Positions 1 through 64,000 of a stretch of 64,000 nt of DNA are shown here, one piece after another (position 1 is the first letter of the stretch; each line of letters opens with the position of its first letter). This DNA comes from Branchiostoma floridae. Lineage: Eukaryota; Chordata; Leptocardii; Amphioxiformes; Branchiostomatidae. The DNA lies in NCBI RefSeq assembly GCF_000003815.2, contig NC_049991.1, positions 9,635,182 to 9,699,181 of the forward strand. Reading direction: 5' to 3'. The translations under genes were made by a program, and so were the position numbers. The notes beneath the pieces were generated by a model. The model made no database searches, was not told where the DNA came from, and worked only from the letters and a program-made list of their open reading frames with translations.

Positions 1-7
1 AATGGTC

Positions 8-140
8 AGGAGTTATTGTGTTTTGTCTGTGTCTTCGTGTGTCTTGGTGTGTGTCCATTGTGATTTGAATATCATAGATTGGCAGTTTTCTGTCTGTGTG
101 TTTGTGTGTCTTGGTGTGTGTCCATTGTTATGTGAATATT
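8..140. repeat. Two-unit tandem repeat, period about 67 bp
   Basis: A GT-rich unit containing GTCTTGGTGTGTGTCCATTG occurs at about 41 and again at about 108, followed by similar flanks. It lies in the KATNIP intron upstream of the first recognised exon. The rest of 1-771 shows no exon I can support. Confidence 0.65.
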
Positions 141-320
141 AAAGAGTGACAGGGTGTGAGGCAGAAAATGGTGTAACTGGAGACTGGCAGAATGGGAAGG
201 TTGGCTTGGCCCGGGTCTAAAGTTGTTCCCACGGGCTGGCAAAAAAACGCAGAAATAGAATTAGCACACTAAGGAATAAAACAGGCATTCTCAAAATTCA
301 AATATTTCACACTCTTGGCA

Positions 321-597
321 GGGCTCGAAATACTGGGTACATGTGCACCCAGGTGCACCCCAAACTGGAGCTGTGCACCCAAATATTTTCTTACGTTTAT
401 ATGTAAAGATATCAAAGTGTACTAGTATACATCATATTCTTGACATCTAAGTGTTAGAAAGATAATAAAGATGTCTGTCATGGTACTTGTTTAACAATTT
501 GATAGCTTGTAACTAAGTTTTATTATTAGGTTATTACTTCAATATTAAGCTGGGTGCACCAGTGCACCTAATGCCAAAAATAAATTTTGAGCCCTGC
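321..597. mobile_element. Short inverted-repeat element (hAT-like MITE), KATNIP intron
   Basis: It starts CAGGGCTCGAAAT and ends with the near-complement ATTTTGAGCCCTG, about 277 bp apart. Sub-terminal GGTGCACC motifs are near both ends. CAGGG-type termini are usual for hAT MITEs. The flanking bases (CTCTTGG and CTTGGGT) are only an imperfect target duplication, so the family call is tentative. Confidence 0.55.
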
Positions 598-771
598 TTG
601 GGTATAACTTTTTTTCTTTTGTTGTTAAAGTAAAGCCAACTTACCGTTTTTCTTCTCATGGTCACTTCAAAATGGGTATTAACTAACAATCATTGTTGAA
701 CTTATATCAGATCTGCACATTACATTATGTAGTTTCTTCAATCATGCCAATGTTTCCCCATTTTTATCTAG

Positions 772-3700
772 AAGCACGATGTTAGAAGTGGGCAGGAAGA
801 CAGCAGGAGCTCAGAGGAAGAAGAAATCAATGAACAGCTGGTGTTGAGTATTAATGATGTGAAGACGTTGAGAAGAAGTCTTGAGATGAACTCAAGTATA
901 CAGAAGAACCTTGCTGCTGCCAAGAAGGTTAGTAAGTCTTAAAATATACACATCATGTAGACTCAAAATGTAGTATTAACATGTTACTGAGTCATGAACA
1001 AGTGAGTGAGAGAAGGGGTCTACTATAGAGAGATAGAGAACAGACGATGGATATATACATTAGTGGATAAGTAAACAACAGAATGCTTTTATTTTGTTTC
1101 TTGTGGTAATCATTACAAGAACCTCTTCCTGTTACATTCAGATGGAAGAACCAGAAGAAGAGATAGAAGAGGAGTTGGAAGAAGATAGCCTTGATGAGGA
1201 TAAAGGTAAGAAAATATTTTACTTTTAGGCCTTAGCATACATAATATTGTGTTACTGTTCTGTATGTGTTGTAACTCTGAAGCTTTATCTCAAAACTCAG
1301 GTAAGTGTGAGAATGCTCTATTCTGGACTTATCTATTAGTTTAGTTTAAAATACCTTTTATCATAATATTATGATACCTTTAAGCCCCTAAGGGGCTAGT
1401 TTCCCAGGGTTTATACATATGTACAAACCAAAGGTACAATTCAAAGGTCATACAAGCCTATAATACATACAAATTCCAGCATCAAAGGATTTACATGCAT
1501 AATCACTCAGCTTTCCCAAATGAAGTTAGTATGAATGCAGTAAAACATTAACTGTATCATATTTCCTCAGAAGAACCTGTTGAAGACAGTGGTGGACTGG
1601 AACCAGGAGATATGATTGTACTGGAGTTTGCTGGTACAAGTAAAAAGGGTGAGATTTCTTTTGCATGTTCACATCCCCCATTAAACAAATTACAATATCA
1701 AGATCTTTAGTATACATTACAGGCATCTCTGATGTACTGTAAAAAAATTAAGCTATGATTTGGAATCCTGTGTTTTTACAGCTTGCAAGTTATGCACTGA
1801 CTTTACAATGTAGTTGTTATTTTTAGATGATGTATTTTGCGTTTAGGTCTTTTATCTTTTACTGAAATAATAAATGCTTCAGTAACTGATGCGGCTGTAT
1901 TCAAACTGGACTCATTGAAATGTTTTATTTCCAGAACTTCAAAGAGATCTGTCAGCTGCAAGGTTAGTAGATGCTATATAGTAGATGTTATATTTTAAGC
2001 TTTGAAGCAAGTGTGCCTTTGGAGATGTCCTATTTGCATGTGAATGTGCACTTTTCAATACTAGTTTACATTCTGTATAATTTTCACTGCAGACGAAAAG
2101 GCACAGAGCATGATGACTACATACAGCCCAATAGACCAAATAGAACAAGCCACAGAGATAGGTAAGAATAAATTATGTACATGTAAATGTATAACTGTCT
2201 TTGATTCAGTGGCACAATATGTCTTTAACATTCATCTTTGACAAACTACATTTATGATCATGCACATGTATCTCTACAATTACCTCCATGAAGATGGAGG
2301 TATTGTTTTTGCAATGCTGTTTTTTGTCTGGACAGTAAGCAGAGTTTATAGCTAATAAAGTCTGTGGTCTGCAATAGTTTTTGCCGCTGCACTGCCGGCG
2401 CATAAGAAAAAGTTCTTGCTATCATGATACAAAAAGCATGTAAAGGGGCCAACTAGCAACTTCCATTGGATGCATGAATTTGCATGAAATCTACTACATG
2501 TAGTTTTTCATAGAAGTAAGAAGTTGCCGAGTAATTTGTTTTCTGTCATCCCAAGCCCAAGCAGGAAAGAAAAGGTGCAAAAGGAGATAACTTTAGAAGC
2601 AGGTGAGTAATGCACACTTTTTTTTCACAGTTTTTCTCCAGTCTTTGTCAAAACTTGGCAATCCACTGCTTCTGTGATGTCACGTTATACAGAGACGGGT
2701 GGCACCATAGACTTTCTGCAACTCAGGATCAACTGTTCACTGAGTTACATGTTCTATCTGTATAACTTGAAATCACATTAGCAGTGGATTGCTCATTCCT
2801 TGACAAAGACTGGGGGCAAAAATTTGGATAAGTCAAATTTTTTGTCTTGGCAGTTACAGTAACTGTTCAACTTTGATTCCAAATGACTTCTACCAAGTTT
2901 AACACAGATTAACTTTCAATGTGTTTGCTTCAATTCTAACCGCAATAAGTTTGACATTACATATCTTCCATTACTACAACAGTTCTGTTGTACATTGTCT
3001 GGCTCCTTTTTACTAAGTTTTGCATTAGTCTGCATATAAAAATCAAATTGGACATGACAGCAAGAAAACTTTTCTGAATCTTGACTGCAGAACCAGTGAA
3101 AAGGAAGGAGCGCCCCCTTTCAGCAGCTAGGAAAGTGCAGCCAGGTCCCCAGCAGGACTGGAGTGCAGACAGGGCAGAGGTACTGCAGGCAGTACAGACT
3201 GAGAACATGGCACTGGAGAACCTGAGGAGGGACACCAGGAGTGCACCACTCAGTAGGGCCAAGGTTTGTTTGTTTGTTTGTTTGTTTTGCATGACTGGTA
3301 AACTGCCTTAAAGAAAGTAAGTAAAAAAAGAGTTTTGTAGCCTAAGGGTAGGTACAAGCTGCAGAAGACTGGACTGTAAGGTTTGATTGACCTACACCAG
3401 GATGGAACACTTCCTGTGAGGAAGTGTAGTGAGGATTTTTCAATATGTGCTTCAGGTGTGGTGGTCCACTAACATGGGGCCTCCTGCCTTACTACCAATC
3501 CAAAAGGGGGACCCTATCCCCAGCTAGGCACTCATTTTCACCTGAATCGAGTGAGGAGGTGTGAAGTGCATTTCCCAAATGCACAACACTTGGGTGTACT
3601 GTCTAGGGATTTCAACAAAAAATCTACATTCTACGTCAACAACCCTACCCCCAAGACCACCTCGCCGACTTGGTGGGCTGTATCAGATGTTATTTTTTTT

Positions 3701-6700
3701 GGTTTTGCACAGAGTGTCCAACATACAACTGTGTCATGTGCATTGTAGATAATGGTAAAATGAATTAAGACAGACCAGCATTCAGAACCACAGTGTAAAG
3801 AAGGGATCATACAAAGCAGAGAGTCTTCTTTAATGAAAACATGTTCTGTTGGTTAGGCTGTCCCTAGTGAGGACCCTGCTGCTGTGTTAGAAGCCCTGCA
3901 GGCTGAGAACCAGCAGGTAGAGGAGTATAGGAGGGACACCAGGTCTGCACCTGCACAGGAGCCTCCTCAGGACAGGCAGGGGGGAGATCAGGTAGGGGGT
4001 GAAGCTTAGTGTTCAATTATGAACATTGTTTAGAACAGTTATAGTTTTTACATTGCATAGAATTTCTAATTTCTATATCGTTGATGAAGATTAGACATCT
4101 GCTATTATAATAATAAGTAATAAGATGTGCCAAAGAGCAGTTACTTTCATGTACTCAAGCAACCAGATATGATTTTGGAAACGGTCAGACGTTTCAGACG
4201 ACAATCCTGCGTCTTTCGTCAACAACACTGGAGAAATCTTGTTGGAGAGAACTTCTATATCAATCAAGAACAGATGATACCAATTTCCCAATAGGTGACT
4301 GGAAGGAAGAGGTCTTTGATTTTATTTTACTCTTAGATTTGGTTTCTTGAAGGCTGAATATTCTCAATGTATAAAGTATACGTGTACCTGCCTCCTACTG
4401 CAGTAAATGACTTTTTCCATACAACTTTATTTTGTTTATTTTTCAGGCCCTTGGGGGAGAAGCTTCTTCCCCAAACAGGAAAGATAAGGACAGTTTCCTA
4501 CAGTCTGGGGACTCCCTGGCTCAAGTCATGGACAAGGTTCTACAGATGGATGCTAAGTAGGTGTCTCCTCATACACAAATGTGTACATGTGGTGATGTCT
4601 TAAAAAGTCATCTAGCATGGTCTCCTATCTGAACTGACAGCTTTACATTTAATAATTGAATTTGTACTGTCCAATGGGTGGTTGTATACCACATTATAGC
4701 TACATTTTTGTGATACCATGTAGTGTGTTTTTTTGCTAAATCTTTAAATCATGAAATCTGTAGGATAATCATGTTGATATGTTGTCTTACCCTTACCGAT
4801 TCTCTCATCATCTCAAAAACGAAAAAAAATGGTGTGCTGGCTGATTTGTAATGAGCTTCTCATGTCATTGAATGAAAACATGCTTCAGAGAAATATGCTG
4901 GAAGCAAGTTAGTCTCAACCTTGTTGATGTCAAGCTGAATATTCTGTTCACTAGTCTGTATTCCTTCTCACATGGATAGAATCACACATACACAGTCAAG
5001 TGTACTGATTATAGACAGCATGTATTCAGAGTCCCCATGAGACTCAGTCTGCGCATGTGTACTGAACAGTGGCGGGAGATCTACTCTAACATATTTTATC
5101 TTTGTTCCAGACAACAGAAGATGCTCCTGAAGGCCCTAGGTAAGATAGAGAAGTCAGCACAGCCTGTGTCTCCCAGGGCCTCAGGAAAGGAGAGTGGAGA
5201 TGGGACAGCCGTCATACCTGATGTCAGGCGGGTCAGAGAAGTGAAACCCAGAGAGGTGAGGAGAGCAGGGACGCCTGCATGGGCCAAGGCTGATAGGAGT
5301 GAGCCTATACCACAGGTAGGTGCAGATTTGCACTGTTGTTCCTCCCAATATTGTAGCTTGAACAATGGTTGAAGGTAAAGACATTTACCAAAAGAATAGG
5401 AAACTGTGGATATACATAATGCAGTACATCCTTATAGATTAATAAGAAACTTTGACAGAAAGACTATTACATTTTATGACCTATTAGGTGGTATGTTCAT
5501 GAAAATCTATCTGTAAGCATGTCTAACTTTAAGCTACAATGACATAATGAAATAGACAGTGTTAGTAAGTGTCACTGAGTAAGTGTTAGGGTATGTCATT
5601 TGAAACTATACTATTCAAAAAAAGATATGATTACGATACTTCCTTACTTAGATTATATACACTCAGTAACTATCATTTATAACAAAGAAACTTTATCCAG
5701 CCCAGCTTAAATCTATGGTACTGTTAATCTGTACATGCAAACACTGTCTTTTCTTTGCAGGAGCTTGAAACAGATAATGTCAGGGCCAGCAGTAAGCAGG
5801 ATAAAAGCGAGGGTACGATAGAGGTGTTCTGTGAGATGTTATCCAACTGGGGACACCCCACCAGACTGGGGCTGACAGAGATGGAGTTCTTCGACCTGGA
5901 AGGGAAGAAGATACCAGTATCTGAAGCTGATGTTGTGGTAACCGCGGCTGAGGACAAGAAGGGAACTGTTGGATGTCTGGTCAATGGCAAAACTAAGGTA
6001 AGTACATTAGTAACAGTAGTCTAGTTTTAAAAGGAGAAGCCTGTGTAGGTATCATTGTAGGGTGTACCGGTACAAAATCATTTTTTTCGTTGGACCGGTC
6101 CAAAATGGACCTGAAAATAGATTATGGGCCGATTAGACAATGAACAGATTATATCAGTACCTCTACGTAAATCATTGATAAAGATTTGACATCCAGATAA
6201 TGAGATACCTGTACTCAATTCAAAAGTTACTCAACCTACTGGATAAGTATTGTGAAAGGTCAGACATTTCAGATGGCATCCACTATCTTTTATCAGTGAC
6301 TGACAGAGTCTGAAGTCCCACTGGTACATAAATTTAACCAACCATGCAAGACTATGAATTCTTCATTCACAAAAAAAATTAATGCTTTCTGGCATTTACA
6401 AATAAACAGCTTTTGAGTAACTTCAAATTTGTATTGAGTACTCACATCAATTGATACAATAAAATTTGCTGGTACAGTTTTGATTAGGATATCACCTCCA
6501 ACAATCCATAATCTAAAAGTAGATTATTTTCTTCACATTTTTGTTTATTTTTTCCTTGACTGTTTTTTTTCTAGACAATCAAAGACCGTCACATGTGGAG
6601 CTGTAGTTTTGGTCCTGACAGCCCTTCTGTAGAGCTGGTGTTTAACTTACACGGACAGACTAACAGCCAACAGGGCTTCGGTATCTCCAAGGTCAAGATA

Positions 6701-9700
6701 TGGAACTACAACAAGAGTCTTGCGGTAAGATTACTTAGTAATACATTTTGGTGTGTACAATCATTTACTTACTTCATGAGGTCTCCTCCACTGTACCTCA
6801 AGAGGTTACTGTTTGGTTCCAATGTGCATAGTCACCTATTTGCATGATTGGTAACATATTTGCATTTTCATGCCACCTCACAATGATCTGTATTTGTGAC
6901 AAATGCATGCAAACAAATGTATTACTTAATGTGTAAAATATGTATAATGGAGAGATATTGAAATACAGTTGTCAAAATGCCCTGTCCCATCATATGATAA
7001 ATGATATCCTTTGACTAATAGTATACAAAGTACATGACTGCATAGCAGAAGATCAGAAAGTAACAAATTTTGCACAGAAAATCATTTCTTTTACACAGTA
7101 GTAATTATGGCTTTACTATTTCTACAGGAACTAGACATTGGTGTGCGACACATGAGACTGTACATTGGAGTTGACCTGGTATTCAACGGCGAGGTGGATA
7201 AAGGCTGTGGGAACCAGGTGTTTGATTACAGCACCACCGTGCTGGTGGGAGACCAGGAGGAGACCAAGCCCACATCAGAGCCAGAACTGCGGTCTGAGAC
7301 CAGAATCATTAACTATTCTGATGCCAAGTTGGAGCTGCCTGAAGTGGAAGAGGAACCACCTCGGAGTCAGGAGTCTGCAAGAGGTCAAATTTGTTTTCAA
7401 TTTACCTGTTAAAGATGTTGTATTTTGTTTTGTTGAAGTTGAAGTTTCTGTAACACTTCATGATTACTGTTATGGCAATTCAGAATAAGATACACAATAA
7501 TACAACTCTGTACTGTCTACAACTTTAAGAATACTTTAAGAATATTCAAAATAGGAAGCACACAGCTTCCTTTGACAAGGTCATTGTCCTTATTCTCATG
7601 TAATGGACAATGTGTGCCCCCCCCCCCCCCTGAGGTAACCTTTCTTATCTCATTAAGGATAGTGCAGTGTAGGTGGTCATGTATAGTTGGATGACTTTTG
7701 CAGTGAACAATGGCATTACCCAGCGGGGCTTATGAATTATTAATGATATCAATATCTTATACTCCTGCCAACATCATGACATGTGTAGGCTGATTATTGT
7801 ATTACAGGGATATCATTTTGTTGCTTCAGATTCGGTCAAGCGCAGTTTGTTTGTTTATTATATCATATGGTACTCTATTCATTAATCATTTTACTAACTG
7901 TATGACCAGTACTGCTCAATTCTACAGCTACTATAGGGAATCCAGGTTTGTTAGGAATAGCAGCCTTTATTTTAGTATGAATGCTAAAAAATTGTCATGT
8001 CTTTCATATAATGTTGGGAGTTATTTTCATGGCTTGTGTTTTGGATTGTATTTACTACAGGAGTGAGCTCCCCTAACAGAAGGAGACAGAGAACACCTCG
8101 GATCTCCAAGAAGATGGCTGCCAGGCTGGACGGCCTCCAGAGCCCTGAGTCATCTTCTTCACGCTCGTCGTCTTCTCGAGAAAGTCCTACATGTCCTACA
8201 AGTCCTATGAGGTACATTTTTGTATGAAGTTTGCATGAAGTATACATGTCAAACCTTGTTGGCCAACCATCTGGCACAGGCAAGTACCACCAGTCAAAAG
8301 CCACATCACATCCCCTCCATTTTTACATAGTTAACCACACCCTGTCCTCAACAATATTTTTTGCCTTGAGTACTGGCTGAATCCAACTTAAATTGTACAT
8401 GCACATTACTGTGTGACCATGCAGTGAAAATACAAATATGAAGTTTGTCAAAGAACATCATGTCAATAGAAATACTTTTTGTCATAATTTGAAGATAAAA
8501 GCACGTGTAAAAGCATAGATAGACTAAAGCTAAGCCTTCCTTTAAACATGTAAACAAAATGACTTTTTTTCAGCTATGACAGGGATTCAGGACTAGGGAC
8601 AGAAAGTGCACGGACAGACAGAACAAGAGAAAGCCAGGAAGAACCATCCCTATTACAACAAGTGCAGAAACAAGCCAGGTACATGTATACCCATAATACA
8701 GAATGTAGTAGCCTGAGTACCATCCTCTGTAGTGACTGCTGGCTCAATACTTTTGCTTGCTAACCGTATAAGTATTGAGCCAGCAGTCACTATGGAGGAT
8801 GGTACTCAGGTTAAGACTGATTCAATTTGGCATTAATTTTGTTCAGAATCACAGTGTTCCTATGTTCTACAATGGGTGTGAAATGGACACCCAATAGGTC
8901 TCTGTGACATGCATTGTACAATCAGTCATGTACATTGTATTTCTTGTTACCTTGTAGTCTACCATTGTTGGGTAATGATAATAATGACACAATTAAAGCA
9001 GTCTTCTTCTAAAACTCTGTTCAGGGCTGTGTCTAGAGGCAGTAAGCAAGACTGGTTTGAGCCAGCCAGAAATTCTCCTGACCAGTAAGTCTATCTGTTA
9101 TTCCTCTTCTCATGTCATCACTTCTGCTACACTTTTCTGCTCCAGAACTCCACGCATGTCCTTTCTCCGGCGGTCATTTTTGTTGCAGTGAGTTTTACAA
9201 ACAGCATCATGGTTTTACTTCTTTTTTTTTTTGTCAGAACAAATTCTGTCAATAAGTGAAGGTGCAATGTAAGGAATTTTGTTTTAGTTTTCAGTTCCTT
9301 TTTGATTTTTATCTTTGGAATTACCAAGATACATATTTCAGCTGTATGTATTGCTGTTTTGACCTAACCTACATAATGTTATTCGCAGAAGTAAAGCCAA
9401 GCCAAGAACCAAGCCTCTGTGGCTGCAGGCAGAAGGTAAGTGTGGATTGTTCTCTATATGTGACTGTTTGCTTACAGCTAAGAAGAGAATCATGTCAGAG
9501 ACACTGCTAAAAAAGGTTAAGTTTTTGATTGAATCATATGATTCTAAGAATTCTGTGTGGCGTTGGCGTGGCGTAACTGGTAGAGCGTTCGGCTCGGAAT
9601 CGAAAGGTTCCGAGTTCGATTCCCACCTTGCCCCGACGTTGTGCCCTTGGGAAAGGCACTTTACACGACTTTACCTTACAGTGGAGTGACGCCCACCGAG

Positions 9701-9800
9701 CCTCTTCGGCTAATCTGTCTAACTGTGTGCCAAAAACACACTACGGATTTGGTGCGTCGATGTGCCAACATCTGCACATTGACTTCCACCAAGAACCGTT

Positions 9801-9847
<47 letters not shown>

Positions 9848-12800
9848 ATTCTGTCACCATTCAGTGCATGCAAGACCTGTCCTTATTTCATATCTTAATC
9901 AATATACATGTATTGGTAACCAATAACTGGTTTGTTAATTTATCAAATAGAAGAAAGAGATGGCAGTAGCTCAGATTCTACTGGGCCCACAGTGCAGGAC
10001 ACAGGACTCAACACTACCCTGGACAAGATGGTGCATTGGCCACAGAAAGGGTAATAAGTCTTGCAATATAGCTCATTTGTGTCAGTGCTTATTAAGGCTG
10101 CAGTACAGTTCATTCATGTCACAGCTAATGACAAATAACATTGTTATTATTCTAATTTGATCCAAGACAAAAATAAACAACTCACCATATTTTGAACTGT
10201 TGAAATATCAGACCTATATTATGCGATGTCATTCGTATGAATGCCTGTTACCTGTATGATGACGTGATAGGTGATTTATAGTTTGACAGTCAAGACAGAT
10301 CTGGCCTTGAATGTTAATTTACAGCATGTTTTGTGTAGTTCATTTTCTCTGTTCAATGATGAATAGCACTGTAAATTAACAGTAATGCTTTTGTTGCTAA
10401 GCTCAGACACTTACTCTTCCACTTGACAAACTTTACTGCTGTGCATGACATGTACAATCATGTACATGTAGTTTGATTGTTGGATGGGTTTAGGTTGGCA
10501 CAGTGTTGTTTGTGTTGATCCAGTGTTCCAGAGCTGCATATGTTGTTTGATGGTAGGGTGGGTTGGTAAGGTTTTGTTCAATGGTAGGGTGGGTTGGTAC
10601 AGTATTGTTTGACAGTAGTGTGTGTTGGTACATTACTAGTGTTGTTTTACAGTTACAAGTTTGTGTTGGTATAGTACTAGTGTTCTTTTACAGTTGTGTG
10701 CATTGGTACAGTGTTCCAGAGATGTGTATGTTGTTTGACAGTTGTTTGTGTTGGTACAGAGTTCCAGAGCTGCATATGTTGTTTGATGGTATAGGGTGGT
10801 ACTAATGGTACAGTGGTTTGTGTTGGCACAGTGTTCCAGAGTTGCCCACCTTACTGGACAACATGGAGAGACCAGACAGTAAGAGGAGACCGAGGAGTGG
10901 TCGGAGAAGGGGCCAGACTCCGGAGAACAGGTCATCTAAGGACAGACCTACACACACTCCAGGTAAGCACTCCATAAAATTACATGCATTATTAACACAT
11001 CTGTCTACATTTATGGTTACAGTTGCTACAAGATCTTGATAGATACAAAAAGTCATGTCAACTCAATTAAGAATACTAATCACTTTACCTAAGATGTAAT
11101 ATCAAAAAAGTATGACAGCTAGGTAAGGAAAACACTAGACCATGCCAGAAGGCTACATGTACTATTAGTCTTTATTTTTAATTTATTTTTGATTATATCT
11201 CACTCTGTTGTACATAATCAGTAAATCAGTAGGAAAGCTGTCCAAATGCTTTCATTCATGCTTAGAATCATCATCATCATTATTATCGGTCGACGTGATC
11301 ACACATGTTCGCACATGTTTACACACAACGGGGTTATGTCATTTTTAGTCTGGTATACTTTTATCCCTGAAACATGCTTTTCCAAAGCAACAGAAGGTAT
11401 GTAATTTGAGTGCTCTCCTGCTGTTTAGATGTTGTTGCTGATGAAGGTGAAGAAGCAAGATGGCGGAATCGCGCCTTGTCCTTCGAGTCGAGCGACCCGG
11501 AGACAGAGAAGGTGGCAGGACTCCCGAAACAGCGCTTACAGCAGCCTTGTCCTGACAAGCTGCAGGAGTCGTGGAACTCCCTGTCTCTGTTCAACCACTC
11601 TCACAGGGGACGCATCACCAACATGGACCAGGAAGGTAATACAGGATGGTAGCTTTTTATTTGCTAGAAATTGCATGTTGTAAAATGTACGAATTTTCAT
11701 CACGTGGTCATGTGTAGTCTAGTAACTGTAATATGTTGGACACAACCCTGTATAATGTTAGCTTATAAATGCCAGTTTGTATATTATGTACATGTTTATG
11801 TATAGCACACATGTACAAAATGTATATCATTTTTTACTAGATAAATTACTATGGTGACAATTTTTCATCCTCTAGCAGTTGTCCTAAGTACTTCTGATGC
11901 ACATTGTATCAGAAAAGTTCAGTACTAGATATCTTTCAGTAGTGAAGTAACCATTCTGTGTTCTTATCTAGGTGATGTCCTTGATGACTACCTGTCTGGA
12001 AACAAGAGAAGTAAAACAGCAGAGCCCACAAAGGAAGAGGAGGAAGTTCCAGATACTATGGAGTAAGTTGTTACACACTGTGTATATATTTTATATATGG
12101 TGGTGTAGACTCTATTTTTTTCAGAATCTACAGTTTCTGGTGTGATATTGTAACAGCCGTAAAGTCTTTTTTGACTGGGAATTTTCTTCACTCCTTGGGC
12201 ATGAATAAGGATGAATAAGAACATTCAATGAAACATCTTTCATCGTAACAATCAACTGATGATTATATGTGCAACAATTTGCAGAGAAATCTTTGAGATC
12301 CCAGTACTGCCTGAAGGTAGAGAACTGAGGATCAACATCAGGACAACATGGGGAGACAGGCACTATGTAGGGCTGAATGGGATTGAAGTCTTCAGCAGCA
12401 CTGGACAGCCAGTAAAAATTGCCAAGGTTTGGAAACACCAGTCTTGTCCTATCTGTCCTCTGGATTGCCACTCTCTACATTGTCGTATCATGATATAATA
12501 AAGAGGTAGAAATGATAGTAGTTTCCAGTCTTTTCAAAGCTGCATGACTTTGTGCAATAAGCTTTTGGTTATAATATATACATACTTCTTACCTAGTCCC
12601 TAGACCTCCAGGTCGTTGGGGGGACAAGCTTAAGGTAGCCTTGGAGGTTATAATTATCCCATACCTTTCTTGTTTAGTCAATGTACATTGATGTATCATT
12701 CAGAGAATGATATAAAATGCTTACTTGAAAGCCTTGCGTCTATATACAAATTCCGTCATTCTATCATTATGTCAGGTACATCTGTTGCTAATGATTGATA

Positions 12801-15800
12801 TTTGACAAGAGTCAGCTTTTAATTAGTTGTTCTACTTTCTAAATAGAATAGGTTCCATTCTTAACTTCACAGTTCAAGATCACACTCCAATATTGAATGC
12901 AAAGGTTTTTTTTCTCTCGACATGAATAGATAATTGCGGACCCATCCGATATCAACGTCCTTCCTGACTACAGCTCGGACCCACGCGTAGTCACCAACCT
13001 GACGGACGGTGTGAATCGTACGCGGGACGACATCCACATGTGGCTGGCTCCCTACACGCCAAACGGCAACCACTACATCTGTCTCACCTTCCAACAGCCG
13101 TGTAAAGTGGCCATGATAAGAATATGGGTATGTTTGATTCTTAGCCATACATTGAATTGAACAAAGCACACTGTCAGTTACACTACTGTATGGTAGATAA
13201 ACGCTAGTTCGCCTTTATCCATGGGGTGTCCTATATACGTTGTTTTAAAAAAGAGGATTTTTAGGGACATCAAGTTGACAAATGGTTGCTTGAAACTGCA
13301 ACGTTTTGAACATATTGCAGTTTTAAACCAAAGTCTGCTGACTTGATATCCCCCAATGACCAGTTTTTAAAAACAACGGATATAGATTACCCCGCGGATA
13401 AAGGTTAACTAGTAAGTAAACATTACTAAGAACATACTTTATGTCTTACTATTATTCTGCCTAATATACATGTAGTATGTTGTTTTAGGACTAGGTATAT
13501 CAACATGCAGAGAAATAATACAGATAATCTTTGTATTAATATTTAATTGATGTAAGACATCATGATGTATTTACTTACACAAGTTGATTTTTATCTTTTA
13601 TGATTTTCAGAACTACAACAAGTCCAGAATTCATTCATTCAGAGGTGCAAGGGACATTGAGATGATGCTAGATAAAAGTTTAATTTTCAAGGGAGAAATA
13701 GCAAAGTAAGTATTCATTCTTGTACAGAATTGTGTCCATACGTGTTGCTGATGTGAATGCTTTTCAGCACCAAGGACATTAACTTTTTTAGAATTGTATT
13801 TCTTACTCTATCATTATTATAAAAAAAAGAACACATTTCCTATTCTGTATCAAATACGGCTTTAAGCAGTCAATCAGATGATATGTTATCACCAACATTT
13901 GTTCCTAAGAATTGTAAATACAGAGACTTTTTGTACCTCAGGTATTTTACATTGTTCCTCTTTAAAATTCCATTTTTACAATGACATCATTTTACTACAG
14001 AGCAAGTGGTCTGCTGCAGGGTGACTTGGACTCCTTTGGTGATGTAAGATTGTTTCTTTATTACACTTAGTGTTGTAACAGTTCTGGTAGGTGATTGTAG
14101 ATACAGGATCACATGGATGTAAAATCAAGGGTACCCAGTGTAACATTTGGTCTTAGTGGTAGGATTTGGGCACTTACCTATACGTCAAGGTGACGCGTCT
14201 ATGCTATGCACTCTCACCAATATAGCCAAGGACCAGGGTTCAGTGTACAGTTTGATGGGATCTTTATTACTACGACCGATTGTATACAGTTTCAGCAAGT
14301 GAACGGAGGTAATGATATTGACTAGCTTAATACAAATAATACAAGATAAGATACCTGGACAGATGCGGGTGGATGATACTAACTAACCGGTTACGTAACT
14401 ACGGCGGCGGAAGATGCGGTTGACCTTGTCCCTGAGTCTGCTTCTAGCCTAACAAGCGCGTACCGCGCCTTACATTACGTCAATTGGAGGCGGAGCTTAC
14501 GCGAGCGCTGCGGGGCGTGGTCAAGCTGACGTCAGAGCGCGCCCAGGGTCACGTGCTCTCACCACGCGACCCCTGGACCGCCCAACGCAATAATGAGACT
14601 TGCTACACCAGACATACCATACAAGACAGTTCAGTAATCATTTACAATATTCTGAGGAGCTAGAGATAAGCTGTGACAAAGAAAACAATGTCTTTACTAC
14701 TAGTATCTCCCTGTTGAGTAACCACGTAATTGATAATTTGCGGCTAAACGGCTACCTCAGTGTGCTAGAGGGGAGTGGGGAAAATATTGTTTAGCAGGAT
14801 CACAGATTGCAATGTCCCCGATTGCACCTAAGAACTGACCTATGATTCCCGCAGACCATACTGTTCACCATGGATGAGGAGATACTAGAGGCCATGGCAC
14901 AGTATGATGAGACGTATGAGGGGGATGTGGAAGACTATGATGAAGAAGAGGAGGCACCGTTTGAGAGACCAAGCACTGCAGACAAGGGAAAACAGGTGAA
15001 ATGTCTTTAAGTTACAGATTCATAAGGAAGTGTGTCTTAATTCTACATTTCTCGGCAAAAGCAGCAAAACCTGTTTGAAGTTCTTGCTGGTAATATACAA
15101 CACTTTGTATTCCTTATTGCCCTTGGCCTGGCCCTCCAACAGGTAGAATTGGTCGTGGGGCAATCGATCCATCCTGCAGCTAGGCTGTACCTTTGGCGAT
15201 ACGGAATGCCCAGTGTTGTATTCTAATTTACAAAGCTTTTTTGATTTACGTATACATGTACCTCTACCATACTTCTGTACAAAAATTAAGCCCATTTTGA
15301 ACACCAGTGATGAGACTTGCTGAAATATAAGTGTTACGTTTTCTATGAGTGATTATTCTGTTATTAGCTATTACCAACATTATACCTGGAATGGAATTAA
15401 AGTCATTTGGAGCCAACTTAAATCTATGTTTACATGTATGTTTGTTGCGGGTTCAGACTGTCACAGGGGACCGACCTTTCACAACAGCTAAAGCTGCGGA
15501 GAGACAGATGGCTGCACAACGACAACAACAACAACAACAACAACAACAATTACAAACACAGGTTCCTGTGGGGGAGCCACGGCCTGATGCCTACCAGGGA
15601 CAAGGTACTGTAGCACAAAACAGTCATCAAGGCTGCAATATTTATTTTTCTTTACTGGTACGATCAATTTTTAGATCAATCTTAAAGGTCTACATTTTTT
15701 AGATTCTCTAGCTTCAATTGTAGATTTAGGTCAGATCTTTCCATGCATGACCAGGAAAAATATTGCAAACTCTTCTTGCTTTTTTCTTGGAGACTGCTGC

Positions 15801-18800
15801 CTACCCCTGTGTCTGGGACACCAGCAGCAGTATAATCAAATGATGGATACTACTACTACTATTAGACTAATGCAAGATACTTCAATCACTAGTGTTGCAG
15901 TTGAATTTCACTGGGACCTGGGGCGACCCCCACTACCTGGGGCTGACTGGACTGGAGGTGCTGGGCTGGGAAGGAGATCCTCTGACTCTCAGTCCCAGGA
16001 TGGTCAGTGCCACCCCTAGGGACATCACAGTACTTCCAGGGTATGAGGATGACACCAGGACTTTGGATAAGTAAGTTAACCTTAAAGTTTGTAACTGTGT
16101 TATCCTATATCCTGTGAACATCACATTTCCAAACTCGGGCCCAGCCGGGCTGTTTGTGGAAACGAAGAATGGAAAATGTAGACATAAAAATATACACAAA
16201 TAATGCCCGCAACTATTCTCTTTATGTCTTGTATAGTTCGGTGTCTTTTATATATACTTTTTTGTTCCAGAAAGTGGCTCGGCCGGACCCCAGTTTGAAA
16301 ATGCAACGTAGGCTTGAAGGATAGGTCTGGATGTGGAACAATACTGGGCATTACATTGCTTTGATATGTCATGATTTGATATTTGCTTTTTTTTAGGTTG
16401 GTGGATGGCTGCAATGTGACCACAGCAGATGAGCACATGTGGCTGATACCATTTAACGAGGGGGACGGCCATGTCTTGACAGTTGACCTGGGCCAGCCAC
16501 AGTACCTGACAGGGCTGAGGTTCTGGAACTACAACAAGGGCCGTGAGGACACTTACAGAGGGGTATGAACATTACATCATTGGGTGTAATATAAAAGAGA
16601 CTGATACAGTGTGTTGCATGTGTGTCTTATTATAATAAATGTAAAATTTTCTTGAGTAGTCAGTCTAGTTTTTAGAACATGTAGCACTCAAAAGAGTCCC
16701 TCTCTAACCAAAATGTTGGAGTGATGAAGATGGGTTTATGAAATTGGATAAAGTCCAGTTCTTTTATTACTATGCATCTTTTTTTCATTACTTACTTTAA
16801 ATGTACTCCTAGAAAGTATATCACAATCATGGCAATGTCAATATAAAGTGACTTAAATAACAGCATTTGCCTTTTTTCACATTGGGTTGTTGTTCATACA
16901 TAACCTTTTCTTTTTTAAACGTTGATTGCATGTAGGCCAAGGTTGTCCACCTGGTGTTGGATGGACAGGTCATCTCCCCACCCCAAGGTTACCTTATCAG
17001 GAAGGCTCCAGGGAACTGTAACTATGACTACGCACAGGACATCAGCTTCTCTCAGAGCCCTGTCTCCTCACAACCTGTTAAACTGTCATCACAACCCCTG
17101 GAGCTTTCTGTTAGGTAAGACAGGAATGCTTGGATGAGCTGTGATTGTAAGCGTTAGTTCACCTTTATCTTTGGGGTAACCTACATGTCAGTTGTATTTA
17201 AAAATGGGGTATTTCGGAATATCAAGTCAAAGGACAGTGGATTCAAACTCTCCAATATTTTAAAGATCATATTACAATTTAAAACCACCGTCCATTGACT
17301 TGATATTTCTACATTGTTAATACCCTGTTTTTCAATACAACAGGTATAGGTTACTGTGGATAAGGTGATCTAACAGTACCACCAAAAATTTGCTAAGGAG
17401 TATTACTAAGTCTATGATTTTCTTGTCACTGCATGCGATGCCATGTACAAGACAGTACATTTTTAGTGTCATTGTAATCATGTAATTGTCCTGTAACAGT
17501 TACCCATATTTCATTGTCCATGATCTGGATTTTGACACAAGTTTCTTAATGTGAGAGTTTCTGTCCTTTATTTCTAGAATAAGCAAAATACTGTAAACCT
17601 TGTACATTATATGCGAGACCAATACTGCTGGCATAAAAAAGATAAGGGTCACAGTTTTGTCGTCTTCTCAAATCCACAGCAGCTATGGTGGACGTCCTGC
17701 CAGGTGGTTAGATAAAACCAGGTGAACCAGAGTGGGCACCACTAAAACTACTAACAAATTAACTGGTTCTTGAGTGCTCTGTACTTGTTGGCATAATATA
17801 TGTTTTTCATCACCACCTTTTCTTTTGTGCATTGCATCACAAGAAAGCAGAGCTAGCTCCTGAAATTGTTTCAATGTTTTATATCTAAGAGTTACAGTTT
17901 GACATTAAACCTAAGCCTGTTTGAACTTACATTGAATTTTGTTTATCTTAACATGATATTGATGTCTTTCAATTGATGGCAACAGATTTTGTCACTTTTA
18001 CTGTTGTGTTTCTTTGGAAAATAAACTGTTTGTGAGTTTCCCAAGTGATGTACAACATATAACGGTTGTCGTCTGTATGGAGTACTTATGTAAGCTTCTT
18101 GTTATGTGCAGACAGAGTAAGCTGATGAATGAAGAGGCCAGTCAGGACTACGAACCACTCATCATGCCATGTGGATGTATCCTCTGCTGTTGTTGAACCA
18201 TTATCTTTTATGTATAATAAGCTTAATTTTGCTTATTAATGTTTCAATCAAGTTCCTGTTTTTGTATTTCAATTTTACACGTTGTAAGCATGTACAAGTA
18301 GATCCTATGTTTTCCTTTGCTTTGCTTAATCAAAAAAGACCTTATGGTCAGTGCTGTTTAGGCCTAGGAAAAAAAATGTTGTGTTTCCTGTTTCCCTACC
18401 TACCCTAGAAAAACCTGCCGACCCTAGACTTTTTTTGGGGTGGGCAGAGGAGTCACAGTTTCCAGTTAGAATTTTTATTCAGCCTGCTTCCTATTGAAGC
18501 AAAAACACTGCTTGTTCTATCAAATGAAGGATAAATGTATCTATTGTGCACAAAATTAAAGTTTGACATTAAAAGAGAAGTGTCCTCATGCACTTCAGTT
18601 TACTTTGTTCGACTGTATTGTAATATGTATCACTAGAGTTTTGGCCAGCCAAAAAAAAAATTAAAAGAAAAAAAGAAGATAATCCCTTCCTACCGACCCT
18701 AATTTTTTCAGGACTGAAACAGGACACACAACATTTTTTTTCCTAGGCCTTACAGAGTTGCTTGACGTTTATTATATGACTTCTGTAATTATTTATACAC

Positions 18801-21800
18801 AATGACATGTATATAATAGAGAGCTATGATTATAAAAAGTCTATATGTTGTGTCCTTAACCCCACCCAGTTGTGTTTGAGCTCCAGCTGCTGTCGACCTG
18901 GGGTGACCCCTACTATGTTGGGCTGAATGGTCTGGACTTCTACAACGAGAATGGGGACCAGATCCAGCTGACTCAGAACAGTATCCTTTACATGCAGCAT
19001 GTGCAGATGACTTACCAGTGGTTACTTTAGATACAGACTTTAAAAAGTGTTTGCCATGCAGTTGGCAGGTTGTGAGTTCAATCCCTAGCTATAGCCAAGT
19101 CATACAAAAGACTTGAAACAAATGGTAAATACTGCTTTCTCTGCTTAGTAGCAATCAGCATTTGGGTATGGTAGTTGAACACACACACCACTACTAGTGG
19201 ACTAGCCCTCTACTGTAGTGACTGCACAAAGCTGATTGGCCCAGGGCTACAGAAATGGAGATGGGTGCCACCCTATGCATCATCTTGTATGGGAAGGACA
19301 TGACAAAATTTGGAAAGTTAGAATCATACCCAGTAGAATTCAACTACAGTATATATACTCAGTCTGTTATAACATACAGCATGATATGATGTGACATGAG
19401 GTTTCTGGTACAGCCAAAAGAACAGAAAGAAGCTCAGTTTGCTATGTATATGATATGATTGAGCTTTTTCTATCATTTCAAGTTTACACCGTCACAATTT
19501 GCTGGTACAGCCCCTTGACTGATGGCACAGACATTGCTGCGTACCCTGAGAGTGTGAACGTGCTACCAGGTGTGGAGGGGGATGTGAGAACACCTGACAA
19601 GCTCATAGATGGGAACAACTGCACCAACGATGGCAAAAACATGTGGATAGCACCTGTCCTACCTGGGGTGGTGAGTCAGAGTCAACATACTATACAATCA
19701 TGTATGACAATTAAAGCAAAGTTGTGGTCCGAAGGCCGAATTATCAGGCCACACTCTGGTTTATATTTACATGCAAGAAAATTATTATGGGACAGTCGTA
19801 GAGCATAAACTATACAAGATAAACAAAATGCAATTACATCAGCAACTGATTTACATGTAAAATCAAGCTTGAACTATCTAATTTTTTTTGCTGCAAAATT
19901 TGGCAAAAACTAATTGTCCTATGTGGTGCAGAAAGCTAAGGGTCTGACTATTCATTCAATGATTTGGATGACATTGGATGCAGCAAGATGCAATTTATTT
20001 GATATCATGATAGTAAATCCGTGTTTTACTTATTGTCGATTTCTTTCACTGTTGGGATAAGCTCCATCTTAAGCCCATTGACTTTTGTTTGAACTGGCCA
20101 AAGGAGCAAGGAGTACAAGCAAAGATTCCAAAACATCCAAATGATTTGGACCACTAGCTCTTCTGCTCCATGCATGGTCCTTTTCTTTGCTTTACCAAGA
20201 ATATCACCTAAAGTCCTTGGACTTTTAGACAGCATTTGACAAATTGATTTACACATATCCTTGTCCCAACAGATCAACAGAGTGTATGTGATATTTGACC
20301 AGCCACAGACAGTCTCCATGATTAAGTTGTGGAACTACAGCAAGACTCCAACCAGGGGTGTGAAGGAGTTTGGGGTAGGTGGAACCATAAACACTGTCAA
20401 AAATCCATTAGCTTTAAGAGAATGAAAAGACTTACATGAACAAGTTGAGCTCCAAAGTTGCACAAATCATTGTGCCAGGTAATGTTTCCTATGGCAGGTA
20501 CATTGTAAGACTACTTGTACCTTTGAAATACACAACTTTTGAATGTGCATCCTTAATAATCTTCGAAGATTAAAGGATAATTATTGCATTAGTGCAATTG
20601 CTAGATGTTAAGTCAAAACAAAGCATTTTGTTTCTGCATTTCATATAATGCAATGATGTATTTTATATTGCTGGGGAATTTTTTGAATGGGAAGTTTCTG
20701 TACAAAGTCAACCAAATCCATTTCTCTGTGTCAGGTGTTGGTGGATGACCTTGTTGTGTACAACGGTATCCTGGGCATGGTGCCGGCCACACGTGGGATC
20801 CTGCCCACATGTGATGCTCCCACACCTTACCACACAATCCTCTTCACCGATGATGATGCTATCGCTCAGAGAGAGAGACATACTGTCATCAGGTATACGC
20901 TTGTGGCATCTTTTAGTAATGTGCGTCAGAGTAGAAACTACATGTATTTGCAAAGAAATTTAATGCGTCCACCATATTTTTAAATATCTTTTGTGTCTTC
21001 AATATTTTTCTCTTTGTGTATTGTAACCTTGCTACCTCCCTGTGTAACAATTTTATATAAATGAATATTTGCTGATACAGTCAATCACTCCTTTGAATAC
21101 TGATCAGATAACACAATATTGTTGTTGATTTAGAATTTCTTTCAACTGTTCCTTCTCTCATTTCTTTTCTGTACACCTGTCTATACCTAATATCACTCCT
21201 CATGGAGTAAATACATGATTGTGTTTCGTTCCTTTCTACATCACCCTTTAACACACCCAGGTACTTCCACCCAAACTTCTATCCAGTCATGCCAGTTCCT
21301 CATCTTCTTAGTCATCCTTTCTTTTTACAACATGGGTGAGAGCACAGTTTGTGCCTTGTTTTCTTCCAGCTTCTATAATGCATTTGAGGGAATAAGGACT
21401 GGTGATATGACATCATCAAGATATTGCCAAATAAGGGAATGCTTTGATCACATAATGATGCATGGAAAGTTGAAGGTGTACCAATTTGGCACTAAATTTG
21501 ACTTGGTTATGGGATTGGGCAGCAAGGAAAAGGTTAGGAATAGACAAAGTAATGATGTTTCCAATGTCCAAAGGCAGTACAAACATAGTGGTACCTAACA
21601 AGCCTTTTCTATCTGTTTATAAAGTAAGCTACATGTGTTGTAAGATGTAATGTTGATATTTGAGAGTAAATGTACAGTCTCATCATCTTCCCCCACAGTA
21701 ATCAGGTCCCAGATGACCAGGATGTGAAGATGACAGATGATAACAGAGTGATGGCACATCACAGGCAGCCCAAGAAACCTTCAGTGGACCAGGGTAAGTG

Positions 21801-22178
21801 ATGAATGTAATGTAATAGCTTACTAAAGAAATGACATGGCAGCCAATAATGGCAATATGTGTATACAAAAATTATGTGTGAGGTGATACATGTACTTTAC
21901 TAGTTGTGGTATGCTATTTGGAATTTACCTATCAAAGACTGCCTCAGTCCGCTAACTACTACCAGTAGCTGTGCATGCTGACATAACCGGTACTTTTGAA
22001 GAGTTGAAAATAATCCTGGTGTCACCCGTTTGTCCAAATAGTGCTGTTGCATTGCTTGCCTTGGAACTGGTACTTTTAAAAACTTTAAGCCATCTCTAAA
22101 TTTGTTCCATGTTTTTCTGTAGCTTTACGCCCAACCACATCGGTGACAGGACCAGGAAGAGGTGCGCATAGAAGATAG
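772..22178 (+). CDS. KATNIP: Katanin-interacting protein (KATNIP), 3' 37 coding exons, N-terminus outside window
   Basis: The family acts on microtubules at the ciliary base with katanin; the human gene is a Joubert-syndrome gene. Exons by eye: 772-927, 1142-1205, 1571-1648, 1935-1962, 2093-2161, 2556-2602, 3091-3263, 3857-3991, 4447-4556, 5111-5315, 5761-5997, 6575-6724, 7128-7383, 8061-8211, 8574-8678, 9025-9084, 9389-9435, 9951-10050, 10832-10962, 11429-11635, 11972-12062, 12285-12426, 12930-13127, 13611-13705, 14001-14043, 14855-14995, 15457-15604, 15893-16070, 16397-16562, 16936-17114, 18112-18176, 18870-18980, 19531-19670, 20273-20374, 20735-20892, 21699-21793, 22123-22178. They sum to 4617 nt with phases agreeing throughout, giving 1538 residues (human about 1600). 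Diagnostic stretches include [43 protein letters not shown] and the terminal ALRP. The acidic N-terminal half is low-complexity; four homologous beta-rich blocks follow. Small-exon boundaries (1935-1962, 9389-9435) are the least certain. Confidence 0.93.
2634..2817. mobile_element. Foldback/MITE, about 58 bp arms, KATNIP intron
   Basis: The left arm 2634-2692 (CCAGTCTTTGTCAA, CAATCCACTGCT) is the imperfect reverse complement of 2757-2817 (AGCAGTGGATTG, TTGACAAAGACTGG). The spacer is about 65 bp. There is no coding content. Confidence 0.65.
3264..3287 (+). repeat. (GTTT)n microsatellite forming a splice donor
   Basis: The donor GT of the exon ending at 3263 is the first base pair of five to six TTTG/GTTT units. 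The donor is therefore made of a length-variable simple repeat. Confidence 0.8.
4134..4290. mobile_element. Family E element, partial copy
   Basis: Carries ACTCAAGCAACCAGATATGA and GGAAACGGTCAGACGTTTC, matching the termini of the complete copy at 59925-60169. Only one end is clear here. Confidence 0.5.
5761..7383 (+). other. KATNIP: KATNIP repeat block 1 (three exons)
   Basis: First of four internal repeats, about residues 356-569 of the partial protein. The landmarks seen in the later blocks recur in the same order: an [18 protein letters not shown] motif in place of TWGDPxYxGLxGLE, then VKIWNYNKS, then a strand ending LVFNGEV. This copy is the most diverged: GHPTR replaces GDPYY and the LIDG..HMW loop is shortened to RHMW. 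The layout resembles a galactose-binding-like jelly roll, which is inference from the alternating strand pattern. Confidence 0.75.
6215..6435. mobile_element. Family E element, decayed copy
   Basis: The left end TTCAAAAGTTACTCAA and right end CTTTTGAGTAACTTC are inverted relative to each other. The interior contains GGTCAGACATTTCAGATGGC, shared with the copy near 4190. Intron of KATNIP. Confidence 0.55.
8712..8810. repeat. Compact 40-bp-stem hairpin (family F, short form)
   Basis: 8712-8752 and 8771-8810 are near-perfect reverse complements, starting CCTGAGTACCATCCTC and ending GAGGATGGTACTCAGG, around an 18-base loop. Its ends resemble those of the larger element at 50270-50666. It sits in a KATNIP intron. 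Confidence 0.8.
9557..9842 (+). mobile_element. tRNA-derived SINE with 12-bp target-site duplication
   Basis: The exact 12-mer TAAGAATTCTGT flanks the element at 9545-9556 and 9843-9854. The head (about 9566-9635) is tRNA-like: an A-box-like TGGCGTAACTGG, a stem GGCTCGGAA, and a B-box-like GAGTTCGATTCC. A tRNA-unrelated body follows (CTTGGGAAAGGCACTTTACA), then a poly(T) tract of about 44 bases at 9799-9842. It is inserted in the intron before the KATNIP exon at 9951. A poly(T) rather than poly(A) tail on the head strand is unusual. Confidence 0.85.
10485..10831 (+). repeat. Degenerate minisatellite of decoy splice acceptors
   Basis: Units of roughly 60-70 bp repeat variants of TTGGTACAGTGTTCCAGAG and ATGTTGTTTGATGG. 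The last unit ends at the true acceptor (AG at 10830-10831), so the exon start at 10832 is itself part of the repeat. Earlier units at about 10525, 10710 and 10760 carry near-identical CAG/TGTTCCAGAG or CAG/AGTTCCAGAG junctions. Confidence 0.75.
12285..13705 (+). other. KATNIP: KATNIP repeat block 2 (three exons)
   Basis: Second repeat, about residues 867-1012. It reads [17 protein letters not shown], then a linker with [11 protein letters not shown], then [31 protein letters not shown] and SLIFKGEI. All landmark motifs are intact. The exon break inside the IRIW/NYNK motif falls between W and N at 13127/13611. Confidence 0.8.
13203..13412. mobile_element. Family A MITE, copy 1
   Basis: Terminal inverted repeats GCTAGTTCGCCTTTATCC and GGATAAAGGTTAACTAG enclose a partly palindromic centre. 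Sister copies lie at 17151-17375 and 42623-42851. No coding capacity; KATNIP intron. Confidence 0.75.
13763..13778 (+). promoter_or_regulatory. KATNIP: RE1-like motif in KATNIP intron
   Basis: Exact TTCAGCACCAAGGACA, about 60 bp after the exon ending at 13705. It is the same 16-mer as in the palindrome centre. Confidence 0.4.
15517..15549 (+). repeat. (CAA)n microsatellite encoding poly-glutamine in KATNIP
   Basis: Nine consecutive CAA codons (preceded by CAA CGA) within the exon 15457-15604. All codons are CAA, so the tract is likely to vary in length between individuals. Confidence 0.9.
15893..17114 (+). other. KATNIP: KATNIP repeat block 3 (three exons)
   Basis: Third repeat, about residues 1123-1296: [54 protein letters not shown], and a strand with [12 protein letters not shown] ending RKAPGNC. 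This is the part most like the human protein and anchors the gene identification. The start of the first exon is set by phase: the previous exon ends with one base, so the acceptor at 15891-15892 keeps the frame, whereas the AG at 15899-15900 would not. Confidence 0.85.
16119..16310. mobile_element. Family B MITE, copy 1
   Basis: The ends are inverted GC-rich blocks, CTCGGGCCCAGCCGGGCTG near the left and GGCTCGGCCGGACCCCAG near the right, with CACATTTCCAAAC-type tips and an AT-rich centre. Other copies are at 55707-55869, 61071-61264 and 62490-62691. Intron of KATNIP. Confidence 0.75.
17151..17375. mobile_element. Family A MITE, copy 2
   Basis: Same architecture as the copy at 13203: GTTAGTTCACCTTTATC at the left, ATAGGTTACTGTGGATAAGG and GATCTAAC at the right, and an internal palindrome around TTGACTTGATAT. 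Confidence 0.7.
18359..18752. mobile_element. Family D foldback element, complete copy
   Basis: The ends TAGGCCTAGGAAAAAAAA and TTTTTTTTCCTAGGCCTTA are inverted, extending inward through TGTTGTGTTTCCTGTTT and the complementary GAAACAGGACACACAACA. A truncated relative is at 35812-36113. Noncoding; KATNIP intron. Confidence 0.8.
18870..20892 (+). other. KATNIP: KATNIP repeat block 4 (four exons)
   Basis: Fourth repeat, about residues 1319-1489: [77 protein letters not shown], then [13 protein letters not shown]. The acceptor at 19529-19530 (after GATGGCAC) is chosen over an upstream AG because only it restores N-I-A-A across the junction. Confidence 0.85.
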
Positions 22179-22860
22179 TAACAGATGCCCTTTCCTGACA
22201 AGAAGACTTGTTTTACTGGCTAGATTGAAATATAGGATGGACATTGTACCTACTATGTACCTAAAATGTATATAATAATGTATACTGTCATTGAAAGTGT
22301 TACAGTCAGAGCAAATAGACAGTAGGTCTTATGGATACCAGATATTATCTTTAGGCTGTGTTATATTGACATACATTGTAATTTCTCCCTGTGATACAAA
22401 TGTGTATTCATATCATAGTGTATAATTCTGGCTGTTACTCCACAGTATCGTTGCATAGAATAGGATATTTACTCTCACTGTGAACCAATTTTTCTGTCCA
22501 CGCTTGCACAACTATGCATTGGCAACACATGTACAATATTCCAATGCCCATTTTTCCACCCTATACATTTGTACTTACATAATATCATTCATAGAAGTAG
22601 ATAGGTTTTCTTCATGACACTGTGTGTATGATGTTTTAGACCATTGGCAGCTCTTCACAATACAATTGTTTTGAAATGTAATCTTGCTGCAATAACATAC
22701 TCATCACTTCTTACTTAGGAGATAGACATGTGCCTTGTACACAGTTCATTTGGAATTGTTAACACCACCATTCAACACTGTCAACACTTCTTAATGCTTG
22801 CATTCCATGAATGTACCCAGCTTGAGGGATTGCAATAAACAGATCAATCAATACTGGTAT
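22179..22860 (+). other. KATNIP: KATNIP 3' UTR with candidate poly(A) signal
   Basis: AT-rich noncoding sequence follows the stop codon. The first clear AATAAA is at 22834-22839, so a message end near 22855 is plausible. From there to 23212 I see nothing recognisable. Confidence 0.5.
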
Positions 22861-25800
22861 GGATTTGTGTATTTGTGTGCCCCTTTACAAGTATGTGTAC
22901 AACAAATTGTATTGGCCGACAGGATGATATCCACTTGCTTGATAATAAGAGATTTCATTTGCCTGGGGCGATTTGGCCAATGACATTGTCCAACCCTGAA
23001 CCAAGTTTTAGACATTCTAAAGTATCATTCTACAAAGTCAGTTCTGTCATAAGTCTGTCGACACATTGTGACAAAGTATAATGAGGTAGAGACAGTCAAA
23101 AGGAATACAGATGTTCAAAAACTACATGATAGTAAAGGACTTAAATTGCTATGGATGCTCTGAAATTGCTTATATTGTATCTCCATTTCTTATTCAACTA
23201 TAAGACATTAGATATAGGTCTCGTTTAGCCAAGAGCCCTGAACGTGCACTCTCAGAGCTCTTGTTGCCCAGACGGCACCATTTGCGAGGAGGCGAGACCA
23301 GTCACCGTCCAACAGAGGGGATAGACAGACAACCAGGTTCCCTCAACAGCAGGAAGTTATAAAAAGTCTTCAATTTTGTAGTACTAAACATATTTTAAGG
23401 GTCAGTTTGATATGTTTTTGTACAGAGGTTATTGACAGCCTGAATTTTGAGATTTGAATTTTCAATGAAGTCCAGAACGTTTTCTTTCAGGTGTGAAATC
23501 ATTCGTCTTATATATTTCACACTGCGCTATGCTTGTCGAAGTATCTTTCACAAGAGAAAAAATTTGGTAAAATAATTTCTGTTGAGGGAAGAGACAAAGA
23601 AGATGCCCCCACACCTTTCATGTCCACCTGGTAAAGATGAGATTGAGAGGTAAAGGAACAGAAGTGAAGTGATGAGCTACAAAGGGACGTCTTAAGTTAT
23701 AAGTCTGTATTTTACTTACTATGCACATATCTTAAAAGCCCATTTCTATACCTAAACGTAAAGTATGTAGTACTCTATCTGGCTGACTGTTTTGTTGCTG
23801 GGTTTAATGAACATTACAGCTTAGTCTCTATATCTAGGACCTGGTCTGTGGCAGAGTGTAGAAAAGGATTGGTGAAAGGTATTGCTGGACAGCACACCCT
23901 AGATCCTACATTGTAGCTTGACTGACAAAATCCTGGAAAAGTTTCCTTCCATTGAATTTCAGTATCTTTGATGAACTTCTCAGCAAGTTGAAAGCAGTAG
24001 GAGTCAAACATATATTTGAATATAGTGTTCTCAGGAAAATATCACAGACTTCAGCAGCTGCTAGTTGAAGAAAAAAAAAATTGCAAATTGCAAATCCTGT
24101 GAACATCCCTGTGAAAAGTTACACAGCTGCTACTGAAGAGCAGAGGGCTGGGTGGTCTGAAACAAAGAAAAAGAGGCAGCCAGTGAGAATGTCAGCAATG
24201 ATTATCCACTAATGCCATGGCATTCATATTTGACTTCCATTAAATGCCAGAGGACTGAAATTGAAAATGAAAATCAACATTGGCATTGCAGTGCAGTGTA
24301 TAACATAAATGACCATTGGAAGGCATGGTTGCATCAAAATGTATAGTCTTCAGTCTATCTCCAATATCTGTGAATGACTGTCCTTTAAGAGACAAGAATC
24401 AATGATATTTCTTGTCTGACTTGAATGGCAAGATCAGCTGTGAATGGCAAAAGTATATCACTGTAGGTGTTGTACTTTTGTGGGTCAGCTGTTACCAGGA
24501 AAAGCTGCCATGGATGACCCAGTGTAATGACTTGTTTCACTTCTAATAAATACAAAATATTAAAATTTGGAACAGCACGTATGAATTTTTACGGCTACAC
24601 CCTACATCGCACCCCCTTGACTTTCTACGACTCTGGGGTCTCCTCAGGGGGCTACCTCCCTGAGACTAGTCCAATGCTACTGGAGCAGGCACACATACTA
24701 CCTGTACCTGTGTCCCCCATGTTGGCCCTTCCGAGCTGCTGTGAGATGTCCTTACTCTAACACTTGTGTACTAGGGAGGTAAACGTGAGTGCAGGGCTCT
24801 AGAGTAGGGAGGAGTGGGGGGTGTGCAGATAGAAAGATGGGTCATCGGCCAGACCAAAGTCAAATTCAGTTTTACCATTCTGCTGATGCTTCAACTGAGA
24901 GTAAATTTGAACTATTAAACCATAGGCCAAATATAGGTTAAACCATAGGTTCAATATTGATATTGCCTCAGTTACTATCACTGATTATCAATAATTTAGT
25001 ACACTATGCAAGAGTGCATAAACGAAGAACAAATGTAACTTTTCAGTGTATCGTGCAATACTTTCACCATTACAGAGTTTCACTACGTATAATTCTAGTG
25101 AGATGAATTTGCTGTGATCTGGCCTTAGTGAAGAAGTGGGCTAAGTCAGGGGAGGTGTTGTAAGTGCGGGTGTGTAGAGTGTAAACTTCTTTTTTTTTTC
25201 CCCGGCACTACCTTTTCACAAAGGAGCCCACACGGTCACTGTCGCAAAGGTGCTGTCTGAGTGCCCAGCAGTAGGGTGTGGCACTGATATCACCTGGCAA
25301 CCAAATTGTGCAGTGTCTAAGATAGGAAACTGTTTGGTGTCTGTCAGTACCAATACCTAGGCAAAAGGCTTTGAAATTACATTGTATTGTTTTAATTACA
25401 AATTGAGAAAAAAGATTTGATGCTTGATCATTGTTTCTGAAGGTAATCATAACGATTTGATCATCACATTTGTTCTCAAAGTCTTTCCATTCTGCCTAAT
25501 TTTGAGTCCACATTAAGTACTGAGAGTACAGAGCACAACTCTGAGTACATTACAGTCGGCCAGGTAGGTGAATTTGGTATCACTTGTCTATTGGACAGAA
25601 GTTGATCAATACATTCACTTTGATTAAAAACTTTGTGGACTTCTAGCAAGATGCTAACCATGCATTCCTGTGCTAAACAAGAAGCAGCATACATTTTTTT
25701 ATCCATCGCTTTTTGACGCTAATCTTCCCGACGTTTCCCATGGCCCTGTCAAACATCTCTTGTCCCAACCTTACAATTCAAGACTCTCTTCTTTAGGATT

Positions 25801-27076
25801 AAGACGCAGCAAATTAAAACTGAAAACAAATAAGTTAACATTCCGTGCAACAGAAAGAAGGGGGAGGGGCGCGTGTTCACTACGGTATGTTCCTGAACAG
25901 GGCAGCAACCAACGGGAGCGCGCGAAATATCCACATGTACAGCCACAAAGCGCCAAATTGAAAGTTCTTACAGCTTTACCTACCTTTCCTCTCCTTCCTA
26001 ACCCTTCGTCAAGTTTCCATAAGATAACTTATGAAGCTCAAAGTCTCATCTACCTCATCTAATCGCTGGAATTTGGCGAAGTCGACTCCCGCTGTCCAGC
26101 CAACATGTCACAACTCATAAGACTTGAGCCTGTCACAACAACGCGCGCCGTTGCCAGGCGACCGTTTCAACATGACCTGGGGTGACCTCAAGTACAGGTT
26201 TACATTTTTTGAACATTTCTCCCACGAATCACGAATGTTACAAGACTTTTAGCTCACAAATCCATGAAGAAAAAAACAATAAGCTTTAGATGAATAAGTT
26301 CACAGTCAAACTGATTTTCTTACAAACGCGTCAACACTTGTGTCCATGCACGGACACTGAGTGAGTTCTTAGTTACACACGACAATTTCAATGTTCATAT
26401 CAGTAAAACTTGATAACGCTTTCAAATGAAATCCCGTTTTGATATCTATCAACCACATGCTCGCATGCTAACGTTATCGTCGGGTTTGCGACAGAAACTG
26501 ATCAGCCGCTAACATAACGTAAACCGTTCAACAAACAACACGGTTGGACACCTAACAAGCCCCCACCCACCCAGACCCACCTGCACTTGCGAATTGTTAA
26601 AGCTTTGGCGTTCGTGTAACCAACATTCACTGAAAATCAACACTCAGAGCTCCATACAAACCTTGCCTACCTTTTCCTTTTGTTGTGGTCCAACTGCGAA
26701 GAAGAAAGAACCAATCTGATGTCTGAAACTCTGATATCCCACATCCACACCCTCCACCCTCCCTGCGTTTTGGTGGTCTGTCAAGTAAACATTGATGACG
26801 TCACTAAACGAATTGACTTGTGACCAATAGGATGCTCGGTAACTTCCGTTGTGTTAATGTTATGCTGATTTGACCAATCAATGTTCTAGTACCATAGGGA
26901 ATCGTTTGCGAATACTATGACGTCATTGCATTACAAATTTGCGGGAAACGGGGGAAACTTTATACTTGATGCTCAGTAATGAATATACATGAGGTGTTTC
27001 AAAAGAAATACATGTGAAATAATCTGAAATCAGATCTAAAACCACAATTTGACATGTCCTAACGTTACCACACTTG

Positions 27077-28279
27077 AGGGTCTGCATGGGGGGTCTTGGT
27101 AACGCTTAACGGTGAATTCAGGAGGCCTGGTAACGCTTAACGGTAAATTCAGGAGGCCCGGTAACGCTTAACGGTAAATTCAGAATGAGTTACAAAGCAT
27201 AACAGTAACATTACCGTGCATTCCTATTCATACAACGCTAGAGTAGTTATATCAAAGGGTGAAAATACATTGTGAGAAGCAAAGGGTGCCTAGAACCCGG
27301 AGGAATGACAGGGACATTGTCCATGACATCTGTAAATTGACGGAGGCAGAGTTCCCGGCCCGCCACAGAGATGGCGGCAGCAAATTTCCTATGGGGGGAT
27401 TGAACTATTGTTTCAGGACATGGAGCGCCGAAGGCGCGACGCATTCCAGGGGGGTCCGGAATTTTAAAATCAAGACCCTCTTAAATGCTATTTCCTGCAT
27501 TTTTGGCAAATATTGCCGACCGACTAAGCTAGGTTGATTTTGACATTTTCATCAAATTGCACATGATTATACTCGTAGCTTTGGCCTCCACCCCCATAGC
27601 CCCGAAATATTTTTACCATTTCGAGCTCGGAAGGCACGAGACGTTGCAATATAAGTCCGGGAAAATTTTAAAATCTGGACTGTCTGAAGACAAATTTTGC
27701 TGTAAGACGAAGCTAAATTAAATTACATTTTATTAGAAAGAAAAGTTATTTTTTGTGCGAAAACCCACGCCCCTGACATATTTTCATCATGTCGTCGTGA
27801 GTGCCAAAGGCGCAAGCCGTCGCAATGGAGGTCCGGAGAAACCTCATTTTCTGCATTCTAGGAGAACTTTTTGCCCGAAACTAAGCTATGTTTGACACTA
27901 AAATCTGTATGAGTGATAATGTTTTGAGAGCGACGCTTCCGCAACAGTTACCATGTTCAGAGCCGAAGGCCGGGAGGCTCGGAGAAATTTTGAAATCTGG
28001 ACCCTTTGAAATTCGAAACGCCATTTCCTGCATTTTCAGGGGTTCTATCTGGCATTTGACTTCGTGTGTATAGTATAACGGGTTACGAAGAATTTCTTGG
28101 TAACGCTTAACGGTGAATTCGGGATAACAAATAACGATTAACGTTGAATTAAAACAACCAATAACGCTTCACGAAGAATATACCTATAACGATTAACGTT
28201 GAATTAGAGCGGGCCGGTAACGATTAACGGTGAATTAAAATGGCTCGTAACGCTTAACGGAAAAAGGCATGCAGACTCT
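27077..28279. mobile_element. hAT-like nonautonomous transposon in the left palindrome arm
   Basis: The 8-bp duplication CACACTTG (27069-27076 and 28280-28287) flanks termini AGGGTCTGCATG and CATGCAGACTCT. Tandem copies of a motif like GGTAACGCTTAACGGTGAAT lie inside both ends (27094-27185 and 28095-28260), in the same orientation. The right palindrome arm lacks the element: its counterpart at 29447-29472 runs straight across. An 8-bp duplication indicates the hAT superfamily. The 1203-bp interior has no transposase frame. Confidence 0.85.
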
Positions 28280-28419
28280 CACACTTGTATTCATACTAAT
28301 ATGACCGGAGGTACAATATAATTCTATTGTCTTCGCGTGTGTCTGCGTCTGCTGTCCTTAATTTGTGGTTACTCCACCCTCAGCTGCAAGTAAGGGACGT
28401 GTGTGTTTACTGGTGCGTG

Positions 28420-28516
28420 TTCAGCACCAAGGACAGGTATCCTCGCATATGGGTGTATGGTGTTTAGCGCCAGGGACAAGCTTGTTGTTTGTCTGGGTGT
28501 TCAGCACCAAGGACAG
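28420..28516 (+). promoter_or_regulatory. Cluster of three REST/NRSF (RE1)-like motifs, left of palindrome centre
   Basis: TTCAGCACCAAGGACAG occurs exactly at 28420-28436 and 28500-28516, with a variant TTTAGCGCCAGGGACAAG at 28463-28480. Spacing is 43 and 37 bp. The vertebrate RE1 consensus begins TTCAGCACC and continues with GGACAGCGCC, so the left half and GGACAG match. The terminal CGCC is not conserved. Whether any protein binds here is unknown. Confidence 0.5.
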
Positions 28517-29257
28517 GTGAATTTGCCTTGTGTAGACGATCAAAGAAGCCAGCCAGAGCTATAAAAGAAGGATTTCCTGCTATTCACGAACTGTGCTACA
28601 ACAAATTTCCGAAGGGTTAAATTTAGAACCACCTCGGTCTCATCAAGCATTTTTCACAACACCGTAACAGCTGGATTTCTCAGAGTCTCACAGTGACCCC
28701 TGGCGATCAGATAGCAAAATGCAGATCTTTTGCTGACATAGGGGAGAGAAAAGTTGAAGTTGATTGGCTAATGCGGAGTCTATCGTTAATATGATTGGAC
28801 CATTCTAACCAATGGCAGACAGGTGAATTTGATAGAAATTGTAAAATGCACCGCAGATGTTAAATTGATATATGCTGCCATTAGTCAACGTGGTTAGCAT
28901 CTCTACGAATGAGAATGCTCCAGACATTATCACATTGACCAATCACAGATAACGTCAACTTTTCTCATCGGAAGATCTGTACTTTGCTTTCTGATCGCCA
29001 GGGGTCACTGTGAGACCGTGAGAAATCCAGCTAAAACCGGGCATCCGTCTATTCTAGCTATGGCTTGCTTATTTCATTGCTGCCGCCAGGGTTGCGCTAG
29101 TTGGGTAGGGGTGGGGGCAAAATTAAATCTTGCGAACTATGTTAGATACCCGTGTTTACCGCAGCAGGATTGCCTTGCTTGTAACGTTATAGTTGCCACG
29201 GCTAGGTGTTGCTGCTGATTCCTGTATCCTTTCATTGTCTATATATGGCAAATGCAC

Positions 29258-29353
29258 CTGTCCTTGGTGCTGACCACCCACACAGTCAACAAACTTGTCT
29301 CTGGCGCTAAACACCATACACCCATATGCAAACATGCTGTCCTTGGTGCTGAA
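29258..29353 (-). promoter_or_regulatory. Mirror cluster of three RE1-like motifs, right of palindrome centre
   Basis: Reverse-complement copies: TCAGCACCAAGGACAG at 29258-29273, TTAGCGCCAGAGACAAG at about 29294-29310, and TTCAGCACCAAGGACAG at 29337-29353. They pair with the left cluster as expected for palindrome arms. Confidence 0.5.
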
Positions 29354-30052
29354 CACACACACATGTCCCTTACTTGCAGCTGAGTTTGGCCTAACCACAA
29401 AACTCAAGGACAGCAGACGCAGGCACACTGAAAACAAAACCTTTGGTCATATGAATACAGGCGAATGTCAAATTGTTGTTTTGGACCTGATTTTGCTTGC
29501 CTTTGATATTTTCAAGTCGGTTGGGTAGTTGTTACATAAATTATACATTTTCCTTAATTGATGGAATGCATCATTTCACATTCATTTCTTTAGAAACAGC
29601 TCATGTATATCATAACTGAGCAAGAATAATGCAATCATAAAGTTCCCCTGTTTCCCACAAATTGTAATGAAACGTCGTCATACATTGTAGTAATCACAAA
29701 CGTTTCCCTATGGTACATGAGAGTTGATTGGTCAAATCAGCATAGCATTAACACAACGGATGTTACCGAGCATCCTATTGGTCGCTAGTCAATTCGTTTA
29801 TTGACGTCATCAATGTTTACTTGGCAGACCACCAAAACGCAGGGAGGGTGGAGGGTGTGGATGTGGGATAGCGTGGTAGACATCAGATTGGTTCTTTCTT
29901 GTTGGCAGTTGGACCACAACAAAAGGAAAAGGTAGGCAAGGTTTGTATGGAGCTCTGAGTGTTGGTTTGCCGTGAATGACGGTTACATGAACACCAAAGT
30001 TTTCATAACGATGGCCTACCGCCTATGATTTAGCAAGTCCCGGGGGAGGGGT

Positions 30053-30517
30053 TCAACCGCGTTGTTTGTTGATCTTATTTCTGCCGTAACCCGACGATAG
30101 CTTGCGAGCATGAGGTTGACAGATGTCAAAACGGGATGTACCTAATCCTTTGATAACGTTATTAACACTGTTAGTGATATGATCATTGAACTTGAGCCTT
30201 TGTAGCATTAGTAAAAACTCATGTCCGTGCATATGAAACTTGAGAGCATTGACACGTTTGGAAGAAGTTTTATTTTGACTGTGAAGGTATTCATCCATTG
30301 TTTCTTGACATTTACTCATTTGTGAACTAAAACTCTCATTACATTTATGACTCGTGGAAGAAGTGTTCAAAGATTTGCAAAAAAATGTGAACCTGTACTT
30401 GAGGTCATCCCAGGTCATGTTGAAACGGTCGCCTGGCAACGGCGCGCGTTGTTGTGACAGGCTCAAGTCTTGTGAGTTGTGACATGTTGGCCGGACAGAG
30501 GGAGCCGCCTTTCCCAA
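30053..30517 (-). other. 154-codon open frame in right palindrome arm, unrecognised
   Basis: Open on the minus strand. The mirror sequence in the left arm (about 26095-26540, plus strand) loses the frame soon after the shared MTWGDLKYRF-like stretch. I do not recognise the product. The frame may be chance or the remnant of an element protein, and I would not call it a gene. Confidence 0.25.
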
Positions 30518-31044
30518 AGTTCCAGCAATTAGATGAAGTAGGCGAGACTTTTGGCTTTACATGCCATTTTGTGAGGTCTTGACGAAGGCTTAGGAAGGAA
30601 AGGAAAGGCAGGTAATGTTGTAGAACGTTCAATTTGGCGCTTTGTGGCTGTGGATATTTCGCTCGCTCTGCACTGGCACTGTTCAGGAACATGCTACTAG
30701 TGGGAACACGCGCGCGCCCCTCCCCCTTCTTTCAGTTGCACGGAATATTAACTTATTTGTTTTCAGCTTCATTTTGCTGTGTCACTCTGTTTTGAATTGT
30801 GAGGTTGTGACAAAAAAATTTGACAGGGCCATGGGAAACGTCAGGGAAATTAGCGTCAAAAGCGATGGGTTTGCACAGGAATGCATGGTTAGCATCATGA
30901 TAGAATTTCAGCCCCCCACCCCCCAAATTTTTTTTTAAGTCCAGAAAGTTTAAGTCAAAGTCAATGTTTCGATCAGCTCCTGTCCAATAGACAAGTGATA
31001 CCAAATTCACCTATCTGGCCGAACCTAATGTACTAGTCCTCTAG

Positions 31045-31973
31045 GCTCGTTCTCATTTAAATGTCGAAATGCTGTCGCCTGACTTTACGCCTTGATATGG
31101 AGCAAATTATAGACAACATCACTGGTTTCTTCATTTTTCCACAACCCCTGTAATGTTTTACAAACGATGCACAACAACATTCGTATTGGTTGATGGCTTA
31201 GAAGGTTATTACAGCCTCGGGTGGGATTTCAACCCCTAAAAAATGGCTGTCGCCTGAGAAGAAACGAAGATTTCAAATAGTAGCCAAAAATGTAACAATT
31301 CAGTTCCCAGAATAATAGTTCGGTAGGTGAAACCAGCTACCCAGGCCCTCTGTCCGATCACGTCAGATCGCCACTATCACTGATCTTGGAGGCTGTGTGA
31401 GGTGTTTTATGCCTGTCGCCAGATTCTGTAACAAACGTTACCACCACTAGTACGATGGTTGCCACGGTTTTATTATCCACGTATAAGACTAGAAATTACC
31501 GTTTTTGTGACGCTGTACAGTTTTTCCGACTTCCTAAAGAAACAAAAAAAGGGTTGTTGACTGTTATTTGTATCCCACCTTGCTTAACAAAATGTTGTAC
31601 AGAAACGACTGTAACAAACGTTACCATTGTTTGATGCTGTCTAAGCTTTCTATTTGACCTGGTGTAAAAAAGCTGCCCACTTTTCAAATGCCCCTTGGGA
31701 CATCCACTTATACCTAAATGATGTAGTCAATAAGGTAAGTCCTTTAGAAGAAAACAGGGTAAAGTCTACTGTTGTAACAAACGTTACCGGTAACGTTTGT
31801 TACCTGCCCTGTAATGTATTACCAATGGGACCGAAAATAATAAGTTGCCATTTTTTGCCTATGGTTAAAAGAGGAATTTTCCTACACAACCAGGTAGTTT
31901 TTACTGAAAATAAAGCGGATTTATTTTTCGACCAAAAAAATGCCATTTTCGACATTTCAATGAGAACGAGTGT
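31045..31973. mobile_element. Inverted-repeat element in the right palindrome arm, CTAG-flanked
   Basis: CTCGTTCTCATT (31046) is inverted as AATGAGAACGAG (31959-31970), with homology continuing to ATGTCGAAA. CTAG lies at both outer edges. The left arm lacks it (counterpart about 25515-25550). The interior holds the 15-mer GTAACAAACGTTACC at 31428, 31611 and 31774, and its complement at 31789, the last two forming a perfect 30-bp palindrome. Confidence 0.75.
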
Positions 31974-33167
31974 CTAGTGTTCTGCACTCAACTGGCCAGT
32001 ACTCTGTGTGGGCACAAAATTAGGCAGAATGGAAATGTGAAGAACGAATCATTATGATAAACCTAAAAAACAATGATTGGGAGCAGTCAGTCTCTTTTCT
32101 CAATTTGTAAATAAAACAGTACAATGCAATTTATCGTAGTATTGGTACTGACCACCAAATAGTTTCCTATCTCAGATACTTCACACTTTGGCTGCTAGGA
32201 TACATCACACTTTGGTTGCTAGGTGATATCAGTGCCACACCCTACTGCTGGGCACTCAGACAGCACCTTTGCGACAGTGACCGTGTGGGCTCCTTTGTGA
32301 AAAGGTAGTGCCGGGGAAAAAAAAAAGAAGTTTACACTCTACACACCCGCACTTACAACACCTCCCCTGACTGAGCCCACTTCTTCACTAAGACCAGATC
32401 ACAGCAAATTCATCTCGCTAGAATTATACGTAGTGAAACTCTGTAATGGTGAAAGTATTGCACAAGACACTGAAAATGGTTTAATAGTTCAAAATACTAT
32501 CAGTTGAAGCATCAGCAGAATGGTAAAACTGAATTTGACTTTGGTCTGACCTATGACCCATCTTTCTATCTGCACACCCCCACTCCTCCCTACTATAGAG
32601 CCCTGCACTCATGTTTACCTCCCTAGTACACAAGTGTTAGAGTAAGGACAGCTCACAGCAGCTCGGAAGGGCCAACATGGGGGACACAGGTACAGGTAGT
32701 ATGTGTGCCTGCTCCAGTAGCATTGGACTAGTCTCAGGGAGGTAGCCCCCTGAGGAGACCCCAGAGTCGTAGAAAGTCAAGGGGGTGCGGTGTAGGGTGT
32801 GGCCTTAAACATTCGTATGTGCTGTATCAGTTCCAAATTTGGATTTGTATTTATTAGAAATGAAACAAGTCATTACACTGGGTCATCGATGGCAGCTTTT
32901 CCTGGTAACAGCTGACCCACAAAAATACAAACTAAGGTACAAGTTTAACCTACTAAACCTACAATGAATATACTTTTGCCATTCATGTAAGTCAGACAAG
33001 AAATACTACCGCAGTATTGATTCTTGTCTAAATGGACAGTCATTCACAGCTCTTATTGGAGATAGACTGGAGACCATACATCTTGATGCAACCATGCCTT
33101 CCAAGTGTATATTACACTGTACAAGATGTTGATTTTTTTTAAAACTTCCATCTTTGTCAGCATTTAA

Positions 33168-33644
33168 AGGCGCCCAGAGCAGTTTTTAGTGCATTAAAAT
33201 AGGAAATATTCTGGATGAGACAATCGGTACGATATTGACATGTACTTCACCATTCTAGCACATTTGTATCATTATTTCGTACTTTCAGCGTTTAAAATGA
33301 CGCGCAAACATGCCGCAAACGGACCCCTTTGATTTATTATATCCTACAATAAATCAGCACAGGATCGAGCCACTAACGGTTTCCCGTCGGTACTTTTCGG
33401 AGATTTTCGCAAATCAAAATCTTATTCGAACAAGTGACGACATCTCCAGAAGCGTTCGGGATTCTTTGGTCATGTTCGGCACGTGCAGCGCTCTGATTTT
33501 CAATGAGTTCTCACCACCCAGCGATGTCTCATCTTTGCTCAATAAAGGTCGATATGCATTGAGATAGTGTTATTCAAGCTTACAGTGTGTAAAAATGACG
33601 TGAAAATTAAATTTGAAAAGACTAAAAAACTGCTCTGGGCGCCT
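33168..33644. mobile_element. TTAA-flanked element in the right palindrome arm
   Basis: The termini AGGCGCCCAGAGCAG and CTGCTCTGGGCGCCT are perfect inverted repeats extending to about 22 bp, each bordered by TTAA (33164-33167, 33645-33648). The left arm keeps a single TTAA at the matching site (24240-24243). TTAA duplication fits piggyBac or Kolobok; the AGG start favours Kolobok. An 85-codon open frame (33310-33567) lies inside but I do not recognise it. Confidence 0.85.
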
Positions 33645-34668
33645 TTAATAGAAGTCAGATATAGATGCCATCAGTGTATATTCAATGCTGACATTCTCAC
33701 TGGCTGCCTCTTTTTCTTTGTTTCAGACCACCCAGCCCTCTGCTCTTCAGTAGCAGTTTTATAACTTTTCACATGGATGTTCACAGGATTTGCAATGATG
33801 TCCGAGTTTTTATCTTCAACTAGTAGCAGCTGAAGTGATACTTTCCTGAGAACACTATTATATTCAAATATACGTTTGACTCCTGTCACTTTCAACTTGC
33901 TGAGAAGTTCACCAATGATACTGGAATTCAATGGAAGGAAAGTTTTCCTGGATTTTGTCAGTCAAGCCAGGATGTAGGATGTGCTGTCCAGCAATACATT
34001 TTACCAATTTTTTTCTACACTCTACCACAGCTCTGGTCCTAGTTATAGAGACTGAGTTCTAGTATCTGTTCATTAAACCCAGCAACAAAGCAGTCAGTCA
34101 GGCAGAGTACAACATACTCTAGGTACATGTAAAGGTATAGAACTAGTCTTATAAAATACACTTGTACATGTAAAATATAACTTAACACTCAATTGTATAG
34201 GTCATCACTTCACTTCTGTTTCTTTCTCTTTTACTTTTTATCTTTGCCAGGTAGACATGAAAGGTGTGGGGGCATCTTCTATGTCTCTTCTCTCAACAGA
34301 AATTATTTTATCAAGATTTTTCTCTTGTTAAAGATACTTCAAGAAGCATAACTTAATGTGAAATATATCAGAGAAATTTACACCTGAAAGAAAACTTGCT
34401 GCACTTCATTAAAATTTGACACGATATGTCTACCTTCAGGCTGTCAATAAGCTCTGTGCAAAAACATCTCAAACTGTTCTTTAAAAGTTGTTTAGTACTA
34501 AAAAATTGAAGACCTTTTATTATTTCCTGCTGTTGAGGGAACCTGGCTGTCTGTCTATCCTCTCTGTTGGACGGTGACTGGTCTCGCCTCCTCGCAAATG
34601 GTGCCGTCTGGGCAACAAGAGCTCTGAGAGTGCACACATTCAGGGCTCTTGGCTAAACGAGACCTATA

Positions 34669-35258
34669 TTCGATATTTAAGATTTGATTAGCAACTATGG
34701 TACATTATGTTTTATAGTGAAAAGCGATTTCACTGGGAGGTATTGTAATTGTTTTGGGGATTTCTGTTTTTCAGCTACATGTATATATTTTCCATGCACA
34801 GTTTTTTTTTGCCTATTCTTCATTGCACTCTTATTTTTCCCCAACATACATAGCCAGAGGTACAAATGTAGATGCCGTCGATCTTGTACTGCTCAGTATT
34901 CAAAATCCAATGGCTAAACGTAAGGGCAATGTACCAAATATATCGAAGACCTACATGTGTATGTACATCTCAAATGGGAATTAACTGTAGATTTCAATCA
35001 TACAGTTAGATTAACATACCAAGGAGTTCTGCTCAACTGTGGGCCCAGTGGTGTTGACATACAACTATAGATAACATTGGCAAAAAATGTTAACGCTACC
35101 ATATCAAAACTGGGTATCATAATCTTAAAATTGTAACATTGCAAGACGTAAATTACAGCCCATCACCTCACTTGATTGCAAGATAAAGAAGAAGAGAAGT
35201 ACATGTATGATTGATGATAAAAGAAACAGACGACATGTTTGCTTGGATTTTCCAACAC
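34669..35258. other. Intergenic, between palindrome and COX6B 3' end
   Basis: AT-rich sequence with no exon or repeat that I can support. Confidence 0.5.
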
Positions 35259-35694
35259 TTTATTCATATCCATAAACTTTAGTTTACATGCCACTCCATG
35301 GTTGTATTGACAATGGCCAAAATGAGAGTTATCATCCAGTTTGGCTTGACATAGGAATTAAGGGATAGCTATTGGTCACATTTGTTGTAATTGGTGCCAA
35401 TTGTTGAGGTATCACAGAGTTAACATAGAGCAGGCACTACAACCATTCAGACATTTTTGTTACTGCCATTGAATAGAGTTAGCACTTAACTCAATAGTGA
35501 TTCTCACCTTGCCATAGTCAAGACTACATATTACTAGTGTTTAAAACATTTCACTCTGGTGGTCTGGATCAGTGTACAATACATTTTTCTCCTCTGGTTT
35601 GAGTAGACATTTAGGGGCACTTAAACAACAATATCCTCTAGTATGACATGAAGGAACACAGCAGGTAAGGATGGTTCTCTGTGGTGAAGCAGCA

Positions 35695-36568
35695 TCAGAC
35701 CCTCCCGGCAAATGTGCCGCTCTCACGCTGTTCATCCCACATGTCCGACTGCAGAATGAGAGAAGAGTTACACATGAGGTACTGGAAACTATAACTTAGT
35801 ATAAGGACTCTAAGGCCTTTTAAAAAAAGTTGTTTCCTGTTTCCCTACCTACCCTAGAAAAACCTGCTGACAGGCTAGACTTTTGGGAGTAGTCAGTGGA
35901 GTCACATAGCTTCCTTTTGAAGTAAAAACACTGCTTGTTCTATCCAATGAAGGATAAATGTATGTAGTGTGCACAAAATTAAAGTTTGACATTGAAAGAC
36001 AAGTGTCCTCATGGATTTCAGTTTCCTTTTCAAATTATTTAACTGTATTGTAACATGTCTTACAAGAGTTTTGGCCAGCCTAAAAAAATATTACAAGAAA
36101 AAAAAAACATTTTCAACTTTCGCTGTCAAGGAAGGCAAATCTAACTGGGTTTGATACCCGAGGCATAGGACTGCAAGCCATACCTCCGTTTGAAAGGACC
36201 AATACAGTACTTTACAGTACAAGACAACTTTTTCAATGCCAAGGCAAAACTAAAATGCAACAGCTTAACATTTTACAGGCACGAGTATGACTTGACAAGT
36301 ATACTTTTTTGTGTAATAAACGGAAGATAGAAGTAAAAAAAGTAATACATGAGTGTTGACCTACCCAAGACTTGGGGCACATTGCGCGGTAGACATGCTT
36401 GAAGTACTGACAGGGTTCGTAGTCCTCCCCGCGTATGTTGGTGCAGCGGTGGAAGTCGATGTATCCCTGCCAGCAGTACCTCGCTTGGTTCGTGTTGGGG
36501 AAACGGGCGTCAAACGGAGCTGTTTTCACCTCCGCCACCTTGTAAGTCCCCGGCTCTGGATCCGACAT
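35695..36568 (-). CDS. COX6B: Cytochrome c oxidase subunit 6B
   Basis: A nuclear-encoded subunit of mitochondrial complex IV, on the intermembrane-space side near the dimer interface. Two coding exons on the minus strand, 36568-36365 and 35748-35695, join in phase 0 to 85 residues, the usual size for the family. The first begins MSDPEPGTYKV and carries the twin-cysteine CHCH signature: CWQGYIDFHRC (CX9C) and CQYFKHVYRAMC (CX10C). The junction reads KSW/SDMWDEQRESGTFAG, matching the family tail. No cleavable presequence is expected, because CHCH proteins enter by the disulphide relay. An acceptor just upstream of the ATG indicates a 5' UTR exon, placed near 38001-38060. A poly(A) signal complement TTTATT is at 35259-35264. 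Confidence 0.95.
35812..36113. mobile_element. Family D foldback element, truncated copy, COX6B intron
   Basis: Shares TTTCCTGTTTCCCTACCTAC, CTAGAAAAACCTGC and the central GTTTTGGCCAGCC region with 18359-18752, but lacks the inverted right end. Confidence 0.75.
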
Positions 36569-36620
36569 GGCTGCACTCTACAGTAAATAATATATGACTG
36601 GCATGAGGATATATTGTAAA

Positions 36621-37262
36621 ATAATGTTGTTCAGTTCAGCACAGCTACTAAGCTGGGCTTCCTAAGACGCAACTTACGAGTCTGCTCCAGCAAGACCAAG
36701 GAGCTGGCGTACAAAGCACTGGTCCGTCCAGTTGTGGAGTACGCCAGCTCCGTCTGGGATCCCCACACCAGCCGTGACATTAGCAAGTTAGAAAAGATCC
36801 AGCGCAGGGCTGCGCGTTTCGTCCAGAACCGACACAAACACCTCTAGTGTCTCTGACATGCTAAACCAACTTCAGTGGGCTTCTCTTCAAGATCGGCGCC
36901 GCCACACCAGACTGGCGATGATGTACAAGATTGTCCACAACCTAGCAAGTGTGCGATGCGTAGCCTTAAAGCCCCTGCCCTACAACAACGTGTACAGAAG
37001 CCGGAGAGGCCATAACCAACAACTCCAACACATTCCCTGCCGTACTAACTACAGACTCAATTCATTCTTCCCGCGGACTATCCGCGAATGGAACACTCTG
37101 CCCAAAGACATCATCGAATCCCCGTCCTTGACCACTTTTACCTCAAAGCTGACCAGTACTCCATCTTCTATCTAGCCTAATGAACAGTGGCGACCTTTGA
37201 CCCGACTTGTCAATTATTGCCAATCCCTTGGCAGTTGGACAATATCGGAAGAAGAAGAAGAA
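36621..37262 (+). pseudogene. 5'-truncated LINE-type retrotransposon, reverse-transcriptase C-terminus
   Basis: Plus-strand frames read AYKALVRPVVEYASSVWDPH, then IQRRAARFV, then SVSDMLNQLQW, RRRHTRLAMMYKI, and FFPRTIREWNTLP. This order is typical of the thumb and C-terminal end of Jockey/CR1-type non-LTR reverse transcriptases. A frameshift near 36840 separates the first part from the second (36858-37175). The element ends in a (GAA)n tail at about 37248-37264. It lies in the first intron of COX6B, in the opposite orientation to the gene. Confidence 0.85.
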
Positions 37263-38000
37263 GCTGAGGTATTGGAAACACCATAGGCATGCCGCATAGA
37301 TAAACAACATTATGTAGTCTCTTGTTATCTGTTAATGAATGGATTTATAGAGTAGTAAATCTAATAATACCAATGCATTTATACATTAATAATGCTAAGC
37401 TAGTAATGTGTTGTAAAGATTGTTCCACTAAGTTACTAACACTAACTTACAATAAATCCCTTATTACCAGTTTTTGTTCCACTAAAATACATTTTGAAGT
37501 AGGTTCAGTTGAGATCTAATTGCTCCAATAGGTGATTCCACGGTTAAGCATTTGGGAATATACCGTATAGTATGACGTCCTTGGCTGAACATTGCGAAAA
37601 TAATTTACATAATACAAAGTTTTACTTCAAGTTCACTTCAAGGGGGAGGGGGGCAGAAGGGAAAACTGAAGGGAAATTTATGGTTTAGAGGATCAGCTAA
37701 TATGATTTTACAGTACGTTAAATTTATCAATATTTACATACAATATATATGAACTCGTGAATGTAGCATGAGCACCGAAAACGTTCAACTGAGGAGAATA
37801 CGTGACAGAACAGGGAGAGAAATGGAGGACTGTTCTCCTGCGTAAGGCCAACCGGTATCTTGGGGTGACCTTGCTGTGTGATAAACTGAAATTTAACCAG
37901 ATTAAAACCAACTTTAACACACAGTGTACGGTATTATCGTTAGGAGGAACTTACCTAAACATAATAGAGGTAAATATAGTTCGTATGCCCTAGTACTTAC

Positions 38001-38090
38001 CTGTAAGTTGGTGGTTTTTCACACAGAAATGATGTCACTTCTCCTCTTGGAGATCAAAATGGCTGCCGTGTGATCACGTGACTAGACCAC
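38001..38090 (-). promoter_or_regulatory. COX6B: COX6B 5' UTR exon donor and promoter region
   Basis: On the minus strand ACTTACAG/GTAAGTACT at 38001 is a strong donor. Just upstream of the presumed 5' exon are AAAATGGCTGCC (38056-38067), like a YY1 element in reverse, and the E-box TCACGTGA (38074-38081). Both are common in promoters of respiratory-chain genes. The transcription start itself is not visible. Confidence 0.5.
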
Positions 38091-38351
38091 AGCCCTGCCG
38101 TTTGACAAAAACGACCCCTAGCGGAATTTCCATTGTCTCCACAATACCGTCTCCACCCACAGCGACCAAAATAAATGAAAGAAAATAGTAAAATTTGGTC
38201 AAATAATGGGAATATTTGGCTAGGGGAGACTAAATAACTGCTACAATCAGAAAGTATTATTTTGCGAATAGTTTACGTGAGTGAGCGCAACTTGTCGGAT
38301 GCAAAAATTCATAAGTTATGTTCAGAATCTCAGATACCATGGATACATTAC

Positions 38352-38389
38352 ATCAAGGACGTTATATCACATAATATAACGTCCTTGAT
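38352..38389. repeat. Perfect 16-bp-stem hairpin
   Basis: ATCAAGGACGTTATAT (38352-38367) and its exact complement (38374-38389) flank the six-base loop CACATA. It lies upstream of COX6B and 3' of the tRNA on the plus-strand map. No element ends or genes are attached. Confidence 0.85.
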
Positions 38390-38509
38390 TACATGTACTA
38401 TTTATTATAAAACAGATTGTAGTCGAAGTACTCGACTTGACCAGTAACATTGTATGGGGATGTAATTTCATTGATTTGATAAATGGACTTAGAGCAAGTA
38501 ATAGATCTA

Positions 38510-38557
38510 CCAAGGAGGTTAAAAATCGCGATGAATGATCCTTTTTAACCTCCTTGG
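38510..38557. repeat. Second perfect 16-bp-stem hairpin
   Basis: CCAAGGAGGTTAAAAA (38510-38525) and its exact complement (38542-38557) enclose a 16-base loop. An outer GATC pairing extends the stem with a small bulge. It lies 160 bp from the hairpin at 38352. Confidence 0.85.
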
Positions 38558-38922
38558 ATCTACAAATAACAATAATCCCAAATTGCCCAAGCAGATGTTA
38601 TGTCAGAAAAGTGGGAAGGCCAGAAACATTGATATAATGACTTTGAGAAAACGGCCTGTTACGTTCTGTAACCTTGCAGGGGAACTATGGAAGAGCTGCC
38701 TGCAGGATGATGGCACCAAAATCAAAATGTTTCCAACCAACCAGACCTACAGTGCAGGTTGAACAGACATTAACTGATACGGAGGCCATTGCCCCATAAT
38801 TTATGGAAGCTTATCATAAAGTAACAAAGATATCCATCTGTCTCTTCTATTGAAACAAGTGTGCTGTGCGGTTGCATATTTAGTGTATGTTTCATTGTGT
38901 TGGGGGCAAAACAAAAACTTGT

Positions 38923-39004
38923 TGGCAGCGGTGGGATTCGAACCCACGCCATCGAAATGACTGGTGCCTAAAACCAGCGCCTTAGACCACTCGGCCACGC
39001 TACC
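38923..39004 (-). tRNA. tRNA-Leu (anticodon UAG)
   Basis: The minus strand folds as an 82-nt class II tRNA. The acceptor GGTAGCG pairs with CGCTGCC and is followed by discriminator A. A-box TGGCCGAGTGG, anticodon stem CTGGT/ACCAG with loop TTTAGGC (anticodon TAG), a long variable arm (CATTTCGATG), and B-box GGTTCGAATCC are present. CCA is not encoded, as usual in eukaryotes. No intron. Confidence 0.95.
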
Positions 39005-39960
39005 TTGTGCTGTAAAGCGGCGTTCTATTGGTTCATAAACTATAATGCAAATTTCGGTTGCTTCTGAGCTCCCCTCAAAGTATTTTCAATGTATTCTTTT
39101 ATTTTTTATTGCTTCGTTTAGTTTGAGGTGCATTATTTCTTCAGTAACGCTGCATACACAGTGTGCTATGCTGACCATTGGCAGGATCGCTTACCTGATA
39201 GACACGTGACTAGAGTAGTCCAAAGACCTCACGAGGGGGGTTATTCCTAAAAAATAATTTCCATCAACGATTTACTTAGCTTTTAGCACGCAAAAATAAT
39301 TTTGATACATAAACATATAAATGTAGCTTAATTTTTATCAATATAGTACAATTTTTTACTTACAGTGGTGTGATATATTTTTTTTTCAAATACAAGTACG
39401 ATTTTTAAGCAACCCATTTGTAATGGTACAGCCTCAATTCTATTATTGGTTCCTGTTGGGTAGCCCATATCAATCATACCACGCAGTTGGCCAGGACAGG
39501 TAGTTTGGAAAGGTCTAGAAAGATAAAACTTCGTAAACTACAGCTTTGTGTACAGCATAGACTAAGTTTTGGAACGGTCAGCTGTGATAATCTGCTGAGT
39601 CTGGTGGTGTCCAGCCGGTCAAGACTGACCCGTGGGCCCGTGTGTACCAGGCCTCCCAAGCAGGACCTTGACAGTGTGCTGGTGGTCACGTAAGCAGGCA
39701 CACGCCCGATTATTATGATTCCACTGTTACCAAAAAAGTTCACAACCATTCTGACGGCATCTCCACTTCTTGCACCAACCAAAACCTGTCCGATGTCTCT
39801 GATCGCAGACCCCAACAGTAAATACCAGTGGCGTACCAGTCGTGAATTTCTGTACTCTTCGTGTCAGAAAAACGACGCAGATTTTCAGTCTTGAACCTTT
39901 ATTATTTATCGTGGGTAAAAATCTACTTGTTCAAAACCAGACGACCGGAAAGACAACAAA
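39005..39960. other. EEF2K upstream region
   Basis: AT-rich to about 39470, then GC-richer sequence up to the EEF2K start codon, probably promoter and 5' UTR. Open frames on both strands across 39474-39815 do not resemble anything I know. No TATA box stands out. Confidence 0.4.
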
Positions 39961-42900
39961 ATGTCTTCTGTGTCGAGTTCGTCTGATATGGACGAAGATT
40001 GGATGCATATGTTGCCTCTGACGGAGATAGAGGTTGTAGAAGAGGAGGAAACGTCGTCAGACTCAGCGGAGGAAGTCCCACGTTCAGTGTCAAAACAGAG
40101 GCGAGTATCGTTTGCATCCATCCGCCGACAGCGTACACTGGGCACTCTCTCGTCCCTGAGACCAGCCTCCGAGCCCATCGCCATACCCGAACGCGAAAAA
40201 GTTCCCAAACAGAGTGAGGAACCGGTCTCTATTCCCGTGAGAAACTGGCGGATCGCCATCAGGAAGGCTCGGGAGTTCGTGAGGAACACTCCCGATGCCT
40301 GGCAGGAGTTCGGATTGGAGAAGCACGAGACGGAAAAGGCCACTAGACATCGGTACAACGCCCTGAGAAAGTCATGGTTGGAGGACACGGTTCTGGTCAA
40401 GATGGAGGACGAGGTAAACAAACAAGCATGTGCACTTATCGGTATTAATCTTGCTGGGGAAGGGGGCGTGGTTAGGCCAAAAACGCCAAGGATCATTCAA
40501 CGGTTCAACCCATCACTACGAAATAACACCACAAGCAATATTTATTTTCTGTCGATTAACAGGTGATAGAGAAACATTTGGCAATGTCTAACGACATTCT
40601 CATTAAACTTGAATACAAGACTATACGATCAAAATACTTCTTTGTTGTTGTTGTTGCAAAAAGATAAAATGCATTAATGTGGAAAACTAAGAATATTCGA
40701 ATAACATCAACATTTTTCATTTATGGACATCCCTGCCATATTTCCTGCTCCGCCATATAACAAGTTACATGTAGGTCCCACAGACCCCGCACCCCCCTGT
40801 GTATTTATGCTGACTGGTAGTGGTACACACTTCATTCTCAAGTCAGCCTCTCAGTTACTAGTGAATCAATAGAAATATCCTCATACTACCAAAGAGCAGC
40901 TGCAGGATGTAGTCCAGTTTTTGGGACAGTGACCCCGGGTACTGTTAGGTCATGGGGCTATGGTGTCACTAGAAAAAGTTCAAGAGGTCCGAAGCACTGC
41001 TCTGCCAGGTAATAATGAATAAATTAAAAAAGGCACCATTGCCCCAAGTCAGGATTTTACAGAGATGTGTCCCCTTGGGCCTTTTCAGAAATTTTGGTAC
41101 ATTGTGTCCAGATGAAAAAAAAGTATTTGTCCAGTTTTTATTTTGCTAATTTCTTATAACACATCAGACTCTTCTAGCCTGGAGTTCAGTAGCCTCCATA
41201 GCAGGCTTTCTGGGGCCTTTTTTTGGCTCATAATACACTTTTGCTGGCCATTTCTATTTGTACTCGGTCGCTGATTGCTGGCGTTTTCTGATTGCCGGCC
41301 TCCGAAAGCCTGCATCCAAACGGCGCATGAAAGGGATATTAAAAAAACGATTAGGGCGATTAACTAGGAGGTGTGAATTTCTTGCCTGCCGTGGACTTCT
41401 AATAAACTGCACGCATCTCTACCGGACAGAGCGCTTGCAGCCGACATGCGAATTGTATTATGAGCCAAAAAAAGGCCCCAGAAAGCCTGCTATGGAGGCA
41501 AGGAGTTCAGCCTTGTTCCCAAACGTACACTTCCACCAACCTTGGTGGAGCGACTAAAAGCACTACAAAGCTGGATGGACTCCAGGCTAGACTGACCAGA
41601 CCATGGCCTGAAATTCCATTTTCCCCAGACAGAACTGAGAAGGATGCCAACAACAACGCTTCTCAGTCCATTTTCAGCCCTGTGTAAAATGATTAAGCCA
41701 ATATACAATATTTGCAGTTTTGAGGCCATTACATTACCATCAATTGAATTTTGTAAATAACATGCCAAGAAAATAACAAATATGATTTTGTGTTGCAGCC
41801 ATTCGACCATGGAGCCATGAGAGAATGTTTTCGCTTGTAAGTATGATGGCAATGTACAACCATAACTTCCTTGGTACAACCAAGGAACCTCCTTGGTACA
41901 ACCTAATATACCTGTATATATAGAATACAACACGGTGTATTCCGTATCACCCGAGGTACCCGCGGGAGGGCTGGGACCGAGGGTGATGCGGAATACACCG
42001 TGTTGTATTTTATTTATGTCATACCCACCTGAGAAAACCACTGTTTTGATGCGAAATGCGCCAGAAGTTGAACAAATTTGTTGCCCTCGAAAAAAGCGTT
42101 GCAACAGTAATGTTCCAACGTCCGAATCAGGTATTCGAACTGTCGATGGCGCGGCACTCGGTCCACTCGAAACAGTTTGATTTATTCGAATGGAGCCCGT
42201 GTGATAAGCCTGGGCCGTACAGAAAGTTATCACTCGGTCCAGAACACCCGTATCGAACGTTTTCGCGTCACAGGTATGACATAAAAGTCGTTACTACACG
42301 GTAATGGTGCTCATGACAATGTTCATAATTTGTTTGGTGCACATAGTTTTTATTGTTAGTTATAGATATTGTCATGGTTCAACACAGGACATGGTAACCT
42401 GTCTATTATCGTTAAAATCCCTTTGTGGTCCTCAAGTAAATAGTATGTCCTGTTGAGTTAGAGGCCAAGGGGATCCATATGCAGTTTTAGCTAGCTGCAT
42501 GGCTGCACGTTAGAGAAAATACTGGCCTCTTAAGGTCACATGACAGGCGGTAAGTGAATGGCAATCATTCCACTTCCACCCATTTGAGCCTCACGTACGT
42601 GTGTTGTTTTGCAACAATTCCTAATGCTAGTTCACCTTTATCTGCGTTGCTTAACCTTTATCCATTGTTTTAAAGAACAGACTATTTTGGGATATCAACT
42701 CGATGAACAGTGTTTTCAAATTGCAATATTCTTAAAATATGGCAGTTTAAAACCACCGTCCGCCAAATTGATACCCGTAAATATCCTTTTTTTTAAAACA
42801 ATGGATATAGGTTACCCCGCAGATAATGGTGAGCTAGCATTACTTGTCCTAATTGCCAGAAAGATTAGACACCCCATTCCCAATAAAACACACACAATCA

Positions 42901-45900
42901 CTTCTACTGTTCTGATGTATTTCTCCTACCATAACTATTACAAACATGCAGACAACATACATAACCTTTGTGCGTGTAATATGATCCAGTGAATAACAAC
43001 AGTGGCTGTGGAAATATTGGCAGCCAATGGTCTCTGTCTGAACTAATGACCTATGAATGGCATGTTGATATGCCTGTTTTAGGGTATGGTGTCAGTGTTT
43101 GTTATGGACCAGTCAATCAAACAGTAGAATTTTTTTTATCTGGCAATAAATGTTTTTTGGGAATTCTTAGCATGAAACAAATGAATTTTTTAATAATTGA
43201 TTTTATAACTGTAGAAGCAAACATACAATAATTGTTTTTATTTTGGATTGTCCAATGATGTTTTTATGAAATCATCTATATATAAAGAATTGGTTTCTAT
43301 AGACACCATACATGTAGTACATGCAAGTAACAATCAGTAACATATATACATTTTAAGTACATTTTCTGCATATCTTGTATCCAACACTTATCGAGACAAA
43401 AATTATCAGTGATATTGATTAGCTTAGCTTTCATTAAAAAAAATTCAGATAGAAATGAAGCCAGCAACATTTTGATTTGATCCCCAGACATGAAACAAAA
43501 GGAATAAAATCCTTGACCTTTGTACATATCTCAACAAATCAAGAGATGAATTATATCTACATTGTACCAAACCCCTGAAAGCTCAAAATTTTAAAATGCT
43601 ATTTGTAAGATGGATATTATGTCAAACATTCATATATATGTTGTCTTTCAGATGAGAGAGAACATGTAAACATAAAACACATAATATTCTGTATTATTGA
43701 TTTCCTCTGCCTCTGAGTTGAACGACCTGATCATGTGTAATGCCTAACCGTGGCTAAGCCAATGGTTTCCGATGGTAATACGATCAGACCTTTTGAAAGT
43801 AATGGCCTCCTGGTCACGTATTTGTAGTGATACATTGTGTGGCCTGCATTTATGGTTTTCCTGCCTGTTTAAGTCTTGTCCAATGTCATTGTGATGCATG
43901 AGGTTCAAACGGGGTGATTAGTAGTGTAGTCTAGGGTAGGCTTGGCATTGGGAAGGATATTTTGTCTGTAACACGTACAGAATGTCTGAAGGGTGTAGGG
44001 TCTCCCGTGGTATGGTGAGGGAAGGAAAGCATGATGAATTACTTTGAGCAGCTGCCATGAATGTTAACAGTCTGGGTCTGTAGATAAACCATATGTACTA
44101 TATCATGTTGATTTCAATATTTCATCCCAGTGAATATGAAACCCTAAAAGATTCTTAAAGATTGACGCACAACTTTTGTGTAAAATGGCCAGAGCCAATA
44201 CATTGGATTAATAGATTTCCATGTTTTAATTATAATTAAAGTAAACAATAACATCTTCAAGCAATGAACCTGTTAGATTTTAGATGGCTTCCAAGTCCTA
44301 TGAAAGAACTACATTGTTACTATACATTGTTACGATATATTGCTAGTATCATTATTACATAGCAGACCAATAATAAAACTTGCTCTTTGTTTTGTTGATA
44401 TCTACTGACATATCAAATATCATAATCCATAAATAGGTTCACCTCAATTATGCTGTCAAACCACAAAACCACACACTCTAACAAAAACATAAGCCTCTTG
44501 TTGAAGGTAAAAACAGTGCAGAAGACTACTAGTAAAGTATTTCCTTTGATTTGTATTTAGAATAGGGAATCAGCAGGTCCCATGATAACACAACAGTGCT
44601 GTATGAGTCAGAATCATGTGCTTTGTGCATTGATTTTAACTGTTGATCATTGTGGTTGTGTGTACGTGTGAGGCCCCATGTGCCAGTGACATTTATCACT
44701 GTAACAGTGGTACTTCTTATCTAGGTAAAACTATTGATACATATAGTATACTTAACATTGGACAGACAATTTTATTTAGCCAAAATGATAGCTTGTTTTG
44801 GTAGAATAGGTAGTTATAGTTGTAGTTGTTACCGGGTTTATCACATTTGTTGTGCAAAAAAATTACATGTAGTTGAGTCTTGACAGTTGACTGCACCCGA
44901 AAAAAGCTGACGTCAATTTTCTTCTTTTTTTTTTCAGGAAGAAGCTGTCCAACTTCTCCAGGTCCTTAGACTGGAACCGTGCGTCGAACTACGTGGCCAA
45001 ACGGTACATTGAGAAGGTGGAGAGGGATGTGTACTTTGAGGACGTTAAACTCCAGATGGACGCCAAGCTGTGGGGAGAGGAGTTCAACCGACATGACCCT
45101 CCGAAGAAGGTAAGTGTTGCAGCACCAACAAACTTTTAACAGTTACCTGAGATAGGCTATTTGAATTGTTTACATGACAAAAGAGTGCAATCAGGGCCAT
45201 CTCCAATTTTTGTTGTTAATAAATATAGAATACAACAAGGTGTATTCCGTATCACCGGAGATACCGTGGGTCTGATCTCCCGCGGGAGGGCTAAGACTGA
45301 GGCTTATACGGAATACACTGTGTTGTATTTTATCTATGTCATACCCTGGCCAGAAGACACTGATTTTGATTGCCAAATTCAACACATTGTTGCAACCTGC
45401 GCCATCAACTATATCCTTTAAGAACATCAATTGAGAAAAATTCCACTTGTACTGTCAGTTGCACCTGTAATTTCATTAATAGCAACGGCTGGCATGCAGT
45501 GTGTTCTATTTTATCGATGGAAGCCTGTATGATACAACTAAAAATATGTTGTGATATGGAAAATTATCACCCGGTCTGGAACACCCATTCAGAACGTTAT
45601 CGCAGCCCAGGTATATGACATAAATGGATGGATTTAACAGTAGTGCTGTAGATGCACGCAAATGTAAGATTTATCCCAGCAAATGCTATTTTACAATTAC
45701 TGTTAAGAAAATCACCCCTTTCATGTACACGATAAAGTACACATCCTTTTTATTTCAATATTCTGTCTCTTCAGGCCATGTTCTTTCATTGACAACAGCT
45801 CTACCACATTCCCTCCATTAGATACCATTAAGTACCACTGAGTTACTTACAGTTACACGACCTCCTACACTGACCTCCATTTTGATAGAAAAGCAGCTTT

Positions 45901-48900
45901 CAAAACTCAGTGGGGAATAAGCACCCATCAAGCATCTGTGAAGCCTTACTGAAGAGAGCCTCTTTGTATAAAAATGGCAAGCTTTTAACTTCAGAGATAA
46001 GACTCTAGATCAAAACATAAGCCTGGGAATAGTTTTGATTATAATGTATTCTATAACTTACAGTACACGTGTATGCTGAAGCGCAAAAGCGTCATTTCTG
46101 TGCATAACATACCATACAGTATAGGACTACAGTGTTAAACAAGAGCTATCTCTTGAGTTGACAGTGTTCTTGGAAGAGTGCCACTTCAGTACTGTAGAAA
46201 GACACTAGAAGGCTCATTATCAAACTTGACCTTTACCCACATGCCAAATATGATATTGATAAGCATCCATTCACAGCTTGGCTTCAATAGCATAACCCTC
46301 TGACAATGGTGAAAAATTGATGTTCCACTACATATCTATGGCTTAAAATACTATGCATGATAAAAAGGCATACTGAAACGTGACTTGAGTTTGCTGTGTT
46401 ATTGTGTTCGCTCATATCATGATGGTAATGACAGTATACTCCAAATCTTATCTCCAGGGGGATACAGTAGTTATCCAAACCATCCTAGTCCTCAATGTCA
46501 CATGCCTTTCCTTCCAGTATGGTTCCCTTGGCAAATAGGAAGTTCCTCAGCTGACATTGCCGACCTTGGTATTGTCGGAAGAGTGAATCAATAACAGTAG
46601 CAGTGCCAAGGAAGTCAGCACAGTGCATTTCCCCCACTATGTCTTGAGCAAATAGAAGCAGGACTCTTTCAGCATCACATAATGGAAGCATGGGTCTGCA
46701 TACATGTACAGAGCTGTGTGGATAATGCTGTTTGCTGGGTGTGACATTGGAGCAAGGATGGTTGCTTTGCTGGAATACATGATACATGGAGTACTTAGGC
46801 TGGCATTGACCAAGCTCAGTATACAGTATACATACTGTAGAGGTGGTATTTGTGTAGGAATACTTATGATAGATATACATGTAGTACCTACTTGAAAGGG
46901 AAACATGACTAAAGCATATGGCTGGGTTTGGTACATAGGTCATACAGAATAAAGATCATTATGAATTGTGGAAAGCACGTGTTTAATTGACTGGTCTGTA
47001 TCATTTTTTTAAGAAGACGACCATGAAATGAACAAAACATTCTGTATACTACTAATACACCTAAGAACTAAGTATCAAAGTCCATATACTTCGTACTAAG
47101 TATACGTGTGTACGTTAAGCTTTCCCGTGTAATGATATCCATCCTCAAACCTTTATGAGGGACAAGCTTTACATAAGGACCACCTGGCCAGTATGACAGG
47201 TTTTTTATTGTCCCTTAAATAATTTTCCCCATTGACACAATCATTGGAATCTTGTCTATAAATATAATGACCACTGATCATGGCAGACCAGATTTTATCA
47301 GTCCCCTGACTGGTCTTTTTGGGCAGGGTTGGCTGTACTGTAATTCAATACATGTATCAGATTGACCTAAAAAGTGCAAGGCAATGTGAGCAAGGTTCTA
47401 ATGCACGTAATCTGTATCACTTTTCCCAGGTGTATATTATGCAGGTAGTTACTTCGGAGTTTAAGGGCTGACCAAATTTTATCAGTCCTGTGAGCGGTCT
47501 TCTTAGGCAGGGTTGACTGCAGTGTATTTGATATCAGATTGACCTAGAAAGTACAATACTAATTTTTTGTGAGCAAGTTTTTAATACATGTATTTCCTAT
47601 CACTTTTATCAGGTGGATATTATGCAGGTTGTTATTCTGGAGTTTAAGGACCGACCTGGCTCTCCTCTGTACCACCTGGAGCACTTCATCGAGGGGAAGT
47701 ACATCAAGTACAACTCTAACTCTGGCTTTGTAGAGGACGAGGCACTCAGGTGCACCCCACAGGTGGGTCCCAGGTGTCAGGTGATGCCAGGTGTGTCCTA
47801 ATGTGTGCAGATGGCCATATAATATATGCAGGTGTGGGTGTAGTTGGATGTTTGCCAGAAATGTGCCATCATTAGTCATAGGGTGGGGCAAATGTTTGTA
47901 ACAGGTTACACCAGTTCTTGCCAAAGTCAATAACTTTGACCATTACCTACCTAGGCTACGTACCAAATGGGATATTGTTAAGTATCTATTCACAACTTCT
48001 TGGCACCAAAAGCATTAACCCTCTTGACAATGGTAAAAAAATTAATGTTCCACTACATATCTATAGACTATGCATGATAAAAAGGCATAATAGCTATGGC
48101 CATATTTTTTGATCACCAAATTGTTGCAAAATTTTAAAAAATGCCAGACTCTCAAGCATGTAAATCACCTAAAAATCTATGCTATCACATTGGAAAGGGC
48201 TTGGGAACCTGTGTACCAGCCAATCTCATGCAATTATGAGAGAATAACAGGCGTATTGTACCATAAATGTAATTTGGAGCTTGCAGACTCATTAGTCTGT
48301 GTGACACAAACTCTGCTGTCTGGGGCTGTAACCGGCCCCTCCCCGGAGACCGCCGGATGTTGGGCAGGCTGCTATAAGCAAGATATAATTGGGCTACAGA
48401 CTCATCAGTCATAATTTTTTTACAGTGCAACAGGAATATTTTGTGGCTGCTTTCCAGCCATTTATATCTTGTTTATTGACACCTTGAAGATTAAAGAATT
48501 AAATACAATGATTATTAATTTTCCCAATATATATGTTGACCCTACATACATGTTAACTGTGTCTGTCAATTTACACTAGTGAAGAACACATTTTACATCA
48601 CAATTTACAGACTGTGAATGTGTACTCTAATGCAATATTTTTTATCGCTCTCCAGACATTTAGTCCCTTCACATTCCAGCTATTTATATCTTGTGTATTG
48701 ACACTTTTGAGATGGAAGATAAATACAATGATTAGTACAAAATTTTCCCAACATATATTTTGATTCTATATGCATATTAACTATTTCTGTCAATTGACAC
48801 TAGTGAAAAACACATTTGTTAACTACAGTGTGAATGTGTAATCTAATGCAATGTTTTTATATCGCTCTCTCCAGGCATTTAGTCACTTCACGTTCGAGCG

Positions 48901-51900
48901 CTCGTCCCACAACATCATCGTGGTAGACATCCAGGGGGTGGGGGACCTGTGGACCGACCCCCAGATCCACACCAAGGAGGGGACGGACTATGGGGACGGG
49001 AACCTGGGTACCAAGGGCATGGCGCTGTACTTCCACTCCCACTCCTGTAACAGGATCTGTAAGGCCCTGAACCTCACCGCCTTCGACCTGTCCAACAGTG
49101 AGATCGCTAACCTGGAGAGGGCACAGGTTATACAGGTAGGGCATCGGTTATGTTCCAACAACCCTATGTTTAGACCAGGACTGGCCCCCAGACCTGTCCT
49201 TCCGTCCGGGGATGTTTGCTTGTTGGGACGGAAAAAATTGTACCCCATCCATCTCCAAAATGACATGAAAATGTTGAAAATGTACTTTCATAAATTAAGA
49301 ATGACTTACTTAGCCAGAAAAATCAACAACAATTTAAGCTGGAGACAGTCCTGGATCGGACACCTCTATCTTCCAAGACACACAGCCCTGTTCCTATCAT
49401 CATTGACAAAACGGGTAATTCACCCAGACATGGGATTTATCATGATATATTCACAAATCATGGTATGAACGATACGAACCTGGCTCCAAGGGGGATTAAT
49501 CCCATTTTGCTGAATCCACTGACTGATCGAATCAAGATTAATCGCACAGCTGAGCCAATCCATTATGAATAGGGTCCAAGCGGAACCCTAATGTAAGGAT
49601 GTTGTAATGTTGGGGTGTCGAAAGAGAGGGGCAGCAGTATGGAAGGATGTATGATTGAGGGGCCATTATCAAGGTTGCTAACAGTATGCTACTTGGAACA
49701 GTTATAGGCAGGTCAACAAGTTGAATAATGGTAGAAACCAGGAAAATCTTCATTTATTTCCATTGCTAGTATCTTTCTATTTCTGCTACAGTACTTTAAA
49801 TTTAATAGTAAGTTTGATTTCAGACATCATCAAAAACGATCTTGCGTGGATCGGAGGAAATCGTGATCGACCCAAGGCTGAAGAATACAGGCGACATCAC
49901 ACTGTTTCTTCGCCAGCGCTCCGAGAGTCCTCGCAACTCCCCGCGTGTGTCGGAATCAGAGGATGTCCACATGATGTCATCCTCTGTTTCCCCGCCGTAC
50001 TCCCCTGTGAATTTCTTGGATGACGACCCGTTTCCACCGAGTCTGCGCCGCCTTCGATCAGACTCTGAAAACAGCTCTATCACTCGGGTAAGCCCTGGTA
50101 CTTTGTTTGTCCTGGATGCTCATTCATGATCGTTTATTGTGTTCCTTTCAGTTTTGTGTGTTTTCTCTTGCTTTGGTGGGCTTTTAGTGCACATTTTAAC
50201 TTTCACTGCTGTTTAATATAATATAATATTATGTACTTTCTTTGCCCATTCTGTTCTCTTCTTTTCTAGCCTGGGTACCATCTGGATAGGAGTTCGCTCC
50301 AACATTTATTATATTTATTTATCGCTTCTCTGCAATTCCGTTTGGGAACCTTGACATCCCTAACGTATGGAATTGTTCATAATTTGGACAAGGGCACTGA
50401 TTGGTTCCTATGCATGAGCAAAGTAATGGATGGGTTCAAGCGCTCGTTTGAACAAGCATTCCAACAACCAAAAAGCCTCGTTCAAACAGGCGTTCCAACG
50501 ACCAGCCGCTTGTTGGAGGGCCTGTTGTCATCGAACGAGTGCTCTAGAGCCAATTCCTTAATTTGCTCATTCACTGACGTCACCACCAAAAGATTGAATA
50601 TACAGTTCTCCAGATGGGTAGCAGAAGTGAACATGGGAGCAAACTACTACCCGGATGGTACCCAGGCAACTTCTTTCCTTGATGTTAACTTTTCTCTTCT
50701 TTCCCTGCCATTGTGCTTGTTTGTGCTCTTATGTGACACCTGCCGACTCACTTGCACCACAGGGCCGTGTACGATATGACAGTGAAATGAGTGATTGTTT
50801 TGATGACACCATGTCACCAGAGGAGGTACCAACAGAAGATTCAGCCATTTGGCTTTCTTAGCTTAGACTTGAATGTAGTTCTTGTAGCAGTTCTTGTTGT
50901 TGGCTTGGCTTTAACTTAAAGATTATAAATTTTAGAGGTTTTAGTACACTGTAAGTTAGAATAGTAGGCTAGCATTCTGAATGCACAGTCATCTGTATAA
51001 AAAACTCTAATCTAGGTAAGTAATTTGATATGAGTGTTGAGTAAAGTTCTGAATTCTATCTTTCAAAACTTGCATAATTTTCTTTCAGTATAGGTAAAGT
51101 ACACTTCTAGCATGACATTTGAAATTCAACTGATTCCTAAGGATGAAATTGTATTCCAGCTCCAGAAAAAGTTGCACTGTGACAAAAAAATGAATAGAAT
51201 AGAGTAGCTTAGGATAGAATGAAATAGAACAGAACATAGAATAGAAAATCAATCATTCCCCTGATTTTGCGTGTACAGGAAGCGGAGCACGAGGAATTTG
51301 CCCGCCGCCAAGTGAGCCGACCATCCTGCGTGAATCTGGAGGTCAATTTCCGCAGGATGTCCTTGATTCAAGGTCAGCTCACTGGAGGTTCTATCCTGGG
51401 AGAGGTGAGTTAAAGATACAGCTTTGTATTCTTTTATTCTTCAACATTTTATAATATTGGTGTGCTACAGATTTTTTTCAATCTTGAATCAGCACTTGTT
51501 AACTGATATTGTTTGGTGAGTTTCATCTTCATTTAGCAATGCTATACTAACTTAGTCACCTACATACTTCCATCAAATCCCCTAGTTATTTATTAGGTCT
51601 CTTAAGAATTGATATTCTAAAGTACAAGAACCATGAGCCAGTCTTTAATGTTTGCTACATTTTGCTACTTTCCTACATATGGATTTATATCTTCATTGTA
51701 TACTGATAGCACATAAAGTCTGTGTCTTAACCACTGGCATACTAACATATCTGGCAAGGCAACCCATATGTGCTCACAAGTTTTTTTAAAAATGTTGACG
51801 CACTAGTTATTCAAAGGTAGTAGGGGGGCTGAAATCATTGCTAACCTCAGAAACAGTGGCAAAATACAGTGAGTTACCAATGTATGCTGCAACCAGCATG

Positions 51901-54900
51901 TGTTTGACAGCAATGGGTTTCATGTGATGAGAATTAAGCCTGTAGAACATTTAGAACACTGCAATGTTCCAAATTGTTACAGCATTTTGTTTTCCAATTT
52001 TCAGCCACAGGGTAATAAAATTATGCATCTACATGTTCCTATATTTTCACTGCAGTTTATGATGTCAAGTATTGCCAGCATGCATGTCCATATTATCTTA
52101 ACTCTTCCACAGACCAACTTAAGTACACTGAAAACTAAGTTCTTGCCCCAGCCCTTGTATCATACACCTGTTATAACTTTGCCTGCCCTCCATTCAGTTA
52201 TCCAGCACTACTGCATGTACTAAGGTTTGTTGTGTTGTCTTGTTTGTTTGTTTACCTGCTGCCCTGTGCAGAGGAACCCTCGTGTTTGCACGGAGGGGTC
52301 AATACTAGGACGGGTGAGTGTATCGTACCACGGGTGAACACTGGTACAGCGTACTGGTCCTCTATACGCATGGAAAATCATTCCCTCTATAGACCCATGG
52401 GCTGGTCTGCTTAATTCAAGCAGGGCAGTTTGCTTCAAGAAGCTTGGGCAGCAAGGTGTAGGACACTGCATGTGCAATGTTGTTATTGCATAGACTGCAC
52501 AGGCTATTGTTCGCTGTAGAATTTCAGAGGAGGTATTCCAACAACAGTTCTGTATTGTAGACATAAGGTACTGGTACTGTAGCATTGTTTGGTATTCAAT
52601 GTGTTATTACATTTTATTGTGTACTCCACTGCAGCTGGTGTACAGACCAAGGACATTCTTTATTTTCCTTGTACAGACAAAACAACCATACAGTAAAGAG
52701 TGAAAATTGTTCCCATTGAGCAGAAACCTGACACTGTCAGCAACTGCTGTTCTTCTCTTCCAACTACTTGTGTGTGACATCGTATCTTATCATCATCATA
52801 TCTGTCTTGATGGTACACAATTGCAAAAGGTCATGGTAAGATTGATACCGCAAACTCGTGCAACACTGTCATGAAAGGGTAATGATTAACAGTTCAAAGG
52901 ATTTTGTGTAGATATCCAAACTTATCACTTGTTCATCCACCTTTGATAGGTGCATCTGGAGATGGCAAAATACCATGAGAACGGTAGGTTTGCCCCACAA
53001 CAAGGACTGAACATGCTGCATGAGGAGGAGGTGGACTGGGACTCGGCCATCTTCCATCTGGAGAAGGCTGCTGTGTGTGGAGTTCTGGAGGCCATCGTGG
53101 CTCTGGCCAGGATGTTCCTGCAGTTGCCTCATGATGTGCTAGAGGGGGCTCATGTTGAGGTAAGTGAGCGGACAGATATGTGCTCAAGAGGAAGGGATAT
53201 TTTATTGTGGTGATGTTGAATACCCCATAGAAAATATGATGATCTGATGTTCCTGCAGTTGATTAATGATGTGCTAGAGGGAGCTCATGTTGAGTGAGAG
53301 GGCAGATAAGTGCTCAAGAGGAATGTTTTACTGGGATGATGTTGAATTTCCCTTAGAAAATATGATGATCTATTAGCTATGTGTGAGAGACTAAACCAGT
53401 CTATTTGCGGTGATATAGTGCATGGTTATGAATGTACACACTTAAAAATGCCGAAATGTTTCCAGTTTTCGCGTTACCAATTCACGGCGAACTTAAAACT
53501 GCCGCATATATTTTTCCATGGCAGTATGTGACTACAGTTACTGTAGATAGCGCTACAGCGAACTCAAAACCACTGCGAACGCTTCGTTTTCCCGCAACCG
53601 CAAATTTAAATCCCTGTGATATTAAATGCATTTACAGTAATATGTACCTATAATATACTGAAGGTAGAACCATTGCAATTGTAGAACACAGAAGAAAACA
53701 CCAACCGAGGTGTAGACTACATGCGGATGGCAGCGGTTGCAGGGGATCGCGGTGCCATGATCTACTTGGCAAATGCCTACCATACCGGCTCGGGCCTTGG
53801 AACTGAAAGGTACACCACTTCTCTCCTGCTACCTTGATGTACATTATTTTTCCATATTAGGCCATGTTGATTTCATTATATAGATGACATCTGCTTGCGC
53901 ATCAAATTGCAAAATAGATAAAAAGTTGTCAACCATACTGTAAATATAGAATACAACACGGTGTATTCCGTATCACCCGAGGTACCAGCCCGACCGCGGG
54001 TCGGATCGCCCGACGGCCGAAGTCATACCCACCTGAGAAAACCACTGTTTTGATGCGAAATGCGCCAGAAGTTGAACAAATTTGTTGCCCTCGAAAAAAA
54101 AAAGCGTTGCAACAGTAATGTTCCAACGTCCAAATCAAGTAGTCGAACTTTCGATGGCGCCGTACTCGGCCCACTCGAAACAGTTTGATTTATTCGAATG
54201 GAGCCCGTGTGATAAGCCCGGGCCGTACGGAAAGTTATCACTCGGTCCGGAACACCCGTATCAAACGTTTTCGCGTCACAGGTATGACATAAATTGTACA
54301 AAGCAGCTTTGAAATAAGCAAACATATATCATGGATTGCAAACACAAATAACAAAAATGTATACTTTTGTCACAGAATATTCCAGGTCAATGAAGATGTA
54401 TAGGAGCAAAAATGAAGAATCTATTGTTCGGTCATATGATCAACCTTCATGACAATGACCATAACATAATGAAGGCTGTTTGTAACTTTATATAATTTTT
54501 TTTATTCACATGCTCGCATCAGTTTTGGGGTTCCAGAACATGTCATCCATATACAATTTTTTGCAATCAAATCAGTATTGCCTTTAGATCATCAGTCTGA
54601 TTCTATTATGATGATAATAACATACATGTATGGACATATCTATTTGTTTTGCTTTCTTAACAGAAACTTGTCGGTTCAGGATAAATAAAAACGTATTGAA
54701 GCCGTTTATTTTTTCTTATCAGTAAATGTGACGTGGTTGTATTTCTCTGTTCTTCCAGAGATATAGACTGGGTAGAAGCCACCCGCTGGTACGACCAGGC
54801 TGTTAACCAGTCAGGTGAGGATGAGGAGGGTTGTTATGATGCCACCATGGAGGAACCAGCCTATTTACTGATGGCCAAAGAAGCTGAGCTGTACAGGGAG

Positions 54901-55677
54901 GGTGGGCATGGGCTGGAGAAGGACCCTGAAAGAGCTGGTAAGGAGTTCTTCCTTTTTCAGAAGAGGAAACTGAAGATGTCATAACTCTGTGAAGTTTGTC
55001 TGATAACCCCTTTTACAGAGATCAGAACGTGGCGACAGGAATTCTAAGTATTATGTCTAAGGTATAGCCCCAGAAAAAGAAAAGAAAACCCATCTGGACG
55101 TTGTTAAGCAAATAGAAACAATGGGCAAGACAAGGACTGTTTTCTTTACATTTGACATATTACCTAGAACTCCTGTCACCTCACATTCATTCTGATCTCT
55201 ATGATAGGGTTTATTCACATGTTTTATTCATTTTTGTAAATATCTCGCAGATTCTGTCTAATGCATTTTCCCCACTGGCTCAAAGGTAAAGGACATGCAA
55301 ATAGCAGAAAATTGAAGACAGGATATGAGATAACCTATACAAGGACCTTTGACCTAACTTCATGCCCGGGTCCCCCAACCTGCCAATTATGTGAAAACTA
55401 AGCCATTTAACTGCATTCTAAATACCACCAACACACTGAAAACAAAACCTCTACACAGAAGTAACTAGTTTTGAAGCCTTCACCTCTGCATATATAAATG
55501 TATTAATTTGTATCAATGATGCTTGAGTGATTTCCAACAGTATTGACATCTCTCCTGTCCCTTCCAGCGGAGCTGTACAATGATGCTGCAGAGCAGGCCA
55601 TGGCTGCCATGAAGGGTCGCCTGGCCAGCAAGTACTTCATGTTTGCAGAGGAGTGTTGGGGAGAGATGGAGGAATGA
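39961..55677 (+). CDS. EEF2K: Eukaryotic elongation factor 2 kinase (eEF2K), complete
   Basis: A calcium/calmodulin-dependent alpha-kinase that phosphorylates eEF2 and slows translation elongation in the cytosol. Exons: 39961-40413, 41799-41836, 44938-45109, 47613-47762, 48875-49135, 49824-50087, 50763-50825, 51279-51404, 52950-53159, 53685-53809, 54759-54937, 55568-55677. The total is 2151 nt, 716 aa (human 725). The calmodulin-targeting helix starts at W96 (VRNWRIAIRKAREF). The alpha-kinase domain runs about 125-345, with catalytic lysine K185 in NYVAKRYI, IQGVGDLWTDPQIH, and zinc ligands in HSHSCNRIC. T363 in KTILRG matches human T348, the main activating autophosphorylation site. An acidic, serine-rich regulatory loop follows. 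SEL1-like repeats (SILGEVHLEMAKYH, FHLEKAA, MRMAAVAGD, YDQAVNQSG) end at AMAAMKGRLASKY...EE, the eEF2-docking tail. The start ATG is the first in a frame that matches family length. Exon 7 (50763-50825) is weakly conserved and least certain. Confidence 0.94.
41190..41501. mobile_element. MULE-like MITE with 9-bp target duplication, EEF2K intron 1
   Basis: GGAGTTCAG flanks it exactly at 41181-41189 and 41502-41510. The ends are about 45-bp inverted repeats (GCCTCCATAGCAGGCTTTC ... GAAAGCCTGCTATGGAGGC), continuing through GGGGCC, a poly(T) run and GGCTCATAATAC. A 9-bp duplication suggests Mutator-like elements. No transposase. Confidence 0.85.
41919..42286. mobile_element. Family C composite repeat, copy 1
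   Basis: A hairpin half (AATACAACACGGTGTATTCC and its complement ending TTGTATTTTA) is followed by an inner segment bounded by inverted TTTATGTCATACC and GGTATGACATAAA. Copies at 45223-45625 and 53943-54293 share the layout. It creates a spurious 247-codon minus-strand frame. Confidence 0.8.
42623..42851. mobile_element. Family A MITE, copy 3
   Basis: TAATGCTAGTTCACCTTTATC at the left is inverted at the right as GGTGAGCTAGCATTA. The interior contains the ATATCAACTCGATGAACAG-type palindrome. Intron 2 of EEF2K. The symmetric TAATG/CATTA tips may include a TA duplication. Confidence 0.75.
42852..44937. other. EEF2K intron 2, remainder
   Basis: AT-rich sequence with scattered short open frames. 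I see no exon, RNA gene or structured repeat. Confidence 0.45.
45223..45625. mobile_element. Family C composite repeat, copy 2 (diverged)
   Basis: The hairpin half is well kept (AGAATACAACAAGGTGTATT and complement). The inner segment is more diverged than in copies 1 and 3 but ends with the same GACATAAA. Confidence 0.7.
46200..46375 (+). repeat. Dispersed repeat, first copy (second at 47925-48092)
   Basis: The segment with CATTCACAGCTTGGC, TGATGTTCCACTACATATCT and CTATGCATGATAAAAAGGCA recurs at 47965-48091 in the same orientation. Both copies are in EEF2K introns. Confidence 0.7.
47279..47660 (+). repeat. Tandem duplication across the exon 4 splice acceptor, EEF2K
   Basis: Two units with a period of about 183 bp. 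The first unit's CAG/GTGTATATTATGCAGGTAG (decoy acceptor at 47428-47429) copies the true CAG/GTGGATATTATGCAGGTTG at 47611-47612. Homology extends leftward to TTTATCAGTCC, GGGCAGGGTTGGCTG and CAGATTGACCTA. The decoy reads VYIMQVVTSEFKG and then stops. Confidence 0.85.
48450..48895 (+). repeat. Tandem duplication across the exon 5 splice acceptor, EEF2K
   Basis: Period about 220 bp. The decoy CTCTCCAG/ACATTTAGTCCCTTCACATT at 48655/48656 copies the true CTCTCCAG/GCATTTAGTCACTTCACGTT at 48874/48875. The duplicated stretch runs from a CCAGC-ATTTATATCTTG block (48454 and 48676) through GTCAATT-ACACTAGTGAA to the exon start. Confidence 0.85.
50270..50666. mobile_element. Family F inverted-repeat element, EEF2K intron 6
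   Basis: The left end CCTGGGTACCATCTGG...GTTCGCTCC is the imperfect complement of the right end GGAGCAAACT...CCGGATGGTACCCAGG. The interior has its own palindromic stretch around CGTTCCAACGACCAGC. Tips match the short hairpin at 8712. Confidence 0.8.
53111..53372 (+). repeat. Tandem duplication across the exon 9 splice donor, EEF2K
   Basis: The last ~48 bases of exon 9 plus donor and about 80 bases of intron (53111-53247) are repeated at 53248-53372 (GATGTTCCTGCAGTTG, TGATGTGCTAGAGGG, GTGCTCAAGAGGAA). In the second unit GAGGTAAGTGAG has become GAGTGAGAG, so the donor is lost and the copied frame meets a stop at once. Confidence 0.85.
53943..54293. mobile_element. Family C composite repeat, copy 3
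   Basis: The hairpin half is interrupted (CACCCGAGGTACCAGCCC then CCCGACGGCCGAAGTCATAC). The inner segment is nearly identical to 41919-42286 (AAAACCACTGTTTTGATGCG) and ends GGTATGACATAAA. Confidence 0.8.
55017..55201. repeat. Weak foldback, EEF2K last intron
   Basis: AGAGATCAGAACGTGGCGACAG (first 20 bases used) and the distant complement CTGTCACCTCACATTCATTC...CTGATCTCT pair imperfectly over about 32 bp. Confidence 0.45.
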
Positions 55678-55706
55678 GACATGTACAGGGAACAAACATC
55701 ATGCTA

Positions 55707-55869
55707 CGGTCAAGTTTCCCAGCCGGGCTGTTAGCGGAAATGAAAAATCAAAATTCATATCAATGAGTATGGCCAATTTTGCTTTTGAATTATTTTGGGA
55801 ACATTTTGTGCCTTTGTTGTTGTTCCCCAAAACTGCCCGGCTGGGCCCCGGATGAGAAATGTGACCTTA
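55707..55869. mobile_element. Family B MITE, copy 2, EEF2K 3' UTR
   Basis: GGTCAAGTTTCCCAGCCGGG and CCCGGCTGGGCCCCGG...GAAATGTGACC are inverted ends. It lies just 30 bp after the stop codon, so it is probably transcribed into the EEF2K 3' UTR. Confidence 0.75.
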
Positions 55870-58337
55870 CTATAGCATCAAACATATAGCTACTTGAAAC
55901 ATTTTCTTTTGTTCTGAGTACCATGGTTTCTATCACTTGTTAGTTGATTATTCCTTTTTCATGTTTTGGAAAGGTGCCTGAGTGTGGTTCTAGCTGCAAG
56001 CAGCTAAATGTTTAAGGAAAATACCAACCATGACTTTTCATTGTACTGTCATTTTTTATTTTTCAAGAAGGGCACAGAGAATGTCTTTTTTGTCAGGTTT
56101 TTGAGTGATGGATACTTTTCCTTTCACATTTCAGATAAAGATTACAGCATTGCCTCTTTAGCCCAGTTCTTCTTTTACTTTCCATGAATGTACAGAAAGT
56201 TGTACATAAAGAGTGAAGCTTTGTAATATACATGGTTATGTTATCGTAAAATTAGAAAACACAAAAAGAAATCCTGTATGGAAGCATGTGATGAAGTACA
56301 AGGTGGCTCTATATGGTTCTTATAGCTGAAATAAGAGCAAAGTTTAGTAGTATCACGTGTATGTTATCATTGAGAATAGGATTAAGAAGTGTTGTAAAAA
56401 TTTATCACCTTGAAATTAAGGTTTGTGCACATCTGCATACAGATTTCTTTGGAGCATGTTACATTTTTGGTTTCAACATATGAAAGAATTGAAAATCTTT
56501 GCAATCCAACAATATCAATTAGTGTACATTCACATGTACAAGTGCATGATGTCAATATGTTTATATATCCTCCAGCAACAGGCATTACTTTGTATAGATG
56601 GTCTGTTTCTGACTTGTCTTCATCAAGAGTGCTTACCCACCTTCCCCAATCTTAGTATGCAAAGCTTGTGTCTTTGGCAGCTTCAGCTTTCTTAGGCTTT
56701 CTACTATCAGGCAGCTTTTTACTCTCGCTCCAAAGTGCCATTGAGAATAGCGCTATCAGTCTCAGTCTTCCATTCTTAGACCCGGGAAAGAAAAGTCTTT
56801 TAGACGCCGCACTTGATTTATGCTTTGTATAGTGCTGTGCTGTGTAAATTTATGTCAGCTTTTGAAGCATTTACATCCAAGATGACAAAGCAAAAGGGTC
56901 TGATTACTCTGATATCCGGGAATTGTTTGAATCCAGTGTCATTATAACAAGATCTCATTGTTGTCCTGTATCTTGTGTAGCATTTCTTCAGTATGATGCT
57001 ACATTTATTCTAAGAAATGCAGTTCATCCAGTTCAGGGAATTGACTTTTCCAATCAGCCACATGGTTACATCAATGGGGTCAAAGACATAGCAAAGTTGT
57101 CCTGTTTTATACATGCCTGAAATCTTCTTGACAGCTACAATACTTTATACATATGGCATATGATTCGTATGTGGTTTGATAATGATAGCGTTACTAAGAA
57201 AAGTACAAAGGAACAGTGATATGACTGCAGTCATGGATTGTTATTGTTGCTTGTTAGTATATATAATAAGCTGTGGCACTTTGTAGAAAGGAAATGATTC
57301 ATATTTGTGCATGTGTAAGTATAACCTGTAGGATTGATAGTAAAACTAGATTACAAGTGTACATGTACATGCTGGGACGTAATCAGAAAAAAGATTTTAT
57401 GTATTTTTGAAGGAAGTGAAAGCAATAAGGTATTGAAAATGCCAACCTGAATAGTAAATATGTATGGGAGCCTACCGCTGAAAGGGGCCCGGATAGAATT
57501 TATACCTTTTCAACTATGTGGTACATGTATGTGTGTGTACACGTTTTATAGAGTGTACAAGCACTCAGTGATCTACTTGTATATGCTGCAGTGAAAAAGA
57601 AAAAAAGGAGCTAGAAATATATTTACATTACGAAATGGATACGACGACGACGACGAAAACTGTGCAAACAACTTTGGACATAGTTGTTGTACTTTTGTTT
57701 TGAAATAAGGTTACAATCAAGAGAGATGGTATTTAGCTGCTAAGCATTTGGAGAGGACCTTTGTTCCTCTCTTTATCTTTATCCTTTTGGCAACTTCTAG
57801 TTGTTCAGTTTGCTTAAATTTGTTGCAACATCAAATCAGAAGCTTACCAAATATGCAAGTTATTTGATAACTAACGTTGAATGTGTAATTTTCTGTCATG
57901 CATGTGTTTGCAGGTGTCAATAGCCTGTACATGTGACCATGGTGTTGATTCATCTTAACTCATGATTTGTCATTTTTATTTCTGCAATGTCATGAGAAAA
58001 TTAATAACTATCATAGGGTTGTAACTGTAAGGCGCCCACCAGTAGAGTTACAGATGACCTGCATACAGAATTATATCTTTCGCTGCAAAAATGGGTGGTG
58101 CTAAAAGTCGTGTACTTCTGTTTGGTGGCATATATTAGAGTGTCAAGTATGTCTAGTGTATGTGTATATAGATGGCCACTATCGTTAGCCCTTGTGTAAC
58201 AAATGTACCACAGGATGTGGATAAAAGTATGGTGCGTAATTATGTTGTTTTCGTTCAAAAGGTTCTAGATTGCTAAAAGCATGTATTAGCTTAACCCTGA
58301 GTAAGATACCACATACACCTTGTACTGTGCTATATCT
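55870..58337. other. EEF2K 3' UTR and intergenic
   Basis: AT-rich, no coding features. The convergent kinase gene's message probably ends near 58338-58343, where TTTATT (complement of AATAAA) occurs. The EEF2K message end is not clear. Confidence 0.4.
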
Positions 58338-58539
58338 GTTTATTCAACATTTGCAGTTTTTCATTCAGTAAAGATACCATTAAAATTACGCATGTAGTTT
58401 TTGTCATCCTTTGACTTCCATGTACGTGTAAACAATTGCATTTTTTTGCGAGCACCAACACAGTACTGAAAAGCCAGTAGGACTGGGTTATCAACAGGAC
58501 TGGTTTAAGATGAAGTTAGCTATTGTAGACGGTGCGATC

Positions 58540-61500
58540 TCAGCACCCCTCGCTAGGGGTCTCTTCCACTGCAGCCAACTTCTCCAGCTTTCCACGTAGC
58601 CGCTCCATTTTCTTGTGCGCTGATCCAACGACGTAGCCGGTTTTCTCATAGATACTGTCGTGTAGTACCTGTACGTACTCCGACTCGAACCGGTCGGCGG
58701 CGATGCTCTGTCTCCTGGCCTTGCCGGCGGCAGCGGCGAAGTGTGCCCCGAAACTGGTGTGTACCCTCTTCATGTCCCTCTCCATCTCCTCCTGGCGCTG
58801 TTTTACCATGGCGTCCATGATTTCCCAGCCGGGGAGTTGGACTTGGGAGCCCGAGCGCAAAACGCTAGAGGAACGCCGTAACATCGAGCTCATCCTGCGC
58901 CCGAGAGATTGGCCGGAGGCGGAACCTTTGACAGGAATCTTGCTCACTGTTGGAACCAAATGTAAACAAAATGAATCCCTGACGAGTTTGATACTTGGTG
59001 GTTTCTACTGATAATCTGAATACAACGGAGGTATGTATGGTGTCCTTGGTGCTGAATGACATTCTTATATACACTGATGTAACAGTTAAATTAACTAAAA
59101 AAACGTTAGCCCTTTAGCTCAAAGTTTTTAAACAAAGAAGGCAAACATACTTTTAACTCTGCAAAAACCTTGTTGTAGTATCAATCAGAGCTTGGCTTTC
59201 CTTTCTTGTATTACAACGTTGTCACATCCGTCGAAGGCCGGCATACGATTTTGTCCCAGCATTTTCTATTAGGTTATAACAGAGCCAACAGCCGGCAAGG
59301 ATTCGATTTTTCGTAACAAGACAGTTGACATTTCAGGACACACGATCGACTATCTAGATAATACGGACAGTTCACGATTGCATTCACCGGGCCGTTGTAC
59401 ACTTACCATCCACGTTACTGGTGAGGGCGACACTGACTCTCCTGGCGGCGGGACCACTGATCCCGATCGCGTGGGAGTTGATCCTCGCCACCCCCTTTTT
59501 TACCCGAACCAAAGTCTCGTCGTCATCACTGAAAAAAAGGAAACATAAAAGAAATTAGAAAATTGTTTTTAAACCCTACCGTTTGTTACATCTAAAGTCA
59601 GTTTGTTTACTGATGAAATGGTCCATGTTATAAACGGGAAAACTAATAGGAATTTACCTACGAATACGTTTGTGAGGTACTAGTATTCCGATCGAATGGC
59701 AGGACTTTTCTCAAGCTTGACATTTTCTACTTACATGCTGTTGAGCGCCACAGACTTGAGAAGTTTGGTCACGGTCTTGGGCGGGACTTCAAAGCCGTGC
59801 TGACCAGCAGATAGTCCGTGTTCCTGGTTTAAGTCAAGGTCAGCCTTCCAGACACCTATGAAAAATTACATTAAATAACCACATGACTTGCAATATGAAT
59901 CTAAAAACATGCACGCAAAAAATACAGTTACTCAAGGGACTGGATATGATTTGGGAAACGATCAGAAGGAATCCAAATTGTCTTCAGCTTGACCTTGTCC
60001 TACCATGTTTCCAATCCAAAGTCTTCAGCTATTTTACATTCATAGTTATGGTACCGGTATAAAAACAGTTTCTTCCTGATCTCTTCAGTGAACACTGACG
60101 AAGGATAGTGGATGCTACCTGAAACGTTTGACCATTTCCAAAATCATGTCCACTTGCTTGAGTAACTGCTTTTGGCGTATGTAATTACCTGAATGTGTAA
60201 CCTTCATCGGCGTATTTTTCACGCAGTTTTTTTTTTTTTTGTTCCATCCAGAGAGCTTTTTATCTTTGAAACACCAAAGATGACACTCTAGATAGGTTTT
60301 AAACTCTATGTAAATCAAGTGTTCTGCTCTAGCTCGATGGTACATGTAACGTCACGTACTTGATGTGACGGAGCTTTCTGAGTAGGTGTCTGTGACTTGA
60401 CAAGGCTTCTGTATCCAGACGTCTTTGCGCAGGTCGACTGAGTTTGGGCGGTCGTCGGGATCCAGGCTCATCATAGTCCGTACGAAAACTCGCGCTTCTG
60501 TGGGGATAAATATTTCAATGGTCGTGAGTTAGATACTGCCAAGTTCATAGCACATTGGTTGTAACATGCACTTGCTAAGGTAAAACGCCAGGTGCTGTAC
60601 TAAACAGAAACGCAAGAAAGCGCTATTGTGTATATACGCACATACATTGACTATGTACACGTTTGTCTGTGTAAAGGTCTGCCCTTGGCTATGTAGATAG
60701 GAACTGAAGAGCCAGGAAAACTATCAACATGAAATTTAGGTTATGTTTCGCATGAGGCTGTCAGGTATCAGCAATCATATATGTATCTTATTTCTTGTAA
60801 AATTGGCGATATCACTTCAAACGTGTATTGGACAAGGTCAAGGAAAAATTCAAAAACCTTTTGAAGTCTTCTGATGGAACCGGAGTTTTTCTGCCATGGA
60901 ATTGAGTAGGATGCCGATATCTCCCGAGTCTGGGAAGGGTTCTCGTCCGTTCAGCATGGCAAACAGTGTGGCACCTGTAGAAACATTCACCAGAACTTTA
61001 CTTTTGTATATTGTAAGAACATACAATCTAGTATTGAGCGCTCCACTGGTGCAGTATATATCTTAGGCCTACGTCACATTTCCTACCCGGGGCCCGACCG
61101 CGCTGTTTACGGAAACGAAAAATTCAAGTTTATGTCAATAAATATACGAAAGGCATGCCGTTGAATTATTTTTTTGTACGTTTTGTGTTTTTGTTGTCTT
61201 TTTTAAAGTACTTTTTGTTTCTCCAAACTGCCCGGCCGGTCCCCTTTGTGGGAATGTGACGTTAGCTTTAACGGGCTTACCTTGGTTTAATACCTGTAAA
61301 GTTGAGACTCTACAAGAATTCTACACTGAAATACAATGTGTCCACAGGGGGTGTTCGCAATGTCAGCGAATGACCCATTTGTACAATGGCCCGAATCGTC
61401 ATCCTTTTAAAAGATAGCGCGATGTAGACAGAGCTTGACCAGGCTTAGCGTTGTTACTACAGTACACTAACGATATTCGGAAGGAGGATAACCAACTTTG

Positions 61501-63396
61501 TACTAACGTTCATTCTTACAGCGATGTTTATCTTGTAACGTTTTCGTTCTAATGACACGCGTTTCGCCCCTTTTGAAGATTTATTTTGTTTCCTTTGTTA
61601 AGTTAGTAACTCAAGCTGTGCCTATACGGGTTGTCTTCTGTACTGCCTGGTTTATCTCCTAAGTAGACATGTCTCTCAACACCGGGACCTTGGGGGTAAC
61701 GTTAAACACAAGCTGCCGGGACACTACTGACCTGGGACGGTGGCGCAGGGATTGGTCTATAAATAAACACGGGTCGTCTCGATGGCTAAAACCTAACGTT
61801 ACCAGTCAAGGTGTGACACTGATAGTATCATTATTGTGCAGTTAGTAGTGTAACAACTGGTAAATGATGTTTGTCAAAAGCATAGTAAGTCAAAACACAA
61901 ACAATTAAATCTTCAACTGTGCTCAGAAGTATGGAGTACGAGTCAATATATATATATTTAATCTTTTATCAATGATTACCTTATGGATGCCAATCAACGT
62001 CTGTTATATACTTTTTAGGAGCTTCTTTGATATTAGTCTTTATGTGGAAATGGTACGATATGAAGTATAAAGTTGTTTTTTTTAAATAACAATACATGAA
62101 ACTTTCGGACTGTGGAATCGCCGCCATCTGGTATCATTCAGATCTCTTTGCCTGCCCAAACCTGAGCAGAGAGACAAAACCAGCCCTGACAGTCTGTTGT
62201 TCCTGCCATGTGTTTGAGAGGTCAAAAGTTTTCCCAGACGGAACCGATTGAAGCGTTAGACCGGCACTGGACTTGACCCTGAAGCTGACCTCACGTCGAT
62301 TCCAAACAAACATGTGTTACTTGGAAGAGGAAGGTATTACCGCACTTCTGTAATGAATGGTTTCCCCATCACACTGTATGTTGACCTGGCTTTACAGAGG
62401 TCAAATGCGAAAACGTACCCACTCTATAAACTTGGGAGGGGGTATGCGTCCCACAGGTAACGGGGGTATGCGTGGTACATGTGGGTACCCCACGTCACAT
62501 TTCTAACCGGGCCCCGGCCTGGCTATTTGTGGAGACAAAAAATAGAAATGTATACGTAAAAATACATATTCGCAGATAATGCCCACGACTATTCTGTTAA
62601 CGTCTTATGTAGTTTGGTGTCTTTTGTACGGTACCATACTTTTTATTCTCGAAAGCTGCCCGGCCGGCGCCGGTTTGGAAATATAACGGAGGTATGATAT
62701 CCCCACATGTACCGGCCGGGGGTGTGTATCCCACGTTATGATCCATCATGACACGATGGCTCAAAGTTATGTTGAGGCAAATTTTCGTGTCAAACAACAT
62801 TCACATGCTTCACAACATCTTCCTTCATGTCTGTCAAATTGAAGCATTCTAAATTTCATACAGCGACCAAATCATTGCGAATTTATTCAGAAGGAGATTG
62901 GTATGACCAACCTTCTTGGTATGACCATCACACTTCTGTGTCATTCATCGATATCTGATAGAAGCAACTCAAGTTGCGACTTATAGAATTAGAAGAATAA
63001 GAAGAAACTTTGTGCGACCATAGTAACAGGTACAATGTATGACAATCTGTATATACCTGGAACTGTGTACTATTGCTAGAATCTAACAATCTAGTCTAAC
63101 GGTATAGACAAAAACAGTACATCATGTAACAGTATGCTGCTTCAGGAAAGTATAGCATTGTCTCGTTTTTGCAAGGATGAAGGCGTCCGCTTGCAATTGG
63201 TAGGCTATACAGTGACATATATTCAGGTATGTGTGAATGAATTGATATAACAGGCGTTACTTACCCATGCTCCACACGTCTGCTTTCTCTCCGTCGTAAG
63301 CCTCGCCCTCTATTACTTCCGGGGCGGCGTAACCATAGCAACCGCTATACGTGGTCAGGAAATCTTTGTTCCGATTCCATCGAGCAAAGCCAAAGT
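58540..63396 (-). CDS. Protein kinase, TSSK-like (CAMK group), 3' six exons only
   Basis: Minus-strand exons: 63396-63265, 60974-60858, 60497-60360, 59855-59735, 59528-59407, 58946-58540. They total 1037 nt with consistent phases, giving about 345 residues; the N-lobe exons lie beyond 64000. The partial domain opens with the DFG motif (D/FGFARWNRNKDF, D split over the junction), then an activation segment TTYSGCYGYAAPEV, DVWSMGATLFAML, and a terminal DPDDRPNSVDLRKDVWI. The STTYCGS/YAAPEV pattern is closest to testis-specific serine kinases, from memory of the family. About 240 residues follow the kinase core: a basic SSMLRRSSS region, a helical EEMERDMKRVHTSFG segment, and a charged C-terminus. 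TSSKs usually stop soon after the kinase domain, so subfamily is uncertain. Confidence 0.8.
59041..59056 (-). promoter_or_regulatory. RE1-like motif in kinase-gene intron
   Basis: Exact complement of TTCAGCACCAAGGACA, the 16-mer clustered at the palindrome centre. It lies just inside the last intron of the kinase gene. Confidence 0.4.
59925..60169. mobile_element. Family E MITE, complete copy, kinase-gene intron
   Basis: CAGTTACTCAAG...GGATATGATTTGGGAAACG at the left is inverted at the right as CGTTTGACCATTTCCAAAAT...CTTGAGTAACTG. The interior includes a decayed copy of CACTGACGAAGGATAGTGGA. Confidence 0.8.
61071..61264. mobile_element. Family B MITE, copy 3, kinase-gene intron
   Basis: ACGTCACATTTCCTACCCGG and CCGGCCGGTCCCCTTTGTGG...ATGTGACGT are inverted ends. 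The AT-rich centre includes TTGAATTATTTTTTTG, shared with the copy at 55707. Confidence 0.8.
62490..62691. mobile_element. Family B MITE, copy 4, kinase-gene intron
   Basis: CACGTCACATTTCTAACCGG and GCCCGGCCGGCGCCGGTTTG are inverted. The centre (ATAATGCCC, ACTATTCT, TAGTTTGGTGTCTTTT) is closely like the copy at 16119. Confidence 0.8.
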
Positions 63397-63711
63397 CTGA
63401 AACAAAACAGAAGATGACGTTGTAATGATGATGATGACGTTGCTTTTCTTCAGGTTCACCTGGTCCTTACAGGTAAACAAGGATCTGGCATAAGATAACA
63501 TACACAGCAGGAACTGGCGAAATGAATGATAATGATAAATGTGTTTATCTATAACGTTTGTCAGACAAACGTAAATTATCCAAATGAAGCTTCGAAATTC
63601 ACACCGATTTACAGTATTTATGTTGTAGGGTTTGTTGTTGTTTTGCTTGAAGTATGCCTGCTATGCAATTATAGTAAACAAGCCTTCAAGACACACAGCA
63701 CATAGAGATAC

Positions 63712-64000
63712 ACAGAAACAGAGAGAGAGGGGGTGGGGAGAGATCTCTCAGACATCAAGGACTGCTTTGCTATTAGAAAGAATACTGAAGCTAATTATTA
63801 GCCTACTTCATTATGATACTATATGAATGAATTATGCATATTAGCCCTTATTGTTATGTTAACTATGATGTTAAGCTTTATCCTATACCTCTATTTTGTA
63901 CTTTATGTAATAGTTGTTGCCATACTTTGTACCATGTACAATTGCCGTGCCAATAAAGTTCTTCTGATATCTATCTCTGCCCCCTCTGACTGTCTCTCTC
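63712..64000. repeat. Simple repeat and possible LINE 3' tail
   Basis: A GA-rich microsatellite (63712-63748) is followed by AT-rich sequence. A GTGCCAATAAAGTTCTTCTG stretch near 63949 resembles the 3' tails of L2/CR1-type LINEs from memory. Kinase-gene intron; identity weak. Confidence 0.35.

Follow-up and report, generated by a model that had tools for sequence, protein, structure and literature searches.

The six short motifs that stand mirrored around the centre of a palindrome in the lancelet Branchiostoma floridae raise the question of what these sequences, which look like the RE1/NRSE element of the vertebrate REST/NRSF system, are and how they came to be there. REST generally counts as a regulator of vertebrates; flies have looser relatives, Charlatan among them. 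The protein has been described as conserved in vertebrates, and the literature covered here (titles and abstract openings, with few subscription journals) contained no description of RE1 sites in a lancelet. Our analysis centred on 64,000 nucleotides of contig NC_049991.1 (positions 9,635,182 to 9,699,181 of the forward strand), hereafter the window, in which the following copies of the motif were mapped (positions count from the first letter of the window).

28420..28436, plus strand: RE1-like site, unit 1 of the left arm, exact TTCAGCACCAAGGACAG
28463..28479, plus strand: worn RE1-like unit, unit 2 of the left arm, TTTAGCGCCAGGGACAA, 13/17 positions matching, 4 changes
28500..28516, plus strand: RE1-like site, unit 3 of the left arm, exact TTCAGCACCAAGGACAG
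29258..29274, minus strand: RE1-like site of the right arm, mirror of unit 3, its sole change against TTCAGCACCAAGGACAG being the first base, G
29295..29311, minus strand: worn RE1-like unit of the right arm, mirror of unit 2, TTTAGCGCCAGAGACAA, 12/17 positions matching, 5 changes
29337..29353, minus strand: RE1-like site of the right arm, mirror of unit 1, exact TTCAGCACCAAGGACAG
13763..13779, plus strand: lone RE1-like site, an exact 16-mer followed by T (position 17); its flanks differ from those of the palindrome copies
59040..59056, minus strand: lone RE1-like site, an exact 16-mer followed by C (position 17); its flanks differ from those of the palindrome copies

All five exact copies of the 16-mer TTCAGCACCAAGGACA that an earlier note on this DNA had reported for the 64-kb window were located (28420, 28500 and 13763 on the plus strand, 29337 and 59040 on the minus strand), and its statement that they are far above chance is borne out by the 17-mer, which with up to three mismatches occurs at 8 places in the window as compared with 0.19 expected from shuffles, ruling out a chance origin of the window copies. 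The same note had described three motifs per side with one variant; three units do stand on each side, spaced by 43 and 37 bp in the left arm and by 42 and 37 bp in the right, but both middle units are worn, and on the right side two of the three units differ from TTCAGCACCAAGGACAG. Within the six mirrored copies the left half NTCAGCACC and the right half GGACAG are each present in four, the spacer being AA in the four good copies and AG in the two worn ones, and the window copies are devoid of the RE1 right end. A TATA-like stretch, CTATAAAAG, lies at 28559-28567, about 43 bp past the left trio, with no clear equivalent in the right arm as judged by eye.

The likeness to RE1/NRSE claimed previously holds at all fixed positions among the first 17, which equal those of the REST consensus reported from ChIP-seq, NTCAGCACCNNGGACAGCNCC (PMC4901126). 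The canonical NRSE is given as TTCAGCACCACGGACAGCGCC, with a 2-bp spacer that is non-conserved (PMC3529185). The spacers among 100 listed sites of the lancelet genome were AA, AG, AC, AT, TT, GC, CA, GA, GT and TG; both half-sites (the right one as GGACAG) and a variable 2-bp spacer are common to the vertebrate element and the lancelet motif, the comparison being one of consensus and pattern matches and not of a matrix score. A degenerate pattern of vertebrate RE1, TYAGMRCCNNRGMSAG, served to count deviations, next to a control pattern of our own design, YCRGCAMSNNGRACMG, in which the six two-fold positions are placed elsewhere.

The genome-wide count of the 16-mer that had been suggested as a check, made over 513 Mb in 431 contigs, returned 4,974 copies of TTCAGCACCAAGGACA vs 0 in the backwards control, 7,427 copies of TTCAGCACCNNGGACAG (both halves, T first; backwards control 1) and 9,356 copies of the exact core TCAGCACCNNGGACAG (backwards control 1). 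The degenerate RE1 pattern matched at 11,350 places (65 backwards) and the control pattern at 10,139 (128 backwards). Beyond the 9,356 exact cores there were thus 1,994 deviations of the RE1 type vs 783 of the control type, decaying arrays entering both counts, and the core deviations lean towards the vertebrate RE1 pattern. For mammalian genomes, about 2,000 characterised NRSEs have been mentioned (PMC4777549).

The palindrome in which the mirrored trios are embedded is real and larger than had been implied, with arms extending from about 23.2 to 34.7 kb of the window. Its parts are as follows.

23212..34669, no strand: whole inverted duplication, about 11.5 kb, arms 76-92% identical in blocks
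28327..28545, plus strand: inner palindrome, left arm, pairing with 29229-29437 at 82%
29229..29437, minus strand: inner palindrome, right arm, pairing with 28327-28545 at 82%
28393..28549, plus strand: short minisatellite copy in the left arm, unit spacing 43 and 37, partly covered by most listed matches of 28337-28740

About 1.3 kb of DNA near 27.1-28.3 kb in the left arm has no partner and is probably an insertion. Minisatellite copies at 27097-27183 and 28126-28260, whose units measure about 31 and 25 bp (TGGTAACGCTTAACGGTAAATTCAGGAGGCC and its variants), flank both ends of this unpaired DNA. A query of 404 bases (28337-28740) found at least 178 matches in the genome, counting its own place and the mirror, when 40 of the 293 candidates from the first look were scored; the window trio belongs to a dispersed repeat. 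The central element of the palindrome recurs in single-arm copies on contigs 1 and 12; two such copies (L128, 1314-2008, and L129, 912-1655) each bear the RE1 units at one end. The proposal that a repeat spreads the site is supported in that this family carries the motif genome-wide, but the repeat is not the sole source of copies, because many of the lone copies sampled have unrelated flanks. Retrotransposons, LINE2 for instance, have been noted to carry NRSEs, and mariner to carry NRSF sites; there, as in the lancelet, mobile or repeated DNA bears the site, whereas the lancelet carrier is a minisatellite within a dispersed repeat. The comparison of core and flanks, also suggested in the earlier note, revealed a core kept somewhat better than its surroundings both in the arms and in the tandem arrays considered below: arm against arm (28337-28560), the motif is identical at 48/51 positions and the gap-free flank at 134/163 (p 0.025), or at 134/206 when gaps are counted (p 8e-6).

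The inverted duplication sits between the last open frame found with a DUF4457 match (19395-19808; 56.6 bits, cut-off 26.7) and an exon of EEF2K at 39919-40566, which is supported by an E value of 1e-10 to solved EEF2K chains. DUF4457 is presumably the KATNIP domain. The previous placement of site 13763 in a KATNIP intron fits, because the site is flanked by two open frames that match DUF4457, the second (5728-6024) at 23 bits and under the cut-off of 26.7. Site 59040 had been assigned to a kinase intron; the reversed 16-mer is exact there, but its intron placement was not confirmed, the site standing a short way past an open frame of the minus strand (58540-59004) that has no Pfam match. The window also holds a minus-strand tRNA gene at 38923-39004 (60.5 bits to the tRNA family of Rfam) and a 224-bp tandem duplication in two copies at 48452-48899.

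Two classes of copies, lone sites and tandem arrays, make up the sampled stretch, which comprises 100 listed places of TTCAGCACCAAGGACA, all lying within the initial 13 Mb of contig 1. Four clear tandem arrays account for 39 of these places. With the array at 911-913 kb left out, 58 loci were examined, 42 of them single-site and non-redundant and the other 16 either containing several sites or aligning to a locus already kept; a strict set retained the 30 of the 58 that have a single site and align to none of the other loci over 45 bp or more. The 42 lone sites prefer G at position 17 (32/42, binomial p 7e-14), A or C at position 20 (30/42) and C at position 21 (24/42, binomial p 3e-7), the last being a preference shared with vertebrate RE1. 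Position 18, a C in the vertebrate element, holds G or A in 32 lone sites and C in only 4. Every other flank position carries at most 0.32 bit, the strongest being C at -3 (21/42), and the information of the lone sites drops at the edge of the RE1 footprint, last RE1 position included. The lone flanks differ from those of arrays, as far as two arrays with 15 exact sites can represent them: TG at -2..-1 occurs in 0/30 strict loci (1/42 of the wider set) vs 15/15 array sites, and C at position 21 in 16/30 strict loci vs 0/15. Some likeness among loci persists despite the strict set, L063 sharing an aligned stretch of 44 bp (89%) with the L061 array and L049 one of 37 bp with L070, and a weak neighbour unit was found within 60 bp at 5/42 lone sites (L030, L040, L054, L072 and L081). 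The idea that all copies are fragments of one transposon is rejected for most of the sampled lone sites, given their mostly unrelated flanks and footprint-shaped logo, and is accepted in spirit for the window trio, as a member of a dispersed repeat. In six lone sites (L046, L050, L060, L069, L070 and L071, the last two being mutually related) CCAT immediately precedes the motif and may extend the site upstream.

The window copies belong to the array class, with three units per side, the middle one worn, within a dispersed repeat, and it is in tandem arrays that many lancelet copies stand, a difference from vertebrate RE1/NRSE. Among nine arrays read, the main period was 43 bp in seven, and 44 and 35 bp in the others. 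Between the array consensuses (36 pairs) the motif is on average 95% identical and the linker 68%. Conservation is higher at the 15 core positions than in the linker in 9/9 arrays (Wilcoxon p 0.002), a test that leans towards the motif because the units were picked by motif score (at least 10/17); an earlier test, array by array, gave p<0.05 in 2 of 7 runs on 6 arrays, with p 0.5 for the largest array.

The search for a REST-like zinc-finger gene, another of the checks that had been suggested, used three approximate finger segments of human REST. It retrieved many C2H2 matches in a continuum, with top identities of 45, 60 and 42%, in which none stood out among the 150 candidates scored per search (of 4,860, 7,595 and 6,153). 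The Pfam REST-finger model gave at least 21 matches over its cut-off of 27 bits, the best at 32.7 (150 of 4,000 candidates scored), and it separates poorly because the human segment itself scores only 36.3. None of ten zinc-finger loci inspected by eye was REST-like, a finger-5 helix pattern matched 16 times vs 14 backwards (14 of the 16 read lacking any zinc-finger context), and of 19 PDB sequences matched at E 1e-20 none bears the name REST. Long open frames with many C2H2 fingers were noted in L082-L085, L087 and L104-L113, and the lists of C2H2 matches point to large expansions on several contigs. Charlatan, the REST-like protein of Drosophila, is reported to bind NRSE in vitro, in a consensus ending in NNCC (PMC4901126), its own genomic consensus being much looser; a divergent relative is therefore possible in the lancelet.

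What unites the window copies with thousands of others in the genome is best explained if they are RE1-type sites; the window copies themselves arose by repeat spread and inverted duplication. From the motif, its copy number, its two classes in the sampled stretch, the core kept over the linker and the repeat context we infer, with somewhat better than even confidence, that these are sites for a putative repressor of the REST/Charlatan class, spread in part by a minisatellite and a repeat. Such a site would consist of the left half NTCAGCACC, a 2-bp spacer and GGACAG, with C at 21 preferred in lone sites, and would be read by a C2H2 zinc-finger protein. Some of the copies are lone sites, which may have been kept or created by selection for binding, and others would have been multiplied in tandem, giving arrays with units of 35-45 bp (43 bp in most), some of which are recorded as mir-2060. 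On this view the six copies in the palindrome would represent two mirrored three-unit remnants of one array inside the dispersed repeat, the inverted duplication having mirrored the remnant. On single sites near genes the repressor would recruit corepressors, and arrays, by binding several repressor molecules at once, might act as silencer clusters or as sinks.

The strongest competitor comes from the small-RNA literature, in which gttcagcaccaaggacaggc is listed as bbe-miR-2060c-3p among the known microRNAs of Branchiostoma belcheri libraries (PMC5650284). The motif could accordingly be a mature mir-2060 microRNA, with all copies being microRNA genes or their relics and the likeness to RE1 accidental. 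At its gathering cut-off, 54.5 bits, the Rfam family RF03662 (mir-2060) matches 5/9 arrays (as well as L013, which shares an array with L002), and at least 87 places in the genome, a lower bound because 55 of 84,455 first-look candidates were scored, as opposed to none in 14 control genomes. In the window, the trio and its mirror score below that cut-off.

28447..28528, plus strand: RF03662 mir-2060 match, 46.8 bits, below gathering 54.5
29246..29325, minus strand: RF03662 mir-2060 match, 40.0 bits, below gathering 54.5

The 94-nt model is nonetheless a direct repeat of two 43-bp units, 4/9 arrays fall under the cut-off, and 0/31 non-array loci match at the gathering threshold. An inverted partner (at least 12/17 within about 100 nt) accompanies 0/82 sites, arrays included, and 6/82, W28500 among them, have a fold z below -3 (40 mononucleotide shuffles each). 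With lone-site flanks that differ from those of the two arrays, a reading of the lone sites as mir-2060 genes or relics is unsupported, and we regard the microRNA explanation of all copies as unlikely. A reader unrelated to REST is also conceivable, namely a lancelet-specific C2H2 protein, for instance a silencer of minisatellites or repeats, whose site would have converged on RE1; the very many C2H2 matches from which no REST-like gene stood out, and the many copies held by arrays and repeats, would suit it. Two points make this quite unlikely: at none of the fixed positions among its first 17 does the motif depart from the REST consensus, an agreement that chance would very improbably produce at so many positions, and the deviations of the core lean the vertebrate way. 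Without any reader, the copies would be ordinary minisatellite and dispersed-repeat DNA, their core being kept by array homogenisation and recent spread. The trio is a member of a repeat family, array units resemble each other, the largest array taken alone has no significant excess of motif conservation and a few lone sites bear short likeness to other loci, all of which this explanation accommodates; the mostly unrelated flanks and footprint-shaped logo of the lone sites, and a motif kept between arrays though linkers diverge, argue against it, and we hold it to be the least likely of the readings considered here.

Returning to RE1-type sites for a REST/Charlatan-class repressor, a bolder form of this explanation would see in the lancelet a pre-vertebrate REST/RE1 system operating on thousands of sites, with arrays that serve as silencers or sinks and emit RE1-bearing small RNAs, those recorded as mir-2060; we put this forward tentatively and consider it doubtful as a whole. 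A double-stranded NRSE RNA was reportedly once described in mouse neural stem cells, and mir-2060 small RNAs with RE1 sequence may possibly parallel it. Thousands of sites of the vertebrate consensus in a non-vertebrate would place the recognition code before the vertebrates, and with such a pre-vertebrate RE1 code one could test how the neural silencing network originated. An annotated microRNA family, mir-2060, would moreover come to be seen as a binding site repeated in tandem.
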